From Allostella sp. ATCC 35155 (GTDB taxonomy: Bacteria > Pseudomonadota > Alphaproteobacteria > ATCC43930 > Allostellaceae), in assembly GCA_006738865.1 (NCBI GenBank), contig AP019701.1, positions 2,104,001-2,168,000 on the forward strand: 64,000 bases of DNA, read 5' to 3'. Within the stretch, counting starts at the first letter, position 1; each line of letters begins with the position of its first letter. The notes under the pieces are model-generated. The model made no database searches and had not been told where the DNA came from. It was given only the letters and a program-made list of their open reading frames with translations. A program made the position numbers and the translations under genes. Below, piece after piece: positions 1 through 64,000 of this stretch.

Positions 1-1808
1 GCGCGGGGATCGCGGCCGCTCTCGCCCGTCTCCGGGAAGAAGTGGCGCCCGAGATCCTCGTCGAGCGCGCTGACCACGTCCTTGATCGACAGGTCCTTGG
101 TCTGGGCGACCTGGGCCGCGAAGTCCTGCCAGAAGTCCCGCAGGAGCTGGCGCCAGTCCATGCGGCCGTCGGAGACGGCATCGAGGCCGGTCTCCAACTC
201 GGCGGTGAAGTTGTACTGCACCAGCTTCTCGAAGAAGCCGCTCAGGAAGGCGGTGACGAGGCGGCCGCGATCCTCGGGCACGAAGCGCCGGCGGTCGATG
301 CGGACATAGCCGCGATCCTGCAGCACCTCGATGATCGAGGCATAGGTCGAGGGGCGGCCGATGCCGAGTTCTTCCAGCCGCTTCACCAGGCTGGCCTCGC
401 TGTAGCGCGGCGGCGGCTGGGTGAAGTGCTGATCGGACGTCACGCCCTGGCGATCGACCGGGGCACCGTCGGTCAGGGGCGGCAGGCGCCGGTCGCCCTC
501 CTCGTCGTCGGCGTCGTCGCGCCCTTCGCGATAGAGCTTGAGGAAGCCTTCGAATAGCAGCGTCGAGCCGGTTGCGCGCAGCGTCACCTGGCGGTCGCCG
601 CACAGCAGGTCCGCGCCGACCTGCTCCAGCAGGGCGCTCTCCATCTGGGAGGCGACGGTGCGGCGCCACACCAGTTCGTAGAGGCGGCGTTCCTCGTCGG
701 AGAGGTGGCTTGCGACCTGCTCCGGCGACCGGAAGAGATCGGTCGGCCGGATGCCTTCGTGCGCTTCCTGGGCGTTCTTCGCCTGGGTGCGATAGACGCG
801 CGGCGAATCGGGCACGAAGCGCTCGCCGTAGCGCGAATGGATGAGGCGGCGCGCGGCGGCGATCGCCTCGCCGGAGATCTGCACGCCGTCGGTCCGCATG
901 TAGGTGATGAGGCCGACGGTCTCGCCGCCGATGTCGACGCCCTCGTAGAGGCGCTGGGCGGTGCGCATGGTGCGCGCCGCCGTCATGCCGAGCTGGCGCG
1001 ACGCTTCCTGCTGCAGGGTCGAGGTCGTGAAGGGCGGCTGTGGGTGGCGGCGCACCTGCTTGCGCTCGACCGGCCCGACATGGAAGGTCCGGGCCTCGAC
1101 GGCGGCGACGGCTGCCGCGGCGGCCGCGGCGGTGCCGATGTCGAGCTTCTCCAGCTTGCGGCCGGCGAGGTGGGTGAGGCGGGCGGTGAACTTCTGCCCG
1201 TCCTCGGTCAGGAAGGTCGCCTCGACCGTCCAGTATTCCTGGGGCTTGAAGGCCTCGATCTCGGCCTCGCGCTCGCAGACGAGGCGCAGGGCGACGGACT
1301 GCACCCGTCCGGCCGAGCGGCTGCCCGGCAGCTTGCGCCACAGCACCGGCGACAGGGTGAAGCCGACGAGGTAGTCGAGGGCGCGGCGGGCGAGATAGGC
1401 GTCGATTAGTTCGCGGTTGAGTTCGCGCGGGTGGCGGAACGCCTCGATGATGGCCGACTTGGTGATCTCGTTGAAGACCACCCGCTGGACGGCGACGCCC
1501 TTCAGTGCGCGCCGCTGCTCCAGGATCTCGCGGACATGCCAGGAAATGGCCTCGCCCTCGCGGTCCGGGTCGGTCGCGAGATAGAGGTTGGTGGCGCCGC
1601 GGGTCGCCTCGGTGATCGCGCGCAGATGCTTTTCCGACCTGCCGTCGACCTCCCACTCCATGGAGAAATCATGCTCGGGATCGACCGAGCCATCCTTGGC
1701 GGGAAGATCGCGCACATGCCCGTAGCTCGCCAGGACCTGATAGTCCGGGCCGAGATACTTGTTGATCGTCTTGGCCTTGGCCGGCGATTCGACGACGACG
1801 ACGTTCAT
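1..1808 (-). CDS. topA: DNA topoisomerase I, C-terminus outside window
   Basis: Type IA topoisomerase that relaxes negative supercoils by transient single-strand cleavage through a 5'-phosphotyrosyl bond. About 602 codons are visible. The N-terminus opens with the TOPRIM signature VVVVESPAKAKTI and the acidic metal motif ATDPDREGEAISWH. The catalytic tyrosine lies in TYMRTDG about half-way through the visible part, and SAGRVQSVALRL is also typical of the family. The reading frame is open to the window edge, so the zinc-ribbon and basic tail expected in alphaproteobacterial TopA are missing only because the window ends. The start is the ATG at 1806-1808, just before the first TOPRIM strand. 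It lies 69 bases downstream of dprA in the same direction, an order common in this class. Confidence 0.97.
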   Translation of the reverse strand, partial: MNVVVVESPAKAKTINKYLGPDYQVLASYGHVRDLPAKDGSVDPEHDFSMEWEVDGRSEKHLRAITEATRGATNLYLATDPDREGEAISWHVREILEQRRALKGVAVQRVVFNEITKSAIIEAFRHPRELNRELIDAYLARRALDYLVGFTLSPVLWRKLPGSRSAGRVQSVALRLVCEREAEIEAFKPQEYWTVEATFLTEDGQKFTARLTHLAGRKLEKLDIGTAAAAAAAVAAVEARTFHVGPVERKQVRRHPQPPFTTSTLQQEASRQLGMTAARTMRTAQRLYEGVDIGGETVGLITYMRTDGVQISGEAIAAARRLIHSRYGERFVPDSPRVYRTQAKNAQEAHEGIRPTDLFRSPEQVASHLSDEERRLYELVWRRTVASQMESALLEQVGADLLCGDRQVTLRATGSTLLFEGFLKLYREGRDDADDEEGDRRLPPLTDGAPVDRQGVTSDQHFTQPPPRYSEASLVKRLEELGIGRPSTYASIIEVLQDRGYVRIDRRRFVPEDRGRLVTAFLSGFFEKLVQYNFTAELETGLDAVSDGRMDWRQLLRDFWQDFAAQVAQTKDLSIKDVVSALDEDLGRHFFPETGESGRDPR

Positions 1809-1877
1809 GATGCTACGGGGTGGCCTTGCAGTGAGGAATGTGTCCGGCCCAGGGCGCGTTCCGGCGTCCGGAGCGGT

Positions 1878-2969
1878 TCAACGCAGCGACACCTTCTGCC
1901 CAGGATGTCGTTCGATCCGGCCCTGGAGTTCCAGATCCAGGAGGATCGCTGCAACGGCCGCTTGCGACAATTGGCACTGGCGCACGAGTTCGTCAACTGA
2001 CAGCGGTGTCGGCCCGAGCTGCTCCATGATCCGCTCGGACGGTTCCGCGGCGGTCTCCGCCGTCTCCGGGCGCTCGGTCCGGGCGGTCGCGCGCCGGGCC
2101 TGGGGACGGGTCTGCGGGCGCAAAGTCTCGATCACGTCGCCGGCGCTCTCGATCAGCATGGCGCCGGCGCGGATCAGGCCGTTGGTGCCCTTGCAGCGCG
2201 GGTCGAGCGGCGAGCCCGGCACGGCGAATACCTCTCGGCCCTGTTCGGCGGCGAGGCGGGCGGTGATCAGCGATCCCGACCGTTCCGCCGCCTCGACGAC
2301 CACGACCCCGAGCGCCAGCCCGGCGACGATGCGGTTGCGCCGCGGGAAGTTGCGCGCCTCCGGCCCCGTGCCCGGTTCCGATTCGGCGAGCAGCAGCCCG
2401 TCCTGGGCGACCGCCTCGTGCAGCGCCCGGTTCTCTTCGGGATAGACGCGGTCGATGCCGGTGGCGACCACCCCGATGGTGCCGCCGGCGAGCGATCCGC
2501 GATGGGCCGCGGCGTCGATGCCGCGGGCCATGCCCGAAACGACGCAGAAGCCGGCTTCGGCCAGTTCGCGCGCGATCGTCTCGGCGAAGCGCCGACCGGC
2601 GCCAGACGCATTGCGCGCGCCGACGATCGCGACTGCCGGGCGGGCGAGAAGGTCGCGCCGGCCCATGGCGGCGAGCACGATCGGCGGGTCGGCGAGGGCG
2701 GCCAGTCCCGGCGGATAGTCGGGGTCGCCCCAGACGAGCGCCGAGGCGCCGATCGCCTGCAGCCGCCGCAATTCCTCCGCGACCGCCGTCTCGGCGACGA
2801 GCGCGGGACCGTCCGGGCGTTCGGCGAGTGCGGCGATGGCCTGCCGGGCGGAGCCGTGCCGCTCGACGAGGGCGACCACCGTCGCCGGCCCGACCCGCCC
2901 GCTGCGCACGAGCCGCCAGCGGGCCATGCGCTCGTCGTTGGGGAGGCTGTCGGGCGGTGATGCAACCAT
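1878..2969 (-). CDS. dprA: DNA processing protein DprA (Smf)
   Basis: DprA binds incoming single-stranded DNA and loads RecA during natural transformation; many non-competent bacteria also keep it. The 363-residue protein has the Rossmann-like core: AVAIVGARNASGAGR around residue 130, VSGMARGIDAAAHRG, and NFPRRNRIVAGL with the conserved RNRI segment. The C-terminal 60 residues look like the winged-helix DprA C-terminal domain (LSVDELVRQCQLSQAAVAAI). Length is normal for the family. It is the middle gene of a minus-strand run plsY-dprA-topA with gaps of 35 and 69 bases, so cotranscription is likely. The start is the ATG at 2967-2969. Confidence 0.95.
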   Translation of the reverse strand: MVASPPDSLPNDERMARWRLVRSGRVGPATVVALVERHGSARQAIAALAERPDGPALVAETAVAEELRRLQAIGASALVWGDPDYPPGLAALADPPIVLAAMGRRDLLARPAVAIVGARNASGAGRRFAETIARELAEAGFCVVSGMARGIDAAAHRGSLAGGTIGVVATGIDRVYPEENRALHEAVAQDGLLLAESEPGTGPEARNFPRRNRIVAGLALGVVVVEAAERSGSLITARLAAEQGREVFAVPGSPLDPRCKGTNGLIRAGAMLIESAGDVIETLRPQTRPQARRATARTERPETAETAAEPSERIMEQLGPTPLSVDELVRQCQLSQAAVAAILLDLELQGRIERHPGQKVSLR

Positions 2970-3004
2970 CGGCCGTGAGCGCTATCGCGTCGGCCGGGTT
3001 GCCG

Positions 3005-3640
3005 TCAACCGTTCGCGGGCGGCTGGCTGCCGCGGGAGCCGATCCGCGGCTCGGTGCCTGCCAGCAGGCGGCGGATGTTGGTGTGGTGGCGGATCACCAC
3101 CAGGAGGGCGATGAAGGCGACGACCCAGGTTCGCTCGGGATGCGCGACGAGACCGCCGTGATCGGCCAGCAGCCAGGAGATCGGTACCGCCGCCAGACAC
3201 GCGGTGAGCGCGGCCAGGGACGATATGCGCAGGGCGGCCAGCATCGCCAGCCAGACCGCGATGAGGGCCAGCGCGAGCGGCCATGCCATCGCCAGGCAGA
3301 CGCCGGCCGCAGTCGCCGCGCCCTTGCCGCCGCGGAAGCCGAGCCAGGGCGTGAACATGTGGCCGAGGGTGGCGCCGGCGCCGGCAACCGCCCCCGGCAC
3401 CGGTCCGAACTGGGCGGCGATGGCCACCGCCACCACGCCCTTGCCGATGTCGAGCAGCATGGTCGCCAGCGCGAGATCCTTGCGCCCGGTGCGCAGCACG
3501 TTGGTGGCCCCGATGTTGCCGGAGCCGATCGCGCGGATGTCGCCGAGCCCGGCGAGGCGGGTCAGCAGAAGTCCGAAGGGGATGCTGCCCAGGGCGATGC
3601 CGCCGATGCCGGCCAGGATCACCATCATGGTCTGCGACAT
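3005..3640 (-). CDS. plsY: Glycerol-3-phosphate acyltransferase PlsY
   Basis: Integral membrane enzyme that transfers an acyl group from acyl phosphate to sn-glycerol-3-phosphate, the first step of phospholipid synthesis. The 211-residue protein shows the three expected signatures: LGSIPFGLLLTR near residue 17, GSGNIGATNVLRTG near 39 and GFRGGKGAAT near 101. These are embedded in about five hydrophobic segments. The tail (IGSRGSQPPANG) is soluble and slightly longer than usual. It starts at an ATG three bases before the stop of the upstream glycosyltransferase-like gene and is followed 35 bases later by dprA, so it is probably part of one long minus-strand operon. Confidence 0.96.
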   Translation of the reverse strand: MSQTMMVILAGIGGIALGSIPFGLLLTRLAGLGDIRAIGSGNIGATNVLRTGRKDLALATMLLDIGKGVVAVAIAAQFGPVPGAVAGAGATLGHMFTPWLGFRGGKGAATAAGVCLAMAWPLALALIAVWLAMLAALRISSLAALTACLAAVPISWLLADHGGLVAHPERTWVVAFIALLVVIRHHTNIRRLLAGTEPRIGSRGSQPPANG

Positions 3641-3643
3641 CGC

Positions 3644-5479
3644 CTAGCTCCCTCGCCGGATGCCCAACAGCAGGTCGATCATGCTCTCGAAGCTGCGCGC
3701 CTGGAGGTCCGTTCCGGCCAGGGGCGAGGCGCGCATGCGATCGGGAATACGGCGCCGGAGTTCGGCGAGGGCAGCGGGACGCGCGGCGAGATCCAGCACC
3801 TTGGCGACATAGCCGTCGGTGTCGCGGGCCACCAGTTCGCCCATGCCGAGGATCGACAGCGCGACCGCCGCATGCCGTCCGGCGTGGCGGGCGCCCGCGA
3901 TGGTGACGATCGGGACGCCCATCGCCAGGGCCTCCATCGTCGTGGCGATGTCGCCCGCCGGAAACGTGTCGAGCGCCACGTCGACGCGCTGCCACATGGC
4001 GATCTGGTCGGCGGCGCGCTCGGGCGAATCGAAGTCCAGCCGGCGGCCCTCCACGCCCATCTCCATCAGGCGGTGGGCCACCCGCTCCCGGGCGCTGCCG
4101 ACCCGCCAGTCGTCATGCAGCAGGCGCAGCTGCGCGGCCGGATGCTCCTTCATGATCCGGGTCCAGGCGGCGAGGGCGGCCTCGCCGATCGTCGCCGCGG
4201 GCCCGCACCAGCCATAGGCGAAGGCGCCATCGGCCGCGCGGTCCCGTCCGGCGGCGTCGGCCGCCGCCAGCGCCGGGCCGCCGCTGATCGCCACCGTCGG
4301 GAAGGCGGCGACCCGGATATCCATCGACCGCCCGGCTTCGGGCGGACAGTGCCCGCGGTCGGCGACGAGATGGGTGACGGTGGGATGACCGCTCGGCCAG
4401 CCCGTCTCCAGCCATTCCACGACGACGCGCGCGGGGCGGCGGTCGAGCGCCGCGAGCAGCTCCGGCTCGTCATGGCCGGCGAAGTTGACGAGAAGGTCGA
4501 CCGCATCCTGCTGCATGCGGCCCGCGATCATGGCCGGGGTGGAGGAGCCGCAGACGACCACCTGGTCCACCCGCTCGGCGAGTTCCGACCCCTCGAACCG
4601 GCGGGTCAGGTCGACGCCGTAGAGGATCGCGCGATAGCGGTCGGGCGTGCGGTGCCGCAGGAGGTCGACCATCCACATCGCGGCCCCGCGGTGCCGCTGG
4701 TTCCAGAGGAAGCCGACGACCGGAACGTCCGGAATTGGGCGGCCTGCCGGCGCCGGCGCGATCCGGGATGCGGCGCGCGCGCGATAGCGCAGGGTTTCGG
4801 CAGCGAGGCGACCGGGATCGGCCTCGGTGCGCGCCAATGCGAACAGGCGGTCGGAGAAGGCGGCCTCCTCGTCCGGCCCGACCGCGTCCGCGGCCAGCAT
4901 GCGGGCGGCCCGCTCGCAGTCCTGGATCGTCAGCAGGGCATGGGCGAGCGCGATGCGGGCCGCGCGGTCGGCGGGGGCGAGGTCGACGGCGCGCTCGTGG
5001 GCGAAGACAGCGTCCGACGGGCGGCCGAGCGCGGCATTGATGCGCCCGAACAGCTGGAAGCTCTGCGCGTTCGCCGTCAGCGAGGCGAGGGTCTGCTCGA
5101 TGAGGTCGCGCGCCGCCTTGGCATCCCCTTGCGCGAGCAGCGCTTCGGCCCGCCGGCTGGACGCGACGGTGAGGCGGCGCTCGACCTCGATCATGCGCTG
5201 CATCGTTCCGGGCCCCGACGCGGCCGACGCCAGCGCGGGCAGGTCGGGCGGCGGCCGCCCCGCCGCCGGGACGACCGCTTCGGCGTCCGCTTCCGGCCGG
5301 CTGCCGGCCGGCAGCGGGACGCCGGACAGGGCGAGGAAGAGGCGCAGGCGGGCCCGGGCGGGGTCGGCCGCGTCCGCATCGACGCTGTCGCCCAGCGCTG
5401 CTGCCGCGCCGATGAGATCGCCTGCGAGGATGCGCCGTTCGGCGTCCTCCGGGCTGGGGGGGATGGCCGTTCCGGCCAA
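3644..5479 (-). CDS. TPR protein with O-GlcNAc-transferase-like C-terminal domain
   Basis: The 611-residue cytoplasmic protein has TPR-like helices in its first 240 residues, for example QGDAKAARDLIEQTL and LGRPSDAVFAHERAVDLAP. A C-terminal region resembles the GT41/SPINDLY family catalytic half. The best-preserved piece is VDVALDTFPAGDI followed by TTMEALAMGVPIVTI, which corresponds to the UDP-sugar site segment ALDTFPYNGGTTT...EALWMGVP. The Gly-Gly of that consensus is replaced by Asp-Ile, and the upstream region DVPVVGFLWNQRHRG is divergent, so UDP-GlcNAc transferase activity is not certain. Acceptors are unknown; in bacteria such proteins often modify surface or flagellar proteins. It sits between pyrC and plsY with gaps of only 6 and 3 bases, an odd placement for a glycosyltransferase. 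Confidence 0.8.
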   Translation of the reverse strand: MAGTAIPPSPEDAERRILAGDLIGAAAALGDSVDADAADPARARLRLFLALSGVPLPAGSRPEADAEAVVPAAGRPPPDLPALASAASGPGTMQRMIEVERRLTVASSRRAEALLAQGDAKAARDLIEQTLASLTANAQSFQLFGRINAALGRPSDAVFAHERAVDLAPADRAARIALAHALLTIQDCERAARMLAADAVGPDEEAAFSDRLFALARTEADPGRLAAETLRYRARAASRIAPAPAGRPIPDVPVVGFLWNQRHRGAAMWMVDLLRHRTPDRYRAILYGVDLTRRFEGSELAERVDQVVVCGSSTPAMIAGRMQQDAVDLLVNFAGHDEPELLAALDRRPARVVVEWLETGWPSGHPTVTHLVADRGHCPPEAGRSMDIRVAAFPTVAISGGPALAAADAAGRDRAADGAFAYGWCGPAATIGEAALAAWTRIMKEHPAAQLRLLHDDWRVGSARERVAHRLMEMGVEGRRLDFDSPERAADQIAMWQRVDVALDTFPAGDIATTMEALAMGVPIVTIAGARHAGRHAAVALSILGMGELVARDTDGYVAKVLDLAARPAALAELRRRIPDRMRASPLAGTDLQARSFESMIDLLLGIRRGS

Positions 5480-5485
5480 GGTCGG

Positions 5486-6778
5486 TCAGTCCTCGGCGCG
5501 GTGGACGACGCGACCGCCGAGCACGGTCAGCATCGTGCGGCCCTGCACCGGGCGGCCGTCGAAGGGCGAGTTCTTGGACTTCGACCGGAAGCGGTCGACG
5601 GCGATGCGCCAGGGCCGGTCCATGTCGACCAGCGCGAGGTCGGCCGGGGCGCCGATCTCGAGCCGGCCGCAGTCGAGGCCGAGGATGCGCGCGGGCGCGC
5701 GGCCGACCGCGTCCAGCGCCCGGTCCAGCCGCACGTCGCCCTGGTGGACGAGTTCCAGCACCAGCGGCAGCAGCGTCTCCAGCCCGATGACGCCGCTGGC
5801 GGCCGAACTGAAGGGCAGCCGCTTGGAATCCTGGTCGTGGGGGGCGTGATCGCTGGCGATGGCATCGATCGTGCCGTCGGCGATGCCGGCGACGACCGCG
5901 CGGCGGTCGCCGTCGCTGCGCAGCGGCGGCGACAGCTTGGCGAAGGTGCGGTACTCGCCGACCGCGGTCTCGTTGAGGGCGAAATAGGGGGGTGCCGTGT
6001 CGCAGCTGACCGGCAGGCCGCGGGCCTTGGCGGCGCGGATCGCCTCGACCGCGCCGGCCGTGGAGACATGGCCGGCGTGATAGCGCACGCCGGTCAGCTC
6101 GGCGAGGCGGAGGTCGCGCTCCAGCAGCACGATCTCCGCCGCAGCCGGGATGCCCGGCAGGCCGAGGCGGGTGGCGATCTCGCCCTCGTTCATGCCGCCC
6201 GGGTGCGACAGGGCCGGTTCCTCGGGATGCTGCACGATCAGGAGATCGAAGGTCCGGGCGTAGCTCATCGCCCGGCGCATGATGCCGGCATTGGCGATCG
6301 CGTGGGTCGCGTCGGTGAAGCCGACGGCGCCGGCGGCCGCCAGCATCCCCATCTCGGTCAGTTCCTTGCCGGCGAGGCCCTTGGTCGCGGCGCCATAGGG
6401 ATGGATGTTGGCGAGTCCGATCTCGCGGCCGCGGCGGCGGACGAACTCGACCAGCGCCACGTCGTCGATCGGCGGGTCGGTGTTGGGCAGGCAGACGATG
6501 GTGGTGACGCCGCCCGCGGCGGCGGCCTGGCTGGCCGTCGCCATGTTCTCCAGATGCTCGGCGCCCGGCTCGCGCAGCTGTGCGCGCATGTCGACGAGGC
6601 CGGGGATCAGCGTCATGCCGCGGCAGTCGACCGTCTCGATGCCGTCCGGCACGCCGTCGGCGAAGAGGGCCGGGCCGAGATCTGCGATGCGGCCGTCGAT
6701 GGCCAGGAGGCCGCCGGGCTGGTCGCGGCCGGCTGCGGGGTCGAGCAGGCGGGCGTTGACGAGGGCGAGGCGGCTCAT
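5486..6778 (-). CDS. pyrC: Dihydroorotase-like protein lacking the HxH motif (PyrC/PyrX type)
   Basis: Amidohydrolase-fold protein of 430 residues, clearly homologous to class I dihydroorotase, the third step of pyrimidine synthesis. Preserved features are VCLPNTDPPIDD, the lysine region ATKGLAGKELTEMG, RYHAGHVSTAGAV and SDHAPHDQDSKRLPF. However, the first metal motif, usually DMHVHLREPG, reads DMRAQLREPG: Arg65 and Gln67 replace both histidines. The usual HAEDP-like segment reads VQHPEEP. In Pseudomonas a comparable protein (PyrC'/PyrX) is non-catalytic and needed for assembly of aspartate transcarbamoylase. The gene starts 13 bases after pyrB in the same operon, consistent with a structural partner. 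Alternatively it is an alphaproteobacterial variant with altered metal binding. Confidence 0.85.
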   Translation of the reverse strand: MSRLALVNARLLDPAAGRDQPGGLLAIDGRIADLGPALFADGVPDGIETVDCRGMTLIPGLVDMRAQLREPGAEHLENMATASQAAAAGGVTTIVCLPNTDPPIDDVALVEFVRRRGREIGLANIHPYGAATKGLAGKELTEMGMLAAAGAVGFTDATHAIANAGIMRRAMSYARTFDLLIVQHPEEPALSHPGGMNEGEIATRLGLPGIPAAAEIVLLERDLRLAELTGVRYHAGHVSTAGAVEAIRAAKARGLPVSCDTAPPYFALNETAVGEYRTFAKLSPPLRSDGDRRAVVAGIADGTIDAIASDHAPHDQDSKRLPFSSAASGVIGLETLLPLVLELVHQGDVRLDRALDAVGRAPARILGLDCGRLEIGAPADLALVDMDRPWRIAVDRFRSKSKNSPFDGRPVQGRTMLTVLGGRVVHRAED

Positions 6779-6791
6779 GGGTTCACCCGGT

Positions 6792-7775
6792 TCACGGCCG
6801 TGCCTCCGCGGCGTTGCCCGAGTTGCTGCGGGCGAGGTTGTCGGCCAGCACCTCGAGGCAGGCCATGCGCACCGCCACCCCCATCTCGACCTGGTGGCGG
6901 ATCAGCGAGCGGTCGATGTCGTCGGCGACCTCGCTGTCGATCTCGACGCCGCGGTTCATCGGGCCGGGATGCATGATGAGGGCGTCGGGCTTGGCGACCG
7001 CCAGCTTGGCGTAGTCGAGGCCGTAGAAGTGATAGTATTCGCGCACCGAGGGCACGAAGCTGCCGGACATGCGCTCGGTCTGGAGGCGCAGCATCATCAC
7101 GATGTCGGCGTTGGCGAGGCCGCGCTTCATGTCGTGGAACACCTCGACGCCGAGCCGCTCGATCGCGGTCGGCAGCAGGGTGCGCGGCGCGACGACGCGC
7201 ACCCGGGCGCCCATGGTGTTGAGCAGCGCGATGTTCGAGCGCGCGACGCGGCTGTGCAGGATGTCGCCGCAGATGGCGACGACGAGACCGCGCAGGTCGC
7301 CCTTGCGGCGGCGGATCGTCAGGGCGTCGAGCAGCGCCTGGGTCGGGTGTTCATGGGTGCCGTCGCCGGCATTGATGACGGCGCAGTTGACCTTGTCCGA
7401 CAGCAGCTTGACGGCGCCGCTCTCCGGATGGCGCACGCACAGCACGTCCGGGTTCATCGCGTTCAGCGTCATCGCCGTGTCGATCAGCGTCTCGCCCTTC
7501 TTCATGGACGAGTACTCGACCGACATGTTGATGACGTCGCCGCCGAGCCGCTTGCCGGCCAGCTCGAACGAGGTGCGGGTGCGCGTCGAGTTCTCGAAGA
7601 AGAGGTTGATGATGGTGCGGCCGCGCAGCGAGCCGCCCTTCTTCTCGGAGCCCTGGTTGCGGGCGACGAATTCCTCCGACCGGTCGATCAGGTGAGCGAT
7701 CTCTCCGGCGGAAAGCCCTTCGATTCCCAGCAGGTGGCGATGGGGGTAACCGAGGGCGGCAGCGAGCGCGGACAT
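6792..7775 (-). CDS. pyrB: Aspartate carbamoyltransferase catalytic chain
   Basis: Condenses carbamoyl phosphate with aspartate to carbamoyl aspartate, the committed pyrimidine step. The 327-residue protein contains the carbamoyl-phosphate signature [20 protein letters not shown] near residue 59, [12 protein letters not shown] around 142, and [12 protein letters not shown] near the C-terminus, all canonical. Length is typical. It leads the pyrB-pyrC-OGT-plsY-dprA-topA run on the minus strand, separated from the upstream desuccinylase gene by a terminator-like hairpin at 7794-7840. No pyrI regulatory subunit gene is nearby, which fits a class A/B enzyme assembled with a dihydroorotase-like partner. 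Confidence 0.97.
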
Positions 7776-7793
7776 GAGCCGGTCCTATAGGTC

Positions 7794-7840
7794 AAAGGAC
7801 GGAGTCCGGGCAAGGCATCGCCCCGGCCCCGACTCCGTCC
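7794..7840 (-). terminator. Terminator-like hairpin between desuccinylase gene and pyrB
   Basis: A perfect 10-bp inverted repeat (GGACGGAGTC at 7797-7806, GACTCCGTCC at 7831-7840) encloses a 24-base loop that can pair further through CGGGC and GCCCG. Read on the minus strand the stem is followed by TTTGACC, so the T tract is short. It probably terminates the gene ending at 7866 and separates it from pyrB. Confidence 0.6.
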
Positions 7841-7865
7841 CTGGTCCACTCGGTTCCCGGCCGGA

Positions 7866-9029
7866 TCAGTCGTCGGTGCCGGGGCGCCCGACGCGGTGCG
7901 GCAGCTCCTTCTCGCAGGCCATGCGGAAGACGACCTGGCCCGGGAACGTCAACTGGCCGTCGCGCCGGCGGCTGAAGAGGACACCGGTCGCGGTCGCCTT
8001 GATCGGCAGGCGGCAGTCCCGGGCGAAGGGGTCGAGCGGGTCGATGATCTCGCACACCGTCTCACCGGCCTTCACCTTGACGCCGCGGTCCTTGAGATAG
8101 ACGAGCATTCCGGCGCGCGGCGCATAGGCGACGTCCATGCCCCAGGCGGGAGTGATCTTGCACTTCGGCTTGGGCAGCGCGCCGGGATCGCCGCCGATGA
8201 CGCCGCGCCGCTGCAGGAACTTGAAGAGCGCGGTGCCGTCCGACTTGCCGAGGGCATGGGAGACGTCGGCCTGGCCGCGATACTCGATCGTGACGGAGAA
8301 CGAGGTCTTGGGCAGGGCCGCATCCGGATAGGCCTTGGCCAGCTTCAGCCACGGCGCGATGTTGCAGGCGCTGAAGCTCATGACCTGCGGGATGGCGTCC
8401 GGCCGTCCGACGGTCGTCGCCTGGCTGCCGATCTGGGCCGAGAGGTCGGCGACCGCATCGGCATGGCTGGCGCCGGCGAAGAGGTGAAGCGCGGCGTGGG
8501 CGTCGCAATGCAGGTCGAGGACGTAGTCGGCATCGACCGACATCGCCATCAGCGTCTTCTTGAGGAACTGCGGCTCGTTCGGAGCGGCGAAGGATTCGAC
8601 CGCCTTGACCATCGCCTTGCGCACGATCTCGACGTTCTTCGCCTCGTTCTTGCCGAGCTTGCCCTCGACCTGGGCGGCGACCTGATCGCCGATGTCGAGA
8701 TAGTTGCGGTTGTAGTTTTCCCGCAGGTTGAAGTCGTAGCGGCCGAGATGGTTGGCATAGAGGTGCTGCGACATGCCGACCGGGTTGGCGGTCGGGACGA
8801 CGATGATCTCGCCTTGGATCTGGCCCGCCTTGTCGGCCGCCTCCAGCATCGGCAGCAGATAGTGCAGCGCCATGACGCCCGGCAGCTCGTTGGCGTGGAT
8901 GGCGGCCTGGAGATAGGCCTTGGGCCGCGCCCCCGCCTTGCCGAAGCGGTAGACGGTGAGGAAGCGTTCGGTTCCGGGGCTGTTCGACAGCAGGGGCACA
9001 CGGGTGGCGCGGCTGGGCATCGGTCGCAT
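7866..9029 (-). CDS. Succinylglutamate desuccinylase/aspartoacylase family protein
   Basis: M14-like zinc carboxypeptidase-fold amidohydrolase of 387 residues; the family removes acyl groups from N-acyl amino acids. The first zinc motif reads QAAIHANELPG near residue 41, with His and Glu kept although the usual Gly-Asp is replaced by Ala-Asn. A later DLHCDAHAALH segment supplies further candidate ligands. PTANPVGMSQ and FNLRENYNRNYLD are typical of the peptidase-like subgroup. No signal peptide is visible, so it is probably cytoplasmic. The substrate cannot be told from sequence; no arginine-catabolic (ast) genes surround it. It lies upstream of pyrB but is insulated by a hairpin. Confidence 0.85.
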   Translation of the reverse strand: MRPMPSRATRVPLLSNSPGTERFLTVYRFGKAGARPKAYLQAAIHANELPGVMALHYLLPMLEAADKAGQIQGEIIVVPTANPVGMSQHLYANHLGRYDFNLRENYNRNYLDIGDQVAAQVEGKLGKNEAKNVEIVRKAMVKAVESFAAPNEPQFLKKTLMAMSVDADYVLDLHCDAHAALHLFAGASHADAVADLSAQIGSQATTVGRPDAIPQVMSFSACNIAPWLKLAKAYPDAALPKTSFSVTIEYRGQADVSHALGKSDGTALFKFLQRRGVIGGDPGALPKPKCKITPAWGMDVAYAPRAGMLVYLKDRGVKVKAGETVCEIIDPLDPFARDCRLPIKATATGVLFSRRRDGQLTFPGQVVFRMACEKELPHRVGRPGTDD

Positions 9030-9117
9030 CCTTGGGGGTGGGGCAGGGAAGCCGGATCGGGGCCTCGGGCGGGAATTGCGAGGCCGAGGGGTATTGACCG
9101 CCGCCCGGGCGGAGGCG

Positions 9118-9588
9118 TCAAGCCCGCGCGGCGGCCGCCAGCCGGTCGAGCGCGCCCTGCAGGATGTAGGCGGCCGCCGCCCGGTCGATTGCCTCGGCCC
9201 GGCGCGCCCGCGTCACGTCCGCCTGGATCATCGCGCGCTCCACGGCGGCCGTCGACAGGCGCTCGTCCCAGAAGGCGATCGGCAGTTCGATGATGGCCGC
9301 GAGGTTGCGCACGAAGGCGCGCACCGACTGGGTGCGCGGCGTGTCGCGCCCGTCGAGGCCGAGCGGCAGGCCGACCACCAGCCCCGCCACGCCCTGCGCG
9401 CGCACGATCTCGGCCAAGCGCGCGGCATCCTCGGCAAAGCGCTTGCCGCGCCGGATCGTCTCCATCGGCGAGGCGATGATCCGCCGCGTGTCGGACAGCG
9501 CGAGCCCGATGGTCTTGGTGCCGACGTCGAGGCCGAGCAGTCGGCCGGGAGGCAGGGCGGCGAGGTCGGTGATGGGGAGGAGCGGCAT
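9118..9588 (-). CDS. ruvX: Holliday junction resolvase-like protein RuvX (YqgF)
   Basis: RNase H-fold protein implicated in 16S rRNA 5'-end maturation and Holliday junction processing. The 156-residue form begins at the ATG at 9586-9588, giving [20 protein letters not shown] and then [13 protein letters not shown], the family's first acidic motif. [13 protein letters not shown] and [15 protein letters not shown] follow, and [14 protein letters not shown] near the C-terminus carries the last conserved Asp. The frame stays open upstream to 9741, but that extension has no family similarity, so the internal start is preferred. Length matches the usual 140-160 residues. Confidence 0.93.
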
Positions 9589-9737
9589 GGCCCGGGCAAC
9601 CTGCGCCCGGCGCAACCCCGCGCGCAAGCCGAGGGGTATTCCCCGGGTTTGATGCCATCGATACGGGGCGGGACATGGTAATGCTCGCCAATTAGGGCAT
9701 CCGATCCCCGCAGGCCGCGTTCGATCGACGCAAGCGG

Positions 9738-9953
9738 TCATCCACGAGTATCTTGACCGGTACTGGCGTCCTTGCCTTGCCCGCCGGCCTCGCTGGACTC
9801 GGTATGCTGGACGTCGGGGGGGAGCGCGACTATTAGGGGCGGGTGGTCGCGCGCATATGCGTCGAGGGCGATACGGGTACTGCGGACAATGTCCTCGTCC
9901 ATGCTCATCGTGAAGTCGGGCGGTGGCAGATAATCCTGAACGCGCTTGGTCAT
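9738..9953 (-). CDS. Small hypothetical protein (71 aa)
   Basis: Not recognised. A 71-codon frame beginning [20 protein letters not shown] has a good ribosome-binding site (AAGGGAGG, five bases before the ATG at 9951-9953). The protein is acidic in the middle, has no membrane segment or signal peptide, and ends in a low-complexity Gly/Ser/Asp tail. It lies alone between ruvX and the cupin gene. The RBS is the main argument that it is real; the frame could also be open by chance in such GC-rich DNA. Confidence 0.45.
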
Positions 9954-10151
9954 GACAGCCTCCCTTTGCGAGATGATTGGCCGGGTCCGGCCTCGCACTC
10001 CAGCCTCCGCAGAATCATATCCATCCACGCCGGGATATCCTGCTGCCCCCTCTCCAACCGTCGCCACGAGCGCGGCTGCTCGGCCCTACTTTTGCCTGCC
10101 GTCGCGGCGCTGCGTACCTGCCCGGGGGAGCGGCCGTGATCGCTCCGGCGA

Positions 10152-10427
10152 TCAGCTTCCGGCCGGATGCCGGCGCCCGACGACCGAACGGTAGAATCCC
10201 GGGATCTCCTCGGAGTGCGGCATGCCCGCCGCCATCGTGAAGACGTCGCCGGGGCGGTAGGTGGTGGTGGCACCGCCGCAGGTCAGCGCGATCTCGCCGT
10301 CGAGCACGAGCGCACGGACCTCGAATTCATGGGTGTGCAGGTCGTTCTTGATCCCGCCGGGATTGTCCTTGACCTCGACCTCGAACCCGTCCCGGCGCAG
10401 TTGCGCCTCGAATGCGGCCTGATCCAT
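10152..10427 (-). CDS. Small single-domain cupin protein
   Basis: A 91-residue protein with a single cupin beta-barrel. The first cupin motif is seen in [19 protein letters not shown] (two His and a Glu, potential metal ligands). The second motif is [18 protein letters not shown], with the final His. Small stand-alone cupins bind metals or act as sensors and isomerases; no specific function can be assigned. The start is chosen at the ATG at 10425-10427 because AGGAGCGACAGCG precedes it directly. The longer frame to 10496 lacks an RBS and family similarity. The RBS lies at the edge of a 10-bp hairpin (see 10438-10465). Confidence 0.8.
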
Positions 10428-10437
10428 CGCTGTCGCT

Positions 10438-10465
10438 CCTTCCGATCGCAGGGGGGATCGGAAGG
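10438..10465 (-). promoter_or_regulatory. Inverted repeat overlapping the cupin gene's RBS
   Basis: Perfect 10-bp dyad CCTTCCGATC (10438-10447) and GATCGGAAGG (10456-10465) with an 8-base spacer. In minus-strand RNA the 3' arm ends in GGAAGG, which merges with the AGGAG ribosome-binding site of the cupin gene. It could be a protein operator or an RNA hairpin that masks translation initiation. Confidence 0.5.
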
Positions 10466-10570
10466 CGAGCTTCCTACAGGGCCCACCGCGAATCAACGAG
10501 CGGCCGTCCGGTTGCGCCGGACCGGGCCGATTGGTAGGTTCCGGCGCCCCATTCCAGGATGTTTCGGCCG

Positions 10571-10858
10571 ATGGCGATCGATTCCCAGACCGTCGCGCAT
10601 ATCGCGCGGCTTGCCCGCATCAAGGTGACCGACGAGGAGAAGGCCGCGCTCGCCGGCGAACTCTCCACCATCCTGCAATGGATCGAGCAACTGGACGAGG
10701 TGGACACCGCCGGCGTCGAGCCGGTGGCGTCGGTGGTCGATGCGGTCCTGCCCTGGCGGGCGGACGTGGTGAGCGACGGCGGCCAGGCGGAGAAGGTGCT
10801 GGCGAACGCGCCGGACGGCGTGCCCGGCTTCTTCGCCGTGCCCAAGGTGGTGGAATGA
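10571..10858 (+). CDS. gatC: Asp-tRNA(Asn)/Glu-tRNA(Gln) amidotransferase subunit C
   Basis: Small belt subunit that holds GatA and GatB together in the amidotransferase converting misacylated Glu-tRNA(Gln) or Asp-tRNA(Asn). The 95-residue form starts [17 protein letters not shown], the typical N-terminal helix. [15 protein letters not shown] and [16 protein letters not shown] follow, as in the family. An in-frame ATG at 10559 would add four residues, but then AGG abuts the codon; 10571 leaves a normal distance. It overlaps gatA by four bases. Confidence 0.95.
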
Positions 10859-12345
10859 CGATGGCTGCGAACCTGACCGATCTCACCCTGGCGGAGGCGC
10901 GCGACGGGCTGGTCGCGCGGCGTTTCTCCGCCATCGAGCTGACCGATGCCCATGTCGCGGCGGTGGAGGCGGGGCGCCCGCTCAACGCCTTCATCACCGA
11001 GACGCCGGATGCGGCCCGCGCCGCCGCGGCCGAGAGCGACCGGCGCATCGCCGCGGGCGAGGCGCGGCCGCTGGAGGGCCTGCCGCTCGCGATCAAGGAT
11101 CTCTTCTGCACCGCGGGGGTGCCGACGACCGCCGGCTCGCACATCCTCGACGGCTTCAAGCCGCCCTATGAATCGACCGTCACCGCCAACCTGTGGCAGG
11201 CGGGCGCGGTCATGCTCGGCAAGGTCAACCTCGACGAGTTCGCCATGGGCTCGTCGAACATGACGAGCTATCACGGGCCGGTCGAGAATCCCTGGCGCCG
11301 CCGCGGCGACAACCGGCCGCTGACGCCGGGCGGCTCGTCCGGCGGCTCGGCGGCGGCGGTCGCCGCCCGCATGGCGCTGGGTGCGACCGGCACCGACACC
11401 GGCGGGTCGATCCGCCAGCCGGCCGCCTTCTGCGGCATCGTCGGCATCAAGCCGACCTATGGCCGCTGCTCGCGCTGGGGCATCGTCGCCTTCGCCTCCT
11501 CGCTCGACCAGGCGGGGCCGATGGCCCGCACGGTGCGCGACGCCGCGATCCTGCTGCGCGAGATGGCGGGCCACGACCCGAAGGATTCGACCTCGGTCGC
11601 CCTGCCGGTGCCGGACTTCGAGAAGACCCTCGACCAGGGCGTGAAAGGCCTGCGCATCGGCATTCCGAAGGAGTACCGGATCGCCGGCACGCCGCCCGAG
11701 ATCGAGGCGCTGTGGCAGCAGGGGATCGCATGGCTGAAGGATGCCGGCGCCGAGCCGGTCGAGGTCAGCCTGCCGCATGCCCGCTTCGCCCTGCCGACGT
11801 ACTACATCATCGCCCCGGCCGAGGCCTCCTCGAACCTGGCGCGCTATGACGGGGTGCGGTTCGGCCTGCGCGTGCCGGGCCAGACCCTGGACGAGATGTA
11901 CGAGAACACCAGGGCCGCCGGCTTCGGCGCCGAGGTGCGCCGGCGCGTGCTGATCGGCACCTACGTCCTCTCGGCCGGCTACTACGACGCCTACTACCTC
12001 AAGGCGCAGCGCGTGCGCGCCCGCATCGTCGAGGATTTCCGCAACGCCTTCGAGAAGGTGGACGCGATCCTGACGCCGGCGACGCCGTCGGCCGCCTTCG
12101 GCCTCGACGACAAGCAGGACGACCCGATCGCCATGTACCTCAACGACGTCTTCACGGTGACGGCCAACCTCGCCGGCCTGCCGGGCCTGTCGGTGCCGGG
12201 CGGCCTCTCGGCCGAGGGGCTGCCGCTCGGCCTGCAGGTGCTGGGCCGCGCCTTCGACGAGGAGACGGTGCTGCGCGTCGGGCGCCAGATCGAGAAGGCG
12301 GCCGGCTTCACGGCGAAGCCGGCGATGGCGGGAGGCGCGGCATGA
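10855..12345 (+). CDS. gatA: Glu-tRNA(Gln) amidotransferase subunit A
   Basis: Amidase-signature glutaminase subunit that releases ammonia from glutamine for tRNA-bound Glu/Asp amidation. The 496-residue protein carries the Ser-cisSer-Lys triad: Lys in LAIKDLFCT, cis-Ser in [13 protein letters not shown] and the nucleophile in [13 protein letters not shown]. The ATG at 10855 overlaps the gatC stop (ATGA) and is preceded by AAGGTGG; a second in-frame ATG at 10861 would give [10 protein letters not shown]. Length and order gatC-gatA-gatB are standard for alphaproteobacteria, which usually need this route to make Gln-tRNA. Confidence 0.97.
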
Positions 12346-13793
12346 GCCTGATCGCGGGACGCACCGGCGACTGGGAGGTCGTGATCGGCCTCGAGGTCCA
12401 TGCCCAGGTGGTGTCGAACTCCAAGCTCTTCTCGGGCGCGGCGACGGAGTTCGGGGCCGAGCCCAACACCCAGGTCTCCTTCGTCGATGCCGGCATGCCG
12501 GGGATGCTGCCGGTCATCAACGGCGTATGCGTGCGCCAGGCGGTGCTGACCGGCCTCGGCCTCAACGCCGAGATCAACCTCGTCTCGGTCTTCGACCGGA
12601 AGAACTATTTCTATGCCGACCTGCCGGCCGGCTATCAGATCTCGCAGTTCACCCGGCCGATCGTCGGCAAGGGCACGATCGTCCTCGACCTGCCGGGCGG
12701 CGCCACGCGGGAGGTCGGGATCACCCGCCTGCACCTGGAGCAGGACGCCGGCAAGAGCCTGCACGACCAGCATCCGACCAAGTCCTTCATCGACCTCAAC
12801 CGGTCGGGGGTCGCGCTGATGGAGATCGTGTCGGAGCCCGACATGCGCACCTCGGAGGAGGCCGGCGCCTACCTCAAGAAGCTGCGCTCCATCCTGCGCT
12901 ATCTCGGCACCTGCGACGGCAACATGGAGGAGGGGTCGATGCGGTGCGACTGCAACGTCTCCGTCCGCCGGCCGGGTGGGGAGCTCGGCACGCGCTGCGA
13001 GATCAAGAACGTCAACTCGATCCGCTTCGTCATGCTGGCGATCGAGTACGAGGCGCGCCGCCAGATCGAGATCATCGAGGATGGCGGCACCATCCGGCAG
13101 GAGACGCGGCTGTTCGATTCCGGCCGCGGCGAGACGCGCTCGATGCGCTCCAAGGAGGATGCGCACGACTATCGCTATTTCCCCGACCCCGACCTCCTGC
13201 CGCTCGTCCTGTCGCCCGAGTTCGTGGCCGAGATCAAGGCGGGGATGCCCGAGCTGCCGGACCCCAAGAAGGCGCGCTTCGTCGCCGAGTACGGCCTCTC
13301 GCCCTACGACGCCGGCGTGCTGGTCGGCGAGCAGGAGAACGCGGCCTTCTTCGAGGCGGTGGCCCGGGGCAGGGACGCCAAGCTGGCGGCCAACTGGGTG
13401 ACGGGCGACTTCTTCGGCTTCCTCAACAAGTCCGGCCGGCCGATCGCCGAGGCGCCGGTCTCGGCCGAGGCGCTGGGCGGCCTCATCGACCTCATCCGCG
13501 ACGGCACCATCTCGGGCCGCCTCGCCAAGGAGGTGTTCGAGGCGATGTGGGAGACGGGCAAGCCCGCCGCCGCCATCGTCGAGGAGCGCGGCCTGCGCCA
13601 GGTGTCCGACACGGGCGCGATCGAGGCCTCGATCGACGGCGTGATGGCGGCCAACGCGGACAAGGTGGCGGAGTACCGGTCGGGCAAGGACAAGCTCTTC
13701 GGCTTCTTCGTCGGCCAAGTCATGAAGGCGACGCAGGGCAAGGCCAACCCTGCCCTCGTCAACGAGATCCTGAAGCGCAAGCTGGCAGGTTGA
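12342..13793 (+). CDS. gatB: Asp/Glu-tRNA amidotransferase subunit B
   Basis: The kinase/tRNA-binding subunit that phosphorylates the mischarged glutamate or aspartate side chain before amidation. The 483-residue protein opens [13 protein letters not shown], has [16 protein letters not shown] near residue 85, and the conserved [11 protein letters not shown]. It ends in the helical YqeY-like tail [18 protein letters not shown], which contacts tRNA. The start overlaps gatA by four bases (ATGA), so translation is probably coupled. Confidence 0.97.
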
Positions 13794-13842
13794 CCCCAAC
13801 CCGATCCTACGCGACCCGATTCCTCTGGAGGAGACAGCGACC

Positions 13843-14460
13843 ATGGCGATGACGCTCTACGGCAGTCCCTTGTCGTTCCCGACCTACAAGGTGGCGCTGA
13901 TGCTCTCCATGGCGGGGGAGCCGTTCACCTTCAAGTTCGTCAACCTGCGCCAGGGCGAGCAGAAGAAGCCCGAGTTCCTGGCGATGAACCGCTTCGGCCA
14001 GGTGCCGGTCCTGGTCGACGGCGACCAGCCGATGAGCCAGTCGAACGCGATCCTGAGCCGGCTCGCCTACAAGTTCGGCAAGTTCGTGGGCGGCGACCCG
14101 GCCGGCCAGCGCGCGACCCAGGAGTGGCTGTGCTGGGAGGCGGACCAGCTGCTGTCCGGCATCGCCCGGCCGCGCTTCTTCAAGCGCTTCGTCGAGAAGC
14201 CGGACCCGACCCTGCTCGATCACTACACCCAGCGCGGCGAGGGTGCGCTCAACACGTTGGAGACGGCGCTGGCCAAGCAGTCGTTCCTCGGCGGCGACAG
14301 CCCGTCGATCGCCGACATCTCCTGCTATGCGACGGTCGTCCATGCCGGCGAGGGCGGCTTCGACCTTGCGCGCTGGCCGGCCGTGCAGGCCTGGGTCGGG
14401 CGCATGGGCCAGCAGCCGGGCGTCAAGCCGGCCGCCGACCTGATGCCGATGCCGAGCTGA
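13843..14460 (+). CDS. Glutathione S-transferase family protein
   Basis: A 205-residue protein with a thioredoxin-fold N-terminal domain (MAMTLYGSPLSFPTYKVALM), the conserved cis-Pro segment FGQVPVLVDG and the glutathione gamma-glutamyl contact SQSNAILSRLA. The all-helical C-terminal domain contains the GST motif PSIADISCYA (N-capping box). The exact class and substrate are not evident. It follows gatB by 50 bases with GGAGGAG upstream and precedes a second, different GST by 15 bases, so the two are probably cotranscribed. Confidence 0.9.
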   Translation: MAMTLYGSPLSFPTYKVALMLSMAGEPFTFKFVNLRQGEQKKPEFLAMNRFGQVPVLVDGDQPMSQSNAILSRLAYKFGKFVGGDPAGQRATQEWLCWEADQLLSGIARPRFFKRFVEKPDPTLLDHYTQRGEGALNTLETALAKQSFLGGDSPSIADISCYATVVHAGEGGFDLARWPAVQAWVGRMGQQPGVKPAADLMPMPS

Positions 14461-14475
14461 ACGGGAGCAGACCCG

Positions 14476-15099
14476 ATGATCGACCTCTACACCTGGACGA
14501 CGCCCAACGGCCGCAAGGTCTCGATCATGCTGGAGGAGCTCGGGCTGGACTACAACGTCCACCCGATCAACATCGGCAAGGGCGAGCAGTTTCAGCCGCA
14601 CTTCCTCGCGGTCAGCCCGAACAACCGCATCCCGGCGATCGTCGACCATGACGGCCCGGGCGGCAAGCCGCTCGGCCTCTTCGAATCGGGCGCGATCCTG
14701 ATCTACCTCGCCGACAAGACCGGCCGCTTCTATCCGACCGAGCCGGTCGCCCACTACACCACCCTGCAATGGGTGATGTGGCAGATGGGCGGCTTCGGCC
14801 CGATGCTGGGCCAGGCGCACCATTTCCGCCGCGCCGCGCCCGAGCCGATCCCCTACGCCATCGACCGCTACGTCAACGAGGCCAAGCGCCTCTACGGCGT
14901 CATGGACAAGCGCCTGGGCGAGGCGGAGTACCTCGGCGGGGCCGACTACACGATCGCCGACATCATCACCTATCCCTGGGCGGCGCGGCACGAATGGCAC
15001 GCCGTCGACCTCGCCGAGTTCCCGAACGTGAAGCGCTGGTACGACCAGGTCGGCGCCCGCCCGGCGGTGCAGAAGGGCATGGCAGTTCCCCAGGTGTGA
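14476..15099 (+). CDS. Nu-class/YfcG-like glutathione transferase
   Basis: A 207-residue GST of the Ure2p/YfcG type, enzymes that mainly act as glutathione-dependent disulfide reductases. The diagnostic N-terminus YTWTTPNGRKVSIMLEELGL contains the TPNG motif contacting glutathione. NRIPAIVDHDGP and FESGAILIYLADKTG complete the thioredoxin-like domain. The C-terminal domain has the expected WVMWQMGGFGPMLGQAHHF segment. It is a diverged neighbour rather than a recent duplicate of the preceding GST. The gene lies 108 bases before the tRNA-Ser gene. Confidence 0.92.
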   Translation: MIDLYTWTTPNGRKVSIMLEELGLDYNVHPINIGKGEQFQPHFLAVSPNNRIPAIVDHDGPGGKPLGLFESGAILIYLADKTGRFYPTEPVAHYTTLQWVMWQMGGFGPMLGQAHHFRRAAPEPIPYAIDRYVNEAKRLYGVMDKRLGEAEYLGGADYTIADIITYPWAARHEWHAVDLAEFPNVKRWYDQVGARPAVQKGMAVPQV

Positions 15100-15206
15100 T
15101 TTTGGCCGTGCGGCCGCGGCCCATCGTCGACCGGTTCGTTGACAGGGGCCGCGCCGCACGGCTAGAACCTTCCTTGCATACGCCGTGAAACGATCCACTC
15201 ACGGGT

Positions 15207-15299
15207 GGAGGGGTGGCCGAGTGGCTGAAGGCGGCGGTTTGCTAAACCGTTATAGGATCTAAAGTCCTATCGTGGGTTCGAATCCCATCCCCTCCGCCA
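15207..15299 (+). tRNA. tRNA-Ser (anticodon GCT)
   Basis: The acceptor stem GGAGGGG pairs with CCCCTCC, followed by discriminator G and an encoded CCA. The anticodon loop TTGCTAA places GCT at 15241-15243. A long variable arm (TAGGA...TCCTA) and the T-loop GGTTCGAATCC mark it as serine. At 93 bases including CCA it matches typical tRNA-Ser(GCT). No repeat of the 3' end was seen downstream in the window, so no attachment-site duplication is evident. Confidence 0.97.
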
Positions 15300-15565
15300 A
15301 CTCTGAGTCGCCGTAGCGAGCACTCCCCAACATCCTGAATATCAAGGATGCTCTCGGGTGTGGAACCGCCTGTTCGGGTAGTGGACGCGACGCCCCCTCG
15401 GTCCGAGCACCGCGTTCTCCCGCGCGATCAAGCCACCTTCCCAAACTCAAAGTCTTTGGTCGCTCGTTCATCACGCGGCGCTCGCGGTCCAGGTCGGTGA
15501 CGCGCTCCTCGGAACGTGCGATGCCGTCGCCTTGCGGCGGGAGTTCTTGTTCGCGTCGCCCCTAG
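15300..15565. other. Non-coding, apparently decayed stretch after tRNA-Ser
   Basis: No convincing gene is seen. On the minus strand a frame reads RVTDLDRERRVMNERPKT, which looks protein-like but has no recognisable relative. It then runs into the tRNA complement, producing a well-known false protein tail. Base composition is less extreme than in the flanks. Together with the broken higB that follows, it looks like the residue of an element inserted beside the tRNA. Confidence 0.4.
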
Positions 15566-15772
15566 GAACAGGCGTCCCGTCGCCTCTCGGTCCTGAACGC
15601 CGCGACCTCGCTCGACACGCTGTGCGCCCTACCGAGCAACCGGCTGGAAGCGCTGAAGGGCGATCGCGCAGGGCAGCATTCCATTCGCATCAATCAGCAA
15701 TGGCGCATCTGCTTCGAATGGCCGGCCGGCGCGACAGGGCCGGAGAATGTCGAGATCGTGGATTACCACTGA
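15566..15772 (+). pseudogene. higB: Truncated HigB/RelE-type toxin
   Basis: The frame reads LSVLNAATSLDTLCALPSNR, then LEALKGDRAGQHSIRINQQW and RICFEW, ending VEIVDYH. This is the C-terminal two-thirds of HigB, a ribosome-dependent mRNA interferase. The family normally has about 92 residues; here only 68 codons remain. The frame is closed upstream by TAG at 15563-15565 with no usable start codon, and the sequence before it does not resemble the HigB N-terminus. The toxin is therefore most likely dead. It lies directly before an intact higA, in the usual toxin-first order. Confidence 0.75.
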
Positions 15773-15792
15773 GAAAGGAGAAGACCGTGTTC

Positions 15793-16107
15793 ATGAGGGC
15801 CGTACATCCCGGCGAGATTCTGAAGGAGGAGCTGGAAGGGCTGGGCGTCAGCGCGGCGGAGTTCGCGCGGCAGATCGACGTGCCGCCCAACCGCATCAGC
15901 CAGATCATCGCCGGCAAGCGGGCGGTGACGGGCGATACGGCCCTGCGGTTCGGGCACTGGTTCGCCACCGATCCGCAGTTCTGGCTCAACCTGCAAAGCG
16001 CCTACGACATCCGCATCGCGGAGGAAAAGGCCGGCGGTGAAATTGCCCGTCTGCCGGTTCGCGCAGGGGCGCCGATGGCGGATGCGGCAGGCCACCAGCC
16101 GGGATAA
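15793..16107 (+). CDS. higA: HigA-family antitoxin (HTH)
   Basis: A 104-residue antitoxin and transcription repressor with an N-terminal HTH_3 domain. MRAVHPGEILKEELEGLGVS begins the protein, followed by AAEFARQIDVPPNRISQIIA (the helix-turn-helix) and GDTALRFGHWFATDPQFWL, all typical. The last 20 residues (PVRAGAPMADAAGHQPG) are not conserved. GAGAAAGGAG lies about 10 bases before the in-frame GTG at 15787 and 16 before the ATG at 15793, so the GTG is an alternative start. As the neighbouring toxin is truncated, this is an orphan that may survive through autoregulation or by neutralising related toxins. Confidence 0.85.
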   Translation: MRAVHPGEILKEELEGLGVSAAEFARQIDVPPNRISQIIAGKRAVTGDTALRFGHWFATDPQFWLNLQSAYDIRIAEEKAGGEIARLPVRAGAPMADAAGHQPG

Positions 16108-16218
16108 CTGCCAATGAGACCGCTGGCAGAAGGGACCAGAACGCGCCAGCGCGTCCGGGCGGCACAGCGTGGTTCCAATGCCGCGCCCGGCGCCCTCGCC
16201 GCAAGCACGGAAGACCCC

Positions 16219-16560
16219 ATGCCCGAGCAGACACCGGTACCGCCCTCACAAGCGGCTCCCGACGCGGCCCTCGATACAAGAGGCTCGGAATTGATCGAGC
16301 CGTGCCGATACAAGCTTCTTTCACCGATATCCGCCGGCGAGAGCGAAGATCTTCTGGCCGGCAAATCGCAGGCGGATGGCCTGCGGCGCATGCAGGCGCT
16401 GCTTGCGCACTGGCTCCGCATGGAGAACGTGGTGGTGCTGATCGCGGCCGGCCTTTTCAACGTTTCGGGCGCGGCGGGTACGCCGCCATTCTGCTATGGT
16501 CGGGGGTCCGCTGAGGCCGGCCGCAGAGGGCCGCAATACAAGGGAAGGAATGGGCCATGA
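16219..16560 (+). pseudogene. Possible N-terminal stub of a SIR2-type protein
   Basis: A 113-codon frame from an ATG preceded by GGAAGACCCC. Its centre, LRRMQALLAHWLRMENVVVL followed by IAAGLFNVSG, resembles the start of SIR2-like domains in defence proteins, where a helix leads into VVVLxGAG(A/T)S. Here the GAG nucleotide loop has become AAG. The protein then runs out in low-complexity sequence across the peroxiredoxin start. If the similarity is real, only the first strand of the domain is left, hence a relic. It could instead be an unrelated small protein. It follows higA by 111 bases. Confidence 0.4.
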
Positions 16561-17219
16561 CCCTTCGAATCAATTCCGAAGCGCCGAACTTCACGGCCGA
16601 GACCACCGAGGGAAAGATCAATTTCCACGAGTGGATCGGCGACCAGTGGGCGATCCTGTTCTCGCACCCCAAGGACTTCACGCCGGTCTGCACGACCGAA
16701 CTCGGCTACATGGCCAAGCTGAAGCCGGAGTTCGACAAGCGCAACACCAAGCTGATCGGCCTCAGCGTCGACCCCGTCGCCAACCACGCCAAGTGGGCCG
16801 AGGACATCGCCGAGACCCAGGGCACGGCGCCCAACTATCCGATGATCGGCGACACCGAACTCGAGGTCGCCAAGCTCTACAACATGCTGCCGGAGGAGAT
16901 CGGCGGCGGATCGGAAGGCCGCACCGCGGCGGACAACGCCACCGTGCGCACGGTCTTCGTCATCGGGCCGGACAAGAAGATCAAGCTGATGCTGAGCTAC
17001 CCCATGACGACCGGCCGCAACTTCGACGAGATCCTGCGGGTGCTGGATTCGATGCAGCTGACCGCGAAGCACAAGGTGGCGACGCCGGTGAACTGGAAGA
17101 ACGGCGAGGACGTCATCATCGTCCCGGCGGTGTCGAACGAGGATGCCGCCAAGACCTATCCCGAGGGCTGGAAGACGCTGAAGCCCTATCTGCGCGTCGT
17201 GGCCCAGCCAAAGGGCTGA
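16557..17219 (+). CDS. 1-Cys peroxiredoxin (Prx6 type)
   Basis: Reduces hydrogen and alkyl peroxides through a single peroxidatic cysteine. The 220-residue protein contains HPKDFTPVCTTELGYM with Cys45 as catalytic residue. Thr42 is the usual Thr/Ser of the motif, and the resolving Arg appears in TAADNATVRTVF. The C-terminal extension PVNWKNGEDVIIVPAVSNED is characteristic of the Prx6 subgroup, as opposed to AhpC, and no AhpF gene is nearby. AAGGAATGGGCC precedes the ATG. It is followed 46 bases later by the persulfide dioxygenase fusion, suggesting a joint sulfur/peroxide stress function. Confidence 0.95.
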   Translation: MTLRINSEAPNFTAETTEGKINFHEWIGDQWAILFSHPKDFTPVCTTELGYMAKLKPEFDKRNTKLIGLSVDPVANHAKWAEDIAETQGTAPNYPMIGDTELEVAKLYNMLPEEIGGGSEGRTAADNATVRTVFVIGPDKKIKLMLSYPMTTGRNFDEILRVLDSMQLTAKHKVATPVNWKNGEDVIIVPAVSNEDAAKTYPEGWKTLKPYLRVVAQPKG

Positions 17220-17265
17220 GACAGGGAATGGGGGTGCCGGCGGACTGAGAGAAGGGAGGGGACCG

Positions 17266-18303
17266 ATGATCTTCCGACAGCTCTTCGACCAGACGTCCGG
17301 CACCTACACCTATCTGCTGGCCAGCCGCCCGGGCGGCGAGGCCCTCATCATCGACCCGGTGCTGGAGAAGGTCGACCGCTACATGACGCTGCTGCGGGAA
17401 CTCGACCTGCGGCTGGTCAAGGCGGTCGACACCCACCTCCATGCCGACCACATCACCGGCCTTGGTGCGCTGCGCGACCGCACCCGCTGCATCACCGTCA
17501 TGGGCGAGCAGACCAAGGCCGACATCGTCTCGATGCGGCTGGCCGACGGCGACCGGCTGACGGTCGAGGGCCTGGCGCTGGAGGTGATCTACACGCCCGG
17601 CCACACCGACGATTCCTACTGCTTCGTCATGGCGGACCGCGTCTTCACCGGCGACACGCTGCTGATCCGCGGCACCGGCCGCACCGACTTCCAGAACGGC
17701 GACCCGCGGCAGCAGTACGAATCGATCTTCGGTCGCCTGCTCCACCTGCCGGAGCGGACGATGGTCTTCCCCGGCCACGACTACAAGGGCGACACCGTCT
17801 CCACCATCGGCGAGGAGAGGGCCCACAACCCGCGCCTCCAGGTGCGCTCGGTCGACGAGTATGCCGAGCTGATGAACAACCTCAACCTCGCCAACCCGAA
17901 GATGATGGACGTGGCCGTGCCGGCCAACATGCGCATCGGCCTGCAGCAGGAGGCCGTCGCCCGCCAGGGCTGGGCCATCCGGGGGGGCGAGGCGCTGGCA
18001 TTGGCGGATGCGCCGGATGTCGTCTTCGTCGACCTGCGCGAGGCGGCGGAGCGCGAGCGCCACGGTGTCATCCCCGGCTCGCTGCACGTCCCCTATCCGG
18101 TGCTGAAGGAACAGATCGCCGAGGGCGGGCCGCTCTTCCATCTCGCCCGGCGCCAGGGCGGCCGGCTGCTCTTCTATTGCGCCTATGGCGAGCGCTCGGC
18201 CATGGCGGTCCAGGCCGCGCAGGACGGCGCGCTGGCGCGCTCCTGCCACCTCGAGGGCGGCATCGCCGCCTGGAAGGCCGCCGGCGGACGGGTCGCGCCC
18301 TGA
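17266..18303 (+). CDS. Persulfide dioxygenase-rhodanese fusion
   Basis: A 345-residue fusion. Residues 1-235 form an ETHE1-like metallo-beta-lactamase domain that oxidises glutathione persulfide to sulfite: THLHADHITG (residues 56-65) gives the iron ligands, with PGHTDDSYCF, VFTGDTLLIRGTGRTDF and FPGHDY further on. Residues 250-345 form a rhodanese domain with active-site Cys305 in FYCAYGERSAM, which moves sulfane sulfur between thiosulfate and glutathione persulfide. Such PDO-rhodanese fusions are known. The fusion lies just after a peroxiredoxin, consistent with sulfide or persulfide detoxification in the cytoplasm. Confidence 0.93.
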   Translation: MIFRQLFDQTSGTYTYLLASRPGGEALIIDPVLEKVDRYMTLLRELDLRLVKAVDTHLHADHITGLGALRDRTRCITVMGEQTKADIVSMRLADGDRLTVEGLALEVIYTPGHTDDSYCFVMADRVFTGDTLLIRGTGRTDFQNGDPRQQYESIFGRLLHLPERTMVFPGHDYKGDTVSTIGEERAHNPRLQVRSVDEYAELMNNLNLANPKMMDVAVPANMRIGLQQEAVARQGWAIRGGEALALADAPDVVFVDLREAAERERHGVIPGSLHVPYPVLKEQIAEGGPLFHLARRQGGRLLFYCAYGERSAMAVQAAQDGALARSCHLEGGIAAWKAAGGRVAP

Positions 18304-18343
18304 TCGCCGGGCGCGGCCGCCCATCGCGTCTCCTGGAGCCAGC

Positions 18344-18955
18344 ATGACGAGCATCTTCCACGGCCCCGACGGCCGACCCCGCTGCCCCTGGTGCGCGGCC
18401 AGCCCCGAGTATCTCGCCTACCACGACAGCGAATGGGGCTTTCCGGTCGCCGACGACCGGCGCCTCTTCGAGAAGATCTGCCTCGAGGGCTTCCAGTCCG
18501 GGCTGAGCTGGCGGACGATCCTCGCCAAGCGGGAGAATTTCCGAGCTGCCTTCGCCGGCTTCGATCATGAACGGGTCGCGGCCTTCGGGGAGGGCGATGT
18601 GGCGCGCCTGCTGGCCGATGCCGGCATCGTCCGCCACCGCGGCAAGATCGAGGCCGCCATCAACAATGCCCGGCGCGCCGGCGAACTGATCCGCTCGGAA
18701 GGCTCGATCGCCGCCTATGTCTGGCGCTTCGAGCCGCCGGCGGGCGAGGCGGGGGTGCCGCAGACGCGCTCGACCTCGCCGGAATCGGTCGCGATGTCGA
18801 AGGACCTGAAGAAGCGCGGCTGGGCCTTCGTCGGCCCGACGACCGTCTATGCCTTCATGCAGGCGATGGGGCTGGTGAACGACCATGCCGAAGGCTGCGC
18901 GATCCGCGACGAGGCGGCGCGCGCCCGCGCCGGCTTCCGGCCGCCGGGCCGGTAG
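18344..18955 (+). CDS. tag: DNA-3-methyladenine glycosylase I
   Basis: Base-excision repair glycosylase that removes 3-methyladenine. The 203-residue protein has PRCPWCAASPEYLAYHDSEW at the start (the zinc-snap cysteines and the Tag-specific HDxEWG). FEKICLEGFQSGLSWRTILA supplies the catalytic-region Glu, and the GWAFVGPTTVYAFMQAMGLV and NDHAEGC segments near the end carry the second zinc half. The start is the ATG at 18344, preceded by TGGAG; the longer frame overlapping the fusion gene is not family-like. Confidence 0.95.
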   Translation: MTSIFHGPDGRPRCPWCAASPEYLAYHDSEWGFPVADDRRLFEKICLEGFQSGLSWRTILAKRENFRAAFAGFDHERVAAFGEGDVARLLADAGIVRHRGKIEAAINNARRAGELIRSEGSIAAYVWRFEPPAGEAGVPQTRSTSPESVAMSKDLKKRGWAFVGPTTVYAFMQAMGLVNDHAEGCAIRDEAARARAGFRPPGR

Positions 18956-18987
18956 CTGTTCATCGGTAGCCGCCTACCGGTGGTGGA

Positions 18988-19224
18988 TCAGGGGTCCGTT
19001 CGCCGCGCGGTGTCCGCCGTCCGCGTGCCGCGTGCCCGCCGGACGATGCGCTGATGCGCCTCGCTGGCGTGGCGGAGGCCGGGATCGCGGGCGAGCGCCC
19101 GGCAGGCCCGCAGCAGATGGTCCAGCGTATCGAACTCGGGCAGTGTGCCGAGGTCGGGATGCCGCTCGCGGGGGGCGGCGGTTTGGGCGTCGCAGATCCG
19201 AAGGCGACCAAATGGTTTCGCCAT
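18988..19224 (-). CDS. Small hypothetical protein (78 aa)
   Basis: Not recognised. The frame starts MAKPFGRLRICDAQ with a strong ribosome-binding site (GAGGAG, six bases before the ATG at 19222-19224). It is followed by EFDTLDHLLRACRALARDPG, which looks like ordinary helical protein, and a very basic tail. It is convergent with tag and divergent from the hemerythrin gene, leaving about 170 bases for two promoters. Reality rests on the RBS and sensible amino-acid composition. Confidence 0.45.
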   Translation of the reverse strand: MAKPFGRLRICDAQTAAPRERHPDLGTLPEFDTLDHLLRACRALARDPGLRHASEAHQRIVRRARGTRTADTARRTDP

Positions 19225-19397
19225 GGGATGCTCCTCATGCTCGGGGGGCGGCAGAGTGCTCCGCTGGCGATGTTGCGCTGTCCATGTGGCAGGATTGCGG
19301 CGGAGGGTCCGCCCGGGAGGGGTGAAGGAGGGCCAGGGAACGGGATCGGTCGAGTCTGGTTGTCGACGCACTGACATTCCCATTTCCGGAGGACGCA

Positions 19398-19919
19398 ATG
19401 CCCGACACCAAGGACGCGATCGCCCTGCTCAAGGCCGACCATCGCCTGGTCGAGGATCTGTTCGAGAAGTATGAGAACGCCCGCACGGCGACGCAGAAGG
19501 CCAAGCTGGCCGAGCAGATCTGCCTCGAACTGACCGTGCACACTCGGATCGAGGAGGAAATCTTCTACCCGGCATGCCGCGGCGAGATGGAGGACGATCT
19601 CGTCGCCGAGGCGTTCGTCGAGCATGACGGCGCCAAGGTTCTGCTGGCCGAGATCGAGGCGGCCGAACCGGACGAGGAGTATTACGACGCCAAGGTCATG
19701 GTGCTGGCGGAGATGATCCGCCATCACGTCAAGGAGGAGGAGCGCCGCTCCGAGGGCATGTTCGCCCAGGCGCGCAAGGCCGGCCTCGACATGGAGGCGC
19801 TGGGCGCCGAGATGGCCCGGCGCAAGGCGGAACTGACGGCGGAGTACCGCAAGGGCGGGCTGCCCGCGCCCGAGACGACGACCTTCCACGCGACGCGGCT
19901 GGAGGCGCGCGCCGCCTGA
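19398..19919 (+). CDS. Hemerythrin HHE domain protein
   Basis: A 173-residue cytoplasmic protein with one hemerythrin-like four-helix bundle that can bind a diiron centre for oxygen, NO or stress sensing. Candidate ligands are in LLKADHRLVEDLFEKYE, LTVHTRIEEEIFYPACRGEM, FVEHDGAKVLLAEIE and EMIRHHVKEEE: His, His-x3-Glu, His and His. The C-terminal 50 residues (MEALGAEMARRKAELTAEYR) form a further helix outside the core. GGAGGACGCA precedes the start. No partner gene is obvious. Confidence 0.92.
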   Translation: MPDTKDAIALLKADHRLVEDLFEKYENARTATQKAKLAEQICLELTVHTRIEEEIFYPACRGEMEDDLVAEAFVEHDGAKVLLAEIEAAEPDEEYYDAKVMVLAEMIRHHVKEEERRSEGMFAQARKAGLDMEALGAEMARRKAELTAEYRKGGLPAPETTTFHATRLEARAA

Positions 19920-20042
19920 ACTCGGGCGGCGCCTGCGGACGCCGTTCCTCTGGCGGTTGGCGGGCGAGGTGGCTAGGGTCGTGGATGCGGATGTTCTTCC
20001 GCATCCATCCCCGCCCCAGAGCCCCGCCCGAGGTCGCCCGCC

Positions 20043-20906
20043 ATGAACGCTCCCGATCGCCTGCGCAAGCTGCTTGCCGAACCCGGCCTCGTCACCATGC
20101 CGGCGGTGTGGGACGGCCTCAGCGCAAAGATGGCGGCGGCCGCGGGCTTCAAGACGGCGTTCCTGTCCGGCTCCTGCGTCGCGGCCAGCCGGCTCGGTGG
20201 GCCCGACCTCGACCTCGTCTCGTTCGGCGAGATGTTCGATTCCTTCAACATGGTGCATGCCGCCGCGCCCGAGACGCTGGTGCTGGCCGACGGCGACCAT
20301 GGCTACGGCAATGCGATGAACGTGCAGCGCACCGTCCGCGCCTATGGCCGCGCCGGGGCGGCCGCCGTCCTCATCGAGGACAAGATCACGCCGCGCGCGC
20401 TGACCGCGGCCGGCAAGCCCTGCCTGCCGCCCGAGGAGGCGCGGATGAAGGTCCGCGCCGCCGTCGAGGCGGCGAAGGAGTCGGGCATCCTGGTCCTCGC
20501 CCGGACCGACTGCCGCCCGACCCAGGGCATCGACGAGGCCGTGGCCCGCATCGAGATGTTCGTGGAGGAGGGCGCCGACATCCTCTTTCTCGATTCGCCG
20601 GCCGACGAGGCCGAGATCCGCCGGGCCGTCGCCGCCGCCAAGGGCCGCCCGTCCTTCGCCGTCCTGTCGCCCGGCGCACCGCGCGCGACGCCGACCCAGG
20701 CCGAGGCGGCGGCGCTCGGCTTCAAGATCGGCACCTTTCCCACCGGGATGCTGTCGCCGGCGATCACCGGAATGAAGGCGGGGCTGGAGGCGCTGGCGGC
20801 GGGTGAATCGGAGTCCAAGGCGGCCCTGCCGCCGGCCGAGTTGCGGACGCTGCTGGGTTATCCCGCCTACGACGCGGCCGCCAAGCCGTTCATCGTCGCC
20901 GGCTGA
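20043..20906 (+). CDS. Isocitrate lyase/PEP mutase family enzyme, oxaloacetate-decarboxylase-like
   Basis: A 287-residue TIM-barrel enzyme of the PEP mutase/isocitrate lyase superfamily, which makes or breaks C-C or P-C bonds next to alpha-keto acids using Mg2+. VLADGDHGYGNAMNVQRTVR near residue 80 holds the metal aspartates and VLIEDKITPRAL the next conserved Glu. The mobile KKCGH-type loop of lyases is replaced by AGKPCLPPEEA. The length and the DGDHGYGNAMNV block resemble the oxaloacetate decarboxylase PA4872 group rather than methylisocitrate lyase. Substrate remains uncertain. The next gene is convergent, 19 bases away. Confidence 0.85.
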   Translation: MNAPDRLRKLLAEPGLVTMPAVWDGLSAKMAAAAGFKTAFLSGSCVAASRLGGPDLDLVSFGEMFDSFNMVHAAAPETLVLADGDHGYGNAMNVQRTVRAYGRAGAAAVLIEDKITPRALTAAGKPCLPPEEARMKVRAAVEAAKESGILVLARTDCRPTQGIDEAVARIEMFVEEGADILFLDSPADEAEIRRAVAAAKGRPSFAVLSPGAPRATPTQAEAAALGFKIGTFPTGMLSPAITGMKAGLEALAAGESESKAALPPAELRTLLGYPAYDAAAKPFIVAG

Positions 20907-20925
20907 CCGAGGGGCTGACCGAGGG

Positions 20926-22482
20926 TCAGAGGCCGGAAATTTCCCGCTCCAGAGCCGTCGCGACGAGGTCGACATCGGGATCGCGGCGGCCCCAGCGCCC
21001 GAGAAGCGTCCGCCGCTCCTCCGGCGCGCGGTAGCGCAGCCCGAAGGCGACGGCGGTGCGGAAGTAACTGTCGCTGCTGTCCGCCACCAGGTTCTCGAGC
21101 GCCTCCCAGCCGCGGCGCGAGGCGATCCGGGCCCAGAGGATCGCCGCCGCCGCGCGCAGGGGGACGGGCACCGCCCCATCGGCGGCGAGACGCGGCAGCG
21201 TGGCGGCGAGCGTGGAGGGAATGGTCGGGGCCGTCCAGAAGGCCGCCAGGATCCACATGCGCTGCCACGGGTGCAGCTCCCCGAAGCAGGCGGCGACGGT
21301 GGCGGCGGCCTGCTCGGCGATAGCGCGGTCGTCGAAGAACTGGCTGAGATAGAGCCAGTGGATGCGGATGGCCCAGGGCGCCGACCGCAGGCCGGTCAAT
21401 GCCAGCTCGATGCCGGCCGGATCGCGCGCGCGGCCGAGGGCGAGCAGCGCCCACCGCTCCGCATTGGTCGCGAACGCCCCGAAGCGGGAAAGGTCGGCGA
21501 TCGCAGCGCGCGCGGCCGCGACGGGATCGGCGGCGGCGGTGGCGTCGTCGATGAGGGCGATCACCGGGTCGGACCAGCCGGCGGTGAACTCCGCGCGCGC
21601 CGAGATTCCCGTCTTGGTCGGGTTGGGCTCGAGGCCGAGGCCGGCCAGTTCGGCCGTCATGCGGCGTTGGACGGCCTCGGCGGCCGCCGCGCCGTCGGCC
21701 AGCGCGACCAGCCCGTCGATCAGCCGGAAGGACGGAACCCCCATGGCCGCACACACCTCGTCCATCCGGGCCAGCGCGACGGTCACCATCTGGCCCGAAC
21801 CGATGCTGCCCGGCAGCCCGCACGGACCCATCGCCGGCGTCAGCGCCCGGTCGAGCCGGCGGCCTTCCTCCAGCCACTCGGGGCGCAGTCCGGCCGCGGC
21901 GAGGTCGGCGAGGAACCGGCCCCGGTCGATGGTGTGGCCGGCCCGCGCGACGTCGATCTTGAAGGCATGGGTCCAGCCGTCCCGGGCCAGCGCGGCGGAT
22001 ACCGCGCTGCGGTAGGCGGCCGCGCACCAGGGATCGGGGGCGACGAGTTCCGATTCGCCGGGACGTGGCGGCAGGGCCGAGAACACGCGCCGGCGGTCCA
22101 GCAGCGGTTCGGCCCGCGCGGCCGCGGCGGCGCCGAACAGCAGCAGCAGGGTGCGTTCCACCGGGGCCTGCGCCAGTTCGAGCCGTTCGCTGGCGCCCTC
22201 CGCCTCCGAATCGCGGCGCAGATAGCGATAGACGACCCCCGTGCCGAGCGGCCGGCGCGACCGGATGGCCGCGCGGATCCGGTCGAAGGCACGCTGCACG
22301 ACGATCTTGTAGTGCGGTGCGAACACGGTCTCGCGCGCCGTCTCGGCGAGGAGAGCCTGTCGGGCCGCGTTCCAGGTCCGCTCGTCGAGTTCGCTCGGCG
22401 GCGGCCAGTCCGCCATCGCTTCGGTTGCTTCGGGATGGGTCAGGAATGCCATGTGCCGCGGTAGCTGGGATTGCGTTGTCAT
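20926..22482 (-). CDS. Reverse-transcriptase-like protein with altered catalytic box and helical C-terminal region
   Basis: A 518-residue protein not matching a named family, but its middle follows the order of reverse-transcriptase motifs. Motif A is FKIDVARAGHTIDRGRF (Asp177, usual DxxxFFxxID spacing, FF changed to AG). Motif B is CGLPGSIGSGQMVTVALARM (GLPxG-like). The YxDD position reads FRLIDGLVALADG (Asp256 kept, second Asp changed to Gly257), and motif D is LGLEPNPTKTGI. Residues 300-518 are all helical and HEAT-like, as in unknown-group/Abi RTs. The start chosen is the ATG at 22480-22482 (alternative 22452); neither has a clear RBS. It is divergent from a GHKL/GNAT-like gene across 148 bases. 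Activity may be lost or changed; a defence role is inference. Confidence 0.6.
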   Translation of the reverse strand: MTTQSQLPRHMAFLTHPEATEAMADWPPPSELDERTWNAARQALLAETARETVFAPHYKIVVQRAFDRIRAAIRSRRPLGTGVVYRYLRRDSEAEGASERLELAQAPVERTLLLLFGAAAAARAEPLLDRRRVFSALPPRPGESELVAPDPWCAAAYRSAVSAALARDGWTHAFKIDVARAGHTIDRGRFLADLAAAGLRPEWLEEGRRLDRALTPAMGPCGLPGSIGSGQMVTVALARMDEVCAAMGVPSFRLIDGLVALADGAAAAEAVQRRMTAELAGLGLEPNPTKTGISARAEFTAGWSDPVIALIDDATAAADPVAAARAAIADLSRFGAFATNAERWALLALGRARDPAGIELALTGLRSAPWAIRIHWLYLSQFFDDRAIAEQAAATVAACFGELHPWQRMWILAAFWTAPTIPSTLAATLPRLAADGAVPVPLRAAAAILWARIASRRGWEALENLVADSSDSYFRTAVAFGLRYRAPEERRTLLGRWGRRDPDVDLVATALEREISGL

Positions 22483-22630
22483 GGAAATAGCACAAAGCGG
22501 CCGACCAACCGGACGCCTTGCCGATTGATCGTCCGTTGCGCGGCCGATAAGGATGCGCCCGAGGGCGAGCAGGGAGGCAGGGCATGTCGGAGCGGGCACG
22601 GCGCAGGCGCGGCAACTCCGCGATGCGGGC

Positions 22631-23911
22631 ATGAGACAGGCATCCCCCCAGGCCCTCGCGCGGATTCTCGCGGCCGATGTCTCGCGGTCGGCGGACGTGC
22701 AGGCCTCCGTGGCGCAGGCGGCGACCGGGTGTCGGCTCGATCCGTCGGCCGCCGCACGGCTGGGCCAGGCGGTCGAGGAGGTGTTCGTCTTCGTCGCCAC
22801 CCGTGCGCCCGGCAGTTCCTTCGCCATCGAGGTCCGGGACCGGCACTGGCGCGTCGAGGCCCGCCTGCGCTGCCGCCTGCCGGCGGCCGACCTCCATTGG
22901 TTCAACGTGACGCAGCCGATCGACGTCGCCGATCCGGACGCGCTCGAGGCGCTCGGCCTGCTCCTGGCGTCCCGCCTCGTCGGCAGGCTCTCGGTGGCGC
23001 TCGAGCCGGATGGCGGCGTCGTCCTGTCGCTGGAGCAGATCCGCAGCTACGCGATGCCGGGCGAGGCGCTGGGCGGGGAGACCCTACCCGGCGGCGATAG
23101 CCGGCCGGAGCGCGCGGACGCCGCGGCGATCGCCGGCCTCGCCGCGCTGTTCCGGCGTCGCTTCGGCATGGCGGTGCCGCGCCCGTTCGTCGCCAACGCG
23201 CTGGCGCAGGACATGGCGGGCGCGGGCGACCTCGCGGCGCTGGTGCTGCGCGACGGCGGCGGTTGGGTTCGCGCCGGCATCGCCTGGACGATGCGCTCGC
23301 CGCGGCTAGCGGAGGTGCTGGGGCCGGTCGTCGCCGACGACGACCCCGCGACCGCCGCCGTCCTGGTCGAGGCCACGCTGGCGGCGCTCCGCGGCACCGG
23401 GGTCACCATGATCTTCGCCGAGGAGCGCGGGCCCGCTTTCCCGGAAGTCGAGTTCGACTGCCTCGGCCGCCTCGGCTCACGGCCGCTGCATTTCCGGGTC
23501 GTGGCGGAGGATGGTGGCGCCCTGTCCTGGGCGGACCCGGTGACGCGCCCGTTCCTGTCGGTGTTCTACGAGGCGCTCGCCCTCGACCGCGGGGTGCGCG
23601 ACGCACCCGAGCCGGAAGGGGAACGGCCGGCGAGAGGCCTGCTCGCGGTGGAAATCGACCGCGTCGCCAGCCGGGTCACGCTGCGCCCGCTGCTCGACGG
23701 AGCGGACCTGGTGGCGCTGATCGAGCGCCATGTCGAACGCTTCGCCGACGAGGGGCTCGATGATTTCCGCTTCGAGACGGACCACGGCGTGCCCTGGCAG
23801 GGCCGCCTCGGCCCGGACCTCATGCGCGCCGGATTCTTCCCCCGCGTCGTCCTCCCGCATGGCGGGCTGGGCGATGTGATCGTATGGGAGCGGGACTGGC
23901 TGCCGGGCTGA
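22631..23911 (+). CDS. Degenerate GHKL (anti-sigma-like) plus GNAT-like fusion
   Basis: A 426-residue protein. Residues 10-140 have the layout of RsbW-like ATP-binding domains: ARLGQAVEEVFVFVATRAPG stands where the N-box ExxxNxxxHA should be, and LEALGLLLASRLVGRLSV matches the GLGL lid helix. Yet the N-box Asn is Phe and the DxGxG box is absent, so ATP binding is doubtful. Residues 165-426 resemble the acyltransferase-like half found in anti-sigma/GNAT fusions, ending GLGDVIVWERDWLPG. No RBS supports the ATG at 22631; 22553 is an alternative. It is divergent from the RT-like gene and is followed by a large inverted repeat. Confidence 0.6.
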   Translation: MRQASPQALARILAADVSRSADVQASVAQAATGCRLDPSAAARLGQAVEEVFVFVATRAPGSSFAIEVRDRHWRVEARLRCRLPAADLHWFNVTQPIDVADPDALEALGLLLASRLVGRLSVALEPDGGVVLSLEQIRSYAMPGEALGGETLPGGDSRPERADAAAIAGLAALFRRRFGMAVPRPFVANALAQDMAGAGDLAALVLRDGGGWVRAGIAWTMRSPRLAEVLGPVVADDDPATAAVLVEATLAALRGTGVTMIFAEERGPAFPEVEFDCLGRLGSRPLHFRVVAEDGGALSWADPVTRPFLSVFYEALALDRGVRDAPEPEGERPARGLLAVEIDRVASRVTLRPLLDGADLVALIERHVERFADEGLDDFRFETDHGVPWQGRLGPDLMRAGFFPRVVLPHGGLGDVIVWERDWLPG

Positions 23912-23928
23912 TCGGCGCTGCCGGCGCC

Positions 23929-24138
23929 GGTGCGTCCTTCGACTGCTTCGCTTCGCTTCGCGCTCAGGACAAGGACCGACCATAACTATCTGAAAATAAT
24001 GCCACTCCTGTTTCCAGACGATCACGTCGCCCAACCCGGGACACGAGTACGGCGAGAAAAGGACAGGAACGCTTCTTCTCGAATAGTGATGGTCGGTCCT
24101 TGTCCTGAGCGCGAAGCGAAGCAGTCGAAGGACGCACC
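23929..24138. repeat. Long inverted repeat pair (REP/BIME-like) in a convergent gap
   Basis: The left arm at 23929-23983 and the right arm at 24089-24138 are reverse complements over 50 bases. They are identical except for one extra 5-base unit (GCTTC) in the left arm. They contain the TTGTCCTGAGCGCGAAG / TCGAAGGA type of sequence that recurs in many alphaproteobacterial genomes. They flank 105 bases and sit between two converging genes, so they may act as a bidirectional transcription stop or an mRNA-stabilising structure. Confidence 0.85.
24002..24058 (-). pseudogene. Inverted relic of the 3' end of the GHKL/GNAT gene
   Basis: On the minus strand this segment reads FSPYSCPGLGDVIVWKQEW. The end of the gene at 22631-23911 reads FFPRVVLPHGGLGDVIVWERDW. 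The GLGDVIVW core is identical, and ten of eleven bases around it are shared in GGGCGATGTGATCGT versus GGGCGACGTGATCGT. The rest of the second copy is gone; it lies inside the inverted repeat. It is probably the tail of a lost paralogue or of an inverted duplication. Confidence 0.6.
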
Positions 24139-24172
24139 GACGGATGCCGCCGCCGATCCCTGCCGGGGCCTT

Positions 24173-24856
24173 TCAGCACTCGGCCCAGTCGCGCAGCAGG
24201 TTGTGATAGATGCCGGTCAGCCGCACGACGGCATCGTCGCTCTGACCGCGCTCGGCGCCGAGATCCTGGATCGTGGTATCGAGCTCGAAGAGCAGGCGGC
24301 GGTGGGCGTCGCTGCGAACCATGCTCTGGATCCAGAAGAAGGACGCCACGCGCGCGCCGCGCGTCACGGGCGTGACATGGTGCAGGCTCGAGGCCGGGTA
24401 GAGGACGAGGTGGCCGGCCGGCAGCTTCACCTGCTGCGCTCCGAAGGTGTCCTCGATCGTCAATTCGCCGCCGTCATATTCCTCCGGCTCGGCGAGGAAG
24501 AGGGTGGCCGACAGGTCGCTGCGGATGCGGAAGTCGCTGCCGCGCAGCTGCCGGATCGCGTTGTCGACGTGGGTCTTGAACTCCTCGCCGCCGGCATAGC
24601 GGTTGAACAGCGGCGGAAACACCTTCAGCGGAAGAGCGGCCGAGATGAAGGTCGCGCTGCGGCCGAGCGCCGCCAGCACCGCCTCGCCGACCTGGCGGGC
24701 GGCGGGCGAGCCCTCGGGCAGCTGCTGGTTGCGCTTGGCCAGGGCCGATTGGCTGCCCGACGTGGCGTTGCCGTCGGCCCATTCCGCCGCGTCGATCACC
24801 TGCCGGCAGCGGGCGACCTCGGTCTTCGACAGGACGGCGGGAATCTGCAGCAGCAT
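24173..24856 (-). CDS. PKHD-type Fe(II)/2-oxoglutarate hydroxylase (PiuC/YbiX-like)
   Basis: A 227-residue cytoplasmic dioxygenase of the PiuC/YbiX family, usually found with siderophore receptors and induced by iron starvation. Iron ligands are His and Asp in [13 protein letters not shown] and the distal His in [20 protein letters not shown], where the Arg would bind 2-oxoglutarate. The N-terminus [20 protein letters not shown] is typical. The ATG at 24854-24856 is chosen for family length (about 226). A Fur-like dyad lies about 56 bases upstream at 24912-24926. No receptor gene is visible next to it. Confidence 0.92.
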
Positions 24857-24911
24857 CGGGGGCTCTCGGGCGGCGACGACATGCGGCCGGTAGCACGCCC
24901 GAGATTCCGAT

Positions 24912-24926
24912 TGCAACGCATTCGCA
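24912..24926 (-). promoter_or_regulatory. Putative Fur-type operator upstream of the PiuC-like gene
   Basis: TGCAACGCATTCGCA is a 7-1-7 imperfect dyad. It matches the site at 45766-45780 at 13 of 15 positions and fits the TGCnAATnATTnGCA type of box reported for alphaproteobacterial Fur. Its position before an iron-starvation gene supports the call; the assignment to Fur rather than Irr or Mur is inference. Confidence 0.5.
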
Positions 24927-24951
24927 TCAACTGCGCCCGCCCGCCGCAGCG

Positions 24952-27258
24952 TCAGGCGGGCGCCAGTACCGTCCGTGCGCTCGCCTCCGCTGCGATCCGG
25001 GACCAGTCGTAGAGCATCGGCACCATGCGCCCGGCCGTCCAGTCCGGGTTCTGATCGGCATAGTGCGGGCTGCCGGGATGGCCCGATGCGCCATGGAAGA
25101 CGGCCCAGCGGCAGCCGTCCCAGTTGCCGACATCGAAGACGTAGCGGGCTACCGCGCCGTAGGCGGCGGCGAAGCCGGCCGAGCAGATCATGCCGGTGGC
25201 CAGCACGCAGTCATTGTCGCCGCCGACCGGCAGCGAGGGCGGGTCGAGCAGGGGCGCCGCCTCGGGAAACTGGGCGGAGAGGGGGTGCGCGAAGCGGGGC
25301 CGATGCAGCGCGGCCCACTCCGCATCCGCCGCCGTACCGTCGGCCGCGGCCTGCGCCAGCGCCTCCGACAGCGCCGCGTCCCAGTCGAGGGCGCCGAGCA
25401 GGCCAGCGTCGTCGGCGCGCAGCAGGTTGGGCAGGGTCCACCAGAGCTGGTTCGCCGCCAGCACCGGCGGCGGTACCTGCAGCAGCGGGTTGGAGCGGGT
25501 GCCATCGAGACCGGACCGCTCCACCAGCAGCAGGGTCAGCGCCCGGCGGATGCGGGCATAGGCGGCCGCGGCCGCGGAGCCGCCGTCCATCCTGCCGTCC
25601 CAGGCGGCCAGACGGTCGCGCAGTGCCCGCGCGGCAGCGTCTGCCGGCTCCAGCCGCAGGATGCGCTCGCGCAGCAGGGCGGCGTTGGGCGAGGCCGTGT
25701 CCATGTGGATCGCGGCCATGTCCTCCGGCGCCCAGCGCTCCGTGCCGGCCAGCAGTGCGGCGATCCGGGCCGCGCGATAGGGCGGGTGGCAGTCGGTCGT
25801 CAGGTAGTCGGGATGGTCGTCGGCGACGACGCGGTTGTTGGCGGTGACGATCGCGCCGCCCGGCGGATCGAAGACGCGCGGCATCTCCTCCCACGGGATC
25901 ATGCCCTGCCACTCGTGCGCGCCGGTCCAGCCGGGAACCGGCAGCCAGCCGTTGACGCGCGGCCGGCGCGGCACCTTGGCGCGGACCAGATGGCCGATGC
26001 GGCCGGCGGTGTCGGCCGCGACGAGGTTGTGGTCGATGAGGCCCCATTCGCGGGTCGACTGGAAGAAGTCCTCGACCGTCCGGGCGCGCAGCATCGGCAG
26101 CAGGCAGTCGAGCGAGCGGTCCGTTTCGGCCACCTGCACGCTGCGCAGCGTCACCGCCGCGCCGCTCGCCGGGTCGCCTGCGATGACCGGTCCGTGATGG
26201 GTTTCGACCACCGTGATCTCGACCGGGGCCGCGCCGCGCACCGCGATCCGCTCGATCCGCCGCACCGTCGGCAGCCATGCGTCGCGGAACTGGTAGGCGC
26301 CGTCGTCGCCCGGCCGGAAGCGCTCGACGAAGAGGTCGTAGATGTCCATGAAGGCGTGGGTCACGCACCACGCGACGCTGCCGTTGTGGGCGAAGTGCGG
26401 GAAGGCCGGCACGCCCGGCACGGTCAGTCCGATCGCGTCGAACTCCGGGCAGGCGATGTGGCCTTGCGCGTACATGCTGGGGATCTCGAAGACCCGGTGC
26501 GGGTCGCCGGCCAGGATCGGGCGGCCGGTCGTCGCGCGCTCCGGTGCCAGCGCCCAGTTGTTGCTGCCGCCGCCGGTCGCGTCGTCCCCGCCCAGCGCGG
26601 CCAGGGCCTCCAGGGCGGGGGCCAGGTTCGCCAGGGTCGCCACCCAGCGGTCGGCCTCGACACCGGGCGGGATGCAGAGCAGGTCGCGGCCGCCATCGTC
26701 GTAGCGCAGCTTCGTCACCTGCTCCGGTCCGACGATGCGCAGCGCGGCTGCCCGCCACAGCTTGAACCAGATCGACCCCATCAGGAAGCCGCGCTGGCGC
26801 ATCGCCGCGATGCTCTGCCACGACTCCCAGGGCTCGAACTCGGCGCCGAGCAGGCGATATTCGGCCGGCAGGTGGCCGCGGTCCGCGAAGGCGTTCACCC
26901 CGGCGGCATAGGCCGCCAGCATGTCGCAGGTTTCGGCCGAGGCGGCCGCGAGATCGCGGCGCGAGGCGGCCTCGACGCCCGACCGCCTGGCCAGCGCGTC
27001 GGCGGCGACGGCGCCCGGTCCGGCCCATTCCGCATAGCGCCCGACCGCGCGGCGGCGCGCGGCGTCCATTTGCCAGAGCCGGTCCTGGGCGTGCGCGAAA
27101 CCCTGCGCGAAGAAGGCGTCGCCGACGCTTCCGGCGCGGATGTGCGGGATGCCCCAGCGGTCGCGGACGATCTCGGCGGGACCTTCGATCCCGGCGACGA
27201 TGGTGCGTCCTTCCATCGGTGGTACCGCCGCCCGCATCGCTTCCGCATCCATCGCCAT
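24952..27258 (-). CDS. Penicillin acylase family protein (Ntn hydrolase)
   Basis: A 768-residue member of the penicillin acylase family, self-cleaving N-terminal-nucleophile amidases acting on beta-lactam side chains, acyl-homoserine lactones and other N-acyl compounds. The predicted processing point is before Ser232 in [18 protein letters not shown], the new beta-subunit N-terminus. [20 protein letters not shown] at residues 32-51 is the typical alpha-subunit start, and PILAGDPHR follows the nucleophile. Unlike most members there is no signal peptide, so it is probably cytoplasmic. GGAGGTCAGCG precedes the start. It is divergent from the amide-uptake operon at 27346, suggesting a related amide substrate. 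Confidence 0.92.
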
Positions 27259-27282
27259 CGCTGACCTCCGTCGAATCCCCTC

Positions 27283-27305
27283 TTGTCGGATATATCATAT
27301 AGACG
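27283..27305. promoter_or_regulatory. AT-rich dyad between penicillin acylase and ABC operon
   Basis: The 87-base divergent gap contains an isolated AT-rich block with the perfect 8-bp palindrome GATATATC (27289-27296) within GTCGGATATATCATATAGAC. In DNA otherwise near 70% GC this is the likeliest spot for the divergent promoters. It is a candidate operator for the GntR/FCD regulator encoded at 31199. Confidence 0.4.
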
Positions 27306-27345
27306 CTAGCGTTCCGGGCAACGCAGCGAACGGCGGGGCGACGGG

Positions 27346-28449
27346 GTGGCGCGGAACGCGGTGAATTCGGAGGGGCGGGTTGCCGTCCACGACCTGGTGA
27401 AGCGGTTCGGGTCGGTGGCGGCCGTCGACGGCGTGTCGCTGGATGTCGCCGCGGGCGAGTTCGTGGCGCTGCTCGGGCCCAGCGGCTCGGGCAAGACGAC
27501 CATCCTGATGGCCATCGCCGGCTTCGAGTACCCGACCTCCGGCCGGGTCGAGATCGGCGGCGAGGACGTCACCTGGGCGCCCGCCAACAAGCGCAACCTC
27601 GGCATGGTCTTCCAGCGCTACACGCTCTTCCCGCACATGAGCGTGGCCGAGAACATCGCCTTCCCCTTGAAGATGCGCGGCATCGGCCGGGTCGAACGCG
27701 AGCGTCGGGCATTGGCCGCGCTCGAGACCGTGCGTCTGGCCGGCTATGGCGAACGGCGCACCAACCAGCTCTCCGGCGGGCAGCAGCAGCGCATCGCGCT
27801 CGCCCGCGCCATCGTCTACCAGCCGCGCGTGCTCCTGATGGACGAGCCGCTGTCGGCCCTCGACAAGAACCTGCGCGAGGAGATGCAGCTCGAGATCAAG
27901 CATCTCCAGCAGCAGCTCGGCATCACGGTCGTCTTCGTGACCCACGACCAGACCGAGGCGATGACGATGGCCGACCGCGTCGCCGTCCTCGACCTCGGGC
28001 GCCTGCAGCAGGTGGGCGCCCCGCGAGACCTCTACGAGGCGCCGGCGACGCCGTTCGTCGCCGGCTTCATCGGCGAGACGAACTTCCTGCCCGGCCGCGC
28101 CGTGGCCGCCGCCGCCGCGGGCGAGACCTTGGCGGTCGATCTCGATGGCGGCGGGCGGGTCGCGGCGGTCGCCGTCGACCGGCTCGCGGCCGGGGCGGCG
28201 CTGCGGCTGGCCGTGCGGCCGGAACGGGTGCGGCTGGCGCCATCCGCCGGCGGCCTGGGCGGCACCGTAGTCGAGGCGATCTATGCCGGCGTCGCGACCA
28301 CCCTGATCGCCGAACTCGGCGGCGAGCGCCGGGTGCGCGCCCGCATCGCGGCCGGCACCGGCGAACGGAACTGGTCGGACGGCGAGGCGGTCGACGTCTC
28401 CTGGCGGCCGGAGGATGCGCGCGCCTTCGCCGCGGGCGCCGCGGGATGA
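27346..28449 (+). CDS. ABC transporter ATP-binding protein (PotA-like)
   Basis: A 367-residue importer ATPase of the polyamine/iron/opine-type (PotA, FbpC) family. Walker A is LLGPSGSGKTTILMAIAG, the Q-loop is GMVFQRYTLFPHMSVAENIA, the signature is LSGGQQQRIALARA, and Walker B is VLLMDEPLSALD followed by the switch His in VFVTHDQTEAM. A C-terminal TOBE-like domain (RLAVRPERVRLAP) follows. The start is a GTG at 27346. It opens a nine-gene operon and overlaps the first permease by four bases. The substrate is suggested by the linked amidohydrolase genes, not by the ATPase itself. Confidence 0.95.
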   Translation: MARNAVNSEGRVAVHDLVKRFGSVAAVDGVSLDVAAGEFVALLGPSGSGKTTILMAIAGFEYPTSGRVEIGGEDVTWAPANKRNLGMVFQRYTLFPHMSVAENIAFPLKMRGIGRVERERRALAALETVRLAGYGERRTNQLSGGQQQRIALARAIVYQPRVLLMDEPLSALDKNLREEMQLEIKHLQQQLGITVVFVTHDQTEAMTMADRVAVLDLGRLQQVGAPRDLYEAPATPFVAGFIGETNFLPGRAVAAAAAGETLAVDLDGGGRVAAVAVDRLAAGAALRLAVRPERVRLAPSAGGLGGTVVEAIYAGVATTLIAELGGERRVRARIAAGTGERNWSDGEAVDVSWRPEDARAFAAGAAG

Positions 28450-29321
28450 GCGCCCGGCGCCCGTCCGCCTTCTTCCTCGGCGGCCGCCACCTCAGCGAGG
28501 CGGCGAGCCTGGCCTTGCTCGTTCCCTTCGCGCTGCTGCTCGTCGTCGTCTTCCTGCTGCCGCTCGGCACGCTGCTGCACGAGAGCCTGCTGGTGCCCGC
28601 ACCGACGCTGGAGCATTACGAACGCGTCTTCGCCCAGCCGGTCTATCTGCGGGTGATGTGGCGGACGCTGCGCATCGCCTTCTACGTCACCCTGGTCGCC
28701 CTGCTGCTCGGCTACCCCCTGGCCTACGTCATGTCGCGGTCAGGCGGGTTGAAGCTCGGCCTGATGGCGGCCGCCGTCCTCTTGCCGCTGTGGACCAGCG
28801 TGCTGGTGCGGACCTATGCCTGGATGGTCCTGCTGCAGCGCAATGGGCTGGTCAACGAGGGGCTGACGGGGCTCGGCTTCGTCGATGCCCCGATCCGACT
28901 GCTCTACACCGAGGGCGCGGTGGTGCTGGCGATGAGCCATGTCCTGCTGCCCTTCATGGTGCTGCCGGTCTTCTCGGCGCTGAAGGGCATTCCCGACGAC
29001 TATCCGCGGGCGGCGCAGATGCTGGGCGCGTCCGGCTGGTCGACCTTCCGCGAGGTGATCTGGCCGCTGTCGCTGCCCGGCGTCGTCAGCGGCTGCCTGA
29101 TGGTCTTCCTGCTGGCGCTGGGCTTCTTCATCACGCCGGCGCTGATCGGCGGCCCGCAGCAGATGATGATCGCGACGCTGGTGTCGCAGCAGGTGCGCGA
29201 GATGCTGAACTGGCCCTTTGCCGGGGCGCTCGTCGGGGTGTTGCTGGCCTTCGTGCTGGCGCTGACGATCGCCTTCAATCGCTTCATCCGGCTGGAGCGC
29301 TTCGTGGGGACGCGGTCGTGA
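28446..29321 (+). CDS. ABC transporter permease (PotB-like)
   Basis: A 291-residue inner-membrane protein with about six membrane helices, starting with LALLVPFALLLVVVFLLPLG. The coupling (EAA) loop reads RAAQMLGASGWSTFREVIWP and would contact the ATPase. It is typical of the first permease of spermidine/putrescine-type importers. Both ends overlap neighbours by four bases (ATGA at the start, GTGA at the end), so the three transporter genes are translationally coupled. Confidence 0.94.
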   Translation: MSARRPSAFFLGGRHLSEAASLALLVPFALLLVVVFLLPLGTLLHESLLVPAPTLEHYERVFAQPVYLRVMWRTLRIAFYVTLVALLLGYPLAYVMSRSGGLKLGLMAAAVLLPLWTSVLVRTYAWMVLLQRNGLVNEGLTGLGFVDAPIRLLYTEGAVVLAMSHVLLPFMVLPVFSALKGIPDDYPRAAQMLGASGWSTFREVIWPLSLPGVVSGCLMVFLLALGFFITPALIGGPQQMMIATLVSQQVREMLNWPFAGALVGVLLAFVLALTIAFNRFIRLERFVGTRS

Positions 29322-30157
29322 CGGCGGGTCGTCCGCCGCGCCAGGGCGGCGTCGGCCGGCTGCTGCTCCACGCCTTCGCCTATGCGGTGATCGTGTTCCT
29401 GCTGCTGCCGACCGTGCTGGTGGCGCCGATGTCGGTGTCGCCGGAGAAGTACCTGCAGTTCCCGCCGTCGGGCTTCTCGCTGCGCTGGTACGGCGAATAT
29501 TTCGCCGACCGCGAATGGGTCGAGGCGACGCTGTTCAGCGCCGAGGCGGGCATCATCTCGGCGATCGGCGCCACCGTGGTCGGGACCATGACCGCGCTCG
29601 CCCTGGTCCGCGGCCGGGTGCGCGGGCGCGCCGTCGTCGAGCTGCTGATCATCGGGCCGGTGGTCGTGCCGCACATCGCGCTCGCGGTCGCGATGTTCCT
29701 GGTCTACGAGCAGCTTCGCCTGACCGGGACGCTGCTCGGCTTTGCCATGGCGCACATCGTGCTGGCCCTGCCGTTCGCCATCTTCACGGTCCTGGCGGCG
29801 CTCTACCGCTTCGACGCCGACCTCGAGATGGCGGCCCTGTCCTGTGGCGCCAGCCGCATCGCGACCTTCCGCCACGTCACCCTGCCGATGATCGCGCCCG
29901 GCGTCGCCTCGGCCGCCCTCTTCGCCTTCATCATCTCCTTCGACGAGGCGGTGGTGTCCTTCTTCATCTCCGATCTCGACCGCAAGACGCTGCCGCGCAA
30001 GATGTTCGAGGACATCGACTTCGACGTCTCGCCGGTGCTGGCGGCGGTCGCGACCATGCTGAGTCTCCTGACCATCCTGGTGCTGGTGCTCGGCCATTTC
30101 TTCAAGCAGATGGCGGACCGCCGCGCGGCGCCCGCCCGGGAGGGGAAAACGCCATGA
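29318..30157 (+). CDS. ABC transporter permease (PotC-like)
   Basis: A 279-residue inner-membrane protein, second permease of the same importer. It begins with a GTG that overlaps the previous stop (GTGA). The first membrane segment is AFAYAVIVFLLLPTVLVAPM. The EAA loop reads EMAALSCGASRIATFRHVTL and is followed by IAPGVASAALFAFIISFDEA, a typical PotC end block. It overlaps the downstream binding-protein gene by four bases. Confidence 0.94.
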   Translation: MTAGRPPRQGGVGRLLLHAFAYAVIVFLLLPTVLVAPMSVSPEKYLQFPPSGFSLRWYGEYFADREWVEATLFSAEAGIISAIGATVVGTMTALALVRGRVRGRAVVELLIIGPVVVPHIALAVAMFLVYEQLRLTGTLLGFAMAHIVLALPFAIFTVLAALYRFDADLEMAALSCGASRIATFRHVTLPMIAPGVASAALFAFIISFDEAVVSFFISDLDRKTLPRKMFEDIDFDVSPVLAAVATMLSLLTILVLVLGHFFKQMADRRAAPAREGKTP

Positions 30158-31191
30158 AGACGATGCTTGCCCTGTCGCTGTCCCTGGCCCTCGTGGCCGG
30201 GCCGGCCCTGGCCCAGAAGAAGGAGGTGGTCATCGCGGCCACCGGCGGCACCATGGAACGCGCGCTGGTCGAGCATTTCTACAAGCCCTTCGAGGCCGAG
30301 ACCGGGATGCCGGTCAACAAGGTCACGACCGAGCTGCCCGCCCAGTGGGCCCGCGTCCAGGCCAACGCCCGCACCGGACGGCAGCAGTTCGACATCGTCA
30401 CGGCCACCTTTCCCGACCTCATCCAGCATCGCGACCAGCTGGTGCGGATCGATTGCGACAAGCTGCCGAACATGAAGCGCGCCGCCCCCGGCGCCTGCAT
30501 GGAATACGGCGTCATGCGCTCGATCGGCGCCATGGTCATGGTCTGGAACACCGACATGGTGAAGGGCAAGACGCCCGAAAGCTGGAAGGACTTCTACGAC
30601 GTCCAGAACTTCCCCGGCCCGCGCGGCCTGCCCGACACCGGCGATCGCGAATACTGGGTGCCGGTGACGGCGCTGCTCGCCGACGGGGTGGAGAAGGACA
30701 AGCTGTTCCCGCTCGACCTCGACCGCGCCTACCGCAAGCTCGACACCATCAAGCCGCACGTCGCCGTCTGGTGGAAGAGCGGCGACCACGTCCAGCAGAT
30801 CCTGCGCTCGGGCGAGGTGGCCATGACGATGAGCTACAGCGGCCGCGCGCTGATCATGTCGCGCGAGCGGCAGAACATTCACATGACCTTCAACCAGAGC
30901 ATCCGCGACGTCGGCATCTGGGCCGTCATCAAGGGCGGTCCGAACACGGACGGCGCCATGGCCTTCCTCGACTTCTTCATGGGCGGCCCGGAGCGGCACG
31001 TGAAGTTCGCCAATCAGCTCAACACCGCCACGGCCAACCTCGATGCGCTCGACCTGCTGCCCGAGGCGGAACGCCGCCGGCGGGCGAACCATCCCGACAA
31101 CTGGTCGCGCCAGGTGATGCCGGACTTCGAATGGATCGGCGCGAACCGCGAGAAGCTGCGCGAGCGCTGGGTTTCCTGGCTGACCCGGTGA
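30154..31191 (+). CDS. Periplasmic solute-binding protein 1 of the ABC importer
   Basis: A 345-residue extracellular solute-binding protein (PotD/AfuA superfamily). The N-terminus MKTMLALSLSLALVAGPALA is a clear Sec signal peptide with cleavage expected after ALA. The mature part starts KKEVVIAATGGTMERAL, and the bilobal protein contains FDIVTATFPDLIQHRDQL and LDTIKPHVAVWWKSGD. It is clearly paralogous to the protein at 31981-33024. Two cysteines (IDCDKL and GACMEYG) are conserved between the paralogues and may form a disulfide. The ligand is unknown; an amide or amine is likely from context. Confidence 0.93.
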   Translation: MKTMLALSLSLALVAGPALAQKKEVVIAATGGTMERALVEHFYKPFEAETGMPVNKVTTELPAQWARVQANARTGRQQFDIVTATFPDLIQHRDQLVRIDCDKLPNMKRAAPGACMEYGVMRSIGAMVMVWNTDMVKGKTPESWKDFYDVQNFPGPRGLPDTGDREYWVPVTALLADGVEKDKLFPLDLDRAYRKLDTIKPHVAVWWKSGDHVQQILRSGEVAMTMSYSGRALIMSRERQNIHMTFNQSIRDVGIWAVIKGGPNTDGAMAFLDFFMGGPERHVKFANQLNTATANLDALDLLPEAERRRRANHPDNWSRQVMPDFEWIGANREKLRERWVSWLTR

Positions 31192-31198
31192 ACCGGCG

Positions 31199-31963
31199 AT
31201 GACGGCGACGGTCGGGTCGTCTCCGGCGGGATCGGGCTTCGGCCCGCTCGAGCGGGAGAGCCTGACCGCGCGCGTCTATGGCGAGCTCCGGACCGCCCTG
31301 ATGGAGGGGCGGTTCTGGCCCGGCCACCGCTTCAAGATCCGCGAGCTGGCGGCGACGATGGGGGTGTCCGAGACGCCCGTCCGCGAGGCCCTGATGCAGC
31401 TCGTGCGCGAGCGTGGGCTGGAAATCCATTCCGGCCGGGCGATCACCGTCGCCCGGCTGTCGCTCGCCCAGTATCTCGAACTCCGCACCATCCGGCTCAT
31501 GCTGGAGGGGCTGGCGGCGGAGACCGCCACGCAGCGTATCGGCGAGGACGGCATCGCCGCGCTGGCGAATGTCCATGCCGATCTCGTCGCTGCCGAGCGG
31601 GACGGCCGCTGGCGCGATGCCATCCGCGCCAACTGGCGCTTCCACCACACGCTCTATCGCGCGGCCGACATGCCCGAGCTGCTGGCCCTGCTCGAAGGGC
31701 TGTGGCTGCGCAACGGACCGCTGCTGAACTACCTCTACCCGCACGCCATGCCGACCTATGCCGGCCGCCATCAGCACCTCGAGGTGCTGGACGCGCTCGC
31801 CCGCCGCGATGCGACGGGGGTGCGCGATGCGATCCGGAACGATACCGTCGAGGGCGGCACCCGGCTGGTTCGCCTCCTGGAGGACATGGAGGCAGGCCGG
31901 ATCGCCCTTGTCGAGGCGACCGACCCGCGGCCGGCCGCGACCGCTGAAGCTGTCAACCGATGA
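31199..31963 (+). CDS. GntR family regulator, FadR/FCD subfamily
   Basis: A 254-residue transcription regulator. The N-terminal winged helix (LTARVYGELRTALMEGRFWP then FKIRELAATMGVSETPVREA) is the GntR signature. The all-helical FCD ligand domain follows (YLELRTIRLMLEGLAAETAT), with His residues in NWRFHHTLYRAADMPELL and RHQHLEVLDALARRD that commonly bind a metal and an organic acid. It lies inside the operon between two paralogous binding proteins and probably controls the operon in response to substrate or product. The divergent gap at 27259-27345 is the obvious target. Confidence 0.94.
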   Translation: MTATVGSSPAGSGFGPLERESLTARVYGELRTALMEGRFWPGHRFKIRELAATMGVSETPVREALMQLVRERGLEIHSGRAITVARLSLAQYLELRTIRLMLEGLAAETATQRIGEDGIAALANVHADLVAAERDGRWRDAIRANWRFHHTLYRAADMPELLALLEGLWLRNGPLLNYLYPHAMPTYAGRHQHLEVLDALARRDATGVRDAIRNDTVEGGTRLVRLLEDMEAGRIALVEATDPRPAATAEAVNR

Positions 31964-31980
31964 ACGAGGAGGAGGGCAAG

Positions 31981-33024
31981 ATGGGGGTCTCGAGACGAGC
32001 GATCCTGGCCGGCGCGGCGGTGCTGGCGGCGCTGGCCCAGCCGGCCTTCGCCCAGAAGGGCGAGGTGGTGATCGCCACCACCGGCGGGCTGATGGAGAAG
32101 AGCCTGCAGGAGCATTTCTACAAGCGCTTCGAGGCCGAGACCGGCATCCGCGTCCGCTCGGTGCCGATCGAACTGCCGGACCAGTGGGCCCGTGCCGTCG
32201 CCGGCGCACGCAGCGGCAACGTGCCGTTCGACATCGTCACGGCGACGCCGCCCGATCTCGTGCAGCGCAAGGATCTGCTGGCAAAGCTGGACTGCGCGCG
32301 CATCGAGCCGAACGCGCTGCCCAATTCCTGCTTCGAGCACGGGCTGATGCGCACCGCCGGCGGCATGACGCTGGTCTGGAGCAGCAAGGCCTTCCCCGGC
32401 GCCAAGGCGCCGAAGAGCTGGGCCGACTTCTTCGACGTCAAGAACTTCCCCGGCCCGCGCGCGCTGCCGGAGACCGGGGACCGCGAGTGGTGGGTGCCGA
32501 CGATGGCGCTGATCGCCGACGGCGTGCCGGCGGACAAGCTCTTTCCCCTCGACATCGACCGCGCCTACCGCAAGCTCGACACGATCAAGCCGCACGTCGC
32601 CGCCTGGTGGAAGAGCGGCGACAACATCATGCAGATCATGCGCGGCGGCGATGCCGTCATGACCATGTCCTATTCCAGCCGCTCGGTGCCGCTGGCCCGC
32701 TCCGGGGACTTCGACTTCACCTGGAACGGCGCCATTCGCGACGTCGGCAACTGGGCGGTTCTGAAGAACGGGCCCAACACCAAGAACGCCATGACCTTCC
32801 TGGAGTTCTTCGTGAAGGGGGCCTCCGAGCATGTTCCCTTCAGCGCCAAGGTGAACTTCGACAGCAACAACCGGGAAGCGGCCGGCATGATCCCGGCCGA
32901 TGAGCGGAAGTTCCGCCCGTCCTGGCCGGACAACTGGTCGAAGCTCGTCATCGCCGACTACGAGTGGATCGCGGCTAACCGCGAGAAGCTGCGCGAGCGC
33001 TGGACCACCTGGATCACGAAGTAG
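31981..33024 (+). CDS. Periplasmic solute-binding protein 2 (paralogue of 30154)
   Basis: A 347-residue paralogue of the binding protein at 30154-31191, sharing for example FEAETGIRV, FDIVTATPPDL and RAYRKLDTIKPHVAAWWKSG. The signal peptide MGVSRRAILAGAAVLAALAQ has a twin arginine but a short hydrophobic stretch, so Sec or Tat export are both possible; cleavage is expected after AFA. GAGGAGGGCAAG directly precedes the ATG at 31981; the in-frame ATG at 31960 is less likely. Having two divergent binding proteins for one permease set suggests two ligands or two affinities. Confidence 0.93.
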   Translation: MGVSRRAILAGAAVLAALAQPAFAQKGEVVIATTGGLMEKSLQEHFYKRFEAETGIRVRSVPIELPDQWARAVAGARSGNVPFDIVTATPPDLVQRKDLLAKLDCARIEPNALPNSCFEHGLMRTAGGMTLVWSSKAFPGAKAPKSWADFFDVKNFPGPRALPETGDREWWVPTMALIADGVPADKLFPLDIDRAYRKLDTIKPHVAAWWKSGDNIMQIMRGGDAVMTMSYSSRSVPLARSGDFDFTWNGAIRDVGNWAVLKNGPNTKNAMTFLEFFVKGASEHVPFSAKVNFDSNNREAAGMIPADERKFRPSWPDNWSKLVIADYEWIAANREKLRERWTTWITK

Positions 33025-33037
33025 GACGCACGTCTCC

Positions 33038-33388
33038 ATGCTGGTGAACGATCCGGCCGCCGCTCACTTCGAGATCGATCCCGATCGGACCGATCTCGTC
33101 GAGGAGTTCCGGCGCAACCCGAAGGGCCCGCACAGCGACACCCTGCGCAAGGTGCTTCACCGGATGCGCTGGTCCGGCGAGGGCGGCCGGTTCGTTCTCG
33201 TCACCGTCGAGCCCGGCCGCCGCTGGGTGCTCGGGCGGCTGCCCGAGCGCCGCGGCCGGCCGGTCGAGCTGTTCCACAACCAGACCTTCGACGACCCGGC
33301 GGATGCCGAGTGGCACGTCTTCAAGGTCCGCTGGCAGGCGATTACCGGGCGAGCGATCGCGGGCGGACGGAGCGGGGAACCGGACTGA
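33038..33388 (+). CDS. N,N-dimethylformamidase-like small subunit
   Basis: A 116-residue protein placed directly before the large subunit with a single base between stop and start. Size, position and composition match the alpha (small) subunit of N,N-dimethylformamidase (about 130 residues). Visible blocks are RRNPKGPHSDTLRKVLHRMR near residue 25, VTVEPGRRWVLGRLPERRG and the end block EWHVFKVRWQAI. It has no signal peptide. In the known enzyme the small subunit is needed for the (alpha-beta)2 assembly; catalysis lies in the large subunit. Substrate specificity here is not proven. Confidence 0.75.
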   Translation: MLVNDPAAAHFEIDPDRTDLVEEFRRNPKGPHSDTLRKVLHRMRWSGEGGRFVLVTVEPGRRWVLGRLPERRGRPVELFHNQTFDDPADAEWHVFKVRWQAITGRAIAGGRSGEPD

Positions 33389-33389
33389 C

Positions 33390-35657
33390 ATGGTCGACAC
33401 CAACTCCGTCCTCGGCTACGCGACCCCGCTCATCGTCTCGCCGGGGGAGCGCGTGCGCTTCCACCTTTCCAGCCGCTCGATGACGGAATGCGGGGTGGAG
33501 GTCGTCCGCGTCCGCTGCGGCGACCCCGATCCGGCTGGCCCGGGCCTGCGGCTGCACGCCATGAATTCCGCGGTCGACGGCCGTCGACCGCTGCGCTTTC
33601 AGCCGATCCGCCCGGGCTCGTTCGCGCTCGTCCCGAACCGCCTGCCGTTCGGCACCTTGTCGAGCTTCGGCTTCGCCTGCTTCCTCTGGCCGACCTGGCC
33701 GGCCAAGGGCGAGAGCGAGCGCGGCGCGATCCAGACCGTGGCCGCCCGGGTTGCGAACGGCGGCGCCGGCTGGCGGCTCGAGATCGGCCCCGATGCGCGC
33801 CTGCGCTTCGTCGTCGCGGCGGCCGGCGGGCGAACCGCGACCGCCATCGCCGAGGAGCCGCTGCGCGAGCGGGAATGGGTCTTCGTCGCGGCCCGCTACG
33901 ACGCCGGCGGCGCCATGCTGCTCGACGTGGTCAGCCTCGACCCGCAGGCGGGGCGCGACGCCACCAGTTCGGCCGGCACCTCGGCGCCGGGCGGCGTCAT
34001 CTGGTCGGGGAGCGCACCGCTCACCTTCGGTGCGAGGCAGGCCGGGGAGGAGCGCGGCCGGCCCGTGACCGCCGACCATTTCAACGGCAAGATCGACCGG
34101 CCGCGGCTGGTCTCGGCGGCGCTGCCGGCCGGCGAACTGCGCGGCCTGTGCGAGGCGGTCGACCCGCGGCCCGGCGACCCGCGGATCGTCGGCGCCTGGG
34201 ACTTCGCCCACGGCATCGGCACCGACCGGGTGCACGACCGGTCCGCCAACCGGCTCGACGGCCAGCTCCACAACCTGCCGGCGCGCGGCGCGACCGGCGC
34301 CAACTGGGACGGCAGCGCCGTCTCCTGGCAGGCCAGGCCCGAGCATTACGGGGCCGTCCACTTCCACGACGACGACATGGCCGATGCCGGCTGGGAGCCG
34401 GACTTCGCGCTCGAAGTGCCGCCGGACTGGCCCAGCGGCTTCTACGCCCTGCGCCTGACTGGCACCGGCGCCGGCGGCGACCCCATGGACAGCTTCGTCG
34501 GCTTCTTCGTGCGCGCCCCGCTCGGCCAGGCGCGGGCGCCGGTCGCCTTCGTCGCCTCGACCGCGACCTTCCTCGCCTATGCCAACAGCGCGCTCCGCCT
34601 CGACCAGGTCCATGCCGAATCGATGCTGGAAGGGCTGATGCAGCTGTCGCGCGACGACTGCTATATCGCCGAGCATCGCGAACTCGGCCTGTCGACCTAC
34701 GACACCCATTCGGACGGCAGCGGCTGGATCTACTCGACCGCGCTGCGCCCGATCCTCAGCATGCGGCCCAGGGCCAACAGCTTCAACTACGTCAACGACA
34801 CCCACGTCCTCGACTGGCTGGAGGAGAAGGGCTTCGCCTACGACGTCATCGCCGACGACGATATCCATCGCGAAGGGGCGGCCCTGCTCGGGCAGTACCG
34901 CTGCGTCATCACCGGGACGCATCCCGAATACTATTCGCGCGAGATGTGCGATGCCTTCGACGCCTACCAGCGCGGCGGCGGCCGGCATATGTACCTCGGC
35001 GGCAACGGCTTCTACTGGCGCATCGCCTGGAACCCGGCCTTGCCCTCGGCGATCGAGGTCCGCCGCGACGTCAGCGGGGTGCGTACCTGGGAGGGGGAGC
35101 CGGGCGAGGCCCACCATTCCTACACCGGCGAGTTCGCCGGCCTGTGGCGCCAGAACGGCCGGCCGCCGCAGCGTCTGGTCGGCGTCGGCTTCGACGCCCA
35201 GGTCTTCGACCGTTCGGCCTGGTACCGCCGCCTTCCCGAAAGCCACGACCCGCGCGTCGCCTTCATCTTCGAAGGGGTCGGTGCGGACGAGCGCATCGGC
35301 GATTTCGGCCTGCGCAACGGTGGCGCCGCCGGACTGGAGATCGACCGCGCCGAGCCGACGCTGGGCTCGCCGCCGCATCTGCTGCGGGTCGCGACGGCCG
35401 ACCGCATCGGCTATGGCGGGTTGCCCTCGCCCGAAGAGTTCCGCACCTCCCATCGCGGCCTCGACGGCGAGCAGAACGCCAATGTCCGCGCCGACATGGT
35501 GTTCTTCCCGACCGCGGCGGGCGGCGGCGTCTTCGCCACGGGATCGATCGCCTGGGCCTGCGCCCTCTCGTGCCGTGGCTACGACAACAACGTGTCGCGC
35601 ATCACCGAGAACGTGCTGCGCCGCTTCCTCGACCCTGCGCCCTTCGCGGGCTTCTAG
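33390..35657 (+). CDS. N,N-dimethylformamidase-like large subunit
   Basis: A 755-residue cytoplasmic protein homologous to the beta subunit of N,N-dimethylformamidase, an iron amidohydrolase releasing dimethylamine and formate. The first 300 residues contain a LamG-like segment (HFNGKIDRPRLVSAAL). The C-terminal half holds the catalytic region. The described iron site (two Tyr, one Glu, a nearby His) has good counterparts here: Tyr397 in FLAYANSALR, Tyr437 in LGLSTYDTHSDG, and His511 and Glu513 in ITGTHPEYYS, with nearly the same spacing as reported (399, 440, 519, 521). LGGNGFYWRIAW follows. Other small formamides or amides may be the real substrate. Confidence 0.85.
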   Translation: MVDTNSVLGYATPLIVSPGERVRFHLSSRSMTECGVEVVRVRCGDPDPAGPGLRLHAMNSAVDGRRPLRFQPIRPGSFALVPNRLPFGTLSSFGFACFLWPTWPAKGESERGAIQTVAARVANGGAGWRLEIGPDARLRFVVAAAGGRTATAIAEEPLREREWVFVAARYDAGGAMLLDVVSLDPQAGRDATSSAGTSAPGGVIWSGSAPLTFGARQAGEERGRPVTADHFNGKIDRPRLVSAALPAGELRGLCEAVDPRPGDPRIVGAWDFAHGIGTDRVHDRSANRLDGQLHNLPARGATGANWDGSAVSWQARPEHYGAVHFHDDDMADAGWEPDFALEVPPDWPSGFYALRLTGTGAGGDPMDSFVGFFVRAPLGQARAPVAFVASTATFLAYANSALRLDQVHAESMLEGLMQLSRDDCYIAEHRELGLSTYDTHSDGSGWIYSTALRPILSMRPRANSFNYVNDTHVLDWLEEKGFAYDVIADDDIHREGAALLGQYRCVITGTHPEYYSREMCDAFDAYQRGGGRHMYLGGNGFYWRIAWNPALPSAIEVRRDVSGVRTWEGEPGEAHHSYTGEFAGLWRQNGRPPQRLVGVGFDAQVFDRSAWYRRLPESHDPRVAFIFEGVGADERIGDFGLRNGGAAGLEIDRAEPTLGSPPHLLRVATADRIGYGGLPSPEEFRTSHRGLDGEQNANVRADMVFFPTAAGGGVFATGSIAWACALSCRGYDNNVSRITENVLRRFLDPAPFAGF

Positions 35658-35683
35658 CCCCGCACCCCCCGAGAGAAAATCCC

Positions 35684-36913
35684 ATGCCGAGCCTGCCCAA
35701 CTCCGTCGATTCCGCGCTGCGCCAGCGCGCGGCCCGCGTCGTCCCCGGCGGGATGTGGGGCCATCTCCACGCCGCCCGCCTGCCGGAGGGCTATCCCCAG
35801 TTCTTCGCCCGCGGCGAGGGCTGCCGCCTGTGGGACGTCGATGGCAACGAGTATGTCGACCTGATGTGCAGCTGGGGGCCGATCGTGCTCGGCCATCGCC
35901 ATCCCCGCGTCGAGGAGGCGGTGCGCCGCCAGGCGGCCGAGGGCAGCTGCATGAACGGGCCGGGCGCGGTGATGGTCGAACTGGCCGAGAAGCTGGTCGC
36001 CACCATCGCCCATGCCGACTGGGCGATGTTCCAGAAGAACGGCGGCGACGCCACGACGACCGCGGTCACCATCGCGCGCGCCGGAACGGGCCGGCGCAAG
36101 ATCCTGGCCGCCCGCGGCTCCTACCATGGCTCGATGCCCTGGTGCTCGCCCTCCCTGGTCGGCGTCACGGCGGAGGACCGCGCCCACATCCAGCACTTCG
36201 ACTACAACGACGTCGCCAGCCTGGAGGCCGCGGTCGATGCGACGAAGGGCGATCTTGCCGGCATCATCGTCGCCGCCTTCCGCCACGACCTCGGGCGCGA
36301 CCAGGAACTGCCGTCGCCGGAATTCGCCCGCCGCGTCCGCCAGCTCTGCGATGCCGCGGACGCGGCCCTCATCCTCGACGACGTGCGCGCGGGCTTCCGG
36401 CTGCACCCGGCCGGCAGCTGGGAGCCGCTCGGCGTCCGCCCCGACCTGTCCTGCTGGAGCAAGGCGATCGCCAACGGCCACCCGCTGGCGGCGGTCACCG
36501 GCAACGACCGCTTCCGCGAAGCGGCGTCCACGATCTTCGTCACCGGCTCCTTCTGGTGCGAGGCCTCCGCCATGGCGGCCGCGCTGGCGACCCTGGAGGC
36601 GATGGAGGAGGAGGGGGCGATCGCCCGGATGACGGCGATGGGGCAGCGCCTGCGCGACGGGCTGGCGGCCCTGGCGGCGGAGAACGGCATCGTCCTGCGC
36701 CAGACCGGCCCGGTGCAGATGCCGATGGTCCTGTTTGCCGACGATCCCGACTTCGCCAAGGGCGAGCGGTTCTGCGCGGCGGCGCTGCGCGCCGGCGCCT
36801 TCTTCCACCCCCGCCACAACATGTTCCTGTCGGCCGCCCATCGCGAGGCCGACATCGACCGCGCGCTGGAGGCGGCGGCGGTGGGCTTCGCGGCGGTGCG
36901 GCGTACGGGGTGA
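35684..36913 (+). CDS. Class III aminotransferase (glutamate-1-semialdehyde aminomutase-like)
   Basis: A 409-residue PLP enzyme of the class III/GSA aminomutase type. The Schiff-base lysine is Lys260 in CWSKAIANGHPLAAVTGN, and the PLP-pyridine Asp lies in LILDDVRAGFRL near 232. FQKNGGDATTTAVTIARAGT binds the phosphate, and GSYHGSMPWCS follows. It is last in the amide-uptake operon, 26 bases after the dimethylformamidase-like gene. It is not hemL: the heme pathway context is absent and the substrate loop differs. It probably transaminates an amine released by the operon's hydrolase or a related amino ketone. Confidence 0.88.
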   Translation: MPSLPNSVDSALRQRAARVVPGGMWGHLHAARLPEGYPQFFARGEGCRLWDVDGNEYVDLMCSWGPIVLGHRHPRVEEAVRRQAAEGSCMNGPGAVMVELAEKLVATIAHADWAMFQKNGGDATTTAVTIARAGTGRRKILAARGSYHGSMPWCSPSLVGVTAEDRAHIQHFDYNDVASLEAAVDATKGDLAGIIVAAFRHDLGRDQELPSPEFARRVRQLCDAADAALILDDVRAGFRLHPAGSWEPLGVRPDLSCWSKAIANGHPLAAVTGNDRFREAASTIFVTGSFWCEASAMAAALATLEAMEEEGAIARMTAMGQRLRDGLAALAAENGIVLRQTGPVQMPMVLFADDPDFAKGERFCAAALRAGAFFHPRHNMFLSAAHREADIDRALEAAAVGFAAVRRTG

Positions 36914-36938
36914 GGAGCGCGGCTACCGGTGGTGCGAC

Positions 36939-36964
36939 CCAGTCGGATGGAACCATCCGATTGG
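36939..36964 (+). repeat. Perfect hairpin after the nine-gene operon
   Basis: CCAGTCGGATGG and CCATCCGATTGG are separated by AA. In RNA all twelve pairs can form, with one G-U. It lies 26 bases after the aminotransferase stop and has no T tract. It may be a processing or stabilising hairpin, or a dyad binding site ahead of the next gene. Confidence 0.45.
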
Positions 36965-37069
36965 ACAAGTCGCCCCGCTAGCTGCACCGGCGCGCATATC
37001 TGCAAGCCGCGGGAATGGCGGGGGGGGCGCTCGCGTTGGCGCGGTCGGTCACCGCCGGCCCGGCAGCAT

Positions 37070-37106
37070 CCTTGCATATTCGGTTCAGGATTCCGAATAT
37101 GCAAGG
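37070..37106 (+). promoter_or_regulatory. Palindromic operator overlapping the start of the DUF4143 ATPase gene
   Basis: Perfect 14-bp arms CCTTGCATATTCGG (37070-37083) and CCGAATATGCAAGG (37093-37106) are separated by nine bases. The AGGA ribosome-binding site lies in the loop, and the ATG at 37099 lies inside the right arm. It can act as a DNA operator or as an RNA hairpin closing the start codon. Confidence 0.75.
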
Positions 37107-38274
37107 CATGATCCATCGCCGCATCGCTTCCACGCTGCGCGCCCTGCTCGACGAAAGCCCCGCCGTCGCGCTGCTCGGACCGCGCCAGGTCGGAAAGACG
37201 ACGCTCGCGCTCGCCATCGCCGAGCAGCGGCCGTCCATCTACGTCGATCTCGAGTCCGAGGCGGACCGGGCGAAGCTCGCCGAGCCGGAACTCTACCTCG
37301 CCCGGCATGAGGACAGGCTCGTCATCCTCGACGAGGTGCACCGCGCTCCGGGCTTGTTTCAGGCCCTCCGCGGTGTGATCGACCGCGGGCGGCGGTCGGG
37401 GCGCGGGGTGGGGCGGTTTCTGCTGCTGGGCTCGGCGTCCGTTGATCTGCTGAAGCAGTCGGGCGAGACGCTGGCGGGCCGGATCGCCTATCTTGAACTC
37501 CACCCCCTCGACGCGCTGGAAACGCCGGCCGAGGACGCGGAGCGGCTCTGGGCCCGCGGGGGCTTCCCCGACAGTTTCCTTGCCGCGAGCGACCGCGCAA
37601 GCCTGCGCTGGCGGCGCGACTTCATCCGCACCTACCTCGAACGCGACGTGCCGATGTTCGGGCCCCGTATTCCCGCGGAGACGCTGCGCCGATTCTGGAC
37701 GATGCTCGCGCACCGGCAATCCGGGCTGCTCAACGCCTCGGAGCTGGGTCGTGCGCTGGGCGTCGACAGCAAGACGGTCGCCAGCTACCTCGATCTTCTC
37801 GTCGACCTGCTGCTCGTCCGTCGCCTGCCGCCCTGGCATGCCAATCGCGGAAAGAGGTTGGTGAAGTCGCCCAAGGTCTATGTGCGCGACAGCGGCCTCG
37901 TGCACGCGCTGTTGGGCCTGGAGACGCTGGAGGAGATACTCGGCCACCCCGTCGCCGGTGCGAGTTGGGAGGGCTTCGTGACCGAGACGCTGATCGCCGC
38001 TGCGCCCGAAGGCACCGAGGCGCATTTCTTCCGCACGGCGGCAGGAGCAGAGATCGACCTGCTGCTGTCGTTGCCCGGCGCCCGTCTCTGGGCGTTCGAG
38101 ATCAAGCGAAGCCTCGCGCCCACGGTGGAGCGGGGCTTCCATGTCGCCTGCGAGGACCTCAATCCCGAGAGGCGGGTGGTGATCTACCCAGGCGCCGAAA
38201 CGTTCCCGATGAAGCACGGCGTGGAGGCGATGCCGCTGCGGCTAGCGGCGGAGGCGCTTCACGACATCGGCTGA
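37099..38274 (+). CDS. AAA ATPase with DUF4143 domain
   Basis: A 391-residue ATP-binding protein. The N-terminal AAA_14-type domain has Walker A in LLGPRQVGKTTLALAIAE and Walker B in RLVILDEVHRAPGLF, with sensor LLLGSASVDLLKQSGETLAG. The C-terminal DUF4143 domain (residues 190-390) carries a winged-helix-like LNASELGRALGVDSKTVASY and a PD-(D/E)xK-like core, AEIDLLLSLPGARLWAFEIK, with Glu and Lys spaced as in nucleases. The role of this common bacterial and archaeal family is unsettled; toxin-antitoxin or mobile-element links have been proposed. The start at 37099 is chosen for the AGGA nine bases upstream. The large palindrome over the start suggests autoregulation. Confidence 0.88.
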   Translation: MQGMIHRRIASTLRALLDESPAVALLGPRQVGKTTLALAIAEQRPSIYVDLESEADRAKLAEPELYLARHEDRLVILDEVHRAPGLFQALRGVIDRGRRSGRGVGRFLLLGSASVDLLKQSGETLAGRIAYLELHPLDALETPAEDAERLWARGGFPDSFLAASDRASLRWRRDFIRTYLERDVPMFGPRIPAETLRRFWTMLAHRQSGLLNASELGRALGVDSKTVASYLDLLVDLLLVRRLPPWHANRGKRLVKSPKVYVRDSGLVHALLGLETLEEILGHPVAGASWEGFVTETLIAAAPEGTEAHFFRTAAGAEIDLLLSLPGARLWAFEIKRSLAPTVERGFHVACEDLNPERRVVIYPGAETFPMKHGVEAMPLRLAAEALHDIG

Positions 38275-38447
38275 GAGCCGCAATGCGAGGTCCTTGCGCT
38301 TTGTTCGAGGCCTCGAAAAACGTCAGCAGCGGTTGAGTAGGGCTGACCGACGACCTTGCAGATTGCCTCATCGCCGTCGAGGTAGCTGAACTGGATCTCG
38401 TACGGGGCGAAGGCCGACTTTTCCTCGGTATGCGATTCGCATACCAT
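38259..38447 (-). CDS. Small hypothetical protein (62 aa)
   Basis: Not recognised. The frame reads MVCESHTEEKSAFAPYEIQF, then SYLDGDEAICKVVGQPYSTA and ADVFRGLEQS. The amino-acid order is protein-like and third codon positions are mostly G or C. It has no membrane segment. Its start lies within the palindrome at 38427-38445, and its last 16 bases overlap the end of the DUF4143 gene tail to tail. If real, it would be divergent from parD and share its operator. It could also be the remains of a longer gene. Confidence 0.4.
   Translation of the reverse strand: MVCESHTEEKSAFAPYEIQFSYLDGDEAICKVVGQPYSTAADVFRGLEQSARTSHCGSQPMS
38427..38445 (+). promoter_or_regulatory. ParD operator palindrome
   Basis: GGTATGCGATTCGCATACC is a perfect 9-1-9 palindrome centred 39 bases before the parD ATG. 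Ribbon-helix-helix antitoxins of the ParD/CopG type bind such sites to repress their own operon. It also covers the start of the opposing 62-residue frame. Confidence 0.75.
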
Positions 38448-38474
38448 GGCCATCGATGGACCTGCGAGGTGGCG

Positions 38475-38726
38475 ATGGCAACCGTGGAGAAGATGACGAT
38501 CGCTCTCACGCCCGAGATGGCCGGCTTCGTGCGCCGGGCGGTGGCGGCGGGAGAGTACGCCTCCACGAGCGAGGCGATCCGGGAAGCGGTGCGCGAATGG
38601 AAGGAACGACGGGAGCCGCTCGGCTATACGGTCGACGAACTCCGGGCCCTGGTGCAGGAGGGCGCCGACAGCGGCACTCCGGTCGATGGCGCCGCTGCGT
38701 TCGCTCGTATTCGAGCACAGCTGTAG
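38475..38726 (+). CDS. parD: ParD-family antitoxin (ribbon-helix-helix)
   Basis: An 83-residue antitoxin. The N-terminal ribbon-helix-helix is seen in KMTIALTPEMAGFVRRAVAA followed by GEYASTSEAIREAVREW; the strand residues would enter the DNA major groove. The C-terminal part (VDELRALVQEGADSGTPVDG) is the flexible toxin-wrapping region. GAGGTGG lies a few bases before the ATG at 38475; the upstream ATG at 38430 falls inside the operator and is rejected. It is followed 15 bases later by the toxin gene. Confidence 0.93.
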   Translation: MATVEKMTIALTPEMAGFVRRAVAAGEYASTSEAIREAVREWKERREPLGYTVDELRALVQEGADSGTPVDGAAAFARIRAQL

Positions 38727-38741
38727 TCGCCCTGAGGGGCT

Positions 38742-39041
38742 ATGCGCTATCGGCTTGCGCCGCGGGCGGTCGCCGATCTCGAAGAGATCACCGACTATGT
38801 CGCGGCCGAGAATCCGCAGGCGGCCCGTTGGCTGCTTGTCGCGATCGAGCGTCGGTTCGAGCAACTCGCCAGCCAGCCCTGGTCGGGGGTGGCGCGCGAT
38901 GACATCGCGCCCGGCATCCGGCATCTGGTCGCCGGCCGGTATCTCGCGCTTTATCGCGTGACGGACGATGACGTGGTGATACTCCGCATCCTCCATGGCA
39001 GGCGCCGCATCGGGACCGATAGCGTCGCCAAGGTCTGTTGA
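38742..39041 (+). CDS. parE: ParE/RelE-family toxin
   Basis: A 99-residue toxin of the ParE branch, usually a DNA gyrase inhibitor. The typical pattern RLAPRAVADLEEITDYVAAE opens the protein. RWLLVAIERRFEQLASQPW, IAPGIRHLVAGRYLALYRVT and VVILRILHGRRRIG follow; the last is the conserved C-terminal basic block. Full family length and no frame damage suggest an active module with parD. AGGGG precedes the ATG. The pair looks intact, unlike the higBA pair at 15.6 kb. Confidence 0.94.
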   Translation: MRYRLAPRAVADLEEITDYVAAENPQAARWLLVAIERRFEQLASQPWSGVARDDIAPGIRHLVAGRYLALYRVTDDDVVILRILHGRRRIGTDSVAKVC

Positions 39042-39203
39042 CGCTACGCTCGCGGTCGGCGAATGATCGCCGCATGATCCTGCCTTCGCCGCGCACGAGC
39101 CGACGTCGCATCCTGCGGGCTGCGGTGCGCTTTCGTGCGTGCCGGTCGGCAGATGGGAAATGCCGGGCCTAGGCCCAGCGCCCGACCGATCCGTCAGCCC
39201 GGA

Positions 39204-39228
39204 CCCGCCGATCTTCGGCGGGTTTTTT
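39204..39228 (+). terminator. Strong rho-independent terminator in the GNAT leader
   Basis: CCCGCCGA / TCGGCGGG stem with a three-base loop followed by six T residues, 27 bases before the GNAT ATG. It may end the parDE transcript. Because it lies so close to the next gene it could also be an attenuator. The 160 bases before it hold only a 32-codon Arg-rich frame (39074-39172) without a clear RBS, and no recognised RNA family. Confidence 0.85.
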
Positions 39229-39255
39229 GTTGCCCGTCATCAGGGAGAAGCGACC

Positions 39256-39741
39256 ATGTGCGACGAGAGCCCGGCGACGTCCATCCGCACCGCCACCCCG
39301 GCGGATGCCGCTGCCGTCCGCGACCTCACCCGGGCGGCCTATGCCAAGTGGGTGCCGCTGATCGGCCGGGAGCCGCTGCCGATGCGGGCCGACTACGAGA
39401 CGGCCGTGCGCGAGCACCGGATTGACCTTCTGCTGGTCGGCGACCGGCTGGCGGGCCTGGTCGAGATGATCGACGGCGGCAGCCACCTGCTGATCGAGAA
39501 TCTCGCCGTCGATCCCGCGATGCAGGGGCGCGGTTACGGTCGTCGTCTGCTCGTTCATGCCGAGCAGGTGGCGCGGGCGCTCGGGCGGCCGGAGATGCAG
39601 CTCTATACCGACAGGGCCTTTGCCGCGAACGTCCGGCTCTACCAGCGCCACGGCTATGTCGTCGCGCGCGAGGAACCGTTCCTGGAGGGCTTCACGGTCT
39701 ATATGAGGAAGGCTCTGCCGGCCGATCCAGGTGCGGAGTGA
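39256..39741 (+). CDS. GNAT family N-acetyltransferase
   Basis: A 161-residue acetyltransferase. The acetyl-CoA binding motif A is IENLAVDPAMQGRGYGRRLL (Q/RxxGxG/A) near residue 82, and motif B is NVRLYQRHGYVVAREEPF. The N-terminus IRTATPADAAAVRDLTRAAY is typical. The substrate is unknown. GGGAGAAG precedes the ATG. It has a strong terminator just upstream and is followed three bases later by a hypothetical gene, probably cotranscribed. Confidence 0.92.
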   Translation: MCDESPATSIRTATPADAAAVRDLTRAAYAKWVPLIGREPLPMRADYETAVREHRIDLLLVGDRLAGLVEMIDGGSHLLIENLAVDPAMQGRGYGRRLLVHAEQVARALGRPEMQLYTDRAFAANVRLYQRHGYVVAREEPFLEGFTVYMRKALPADPGAE

Positions 39742-39744
39742 GCC

Positions 39745-40158
39745 ATGGCATTCGCGATCAAGGCACCGATCGCCGATTCCGGCGCCGACCGCTTCGTCTT
39801 CCCGGCCCACAAGACCATGTATGGCGGCAAGGCCATCGGCGCCGGCGACACGGTGTTCCTGTTCGCCAGCGAGCGGTCGGGCGGTCGCGGTCTCTTCGCC
39901 CGCGGCATCGTCACCGCCGCCCAGGCGCTCCCGAGGCGGCCCGGCATCGAGCGCCAGACGCCCTGCGTCGATGTCCGGGTCCAGCGCACCGCCCTCGCCA
40001 GCCGGCCGTTCGGCCGCGCCGAACTGCCGCGCCGGACCGATTGGAGCGACGGGTCGCCAGAGGCCGAGATCGACTTCAAGTTCTACCGGCAGGGGACCGA
40101 CAAGGTGGTCGGCCTGTCGGACGAAGCGGCGGCGTTCCTGGAGACGTTCTTCCGGTGA
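39745..40158 (+). CDS. Hypothetical protein, possibly EVE/PUA-like
   Basis: A 137-residue protein not securely recognised. The segment AGDTVFLFASERSGGRGLFA followed by RGIVTAAQALP has the rhythm of EVE/PUA-like or ASCH barrels, which bind modified bases or RNA: a strand, a basic loop, then a glycine-rich strand. The end KFYRQGTDKVVGLSDEAAAF is a plausible final helix. It begins three bases after the GNAT stop, so the two probably share one mRNA. The fold call is weak and is offered only as a lead. Confidence 0.6.
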   Translation: MAFAIKAPIADSGADRFVFPAHKTMYGGKAIGAGDTVFLFASERSGGRGLFARGIVTAAQALPRRPGIERQTPCVDVRVQRTALASRPFGRAELPRRTDWSDGSPEAEIDFKFYRQGTDKVVGLSDEAAAFLETFFR

Positions 40159-40174
40159 ACTGTCAGCGCAGCCG

Positions 40175-40534
40175 TCAGGCCAGGATTTCCGCCAGCCGCT
40201 CCGGCGGCCGGCACAGCCGCACACCCTTGGCGGTGACGACGATCGGGCGCTCGATGAGGACGGGATTGGCCGCCATCGCGTCGAGGATGGCGTCGTCGCC
40301 GACGGCGGGATCGTCGAGGCCGAGTTCGCGCCAGAGCGCGCCCTTGGTCCGCATCGCCTGCCGCGGCGTCAGCCCGGCGCGGGCGAGGAGGTCGGCGAGC
40401 GTCGCGCGGTCGGGCGGGGTCTTCAGATACTCCACGATGCGCGGCTCGATTCCGGCCGCGCGGATTGCGGCGAGGATCTTGCGCGACATGCTGCAGGCGG
40501 GGTTGTGATAGATCGTGGCGGCGGTCTCTGCCAT
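40175..40534 (-). CDS. ArsC-family (glutaredoxin-type) arsenate reductase-like protein
   Basis: A 119-residue thioredoxin-fold protein. The active-site Cys lies in IYHNPACSMSRKILAAIRAA, matching the ArsC NPxCSxSRK motif. EYLKTPPDRATLADLL and the basic end VLIERPIVVTAKGVRLCRPP, with the arginine expected for anion binding, are also family-typical. Whether it reduces arsenate or is a YfgD/Spx-like relative is uncertain, as no ars genes are nearby. GAAGGA lies nine bases before the ATG. It follows the lactonase-like gene by 19 bases on the minus strand. Confidence 0.9.
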   Translation of the reverse strand: MAETAATIYHNPACSMSRKILAAIRAAGIEPRIVEYLKTPPDRATLADLLARAGLTPRQAMRTKGALWRELGLDDPAVGDDAILDAMAANPVLIERPIVVTAKGVRLCRPPERLAEILA

Positions 40535-40553
40535 GGCGGGCGGTCCTTCGGGC

Positions 40554-41321
40554 TCAGAACGCGATCTCGGCCGGCGCCTGGGGCACTTGGGCCCAGCTTT
40601 CCGGATCATGGCCGAAGATGATCCGCGCCCCGCCGCGCTCCAGGTCTGCCAGCCGCTGCAGCGAGGCGTGCATCGCCTCCCGGTCATAGACCCGGGCGGG
40701 CAGGCGCCGCTCGCGCAGGGTCCGGCAGAAATAGCAGGCGTCGCCCGCCAGCACGACGTCGCCGCCGTCGAGCCGGACCCGCAGCGACTGGTGGCCCGGC
40801 GTGTGGCCGGGCGTGGGGATGCAGACGACCCGGCCATCGCCGAAGATGTCGTGCTCGCCATCGACGCGCCGGACCGGATGGCCGAGCTTCAGGTCGTCGC
40901 CGTCGAGGCCCCATCGCGGCCCGAGTTCGGCGTCGGTGCCGACCTCCCACTCCGCCTGCTGGACGATGATCTCGGCGTTGGGAATGAGGCTGTTGCCGCC
41001 CGAATGGTCGAAATGCAGGTGCGAGGCGACGATGCGCTCGATCCTCGCCGGGTCGCGGCCGATCTGCTCCAGCCGGGCGCTGACCTCCTCGCCCGGCGCA
41101 TAGTCGTAGCCGAAGCGCGCCGCCTTGGCGGCGCCGAGGCGGGCGGCGGGGTCGGTCTGCAGCAGGGGGTGCATGCCGGTGTCGAACAGCACGTTGCCCC
41201 TGGGGTGCTCGACGAGGAACGTCGGCACGGGGACGAACTGCTGGCCGCTCTCTCCCTCCATCATCACCGCCATGTCGACGCCGAGGCGGCCACAGGTGAG
41301 CGCGAAGAGACGGACGGTCAT
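40554..41321 (-). CDS. N-acyl homoserine lactonase-like metallo-beta-lactamase fold protein
   Basis: A 255-residue hydrolase of the AHL-lactonase branch. The dinuclear metal motif HxHxDH is in VASHLHFDHSGGNSLIPNAE, another His in CIPTPGHTPGHQSLRV, the bridging Asp in LAGDACYFC and the last His in IFGHDPESWAQ. The N-terminus MTVRLFALTCGRLGVDMAVM and VLFDTGMHP are typical of AttM/AiiA relatives. Quorum quenching is possible but unproven. Its ATG overlaps the stop of the upstream ATP-grasp gene by four bases. Confidence 0.88.
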   Translation of the reverse strand: MTVRLFALTCGRLGVDMAVMMEGESGQQFVPVPTFLVEHPRGNVLFDTGMHPLLQTDPAARLGAAKAARFGYDYAPGEEVSARLEQIGRDPARIERIVASHLHFDHSGGNSLIPNAEIIVQQAEWEVGTDAELGPRWGLDGDDLKLGHPVRRVDGEHDIFGDGRVVCIPTPGHTPGHQSLRVRLDGGDVVLAGDACYFCRTLRERRLPARVYDREAMHASLQRLADLERGGARIIFGHDPESWAQVPQAPAEIAF

Positions 41322-42259
41322 GGCGGCGGCTCCGGTCGGATCGGCTGGGAGCCCGAGCATGGCATGGCTGGCCCGGGCTGGTCGATGGCCCCGCCCAGCC
41401 GGTCGAGCGCGGCGAGCGCGTCCAGAAGCCCCTGCCGGACGAGACGGTGCGCCACGCCGCGCTCGGGCTCCTCGCGGTCGAGGTCGAAGCGAAGGTGGGG
41501 GTTCGTGTTGACCTCCCAGAAGCATGGGCGACCGGCGACGATGCCGAAATCGACCCGGCCATACGCGACCCCAGCCAGCTCGAACACCTCCGCGGCGGCC
41601 TCGGCCCAGGGGTTGTCCCGCACGATGCGCAGCTCCTCGGCATGGTGCCGTGGGGACGCGATCCCGGCGCTGCCGATCTTGGCGACCCAGTGGCGCTCAT
41701 AGACGCAGGCGTCGGCGAGGTAGCGGTCGCCGATGCGATAGACGGCGAGACGGCGGAAGAGGCCGTCGGCATCGGGCGCGGCACAGTACTCGACGGCGAT
41801 CAGCTCATCCGGCCGCCGACCGGCCGCGGTGGCCTCTGCAAGCGCTGCCCGCAGGCGGGCGGGGTCGCCGATCAGCTCGGGGATGGGGCCGGCATGGCCG
41901 CGCTCGCGCCGCAGGAACACCGGCCAGCGCGTCGGGGGCTCGCTCGCGTCCATCGGCCATGATGAAAAGGGGTTGATCCCGGCATCGTGCAGCCGGCGCA
42001 GCAGGTCATGGCGTCCGAGGAAGCGGGCAGGATCGTTCACGACGGGCCAGCCGCGATCGGACAGTCGGCGGTGCAGGCGAACCGCCGCCGCGCGACCGGC
42101 CGGGCGCAGCCGGTCCAGGTCGGCGAAGACGTAGGTCGCGCGCGGCAGCGGCACCCCGGCGAAGGCGTCGGCGTAGCTCAGCACCCGCACGCCCGGGCGA
42201 CAGGACCGGATCGCGTCCAGCGTGAACGCGTGCTCCGGCGTGACGAGGAATACGATCAT
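41318..42259 (-). CDS. ATP-grasp domain protein of unknown function
   Basis: A 313-residue protein. The C-terminal block YGRVDFGIVAGRPCFWEVNT then NPHLRFD is the ATP-grasp metal-binding signature (Asp, then ExN). Earlier parts (VFADLDRLRP, VVNDPARFLGRHDLLRRL) look like the pre-ATP-grasp domain of ligases that join amino acids or modify peptides. No substrate can be inferred. It is coupled to the lactonase-like gene by a four-base overlap and is divergent from recQ. The ATG at 42257-42259 fits the family start better than the upstream one. Confidence 0.75.
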   Translation of the reverse strand: MIVFLVTPEHAFTLDAIRSCRPGVRVLSYADAFAGVPLPRATYVFADLDRLRPAGRAAAVRLHRRLSDRGWPVVNDPARFLGRHDLLRRLHDAGINPFSSWPMDASEPPTRWPVFLRRERGHAGPIPELIGDPARLRAALAEATAAGRRPDELIAVEYCAAPDADGLFRRLAVYRIGDRYLADACVYERHWVAKIGSAGIASPRHHAEELRIVRDNPWAEAAAEVFELAGVAYGRVDFGIVAGRPCFWEVNTNPHLRFDLDREEPERGVAHRLVRQGLLDALAALDRLGGAIDQPGPAMPCSGSQPIRPEPPP

Positions 42260-42348
42260 GGGCGGGCCTGGAATATCGCGCCGCGCCCTCGATCGCAAAC
42301 GCCCGCATGGGCCGACAGGGGTACCCGCTGCCGCCGTTTCCGGTTCTT

Positions 42349-44178
42349 ATGGCGCCCATGTCGATTCGCCTCGCTTCGGCGCCGGAAGGCCGCGCCCGCA
42401 CCGCCCTTCGCACCGTCTTCGGCTTCGAGGACTATCGGCCGGGACAGGAGCAGGTGGTCGAGGCGGTGCTCGCCGGCCGGGACGTGCTGGCGGTGATGCC
42501 GACGGGCAGCGGCAAGTCGCTGTGCTATCAGCTGCCGGCGCTGCTGCGCGACGGGCCGGTGGTGGTGGTCTCGCCGCTGATCGCCCTGATGCGCGACCAG
42601 GTCCGCCAGCTCCGCGACTACGGGGTGTCTGCCGGCAGCCTCAACTCGTCCAACGACCCGGACGAGAACCGGCGGGTGCGGCAGGCCCTGCGCGACGGCA
42701 CCCTGCGGCTGCTCTATGCCGCGCCGGAGCGGCTGGTGCGCGAGGACACGATCCAGATGCTGCGCGAGTGCCGGCCGTCGCTGCTCGCGATCGACGAGGC
42801 GCACTGCGTCTCGCAATGGGGCCACGACTTCCGGCCGGAGTATCTGGCCCTCGGGCAGGTGCGGGCGGCCCTCGACGGCGTGCAGACGATCGCCCTCACC
42901 GCGACGGCCGACGCCGCGACCCGGGCCGACATCGTCGAGCGGCTCTTCGACCGCCAGCCGGAGGTCTTCGTCGAGGGCTTCGACCGCCCGAACCTCTTCC
43001 TTGCCATGAGCCCCAAGGGCAGCGCCCGCAACCAGATCGCCGCCTTCGTCGCCCAGCGCGCGGGCCAGAACGGGATCGTCTATTGCGCCTCGCGCCAGAA
43101 GACCGAGGATCTGGCGGAGTATCTGCGCGGCCAGGGGCATCGGGCGCTCGCCTATCATGCGGGGATGGAGAAGGCCGCGCGCGACAGCGTCCAGGACGTC
43201 TTCCAGGCGGAGGACGGGGTCGTCGTCGTCGCGACGGTCGCCTTCGGCATGGGGATCGACAAGCCGGACGTGCGCTATGTCGCCCATGCCGACCTGCCGA
43301 AGTCGGTCGAGGCCTACTACCAGGAGATCGGCCGCGCCGGCCGCGACGGGTTGCCGGCCGACACGCTGACCCTCTACGGGCTCGACGACATGCGCCTGCG
43401 CCGGGTGCAGATCGAGGAGAGCGATGCCTCGGAGGCGCAGAAGCGGGTGGAGCGCCAGCGCTTCAACGCGCTGGTCGCGCTCTGCGAGGCGCCGCGCTGC
43501 CGGCGCCAGACGCTGCTCGCCTATTTCGCGGAGACGACCGAGCCCTGCGGCAACTGCGACCTCTGCCGCGAGGGCGTCGAGACCTTCGACGGCACCATCG
43601 AGGCGCAGAAGGCGATGTCGGCGATCCTGCGCACCGGCGAGCGCTTCGGCACCGAGCACCTGGTGCAGATCCTGGTCGGGGCCGACACCGAGGCGATCCG
43701 GCGCTTCGGTCACGACCGGCTGCCGACCTACGGCGTCGGCCGCGACCGCGATGCCAACGGCTGGCGCTCGATCTTCCGCCAGATCTATGCCGCGGGCCTC
43801 ATCCAGATCGACATCGTGCAGCATGGCCGCTGGCTGGTGACCGAGCGCGGACGCCGCGTCCTGCGCGGCGAGGAGCGCATCGAAATCCGGCGGGACGTGA
43901 TGGCTTCCGCGGCGCGGACGCGCACCAAGTCCGCCCCGCCCAGCCTGGCGCGACCCGCCGACGAGCCGCTGCTCGCCGCCTTGAAGACACTGCGGGCCGA
44001 ACTCGCCCGCACGCAGTCGGTGCCGGCCTATGTCGTCTTCGCCGACCGGTCGCTGATCGACATGGCCCAGCGCCGGCCGGCCTCGCTCGACGCGATGCGG
44101 CTGGTGCACGGCGTCGGCGAGGCCAAGCTCGCGCGCTACGGCGAGCGCTTCCTGGCGGTGGTCGAGAAATTCCGGTGA
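42349..44178 (+). CDS. recQ: ATP-dependent DNA helicase RecQ
   Basis: A 3'-5' helicase in recombination and replication-fork repair. The 609-residue protein has Walker A VMPTGSGKSLCYQLPALL, a DEAH box with the aromatic-rich loop IDEAHCVSQWGHDFRPEY, motif VI QEIGRAGRDGLPADTL and the RecQ zinc cysteines (CEAPRCRR, CGNCDLC). A winged-helix domain and a C-terminal HRDC domain (LKTLRAELARTQSVPAYVVF) follow. The start is uncertain between ATG 42349 and 42358. Its stop overlaps the next gene (GTGA). Confidence 0.96.
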   Translation: MAPMSIRLASAPEGRARTALRTVFGFEDYRPGQEQVVEAVLAGRDVLAVMPTGSGKSLCYQLPALLRDGPVVVVSPLIALMRDQVRQLRDYGVSAGSLNSSNDPDENRRVRQALRDGTLRLLYAAPERLVREDTIQMLRECRPSLLAIDEAHCVSQWGHDFRPEYLALGQVRAALDGVQTIALTATADAATRADIVERLFDRQPEVFVEGFDRPNLFLAMSPKGSARNQIAAFVAQRAGQNGIVYCASRQKTEDLAEYLRGQGHRALAYHAGMEKAARDSVQDVFQAEDGVVVVATVAFGMGIDKPDVRYVAHADLPKSVEAYYQEIGRAGRDGLPADTLTLYGLDDMRLRRVQIEESDASEAQKRVERQRFNALVALCEAPRCRRQTLLAYFAETTEPCGNCDLCREGVETFDGTIEAQKAMSAILRTGERFGTEHLVQILVGADTEAIRRFGHDRLPTYGVGRDRDANGWRSIFRQIYAAGLIQIDIVQHGRWLVTERGRRVLRGEERIEIRRDVMASAARTRTKSAPPSLARPADEPLLAALKTLRAELARTQSVPAYVVFADRSLIDMAQRRPASLDAMRLVHGVGEAKLARYGERFLAVVEKFR

Positions 44179-45158
44179 CGCGCGGGCCGGCCCGGCTCGC
44201 GGCCGTGACCGCGGCGGCCCTGCTGCTGTCGCCGCTGCCGGGAGCGGCCGCAGGGGAAAGCGCGATCACCGCGCCCGGCCCGCACGGGCCGCTTGCGGGC
44301 ACGCTCTCCGTGCCCTCGGGAGCCGCCAGGGGATCGGTCGTGCTGATCCTGCCGGGTTCCGGGCCCACCGACCGCGACGGCAACAATCCGCTGGGCGTGC
44401 GTGCCGCCCCTTACCGCCTGCTGGCGGAGGGGTTGGCGGCGCGCGGCATCGCCAGCGTGCGCATCGACAAGCGCGGCATGTTCGGCAGTGCCGCCGCCAC
44501 GCCCGACGCCAACGCCGTCACCATCGCCGACTATGTCGCCGATACGCGGTCGTGGATCGCGGCGATCCGGGCGCGGACCGGCGCCGGCTGCGTCTGGCTG
44601 CTTGGCCACAGCGAGGGCGGACTGGTCGCGCTCGCGACGGCCGCCGGGCGGCGCGACCCGATCTGCGGCCTGGTGCTGCTGGCGACCGCCGGTCGTCCGT
44701 TGGGCGCGGTGCTGCGGGACCAGCTGCGCGCCAATCCTGCCAATGCCCCGATCCTCGAAGCGGCCGATGCGGCGATCACCCGGCTGGCGGCGGGCGGACG
44801 CAACGATGTCGCGGATTTGCCGGCCGGGCTGCGACCACTCTTCGCTTCGGCGGTGCAGGGCTTCCTCGCGAGCGCCTTCGCGGCGGACCCGGCCGACCTG
44901 ATCCGGCGGGCGGACGGGCCGATCCTCATTCTGCAGGGTGGGCGCGACATCCAGATCGGCGAGGTCGATGCCCGGCGACTGGCGGATGCGGCACCCCAGG
45001 CGCGCCTCGTGCTGCTGCCGGAGGTGAACCACGTCCTGAAACGGGTCGCGACGGTCGATCGCGCCGCGAATCTGGCCGCATATGGCGATCCGGACCGTCC
45101 CCTGGCCCCGGGGGTCGTCGAGGCCATTGCCGATTTCGTTCGGACGGGCAGCCGGTAG
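44175..45158 (+). CDS. Secreted alpha/beta hydrolase
   Basis: A 327-residue alpha/beta hydrolase with an N-terminal signal peptide (RLAAVTAAALLLSPLPGAAA), so it is exported. The oxyanion region VVLILPGSGPTDRDGNN precedes the nucleophile elbow GHSEGG in WLLGHSEGGLVALATA. The acid and base are expected in LILQGGRDIQIGEVDA (Asp) and LLPEVNHVLKRV (His). It resembles the peptidase/esterase group often annotated as alpha/beta fold hydrolases with a DxDG motif. The GTG start overlaps the recQ stop by four bases. Substrate unknown. Confidence 0.9.
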   Translation: MTRGPARLAAVTAAALLLSPLPGAAAGESAITAPGPHGPLAGTLSVPSGAARGSVVLILPGSGPTDRDGNNPLGVRAAPYRLLAEGLAARGIASVRIDKRGMFGSAAATPDANAVTIADYVADTRSWIAAIRARTGAGCVWLLGHSEGGLVALATAAGRRDPICGLVLLATAGRPLGAVLRDQLRANPANAPILEAADAAITRLAAGGRNDVADLPAGLRPLFASAVQGFLASAFAADPADLIRRADGPILILQGGRDIQIGEVDARRLADAAPQARLVLLPEVNHVLKRVATVDRAANLAAYGDPDRPLAPGVVEAIADFVRTGSR

Positions 45159-45172
45159 GCTGCCGCCGTCGG

Positions 45173-45715
45173 TCAGTGGATGCGGGCGAGGCCGGGGTCG
45201 ACGCCGGCCTCCTGAACGGCGCGGGCCTCGATCCGCAGCGACGGAATCCAGAGGTCGGCATCGGCGGCCGCGCGCGCGAACTGGCCGAGATGGCCGAGGC
45301 CGATGCGGACCGCCGAGGCCGGCATCCAGCGCGTGAGCAGGCGGGTCGCGCCGAGCGGCCGGCGGCGCTGGAGATGGCCGACCGCGAGCAGGAAGGTCGC
45401 CTCGTCGCACCCGAGCCGCGGACAGCGCGCACAGCGGACGTCGAGGGTCGCCGACGAGGTCGCGAGCAGGGTGCGCATGAAGGCGTCGAAGGCGCCGGCG
45501 GCGTGGTCGTCGATGTCGGCCAACGCGAAGCCCTCGCGCCAGTCCGGGTGCGTTTCCTCGGGGCTGCGATAGGGCGCCGCCCAGAGCCGCAGCGCCGACA
45601 GTGGGAAGAGTTCGCCGGGAGTCAGCGCGGAGACCGGCCCGTCGGTCTCGTAGCCGGACGGACGATGACGGGCGAGATCGATCACGCTTGCGGTGACCGG
45701 AGCGGGGCGATCCAC
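45173..45715 (-). CDS. Hypothetical protein with CxxCxxxxC motif
   Basis: A 180-residue protein, not recognised. A perfect ribosome-binding site AAGGAGG lies four bases before the GTG at 45713-45715, which decides the start; the longer ATG frame to 45775 has no RBS and runs into an operator. Near the middle DVRCARCPRLGCDEATFLLA has three closely spaced cysteines that could bind a metal or Fe-S cluster. The rest is helical with an Arg-rich stretch. It shares a divergent region with fpr that carries a Fur-like dyad, pointing to iron or redox control. Confidence 0.7.
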   Translation of the reverse strand: MDRPAPVTASVIDLARHRPSGYETDGPVSALTPGELFPLSALRLWAAPYRSPEETHPDWREGFALADIDDHAAGAFDAFMRTLLATSSATLDVRCARCPRLGCDEATFLLAVGHLQRRRPLGATRLLTRWMPASAVRIGLGHLGQFARAAADADLWIPSLRIEARAVQEAGVDPGLARIH

Positions 45716-45765
45716 GGATCCTCCTTGCGACCAATTGCCGCGATGCGGTACAGGTTCATTGATAC

Positions 45766-45780
45766 TGCAAATCATTCGCA
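45766..45780 (+). promoter_or_regulatory. Putative Fur-type operator between the Cys-motif gene and fpr
   Basis: TGCAAATCATTCGCA is a 7-1-7 dyad with a single mismatch, extended by outer C and G. It fits the TGCnAATnATTnGCA type of box and matches the site at 24912-24926 in 13 of 15 positions. It lies in the only AT-rich patch of the divergent gap, next to GAAAAAAG. Confidence 0.55.
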
Positions 45781-45852
45781 GAAAAAAGCCTCCCGCGACG
45801 TCATGTAGTGTCGCACCTGCCCGATCCCACCGCTGCGAGCCGGCCCAGCCCC

Positions 45853-46626
45853 ATGAGCAACCTGCGCGAGGAACGCGTGCTGTCGGTCCATCACTGGACG
45901 GACACGCTGTTCAGCTTCACGACGACCCGCGACCCGTCCTTCCGCTTCCAGAGCGGCCAGTTCACGATGATCGGCCTGCCGGTCGACGGGAAACCGCTGC
46001 TGCGCGCCTACAGCATGGCCAGCGCGAACTACGACGAGACGCTGGAATTCTTCTCGATCAAGGTGCCGGACGGGCCGCTGACCTCGCGCCTGCAGCATCT
46101 CGAGGTCGGGCAGACGATCCTGGTCGGCCGCAAGCCGGTCGGCACGCTGCTGCTCGACAACCTGCTCCCCGGAAAGGTTCTCTACCTGCTCGGCACCGGG
46201 ACGGGCCTCGCGCCCTTCCTCAGCCTGATCCGCGACCCGGAGACCTACGAGCGGTTCGAGAAGGTGGTGCTGACCCACACCTGCCGCGTCACGGCCGAAC
46301 TCGCCTACCGCGACCTCATCACCCGGGAGCTGCCGGAGAACGAGCTGATCGGCGACATGGTGCGCGAGAAGCTCGTCTACTACCCGACCGTCACGCGCGA
46401 ACCCTTCCACACCCAGGGCCGGATCACCGACCTCATCGAGGAGGGGCGCATCTTCCGCGACCTCGGCCTCGATCCGCTCGACCCGGCGACCGACCGGCTG
46501 ATGCTGTGCGGCAGCCCCTCGATGCTGCGCGACGCGCGGACGCTGCTCGAAGCGCGCGGCTTCGAGGAGGGCAGCCAGGCCAAGGCAGGACACTTCGTGA
46601 TCGAGAAGGCGTTCGTCGAGCAGTAG
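45853..46626 (+). CDS. fpr: Ferredoxin/flavodoxin-NADP+ reductase
   Basis: A 257-residue FAD enzyme exchanging electrons between NADPH and ferredoxin or flavodoxin. The FAD motif is LLRAYSMASANYDE (RxYS), the NADP-binding block is LYLLGTGTGLAPFLSLIRDP, and MLCGSPSML is the second nucleotide contact. The C-terminal IEKAFVEQ closes like bacterial class Fpr proteins. The start at 45853 gives family length; the upstream frame is rejected. It is likely controlled through the Fur-like dyad 73 bases upstream. A DAO-type oxidase follows after 12 bases. Confidence 0.95.
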   Translation: MSNLREERVLSVHHWTDTLFSFTTTRDPSFRFQSGQFTMIGLPVDGKPLLRAYSMASANYDETLEFFSIKVPDGPLTSRLQHLEVGQTILVGRKPVGTLLLDNLLPGKVLYLLGTGTGLAPFLSLIRDPETYERFEKVVLTHTCRVTAELAYRDLITRELPENELIGDMVREKLVYYPTVTREPFHTQGRITDLIEEGRIFRDLGLDPLDPATDRLMLCGSPSMLRDARTLLEARGFEEGSQAKAGHFVIEKAFVEQ

Positions 46627-46638
46627 GAGCAGCGCGCG

Positions 46639-47913
46639 ATGGCGCTGGGCGGACCCAGCCTCTGGCAGGCGACGGCCGAGCCGCCGGCCGCCTGTCCGCC
46701 GCTGGCGGGCGAGCGGGAGGCGGCCGTCGCGATCGTCGGCGCCGGCTTCACCGGGCTTGCGACCGCCATCACGCTCGCCGAGGACGGCATCGATGTCGTG
46801 GTGCTGGAAGCCGAGGAGCCGGGCGCGGCGGCCTCCGGACGCAACGGCGGCCAGGTCATCCCCGGCATCCGCCATTTCCCGGACGAGCTGGAGGCGGCCT
46901 TCGGGCCGGCGGTCGGCCGGCGCGTCTACGAGTTCGGCCTCGGCACCGCCGATGCCGCCTTCGCGCTGATCCGCCGGCACGCCATCGCATGCGATGCCGT
47001 TCAGACCGGTTGGCTGCAGCCTGCCGACAAGCCGGCCCATCTCGACGCTTCGCGGCGGCGGGTGGCGCAGTGGCAGCGCATGGGGCATGCCGCCCGCACC
47101 CTCGACCGCGAGGAGATGGCCGCCGCGCTCGGCAGCGAGGCCTACCTCGGCGGCTGGATGCATCCGGGCGGTGGGTCGGTCCAGCCGCTCTCCTATGTGC
47201 GGGGACTGGCGCGGGCGGCGCTCGCGGCCGGGGCGGCGGTCCACGGCGCTTCGCCCGTGACGGCGCTGGAGCGGCTGGGCGAACGGTGGCGGCTTCGCAC
47301 CCCGCGCGGGTCGGTCGTGGCCGGCCGGGTGCTGCTCGCGACCAACGCCGGACCGGGCAATCTCTGGCCCACGCTGCGGCGCTCGCTGCTGCCGGTCTGG
47401 AGCTTCCAGATCGCGACGGCTCCGCTGCCGGCCGCCGAGCGCGCCCGCGTGCTGCCGGGCGGCCAGCCCGCCTCCGACACGCGCGAGGTGCTGCGCTATT
47501 TCCGCCTCGACCGGGACGGCCGCTTCGTCGTCGGCGGCAAGGGCCGGCTCGGCGGCCCGCGCGGCCCGGATTCCTTCGCCCTGCAGCGGCGGATGGTGCG
47601 CCGGCTCTACCCGGCGCTGGCCGACCTGCCGGTCGAGCATGCCTGGGGCGGACAGGTCGCGATCGTGCCCGACCGCCTGCCGCGGGTCCACGAGCTGGCG
47701 CCGGGCCTGATCGCCGCCATCGGCTGCAACGGCAAGGGCGTGGCCCTGTGCTCGGCGCTGGGCCGGCCGCTCGCCGAGGCGCTGTCGGGCCGGCCGCTCG
47801 CAGACCTGCCGCTGCCGGTCGCGCCGGTGCGTCCGATCCCCTTGCACGCGCTGCGGCCCCTCTACGTCGCGGCCGGCTCGGCTTGGATGAAGGTCAAGGA
47901 CGCCTTCGTCTAG
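46639..47913 (+). CDS. FAD-dependent oxidoreductase (DAO/PuuB-like)
   Basis: A 424-residue flavoprotein of the D-amino-acid oxidase fold. The dinucleotide motif is [20 protein letters not shown] near residue 30, with the ribose-binding Glu in [20 protein letters not shown]; the SGRNGGQ block is characteristic of gamma-glutamylputrescine oxidase/glycine-oxidase-like enzymes. The C-terminal FAD block is [19 protein letters not shown]. Substrates are probably secondary or primary amines. It lies 71 bases before frmA, where formaldehyde from N-methyl amine oxidation could be consumed. Confidence 0.9.
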
Positions 47914-47983
47914 CGTTGCGCGCGGGCGGCGGTTGAGACAGTCTGCGGCCGCGTTTTCCCAGACCAGCCGGAGCCCGCCACCC

Positions 47984-49092
<1,109 letters not shown>

Positions 49093-49093
<1 letters not shown>

Positions 49094-49935
49094 TGGCGGC
49101 GACGCTCCGCGGCCGCCACCGCGCCTTCGGCGGCTGGCTGCAATACCATTCGCACGTCTCGGCAGAGATCGGCGGCGAGATGCGCCTTGCCGTCTACCTG
49201 CCGCCGGCAGCCGAGCGGGGGCCGGTGCCGGCCCTCTTCTATCTCGCCGGCCTGACCTGCACCGAGGAGACCTTCGTCATCAAGGCGGGCGCGCTGCGGA
49301 GCGCGGCCGAGGCCGGGATCGCGCTCGTCGCGCCCGACACCTCGCCGCGCGACCGCCGCTTTCCGGGCGACGACGCGGCCTGGGATTTCGGCCAGGGTGC
49401 CGGCTTCTATGTCGATGCGACTGAGGCGCCGTGGCGCGACGCCTATCGGATGTACTCCTATGTCTCCCGCGAGCTGCCGGACCTGGTGGCGGCGGAGTTC
49501 CCGGTCGACCCGGGCCGGCTCGGCATCTTCGGTCATTCCATGGGCGGCCACGGCGCGCTCGTCGTCGGCCTGCGCAACCCGGACCGCTTCCGCTCGGTCT
49601 CGGCCTTCGCGCCGATCGCCGCCCCGATGCGCTGCCCGTGGGGCGAGAAGGCCTTCTCGAACTATCTCGGGCCGGACCGTTCGGCCTGGGCCGCCTATGA
49701 CGCGAGCGAGCTGGTCACCTCCGGCGCCCGCACCGGCGCGATCCTGGTCGACCAGGGGCTCGAGGACCCGTTCCTGACGAATCAGCTCAACCCGGAGCAC
49801 TTCGAGGCCGCCTGTCGCGCAGCGGGGCAGCCGCTGGAACTGCGCCGCCACGCCGGCTACGACCACGGCTATTTCTTCATCCAGACCTTCGTCGACGACC
49901 ATATCGACCATCACGCCCGCCTGCTGGCGGGGTGA
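49093..49935 (+). CDS. fghA: S-formylglutathione hydrolase
   Basis: Esterase that splits S-formylglutathione into formate and glutathione, the second step after FrmA. The 280-residue protein has LFYLAGLTCTEETFVIKAGA near residue 47 (family signature), the nucleophile in GIFGHSMGGHGALV, and the acid and base in ILVDQGLEDPFL and YDHGYFFIQTFVDDH. The ATG overlaps the frmA stop. The formate product is also the expected co-product of the dimethylformamidase-like enzyme 14 kb upstream. No formate dehydrogenase is in the window. Confidence 0.96.
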
Positions 49936-49939
49936 GGGC

Positions 49940-51166
49940 CTATCCCGTGCGGAGGATCCGCGCGGCTGCGTCCGCGAAGACCTGGCAGCCGAGCACGATG
50001 TCGGCCTCGGCCGTGTCCTCGCTGTAGTGGTGGCTGACGCCGCCGATCGAGGGGATGAACAGCATCCCGGCGGGCAGCTTGTGGGCAAGGATCTGGGCGT
50101 CATGGCCGGCGCCCGACGGCATCCGCATCCAGCCGCCCGGCAGCTCGGCTTCCGCCGCGTCGGCAAGGGCCTTCTGGAAGCCCGCGTCCATGATCGTCGG
50201 TGCGGTATCGGAGGTGCGTTCGAGTTCGACGGGGCAGGGGCCGGCGGCGTTCATCTCGGCCGCCAGCGCGTGCACCGCCGCTTCGAAGCGGTCGAGGACC
50301 GCCGCATCCGCATCCCGGAACTGCAGCATCATCTCGGCGCGGCCCGGGATGATCGAGGGCGCGCCCGGCTGGAGTTCGATCTTGCCGACGGTCCAGACCG
50401 TGCGCGGGCCGGACAGTTCGGCGAAGCGCTCGTAGATGCGGTTGCAGAAGCGCACGAGCGCGACGCCGGCGTCGCGGCGGATCGGCATCGGCGTCGTGCC
50501 GGCATGGTTCTGGGTTCCGGTGAAGGCGACGCGGTAGGCGCGGATGCCGACGATCGAGGTCACGACGCCGATGCGCAGCCCCTCGGACTCAAGATATCCG
50601 CCCTGCTCGATATGGGCCTCCAGATATCCCGCGTAGCGTCCGGGCTCGATCGCGAGCCGCGGGCGGCCGGCGAGGCCGCAGCGGGCCAGAGCCTCCGGCA
50701 ATGTCGCACCGTCGTCGCGGCCGCGGGCACCGGCGATCTCCGCCTCGTCGAGTTCGCCGACGAAGGAGCGGCTGCCGAGGAAGCTGAGGAAGTTGCCCTC
50801 CTCGTCGGCCCAGGAGGCGACGTCGATCCCGACATCGGCCAGTGCGGAATCGTCGCGGAAGGCGCGGGCCAGTTCGAGGCCGTAGATCACCCCCATCACG
50901 CCGTCGAGCCAGCCGCCGCGCGGCTGCGTGTCGGAATGCGAGCCGACCAGCAGCCGCGGCCCGTCGCCCGGCCGGCGGCCGATCACGTTGCCGACCCCGT
51001 CGATCACCGCCTCCAGCCCGGCTTCCTGCATCCGCTCGGCCAGCCAGTGCCGCGAGGCGATGTCCGGCTGCGACAGCATCGGCCGGTGGACGCCCGTCTT
51101 GTAGCGGCCGAACTCGGCCATCCGCTTCAGGTCGGCGATCAGCCGCGCACCGTCGATCCTCGGCAT
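49940..51166 (-). CDS. M20-family amidohydrolase (N-carbamoyl-L-amino-acid hydrolase/allantoate type)
   Basis: A 408-residue dinuclear metal hydrolase. Metal and catalytic motifs are GSHSDTQPRGGWLDGVMGV near residue 76, WADEEGNFLSFLGSRSF near 117, EAHIEQGGYLES, and the distal His in SGAGHDAQILAHKLPAGM. The dimerisation-domain contact RVAFTGTQNHAGTTPMPIRR is typical of the N-carbamoylase/allantoate amidohydrolase branch. The start is the ATG at 51164-51166. It is probably cotranscribed with the creatininase-type gene 17 bases upstream; together they suggest cyclic-amide or ureide breakdown. Confidence 0.9.
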   Translation of the reverse strand: MPRIDGARLIADLKRMAEFGRYKTGVHRPMLSQPDIASRHWLAERMQEAGLEAVIDGVGNVIGRRPGDGPRLLVGSHSDTQPRGGWLDGVMGVIYGLELARAFRDDSALADVGIDVASWADEEGNFLSFLGSRSFVGELDEAEIAGARGRDDGATLPEALARCGLAGRPRLAIEPGRYAGYLEAHIEQGGYLESEGLRIGVVTSIVGIRAYRVAFTGTQNHAGTTPMPIRRDAGVALVRFCNRIYERFAELSGPRTVWTVGKIELQPGAPSIIPGRAEMMLQFRDADAAVLDRFEAAVHALAAEMNAAGPCPVELERTSDTAPTIMDAGFQKALADAAEAELPGGWMRMPSGAGHDAQILAHKLPAGMLFIPSIGGVSHHYSEDTAEADIVLGCQVFADAAARILRTG

Positions 51167-51183
51167 GTCGTCCTGCACTCCCT

Positions 51184-51981
51184 TCAGGCGGCCGGCGGTT
51201 CGGACAGGAACGGCAGCGACCAGAAGTCCTTGTTCAGCAGCTTCCGGGCCAGTTCGTCGGCAATGCCGGCGATCAGGCGCTCGCCCTTCTCGGGCGTCGC
51301 CGCCTCGGGATTGCCCATGACGCCCGACGCGGACATCGCGCCCAGGGTGCGCCAGCGGTACATGCCGCCGCCGACCAGCGCCGAGACCTCGGGCGTGACG
51401 TTCGCCTTGGCGAGCGGGATGCGGTCGCGGGCGACGAGGTCGGGGCGCAGGGCCATCATCATCGAGGTCTCGGCCTCGCAGGCGTGGCGCAGGCCCTTCT
51501 GCGTCTCCAGGATGGCGGCGATCGGCTCGGCCGCGGCGTACCAGTAGGTGAACTGGACGATCGGCACCTCGAACTCGGGCGTCAGCATGTCGGCGGCGAC
51601 GCGCATCGCGTTGTCGTTGCCGCCATGCCCGTTGAGCAGGACGATGCGGCGGAAGCCGTGCCGGACGACCGACTTCACGATGCAGCGCAGGACGGCGAGG
51701 AAGGTCTGGTCGTCCAGTGTGATGGTGCCGCCGAAGCTCATGTGATGCTCGGACAGGCCGGTCCACAGCATCGGCAGCACGAGGATCGGTTCACCCGTCG
51801 CGGCGACGCGCCGGGCCGTCTCGAGCGCCACGGTCTCGCCCAGCATGGTGTCGACCTCGACCGGCAGGTGCGGGCCATGCTGCTCGATCGAGCCGACCGG
51901 CAGGATCACGATCGCGTCCTCGGCGGCGCGGCGGCGCAACTCGTCGGCGCGCAGCTTGCGCCACTCGATCTCCATGGTCAT
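51184..51981 (-). CDS. Creatininase family amidohydrolase
   Basis: A 265-residue metal-dependent amidohydrolase of the creatininase family (creatinine, formamide-pyrimidine and N-formyl compounds). Metal ligands lie in ILPVGSIEQHGPHLPVEVDT (Glu, His, Asp) near residue 30, and VLLNGHGGNDNAMRVAADML carries the conserved Asn-Gly-His. ACEAETSMMMALRPDLV supplies the last Glu. The ATG at 51979-51981 gives MTMEIEWRKLRADELRRRA. A 38-base near-copy of this start region occurs at 52914-52951, a relic of a second gene. Substrate uncertain. Confidence 0.92.
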   Translation of the reverse strand: MTMEIEWRKLRADELRRRAAEDAIVILPVGSIEQHGPHLPVEVDTMLGETVALETARRVAATGEPILVLPMLWTGLSEHHMSFGGTITLDDQTFLAVLRCIVKSVVRHGFRRIVLLNGHGGNDNAMRVAADMLTPEFEVPIVQFTYWYAAAEPIAAILETQKGLRHACEAETSMMMALRPDLVARDRIPLAKANVTPEVSALVGGGMYRWRTLGAMSASGVMGNPEAATPEKGERLIAGIADELARKLLNKDFWSLPFLSEPPAA

Positions 51982-52087
51982 CGGCAGGTACCCCTTCTCG
52001 GCAGGAACGGCATTCGCGGCCCAGCGTCCCACGACCGCCGCCGGCTGGCAAAGGGCCGGCGGAGAAAATCACAGGCCGTCGCGGCGG

Positions 52088-52744
52088 CTACTGGCTGCCG
52101 GGATCGGTGCCGATCTTGGGGGTCCACATCGGCCGGCTGTAGCGCTCCGAGAAGCTGGAGAACATCAGGTTGAAGGACAGGCTGATGCGATTCTGCTCGG
52201 CCCGATTGGGGTCGACGGCGTGGCGCAGCCAGGAATGGAACAGGATCAGGCGTCCCGGCTGCACGCTGACCGTCATCGAACTCGCCGTGTACGGCGTGTG
52301 GCGCCGCGTGGGCATGGACAGGATATGCGCCTGGGGTCGTGGGTCGTAGAAAATGACGCTGTCGGCCCCGGCCGGCGTCGTCAGGTAGTAGACGCCGCTC
52401 AGATAGTTGTTGGGATGGCTGTGCTCGTGGTGGCGGCTGCCCTTCGGCCCGACATTGATCCAGCATCCGGTGACCTCCGGATCGTCGGTCTTCAGCTCGA
52501 GGCTCTTCAGCACTTCTTTGGCGGCATCGGTCACGAAGCCGTTCAGGCGAAAGAACTCCGGCTTCCGATGGAAATCATGGTCGGTCTGCTGCGACAGGTC
52601 GCTGCGGCTTCGCTCATTGTATCGCGCGGACCGCGCGAGCCAGCCGAGGATGCCCCCGTTTATGGTGCGGGCGTCGCCGGCCGGCAGGTCGAAGACCCAG
52701 ACGAGCGTAGGGAACAGGGACAAGGTCACCTGACGTTCAAACAT
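52088..52744 (-). CDS. 2OG-Fe(II) oxygenase superfamily protein
   Basis: A 218-residue putative dioxygenase of the 2OG-FeII_Oxy_5 type (often annotated as TIGR02466). NVGPKGSRHHEHSHPNNYLS gives the first His region, FYDPRPQAHILSMP the middle strand, and LILFHSWLRHAVDPNRAEQN the second His with RISLSFNLMF containing the 2-oxoglutarate Arg. The start at the ATG at 52742-52744 has GGAA about eight bases upstream; a GTG 15 bases earlier has no RBS. Substrate unknown. It lies alone upstream of the creatininase-type gene, 106 bases away. Confidence 0.85.
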   Translation of the reverse strand: MFERQVTLSLFPTLVWVFDLPAGDARTINGGILGWLARSARYNERSRSDLSQQTDHDFHRKPEFFRLNGFVTDAAKEVLKSLELKTDDPEVTGCWINVGPKGSRHHEHSHPNNYLSGVYYLTTPAGADSVIFYDPRPQAHILSMPTRRHTPYTASSMTVSVQPGRLILFHSWLRHAVDPNRAEQNRISLSFNLMFSSFSERYSRPMWTPKIGTDPGSQ

Positions 52745-52913
52745 GAAACGGGATTCCACAAGAGAGCGTCAAGTGATCGCTTCAATCATAGGGGCAAGTC
52801 GGGTCCGGGCGCGATCAACCATCGCGATGCCGACGCACCTGTTCGGCGGTCGTGACAAAGGTGCCACAACACCCTCCATGACATCGGCAGCCTGGCGGCC
52901 AGCGAGACGATGG

Positions 52914-52951
52914 GCAGCTTGCGCCACGCGATCTCCATGGTCCTCGGCAGG
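52914..52951 (-). pseudogene. Relic of a second creatininase 5' end
   Basis: Thirty-six of 38 bases match the start region of the creatininase-type gene (51951-51988). On the minus strand the copy reads MEIAWRKLPIVSL where the gene reads MEIEWRKLRADEL; similarity ends a few codons later and the frame drifts. It lies in the 314-base gap 52745-53058, the only long gap between genes in the window. Apart from this relic I see only a G-rich run (52951-52964) there. The relic suggests deletion of a tandem paralogue. Confidence 0.7.
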
Positions 52952-53058
52952 GGGGCTGGGGGGAGGATGCAGCGGCGACGCGACAGATTCTGCCACCGCA
53001 AGCGCCGATGATGGAAGCCCGTCGCCCGTCGTTGGAAGCCCGTCGTCGCGCCGCGCCG

Positions 53059-55377
53059 TCAGTCGGTTCGTGCGGTGCGCCGGGAAAGCACACGCGCGTC
53101 GATCAACGGCGCGTCGCGCGCGCTCGGCTGCGGCCGGCCGCAGAAGAAGCCCTGGACCTCGGTGCAGCCCTTCGCGGCCATCTGGTCGCGCTGGGCTTCG
53201 GTCTCGACCCCTTCGGCGACCGTCGTCATGCCGAGCCGCTGGCCCAGCTCCGCGACCGCGCGGACGACGGCGGCGCAGTCGGGACGGAACTGGGCGTCGC
53301 GCACGAACGAGCCGTCGATCTTGATCTTGTCGAAGGCGAAGCTGCGGAGATGGGCGAGCGAGGAATAGCCGGTGCCGAAATCGTCCAGGGCGACCCGCAA
53401 GCCGAGTTCGCGCAGGCGCTGGAGGTCGTCGATCACGTCCGCCCGGTCACCGAGCAGCACCGTTTCGGTCACCTCGACCTCCAGCCGGTTCGCCGGCAGG
53501 CCCGACGCCGCCAGGGCGGACACAACCGCCGGCACCAGCGTCGCCTTGCCGAGCTGGCTGGCGGAGACGTTGACCGCCACGCGCACGCCGTCGTCCCAGC
53601 CGGCAGCCTCGCCGCAGGCGCGATGGAGCACGAAGGTGCCGAGCGCGTCGATGAGGCCGCTGTCCTCGGCGACCGGGATGAACTCGTCCGGCGTGATCCA
53701 GCCGCGCGTCGGATGGTGCCAGCGCGCGAGGGCCTCGCGCGCCGTCACCCGGCCGGTCGCCACCTCGACGATCGGCTGGTAGAAGACGAACAGTCCGTCC
53801 GACCGGTCGAGCGCGCAGCGCAGCTCGGCCTCGAGATGGACCCGCTCGCGGATTCGCGTCTCCATGTCGGCCGAGAACAGACGGAAGGTGCGCTTGCCGG
53901 CGGCCTTTGCCGCGAAGAGGGCGATGTCGGCCCGCGCCAGCAGGGCGGCGGCGTCGTCCCCGTGCAGGGGCGCGAGCGCGATGCCGACCGAGGCGCCGAT
54001 CCGGAGGATGCTGTCGTGGCGGCCGCGGTAGGGCTCGCTCAGCGCCGCGACGATCGTGCCGGCGAGCGCGGCCGCCCGGTCGGCATCGGCGTCCGGCGCC
54101 AGGATCGCGAACTCGTCGCCGCCCAGCCGCCCGACCGTCATGCCGGGCGCGGTGCAGAGCGCCATCAGCCGGCCTGCCACCTGTTGCAGCAGAGTGTCCC
54201 CGACGTGATGGCCGCGGGAGTCGTTGACGAGCTTGAACCCGTCGAGGTCGACGAACAGCAGCGCCGATCGCCCGTCCGGCACGGCCAGGCGGGCCTCCAG
54301 GCGCTCGCGGAACATCGTCCGGTTGGGCAGCCCGGTCAGCGTGTCGTGGTGCGCGAGCCGGCGAATCCGCTCCTCCGATTCGACCTCCCGGGTGACGATG
54401 GCCCAGCTCAGCATCGGACCGAGGAAGCTGCCGTCGTCGCCGCGCACCGCCGAGACCTGGAGTTCGAGCATCTCGGGACCGAGGCGGATGCGAGTCGTGT
54501 GCGGCAGGTTGTCGGGGTCCGAGAGCAGGCGGCGCTGGTGCTCAGGGTGCGGGTGGAACACGTCGATGCAGGTACCGAGGATGTCGGCCACCTTGATCGG
54601 CAGGAGATGTTCGATGCGGCCCAGCGTGCGCCGCGAGGTTTCGTTGACGTAGTCGATGCGGAACGTCACCGGGTCGACCGTCATCACCGCTACCGGCATG
54701 TCGTCGAGCATCCGCAGCAGGCGGCCCTGCTCGCGATGGGTCCGGCGCGCCCGCGCCTGGGCATCGACCATGCGGTCGAAGTCCCGGCTCTGGATCATGA
54801 CGACCGCCGTCACCGCCGCCGTGACCAGCAGCACGTTTACGGCCATCGCCTCGAAGGTCGGCACGCCGGTCGAGGCGAAGAAGCCGACGAAGCCGACGAC
54901 GCCGATGCCGGCGACGAGCAGAGCGGCGGTGCGGATGTGGATGAGGCAGCAGATCGTGCAGATCATCGAGATGGTCGCGAAGAAGGCGACGTGGCTCTGC
55001 TCCAGCGGGCTGCCATAGGGGAAGAGCGCAATGCCCCACAGCAAGACCGCCACGCTCATGACCGCCGCCATGACGTTCGTTCGGCGGAACTCGCGGACGA
55101 TCCGCACCGGCTCCATCGCAGAGACCCGGGTGCGCCACCAGGTTCCCAGGCGCACGATGCAGACCGCGGTCAGCACAAACGCGGCGTGGATCGTCAGCCA
55201 GTCGGGCGCCTTGCCGGCAAAGGCCGTCGCCAGCACCCAGACGTTGGCCGCCAGGATGAAATACATCAAGGGGATGAGCCTGGAGAGGGCGTTCCCCTGC
55301 GCCTTCAGCAGGTCGGGGTTGTCGACGGGCATCGAGACGAACCGGCCAAGTCGATCCAGCACAGTTCGTGGCCCCAT
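53059..55377 (-). CDS. Membrane-bound GGDEF-EAL protein (c-di-GMP synthesis/breakdown)
   Basis: A 772-residue inner-membrane protein. Residues 30-205 hold about six hydrophobic segments (LIPLMYFILAANVWVLATAF, AVMSVAVLLWGIALFPYG and others). A PAS-like domain (MPVAVMTVDPVTFRIDYVNE) follows at about 230-330. The GGDEF domain has the intact active site TVGRLGGDEFAILAP. The EAL domain has TAREALARWHHP, NVSASQL, LDDFGTGYSSLAHL, KIKIDGSFV and AEGVETEAQ, so both activities look preserved. GAGGGCGGGG precedes the ATG at 55375-55377. It is divergent from the APC permease across the 13-bp repeat array. Confidence 0.95.
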   Translation of the reverse strand: MGPRTVLDRLGRFVSMPVDNPDLLKAQGNALSRLIPLMYFILAANVWVLATAFAGKAPDWLTIHAAFVLTAVCIVRLGTWWRTRVSAMEPVRIVREFRRTNVMAAVMSVAVLLWGIALFPYGSPLEQSHVAFFATISMICTICCLIHIRTAALLVAGIGVVGFVGFFASTGVPTFEAMAVNVLLVTAAVTAVVMIQSRDFDRMVDAQARARRTHREQGRLLRMLDDMPVAVMTVDPVTFRIDYVNETSRRTLGRIEHLLPIKVADILGTCIDVFHPHPEHQRRLLSDPDNLPHTTRIRLGPEMLELQVSAVRGDDGSFLGPMLSWAIVTREVESEERIRRLAHHDTLTGLPNRTMFRERLEARLAVPDGRSALLFVDLDGFKLVNDSRGHHVGDTLLQQVAGRLMALCTAPGMTVGRLGGDEFAILAPDADADRAAALAGTIVAALSEPYRGRHDSILRIGASVGIALAPLHGDDAAALLARADIALFAAKAAGKRTFRLFSADMETRIRERVHLEAELRCALDRSDGLFVFYQPIVEVATGRVTAREALARWHHPTRGWITPDEFIPVAEDSGLIDALGTFVLHRACGEAAGWDDGVRVAVNVSASQLGKATLVPAVVSALAASGLPANRLEVEVTETVLLGDRADVIDDLQRLRELGLRVALDDFGTGYSSLAHLRSFAFDKIKIDGSFVRDAQFRPDCAAVVRAVAELGQRLGMTTVAEGVETEAQRDQMAAKGCTEVQGFFCGRPQPSARDAPLIDARVLSRRTARTD

Positions 55378-55467
55378 TCCCCGCCCTCAGCCGCGCGCTT
55401 CGTTGAGCATATTAGGTTGTGAAAGAGGACGCGAGCGAATGCGATGCGATGGCCGGCTTTCGCCGGC

Positions 55468-55597
55468 GCCGGGGACATGCGCCGGGGACATGCGCCGGGG
55501 ACATGCGCCGGGGACATGCGCCGGGGACATGCGCCGGGGACATGCGCCGGGGACATGCGCCGGGGACATGCGCCGGGGACATGCGCCGGGGACATGC
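55468..55597. repeat. Ten-copy 13-bp tandem repeat in a divergent promoter region
   Basis: Ten perfect head-to-tail copies of GCCGGGGACATGC, with no spacer and no variation, between the GGDEF-EAL gene (start 55377) and the APC permease gene (start 55637). The 13-base period cycles through all reading frames, giving false periodic peptides on both strands. A small dyad CCGGCTTTCGCCGG (55452-55465) lies directly before the array. Confidence 0.97.
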
Positions 55598-55636
55598 GGT
55601 AGTCTCGACCGCACCGACGGCGGGAGGGGGGCGACC

Positions 55637-57142
55637 ATGTCGAAGGGGCTGGGCCGTGTGACCTACGAGCCGGTCGGACCCGGCTATTTCGCAGCGCGCG
55701 GCCTGCGCCGCCATGCCGGCGTGCTGGCGCTCTGGGCGCTTGGCGTCGGCGCCGTGATCTCGGGGCATTTCTCGGGCTGGAACCTCGGCCTCGCGACCGG
55801 CGGATGGGGCGGCCTGTTCGTCGCCACCCTTGCGATCACCGTCATGTATCTCGGGCTCGCCTTCTCGATCGCGGAGATGAGCGCCGCCCTGCCGCACACC
55901 GGCGCCGCCTATTCCTTCGCGCGCTCTGCCATGGGGCCGTGGGGCGGGTTCCTGACCGGGCTCTGCGAGAATGTCGAGTACGTGCTCGCGCCGGCGGTCA
56001 TCGTCTCGTTCATCGGGGCCTATGTCGGCACGATCGTCGGCCTGCCTGCGGCGTGGCAGCCGGCGATCTGGGTCGTGGGATATCTCCTCTTCGTCTGGCT
56101 CAACGTCCATGGCGTCGCCATGACCTTCCGCGTCACGGTGGTGGTGACCCTGGCGGCGCTGGCCTGCCTCGTCGTCTTCTGGGCCTCGGCCTGGCCGGTA
56201 TCCGACTTCGGCCGCTGGGCGCTGGACATCGCCGCCGGGCCGGACGGCAAGCCCGTTCATCTGCCCGAGGGGCAAGGGCCGTTCCTGCCGTTCGGCGCGA
56301 TGGGTGTGTTGGCGTCGCTGCCCTATGCGGTGTGGCTCTTCCTGGCGATCGAGGAACTGCCGCTCGCCGCCGAGGAGTCCCTCGACCCCCGCCGCGACCT
56401 GCCGCGCGGCCTCGTTCTCGGCATCGCCACCCTGATCGTCTCGGCGTTCCTGACGCTGTGGCTCAACTCGGCGATCGCCGGCGGGGCGTTCCGGTTGTCG
56501 ACCTCGGCCGAGCCGCTGCTCGACGGCTTCCGGGCGATCTACGGCGACGGCATCGGCCGGCTGCTCGCGGTCGTCGCCGCGCTCGGGCTGATCGCCAGCT
56601 TCCACACCATCATCTTCGCCCAGGGCCGCCAGATCTATTCGCTGTCGCGGGCCGGCTACTTTCCGCGCGCCCTCTCGCGCACGCACGGAGAGCGCAAGAC
56701 CCCCCATCTCGCAATGATCGCCGGTGGGGCCGTCGGTCTCGGCATCATGGCGGTGGTCTGGGTTCTGCTCGGGCCGGAGCGGGGAACGGTCGTCATCTCG
56801 GGCATGCTGCTCAACATGGTCGTGTTCGGCGCCATGTTGTCCTACGTCCTGCAGTGCCTCGCCTTCATCGTCCTGCGGCGGCGCATGGGCCATATCGAGA
56901 GACCGTACCGCAGCCCGTTCGGCATTCCGGGTGCGGTGGTCACCATCCTGATCGCGCTGGTGACCCTGGGCTTCCAGTTGGCCGACCCCGTCTACCGCGC
57001 CGGTGTCATCGGCGTCGCCGTCTGGTTCGCGATCGGCATCGCCTATTTCGCCTTGATCGGGCGCCATCGCCTGGTGCTGTCGCCGGAGGAGCAGTTCGCG
57101 ACCACCGGCGGTCGCGAACCGTACAATTCGCCGCCGGAGTAG
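55637..57142 (+). CDS. APC-superfamily amino acid/ethanolamine-type permease
   Basis: A 501-residue transporter with about 12 membrane helices. The first unwound helix region is GVGAVISGHFSGWNLGLATG, close to the ethanolamine permease (EutP/Eat) signature. AFSIAEMSAALPHTGAAYSF is the next conserved block, and AIEELPLAAEESLDPRRDLP is a typical loop after helix 6. The C-terminus is soluble (LSPEEQFATTGGREPYNSPP). GGGAGGGGGG precedes the ATG. Amine or amino acid uptake would fit the amine-oxidising enzymes in the window, but the substrate is not proven. The 13-bp array lies 39 bases upstream. Confidence 0.9.
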   Translation: MSKGLGRVTYEPVGPGYFAARGLRRHAGVLALWALGVGAVISGHFSGWNLGLATGGWGGLFVATLAITVMYLGLAFSIAEMSAALPHTGAAYSFARSAMGPWGGFLTGLCENVEYVLAPAVIVSFIGAYVGTIVGLPAAWQPAIWVVGYLLFVWLNVHGVAMTFRVTVVVTLAALACLVVFWASAWPVSDFGRWALDIAAGPDGKPVHLPEGQGPFLPFGAMGVLASLPYAVWLFLAIEELPLAAEESLDPRRDLPRGLVLGIATLIVSAFLTLWLNSAIAGGAFRLSTSAEPLLDGFRAIYGDGIGRLLAVVAALGLIASFHTIIFAQGRQIYSLSRAGYFPRALSRTHGERKTPHLAMIAGGAVGLGIMAVVWVLLGPERGTVVISGMLLNMVVFGAMLSYVLQCLAFIVLRRRMGHIERPYRSPFGIPGAVVTILIALVTLGFQLADPVYRAGVIGVAVWFAIGIAYFALIGRHRLVLSPEEQFATTGGREPYNSPPE

Positions 57143-57304
57143 CGGGCGACGAGGGGGCTTCGGGCCCGGACTCCCGCGGCCGAGTGCATGCCGTGGCCAC
57201 CGCCCGCGCGCGCGAATGTGGCTAACCGAGTGCGGTAATCTGCGATAGATTGTCGCGATCCCCGGTCGAACGATCGGGCGTTCGAAGAGAGCAGGGAAGC
57301 GGGC

Positions 57305-58144
57305 ATGGCGCGACGACCGGCAGGATTGGTGGACATCATCGCAGCCCATGAGGACGAGATCATCCGGCAGTGGCAGGCCGAACTGGCGTCGAACGGCAGC
57401 GAGCGGCGCCTCAGCGCCCGCGAGATCGAAACCCAGTGCCGGTCAATGCTGGACGCCTTCCGGGAGAGCGCCGAGGCGGGGCAGGCCAGCGAGCGTCTGC
57501 ACGATCTGCTCGCCGGCATGACCAGGACCCGTGCCCTCCAGGGCTTCCCGATCAGCGAGACGGTGTCGTTCGTACTGTCGCTGAAGAGGCCGCTGGCCGA
57601 TGCCGCGATCAAGGCACTCGAGCGGCAGCCGGCCGCGGCGCTGCGCGAGGTCATGGCCGCCGGCGACCTGATCGACGGTCTGGTGCGCAACGTCACCGAG
57701 GCATTCGCTCGGGCGCGCGAGGAAATCATCCTGCACCAGCAGCAGGAGATTTCCGAACTGTCGACCCCGGTCGTCAAGCTGTGGGACGGCATCCTGGCGC
57801 TGCCGTTGATCGGCACGCTCGACAGCTCGCGCACCCAGGTCGTGATGGAGAATCTGCTGCAGGCGATCGTCGACGAGGGGGCGCAGATGACGATCATCGA
57901 CATCACGGGCGTACCGACGGTCGACACGCTGGTCGCCCAGCACCTGCTGAAGACGATCGCGGCCGCGCGGCTGATGGGCGCGGAGTGCATCATCAGCGGT
58001 ATCCGTCCCCAGATCGCCCAGACCATGGTCCATCTCGGAGTCGAGCTCTCGGTCGTCTCCAAGGCGACCCTGGCGGAGGCGCTCGGTTACGCGCTGGCCC
58101 AGAGCGGGCGCGCGGTGGTCGCGCGGCGCCCGGCGGGAGGCTGA
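57305..58144 (+). CDS. rsbR: RsbR-like stressosome protein (RsbRD + STAS)
   Basis: A 279-residue protein. The N-terminal 150 residues form an all-helical RsbRD-type sensor region (VDIIAAHEDEIIRQWQAELA; ISETVSFVLSLKRPLADAAI). A linker (REEIILHQQQEISELSTPVV) and a C-terminal STAS domain (residues 165-270) follow. The two phosphorylatable threonines of RsbRA have counterparts in LDSSRTQVVMENLLQ and IIDITGVPTVDTLVA. It probably builds the stressosome core with RsbS and is a substrate of RsbT. It starts a six-gene signalling operon that ends in two kinase/receiver proteins. Confidence 0.92.
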   Translation: MARRPAGLVDIIAAHEDEIIRQWQAELASNGSERRLSAREIETQCRSMLDAFRESAEAGQASERLHDLLAGMTRTRALQGFPISETVSFVLSLKRPLADAAIKALERQPAAALREVMAAGDLIDGLVRNVTEAFARAREEIILHQQQEISELSTPVVKLWDGILALPLIGTLDSSRTQVVMENLLQAIVDEGAQMTIIDITGVPTVDTLVAQHLLKTIAAARLMGAECIISGIRPQIAQTMVHLGVELSVVSKATLAEALGYALAQSGRAVVARRPAGG

Positions 58145-58145
58145 A

Positions 58146-58541
58146 TTGGACCGGATACCGATCCTCAAGATCGGGCCGGCCCTGCTGGTGACGATCCAGG
58201 TCGACCTGCATGACGACGTGGCGATGGCGCTGGAGGAGGATCTCGGCAACCGCATCGTCAAGTCCGGCGCCAAGGGCGTTCTGATCGACATCTCGGCGCT
58301 GGAGATCGTCGACAGCTTCATCGGCCGGACCCTGGCGAACATCGCCGGCGTCGCGCGGCTGCTGGATGCGGAGACGGTGGTCGTCGGGATGCGTCCGGCC
58401 GTCGCCATTACCCTGGTCGAACTCGGCCTCAGCATGCCGGGAATCCGCACCGCCCTCGATGCCGAGCGCGGCATGGCGGTCATCCGGGCACGCATCGCGG
58501 AGGTCGGCACGGCCGACGATCATGTCGTCGACAAACGTTGA
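58146..58541 (+). CDS. rsbS: RsbS-like STAS protein
   Basis: A 131-residue single STAS-domain scaffold of the stressosome. It starts with TTG one base after the rsbR stop and reads MDRIPILKIGPALLVTIQVD. The regulatory Ser is in LIDISALEIVDSFIGRTLAN, matching the RsbS phosphorylation site. VVVGMRPAVAITLVELGLSM is the conserved second half. The C-terminus is slightly longer than usual (IAEVGTADDHVVDKR) and overlaps rsbT by 20 bases, so expression is coupled. Confidence 0.93.
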   Translation: MDRIPILKIGPALLVTIQVDLHDDVAMALEEDLGNRIVKSGAKGVLIDISALEIVDSFIGRTLANIAGVARLLDAETVVVGMRPAVAITLVELGLSMPGIRTALDAERGMAVIRARIAEVGTADDHVVDKR

Positions 58542-58926
58542 GCGGCACGTCATCCAGAACTCCGACGATGTCGTGAGGGTGCGGCAGGCCGTGCGCCGTG
58601 CAGCGCTCGATGCCGGCCTGTCGCTGGTCGACCAGACCAAGATCATCACGGCGGCGAGCGAGCTTGCCCGCAACACGCTGGACCATGGCGGCGGCGGCGA
58701 GGCGCTCCTGGAGCGCCTCGCCGATGGCGGGCGGAGCGGGGTGCGCATCCGGTTCGAGGATACCGGGCCGGGCATCGCGGACATCGATGCCGCCCTTCGG
58801 CCCGGCTTCACCACCGGGCGCGGCATGGGCCTGGGGCTTGGCGGTGCGCGGCAGCTTTCCAACGAATTTTCCATCGTCTCCGAACTCGGGCAGGGAACCC
58901 GGGTGACGATCGCACGCTGGAAGTAG
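58522..58926 (+). CDS. rsbT: RsbT-like serine/threonine kinase
   Basis: A 134-residue GHKL kinase that phosphorylates RsbS/RsbR and, when released, activates a partner phosphatase. The N-box is AASELARNTLDHGGGGEA, the G1 box is RFEDTGPGIADIDAAL, and the lid is GFTTGRGMGLGLGGARQLSN, all intact. EFSIVSELGQGTRVTIARWK ends the domain. The ATG at 58522 lies within the end of rsbS. In Bacillus the partner is RsbU; no RsbU gene is here, the next gene being a GHKL+PP2C protein. Confidence 0.93.
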   Translation: MSSTNVERHVIQNSDDVVRVRQAVRRAALDAGLSLVDQTKIITAASELARNTLDHGGGGEALLERLADGGRSGVRIRFEDTGPGIADIDAALRPGFTTGRGMGLGLGGARQLSNEFSIVSELGQGTRVTIARWK

Positions 58927-58928
58927 CG

Positions 58929-59921
58929 ATGTTGCGGCTTCCCCTGACCGACCAGAGCCACATCGGCGCAGCCCGTCGCGAGGCCGTCCGCCTCGCGATC
59001 TCGGCCGGTTGGTGCGAGGAGGAGCAGGCCAGACTCGCCCTCGTCGTTACCGAGATGTCCGTGAACACGATCCGCCATGGCGGTGGCGGCGAGGTTCTGG
59101 TCGGCCGCCGCGCATTCGGAACGCCGGGCATCGAGGCGATCTGGATGGACCGGGGGCACGGGATGGCCGATCCCGAGGCCTGCTTCCGCGACGGCCATTC
59201 GACCGCCGGGACGCCCGGGAACGGATTGGGCGCCGTCATCCGGATGTCGGACGCGTTCGACTGCTATTCGCAGCCGGACCAGGGCACCGTGGTCCTGGTC
59301 CGGATCGACGACCGCGCCCGGAACGAGTTCGCGCCGTGCGGCTGGGCGATCGGGGCGGTCGACGTCGCCAAGCCCGGACAGGACGTGTCGGGCGATGCCT
59401 GGGCGGTGCGGATCGATGGTCCTCATCTTTCCTGCATGGTGGTGGATGGGCTGGGCCACGGCCCCGCGGCCGCTGCTGCTGCGGCGGCGGCGGTGCGCGC
59501 GTTCGATCAGGCACCGCCGGGCGAGCCCGTGCCGGTGCTGCAGGCTGTCCACGAGGCGATGCGACCGACGCGGGGAGGGGCGGTGGCCGTGCTGCGCGCC
59601 GATCGCGACCGGCGGACGGTCTCGTTCTCGGGCATCGGCAACATCGCCGGCGGCGTCGCGGGCGTCGGTGTCCGGCACATGGTGTCCATGAACGGAACGG
59701 CCGGCGGCGCCGCGCCGCGTCTTAGGGCATTCGACTACCCCTTTGCCGCGCAGGACGTCGTCATCCTCCATTCGGACGGCGTGTCGACATCCTGGTCGCT
59801 GGCGGCCTATCCGGGGCTCGTGGTGCGTGATCCAGGAACGATCGCAGCCGTGCTACTGCGCGATCACGGTCGCGGTCGCGACGATGCCACCGTCCTGGTG
59901 GTTCGGGACCGCGCCGCTTGA
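58929..59921 (+). CDS. GHKL ATPase plus PP2C/RsbX-like phosphatase fusion
   Basis: A 330-residue fusion. Residues 1-130 are a second RsbT/RsbW-like domain with the N-box VVTEMSVNTIRHGGGGEVLV and a glycine-rich IWMDRGHGMADPEA (G1). Residues 140-330 form a PP2C/SpoIIE-type phosphatase with metal Asp in CMVVDGLGHGPAAAAAA and ILHSDGVSTSW and the end RGRDDATVLVVRD. It resembles RsbX-type feedback phosphatases that dephosphorylate RsbS/RsbR, with an added ATPase domain. It starts two bases after rsbT and its stop overlaps the TTG start of the next gene. Confidence 0.9.
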   Translation: MLRLPLTDQSHIGAARREAVRLAISAGWCEEEQARLALVVTEMSVNTIRHGGGGEVLVGRRAFGTPGIEAIWMDRGHGMADPEACFRDGHSTAGTPGNGLGAVIRMSDAFDCYSQPDQGTVVLVRIDDRARNEFAPCGWAIGAVDVAKPGQDVSGDAWAVRIDGPHLSCMVVDGLGHGPAAAAAAAAAVRAFDQAPPGEPVPVLQAVHEAMRPTRGGAVAVLRADRDRRTVSFSGIGNIAGGVAGVGVRHMVSMNGTAGGAAPRLRAFDYPFAAQDVVILHSDGVSTSWSLAAYPGLVVRDPGTIAAVLLRDHGRGRDDATVLVVRDRAA

Positions 59922-61216
59922 GCGGGCAGCCCGACCCTGGCAGGGACCCCGATCTCCTGCTGGCGCACATCGCCGCTCTCGATGAAGAGAAGCGGTTGCA
60001 CGAGCGCGAGATGGAGGCGCTCGCCTCCGAACTCGAGAGCACCAATCGCGGCGTCGTCGCCCTCTATGCCGAACTCGACGATCAGGCCGTCCAGCTCCGC
60101 TCGGCGAGCGAACTCAAGAGCCGCTTCCTGTCGAACGTCAGCCACGAGTTCCGCACGCCGCTCAACTCGATCCTTGCCATTGCGCGGCTGCTGCTGGATC
60201 GCATCGACGGCGAGCTGACCGGCGAGCAGGAGCGGCAGGTCGAATACATCCTGGCGTCGGCGCGCAGTCTCTCGGAACTGATCGACGATCTGCTCGACAT
60301 CGCCAAGGTCGAGGCTGGAAAGGTCGAGGTGCGGACGGCGCCGATCGCCGTGAGCGCCCTGCTGGCGACCCTGCGAGGCGTGTTGCGTCCGTTGCGCGGG
60401 AGCGGCGCCGTCGATCTGGTGTTCGAGTCCGGCGAGGGGCTGCCGCTTCTCCATTCCGACGAAGGCAAGGTGTCGCAGATCCTGCGCAATCTCGTGTCCA
60501 ACGCCCTGAAATTCACCGAAGCCGGAGAGGTCCGGGTTGCGGTCCGCCATGATCCTGCCCCGGATCGCCTGCTCTTCGCCGTCTCCGATACCGGGATCGG
60601 CATCGCGCCAGCCGACGGCGAGCGGGTCTTCCAGGAGTTCGTCCAGATCGAGCATCGGCTGCAGGCGCGCGTCCGCGGCACCGGGCTCGGGCTGCCCTTG
60701 TCGCGTCATCTCGCGCGCCTGCTCGGCGGCGAACTCGAGCTGGAAAGCGCGCCCGGCCATGGCTCCACCTTCACCCTGTCCCTGCCGACCGGGCGGCCGG
60801 CGATCTCGACCGGAATGCCGGGTGAAACATCGGTCCTCGTGATCGACGACGACCCGATGGCGCGCTACGTCCTGCGACACGCGCTCGGCGAGGGCGATAT
60901 CGCCGTCGTCGAGGCGGAGGACGGCGCCGCCGGGCTGGCGGCGGCGCGCGCGGTGCATCCGGCGATCATCTTCCTCGACTTGCGGATGCCGGGGCTGAGC
61001 GGCTTCGACGTGCTCGAATGCCTGGCCGCCGATCCCGGGACCGCCGACATCCCGGTCGTCGTCCTCACTTCCTCCGACCTTGGCGCGGCCGAACGGCGGC
61101 GGCTGGTCCATGCCCGCGCGATCCTCTCGAAGTCCGAAGTGGGGCGCGAGCGCATCCGGGCGCTGCTGTCGAAGCTGGTGCCCGAGTCCTGCAATCTCTC
61201 GGACGTCGCGTCATGA
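59918..61216 (+). CDS. Histidine kinase with C-terminal receiver domain
   Basis: A 432-residue soluble hybrid kinase. A coiled-coil N-terminus (LDEEKRLHEREMEALASELE) leads to the phosphorylated His in FLSNVSHEFRTPLNSILAIA near residue 83. The HATPase domain has ILRNLVSNALKFTEAGEVRV (N-box), AVSDTGIGIAPADGERVF and RGTGLGLPLSRHLARLLGG. The receiver (residues 305-425) has acidic pair VLVIDDDPMARYVL and phospho-Asp in IIFLDLRMPGLSGFDVL; a Lys is expected near AILSKSEVG. There is no sensor or membrane segment, so input probably comes from the Rsb module. The TTG start overlaps the previous stop. Confidence 0.93.
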   Translation: MSGQPDPGRDPDLLLAHIAALDEEKRLHEREMEALASELESTNRGVVALYAELDDQAVQLRSASELKSRFLSNVSHEFRTPLNSILAIARLLLDRIDGELTGEQERQVEYILASARSLSELIDDLLDIAKVEAGKVEVRTAPIAVSALLATLRGVLRPLRGSGAVDLVFESGEGLPLLHSDEGKVSQILRNLVSNALKFTEAGEVRVAVRHDPAPDRLLFAVSDTGIGIAPADGERVFQEFVQIEHRLQARVRGTGLGLPLSRHLARLLGGELELESAPGHGSTFTLSLPTGRPAISTGMPGETSVLVIDDDPMARYVLRHALGEGDIAVVEAEDGAAGLAAARAVHPAIIFLDLRMPGLSGFDVLECLAADPGTADIPVVVLTSSDLGAAERRRLVHARAILSKSEVGRERIRALLSKLVPESCNLSDVAS

Positions 61217-62847
61217 GCTTTCGCACCGGCAACATCCTCAACGTGGACGACAACGAAGCCGCGCGCTATGCGCGGACGCGGGTGCTGCGGCGGGAGGGTT
61301 ATTCCGTCGACGAGGCGGGCGATGGCGCCACGGCGTGGGACATGGTCTGCCGGCGCCAGCCCGACATCGTCGTGCTCGACGTGCGCCTTCCCGACGTCAG
61401 CGGGCTCGAAGTCTGTCGCCGCATCAAGGCGCGTTTCCCGACTGTCATGGTGTTGCAGACGTCGGCCTCCCTGACAGGCGGGCGGGATCGGGCACAGGGC
61501 CTGGAATCGGGGGCCGACAGCTATCTGATTGCGCCGATCGAGCCGGAGGAACTGCTCGCCACGGTGGCCGCGCTGATGCGTCTCCATGCCGCCGAGGAGG
61601 CCCTGCGGCGGTCGAACGAGGAGCTCGAGGCACGAGTCGACATGCGCACCAGCGAGCTGGCCGAGGCCAACCGGCGCCTGCGGGTCGAGATCGAGGAGCG
61701 GGAGCGGGCCGAGGCGCATCTCCGCCAGGCGCAGAAGATCGAGGCGCTGGGCCAGCTGACCGGCGGCATCGCGCATGACTTCAACAACCTGCTGACGGTG
61801 ATTCTCGGCGGCATCGAGCTGGCCCGCGACAGGACGTCCGACGAGCGCTCGCAGCGCCTGCTGGCGAACGCCGCGGAAGCGGGCTACCAGGCGGCGCGAC
61901 TGACGGAGCAGCTCCTGTCCTTCGCCCGGCGGCAGCATTTCGAGCGCCGCAAGCTGGCGCCGGGGCGCCTGCTCCGCCGCTTGGAGGATTTCCTCCGCCA
62001 GACGATCGGATCGCTCTATCGCCTCGAGATCGTGCTGCCGGAGGAAGACTGGTTCACGGTGACCGACCGTGGCCAGTTCGAGGCCCTCATCGTCAACCTG
62101 CTGATCAATGCCCGCGACGCGATGCCCGACGGCGGTCCGATCCGCATCCTGGTCGAAAACCTGTCGGCCGAGGCGCCGCGCCCGGGTCTGCTGAAGGGCG
62201 AGCTTCTCGCGATCTCGGTCTCAGACCGTGGCGTCGGGATGACCGAGGCGGTGCGCGCCCGGGCGTTCGACCCGTTCTTCACGACCAAGCCGGCCGGGCG
62301 CGGGTCCGGGCTCGGCCTCAGCATGGTGCACGGGGTCACGATCCAGTCCGGCGGCGAGATCGCGATCGACAGCGAAGTCGGATGCGGCACCACCGTGCGC
62401 CTGCACCTGCCCCGGGTTGCGGTCTCGCCGGATGAAGCGGCGATCGACCTGGACGACCGGCGACCGCCGGCCAGCCGGCCGCCGCCGATCACGGCGCTGC
62501 TCGTGGAGGACAATGATTCGGTGCGCGAATACACCGCGACGGTCCTGGCGGGGGAGGGGCACGGCGTGCGCGTATTTCCGGACGGTCCCTCGGCGCTGGC
62601 GGCCGTGGCGGAAGGTGCCGAGTACGATCTGGCGATCGTCGACTACGCGATGCCGAATATGACGGGTGCCGAACTGGCGGCGGAACTGCGCCGCCTCCGG
62701 CCGGGCCGCCCGATCCTCGTCCTGACGGGATATGCCGATGCGGGCGCGCTGCAGCGCCTCGCGCTGGACCATGTCGTCGTCAAGAAGCCCTACAGCCTGA
62801 TGGAGCTGCGGGCTGGCATGTCGGCCGCCCTGTCGCGCCGCGCATGA
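61213..62847 (+). CDS. Receiver-histidine kinase-receiver protein
   Basis: A 544-residue soluble protein. An N-terminal receiver ([20 protein letters not shown]; phospho-Asp in [16 protein letters not shown]; the Lys position is occupied by Ala in [10 protein letters not shown]) is followed by a coiled coil ([20 protein letters not shown]). The HisKA domain has the His in [20 protein letters not shown], and the HATPase has [20 protein letters not shown] and [14 protein letters not shown]. The C-terminal receiver has [19 protein letters not shown] and phospho-Asp in [16 protein letters not shown], with Lys in VVVKKPYS. No output domain is visible. It overlaps both neighbours by four bases. Confidence 0.93.
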
Positions 62848-63614
62848 CCGCCGACCCGCTCTATCGCGATCCCGCGCTGGCCGCCTTCTACGACCTGGAG
62901 AACGGCTGGGCCGCCGACTTCGAGTTCTGCACGCAGCTCGCGGCCGCAGCGGGTTCTGTGCTCGACCTCGGATGCGGCACCGGCATGCTGGCCGCCGCGC
63001 TGGCGCCGGGGCGGCGTGTCGTCGGGGTCGATCCGGCAGCAGCGATGCTGGACATCGCGCGCCTCCGCCCGGGCGGGAACGCGGTTCGTTGGGTCGAGGC
63101 CGATGTCCGCAGCCTCGATCTTGGCGAGCGGTTCGACCTCGTCGTGATGACCGGCCATGCCTTCCAGGTCTTCCTCGGTGCCGAGGACCGCGCCGCGGCG
63201 CTGGCGGCGGTCGCGCGGCACCTGGCGCCGGGCGGCCGCTACATCTTCGACAGCCGCAACCCGGACTGTGCCGCCTGGCGTGCCTGGGGGCCGGACGAGA
63301 GCCGGCGGCGGCTCGATGGCTCTCCACTCGGTCCGGTTGCGGCCTGGAACGACGCCCGCTGGGATGCCGCGACCGGCATCGTCACCTATCGCACCGTGTA
63401 CGAGACGGCTGACGGCAGGCGGCTGGAGGCGGATGCGCGGATCGCCTTCCCGCCGCGCGCGGAGATCGCCGCCGCCCTGGCCGATGCCGGCCTCGGCGTC
63501 GAACGTTGGTTGGGCAGCTGGGCCGGCGAACCGTGGCGGGACGGCGATCCGGAGATCATTCCGCTGGGCGGCCTTCTCAATGGCGGCCTACCAGCTTCGG
63601 CAGGAAGGTGCTGA
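62844..63614 (+). CDS. SAM-dependent methyltransferase
   Basis: A 256-residue class I methyltransferase. Motif I is SVLDLGCGTGMLAAALAPG near residue 38, the acidic motif II is VVGVDPAAAMLDIAR, and motif III-like sequence is FDLVVMTGHAFQVFLG. LAPGGRYIFDSRNPDCAAWR is typical of the bacterial Methyltransf_25-type group. The C-terminal third is a mixed cap that usually sets substrate choice, which is unknown here. The start overlaps the kinase gene by four bases. The stop lies within the end of the converging dctM gene (38-base overlap). Confidence 0.9.
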   Translation: MTADPLYRDPALAAFYDLENGWAADFEFCTQLAAAAGSVLDLGCGTGMLAAALAPGRRVVGVDPAAAMLDIARLRPGGNAVRWVEADVRSLDLGERFDLVVMTGHAFQVFLGAEDRAAALAAVARHLAPGGRYIFDSRNPDCAAWRAWGPDESRRRLDGSPLGPVAAWNDARWDAATGIVTYRTVYETADGRRLEADARIAFPPRAEIAAALADAGLGVERWLGSWAGEPWRDGDPEIIPLGGLLNGGLPASAGRC

Positions 63615-64000
63615 GTTCGGGGACCAGCGTCAGCGCCAGCAGGACCAGGATCTGCAGCCCGAGCATCGGCAGCAGCGCGCGCGAGAGGGCGGCCATCGGC
63701 ACCTTGGCGACGAGCGAGACGATGAAGAGCAGGCCGCCGACCGGCGGCGTGATCAGGCCCATCGTCAGGTTGACGATGACGACAATGGCGAAGTGGGTCG
63801 CATCGATGCCGAGTGCGGCGGCCATCGGCGCCAGGATCGGCACCAGCACCATGACGCCCGGCAGCGGCTCGATGAAGATGCCGAAGACGAGGAGCAGGAT
63901 GTTGACGCCGATCAGGAAGGCGAGGGGCGACAGCTCCAGCCCGCCGATCCAGTTGGCGAGCGCCTGCGGCACCTGGGCATAGGTCAGCACCCAGGCGAAG
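63577..64000 (-). CDS. dctM: TRAP transporter large permease DctM, N-terminus outside window
   Basis: The C-terminal 140 residues of a TRAP-type transporter large membrane subunit that imports C4-dicarboxylates or other organic acids with Na+ and a periplasmic binding protein. Hydrophobic segments and the conserved blocks FLIGVNILLLVFGIFIEPLP and LTMGLITPPVGGLLFIVSLV are diagnostic; LLPMLGLQILVLLALTLVPE is the last helix. It ends 38 bases inside the converging methyltransferase gene. The small permease and binding protein would lie beyond the window edge. Confidence 0.95.
   Translation of the reverse strand, partial: FAWVLTYAQVPQALANWIGGLELSPLAFLIGVNILLLVFGIFIEPLPGVMVLVPILAPMAAALGIDATHFAIVVIVNLTMGLITPPVGGLLFIVSLVAKVPMAALSRALLPMLGLQILVLLALTLVPELSTFLPKLVGRH

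Follow-up and report, generated by a model that had tools for sequence, protein, structure and literature searches.

Antiphage reverse transcriptases (RTs) are understood through the DNA that they make. What, then, could be the role of an RT-like protein whose catalytic motif C has lost one of its two aspartates? This question is raised by a gene of Allostella sp. ATCC 35155 that lies in the window, by which we mean the whole stretch of 64,000 nucleotides that was analysed. An earlier note, made from the letters alone, had described its product as an RT palm followed by a HEAT-like C-terminal half of the Abi/unknown-group (UG) kind, and had suggested that it might be either catalytically altered or purely structural.

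An RT palm with altered motifs A and C

The gene and the parts of its product, in coordinates of the window, are as follows:

20926..22482, minus strand: gene for a UG20-related, catalytically altered RT (ATG at 22482, stop at 20926-20928, 518 aa)
21568..22404, minus strand: RT fingers and palm, residues about 27-305 (VIA-align ranges, AlphaFold model)
21937..21954, minus strand: motif A, D177 V A R A G182, with the aromatic FF changed to AG (alignment)
21778..21819, minus strand: motif B region GLPGSIGSGQMVTV, residues 222-235, with GLPG at 222-225 (alignment)
21709..21726, minus strand: motif C, R253 L I D256 G257 L, YVDD in UG20 (alignment; predicted strand-turn-strand at 251-262)
21610..21624, minus strand: motif D, N287 P T K290 T (NPTKT, 287-291), Lys kept (alignment)
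20929..21570, minus strand: HEAT-like/alphaRep helical domain, residues about 305-518 (model helices, alphaRep and HEAT/ARM matches, RT_UG20 profile match)

The start codon of this open reading frame is uncertain because the starts of the paralogues described below align with an alternative later start, Met23 (22416). All four motifs claimed in the earlier note were found, at D177, GLPG (222-225), D256 and NPTKT (287-291), and both replacements that it had pointed out, Gly for the second catalytic Asp and AG for FF after motif A, are real. D177 lies within KIDVARAGHTID, with A181 at D+4 and G182 at D+5, a position at the steric gate of RTs; where every UG20 protein has FF or YF after this Asp, the window protein has AG. 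D256-G257 is embedded in FRLIDGLV, and the LIDG of the window protein corresponds to YVDD in all seven full-length UG20 proteins and in one partial protein. The Gln and Asn of UG20 motif B are both absent in the alignment; loss of the Gln was considered as a sign of degeneration and dropped, as this residue varies widely in other UG RTs. Just ahead of the fingers motif, Y85 (22228-22230, minus strand) is common to all three members of one paralogue type (A) and one of the other (B), and its position recalls the AbiK loop carrying the priming Tyr.

By sequence, the window protein is a genuine relative of the UG20 antiviral RTs, which are its nearest group. PADLOC RT_UG20 is its best profile (E 3.1e-34), scoring 117 bits in two pieces as against 736-759 bits for true UG20 proteins and matching residues 322-510 in the C-terminal half; UG32, UG23 and UG21 come next, and RT_UG20 is likewise the top profile for all five proteins of the lineage. 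BLASTP against two true UG20 proteins gave 3e-16 and 7e-21 with most of the length covered, the full-length identity being 21-23%. Pfam RVT_1 alone fell below the cut-off (E 0.12), and a sequence search of the PDB gave no match. A chance motif or a shadow open reading frame is ruled out by the paralogues, the profile match and the fold.

The fold was predicted by AlphaFold, with the window protein aligned to seven UG20 proteins as input. The model, of moderate confidence (mean pLDDT 63), includes a motif A strand (172-179), a motif B helix (229-246), a motif C hairpin (251-262) and helices from 296 to the end; the C-terminal helices are mostly at pLDDT 70-90, and residues 180-231 are poorly predicted. 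In the Foldseek check that the earlier note had proposed, the class 1 antiphage RTs DRT6, DRT4, AbiA, UG15, Abi-P2 and AbiK ranked highest, interspersed with G2L4 and group II intron RTs; E values ran from about 3e-6 to 2e-4. VIA-align placed residues 27-309 on RTs (group II intron, DGR and DRT; Z up to 12) and residues 292-518 on alphaRep and HEAT/ARM folds; Z was about 10-12 for both regions, a value that is weak for helical repeats taken alone and agrees with the sequence evidence. The model and the fold matches thus show, with moderate confidence, the class 1 architecture of RT fingers and palm fused to a C-terminal alphaRep/HEAT-like domain. Profile, alignment, phylogeny and predicted structure all agree with the palm and helical half proposed earlier.

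The window gene is surrounded by hemerythrin, isocitrate-lyase-like and transport genes and an unnamed gene, with no recognised defence island; among these surroundings, only the isocitrate-lyase-like gene is conserved in the sister species (G001) and in another member of the genus (G003). A gene divergent from it (22553-23911, plus strand, about 426 aa from the likely start) belongs to no Pfam family, and its N-terminal part resembles an anti-sigma-type ATPase domain by eye; nothing supports a functional link to the RT gene.

Paired paralogues and the order of residue losses

The source genome (5.34 Mb, one contig) carries two further copies in tandem near 5.197 Mb, a B gene (MMDD) upstream of an A gene (LVDS) with a 4-nt overlap. 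The sister species carries such a pair at the corresponding locus, again B (LLDD) then A (LIDG) with a 4-nt overlap; in both genomes the pair is flanked by glnD and a class II aldolase gene. We call A those members that have lost the second motif C Asp (three of three: Gly, Gly and Ser), and B those with the full Asp pair (two of two). The window gene belongs to the A type and stands alone, with no B gene adjoining it. Two other genomes of the genus (G002 and G003) have no such pair at the glnD/aldolase site, where their aligned flanks are about 140-170 bp apart. In the source genome, a gene for an N6 methylase/HsdR_N fusion and a type I specificity-like gene (3108-6331 of the 5187000-5206000 segment) lie about 1 kb away from the aldolase gene that borders the pair. 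On one side of them is a truncated copy of the beginning of a YifB/ComM-like gene and on the other that gene in full (region 2284-8488 of the segment), as though they had been inserted with target duplication; G001 and G003 have the YifB/ComM-like gene there in a single copy.

The lineage thus has five known members, the window copy and two A/B pairs, from two of the four members of the genus. No further member turned up in about 850 different genomes (43 of the order, 385 and 388 in two class-level draws, and 398 from the phylum), where the matches were ordinary UG20 and more distant RTs. Genome and viral contigs scanned by alignment and plasmids scanned by tblastn yielded no relative of the window protein, although records near the source genome may be masked there; nor did viral contigs searched with a UG20 protein. 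The source genome also encodes a separate RT (about 1430965-1432668, 567 aa) with an intact FIDD, whose best UG profile is UG17 and whose C-terminal part is RNase H-like by eye.

In the tree, the five members form a clade sister to UG20 (97/90) and outside the UG20 clade, both clades being supported. A and B are each separate clades at 100%; within A, the window copy branches off first, and its branch is no longer than those of the paired copies. The branch leading to the five has 1.5 changes per column, deep branch lengths being approximate because several members have an unusual amino-acid make-up. As a control, 36 other RTs about as far from UG20 (15-22% identity) were taken from profile searches; their frames were set by the profile match without consulting the motif, and they were filtered for an alignable first motif A Asp and motif C Asp, the second Asp not being used. 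In all 36, the D+5 residue is aromatic (Phe or Tyr), neither motif C Asp is changed and the Gly of motif B is present. The motif A aromatic pair is absent from all five members of the lineage, D+5 being Gly in four and Asp in one (G0_A). The tree and the residue pattern are most simply explained if the aromatic pair disappeared before A and B diverged, and the second Asp at the root of the A clade. The paired paralogue with an intact Asp-Asp and the loss of the aromatics in all five go beyond the first reading of the locus. No naturally inactive UG/Abi RT was found in the literature searched.

Possible roles of the altered protein

We tentatively favour the reading that the window protein descends from a UG20-type enzyme and is now a non-canonical RT subunit, acting probably as helper or activator, and that A and B assemble with B as the candidate catalytic partner. 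A small lineage would have split from UG20-type defence RTs (class 1-like, RT plus alphaRep), lost the two aromatics that follow the Asp of motif A and then duplicated, one duplicate (A) additionally losing the second motif C Asp. The products of the overlapping genes would assemble together, A being a non- or poorly polymerising subunit that would still bind metal and nucleotide; the solo copy in the window may work alone or with the distant B. Class 1 RTs are trimers or hexamers in which the helical domain touches the neighbouring RT domain (PMC9508834; PMC13174585), and the catalytically inactive DRT3b still enhances DRT3a (PMC13174585), which is why we read A as a helper; contact between A and B is envisaged by analogy. 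In trypanosomes, too, partners are activated by catalytically dead paralogues (PMC3663545, PMC6221367). We infer assembly, division of labour and a role in phage defence. Against the helper reading count the fast evolution of A and B, which also fits relaxed constraint, the window copy without an adjoining B gene, and the lack of recognised defence genes next to it. B may itself not be a normal polymerase, since it too is without the motif A aromatics.

The residues that A and B retain also bear on their roles. Thirty of the 227 UG20-invariant columns are kept in all five members, D177 and D256 among them. R100, R110, N287 and K290 survive only in the A types (three of three), the VPK fingers motif and D257 only in the B types (two of two), a reciprocal pattern that is only suggestive because it is based on three and two sequences. 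A bolder version strikes us as quite improbable: that the two are reciprocally degenerate subunits of one complex with open steric gates, B contributing the acidic triad and VPK and A the arginines of the fingers and the lysine of motif D, and that only jointly can they make a nucleic acid, perhaps using ribonucleotides.

An unlikely but more serious alternative to the helper reading is that the protein has remained a polymerase or nucleotidyltransferase whose chemistry has changed, D177 and D256 holding the metals and the sugar pocket, opened by loss of the D+5 aromatic, admitting ribonucleotides. Both Asps are invariant in the five members, every A type retains R100 and K290, and the Gly (four) or Asp (one) at D+5 is set against Phe or Tyr in all 36 other RTs; viral RNA polymerases have Asp at D+5, as G0_A does, and the GDN of mononegavirus L proteins is a precedent for a single-acid motif C. 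However, the second Asp is kept in all 36 other RTs and all seven full-length UG20 proteins, the UG20 motif B Gln and Asn are changed too, though the Gln varies among UG RTs, and substitution of one catalytic Asp in AbiK abolished activity (PMC9508834).

It is less probable still that these genes are relics drifting after the loss of catalysis, with no present function. Their presence across the genus is patchy and their divergence is fast: between the two species, amino-acid identity within a type is about 45-50% as against 90-96% for the flanking genes. The pair has pN of 0.35-0.37 and pS of 0.52-0.53, and the flanking genes 0.03-0.06 and 0.36-0.37; pN/pS is 0.66-0.79 as against 0.07-0.15, ratios that are rough because pS is near saturation. 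The higher pS of the pair suggests that it may be older than the species split or have been exchanged. Yet pN is below pS throughout, all five open reading frames of about 500 codons are intact, at 43-50% identity within types, with coding-type GC by codon position, the metal Asps are invariant, and the solo copy has evolved on no longer a branch than the paired ones.

That the RT fold is purely structural, the alphaRep half binding protein or nucleic acid with the palm unused, is doubtful at best: conservation is somewhat higher in the helical half than in the palm (58% vs 44% for G0_A and G1_A, 52% vs 40% for G0_B and G1_B), but D177, D256, R253, G222 and D241 of the palm are invariant in all five members and in UG20. 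Of the two options in the earlier note, the altered motif stands, and the retention of D177 and D256 throughout the lineage speaks against the purely structural one.

Comparison with known RT systems

DRT3 resembles the A/B pair in having two RTs per unit (DRT3a and DRT3b), and in it an inactive class 1 member can help the other. Its two RTs differ from A and B, which are paralogues of one lineage, in coming from different classes and using an ncRNA. The window gene is solo, with no adjacent RT of another class, and no Rfam RNA was matched near it (16000-28000). UG20 RTs, with examples in Rhizobium, Bradyrhizobium, Chelativorans and Rhodopseudomonas, share with the window protein whole-length homology, the order of fingers, palm and helical domain, and a place in sister clades. 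Unlike it, they have D[VI]AN[FY]F, QG, YVDD and an acidic linker, and they are only 21-23% identical to it; canonical UG20 is a single gene with no partner gene in common. Class 1 UG/Abi RTs whose structures have been solved (DRT6, DRT4 (UG15), AbiA, Abi-P2 and AbiK) likewise have RT fingers and palm followed by an alphaRep/HEAT-like domain. They are characterised DNA polymerases or defence RTs, 8-14% identical to the window protein in structural alignments, and the class is marked by template-independent, protein-primed DNA synthesis and by assembly into trimers or hexamers. The lineage is a variant of this known UG/Abi kind with an altered active centre, and a copy with an altered site kept beside an Asp-Asp copy would offer a natural test of the RT fold as a regulatory subunit, or of a change of substrate after loss of the steric gate.
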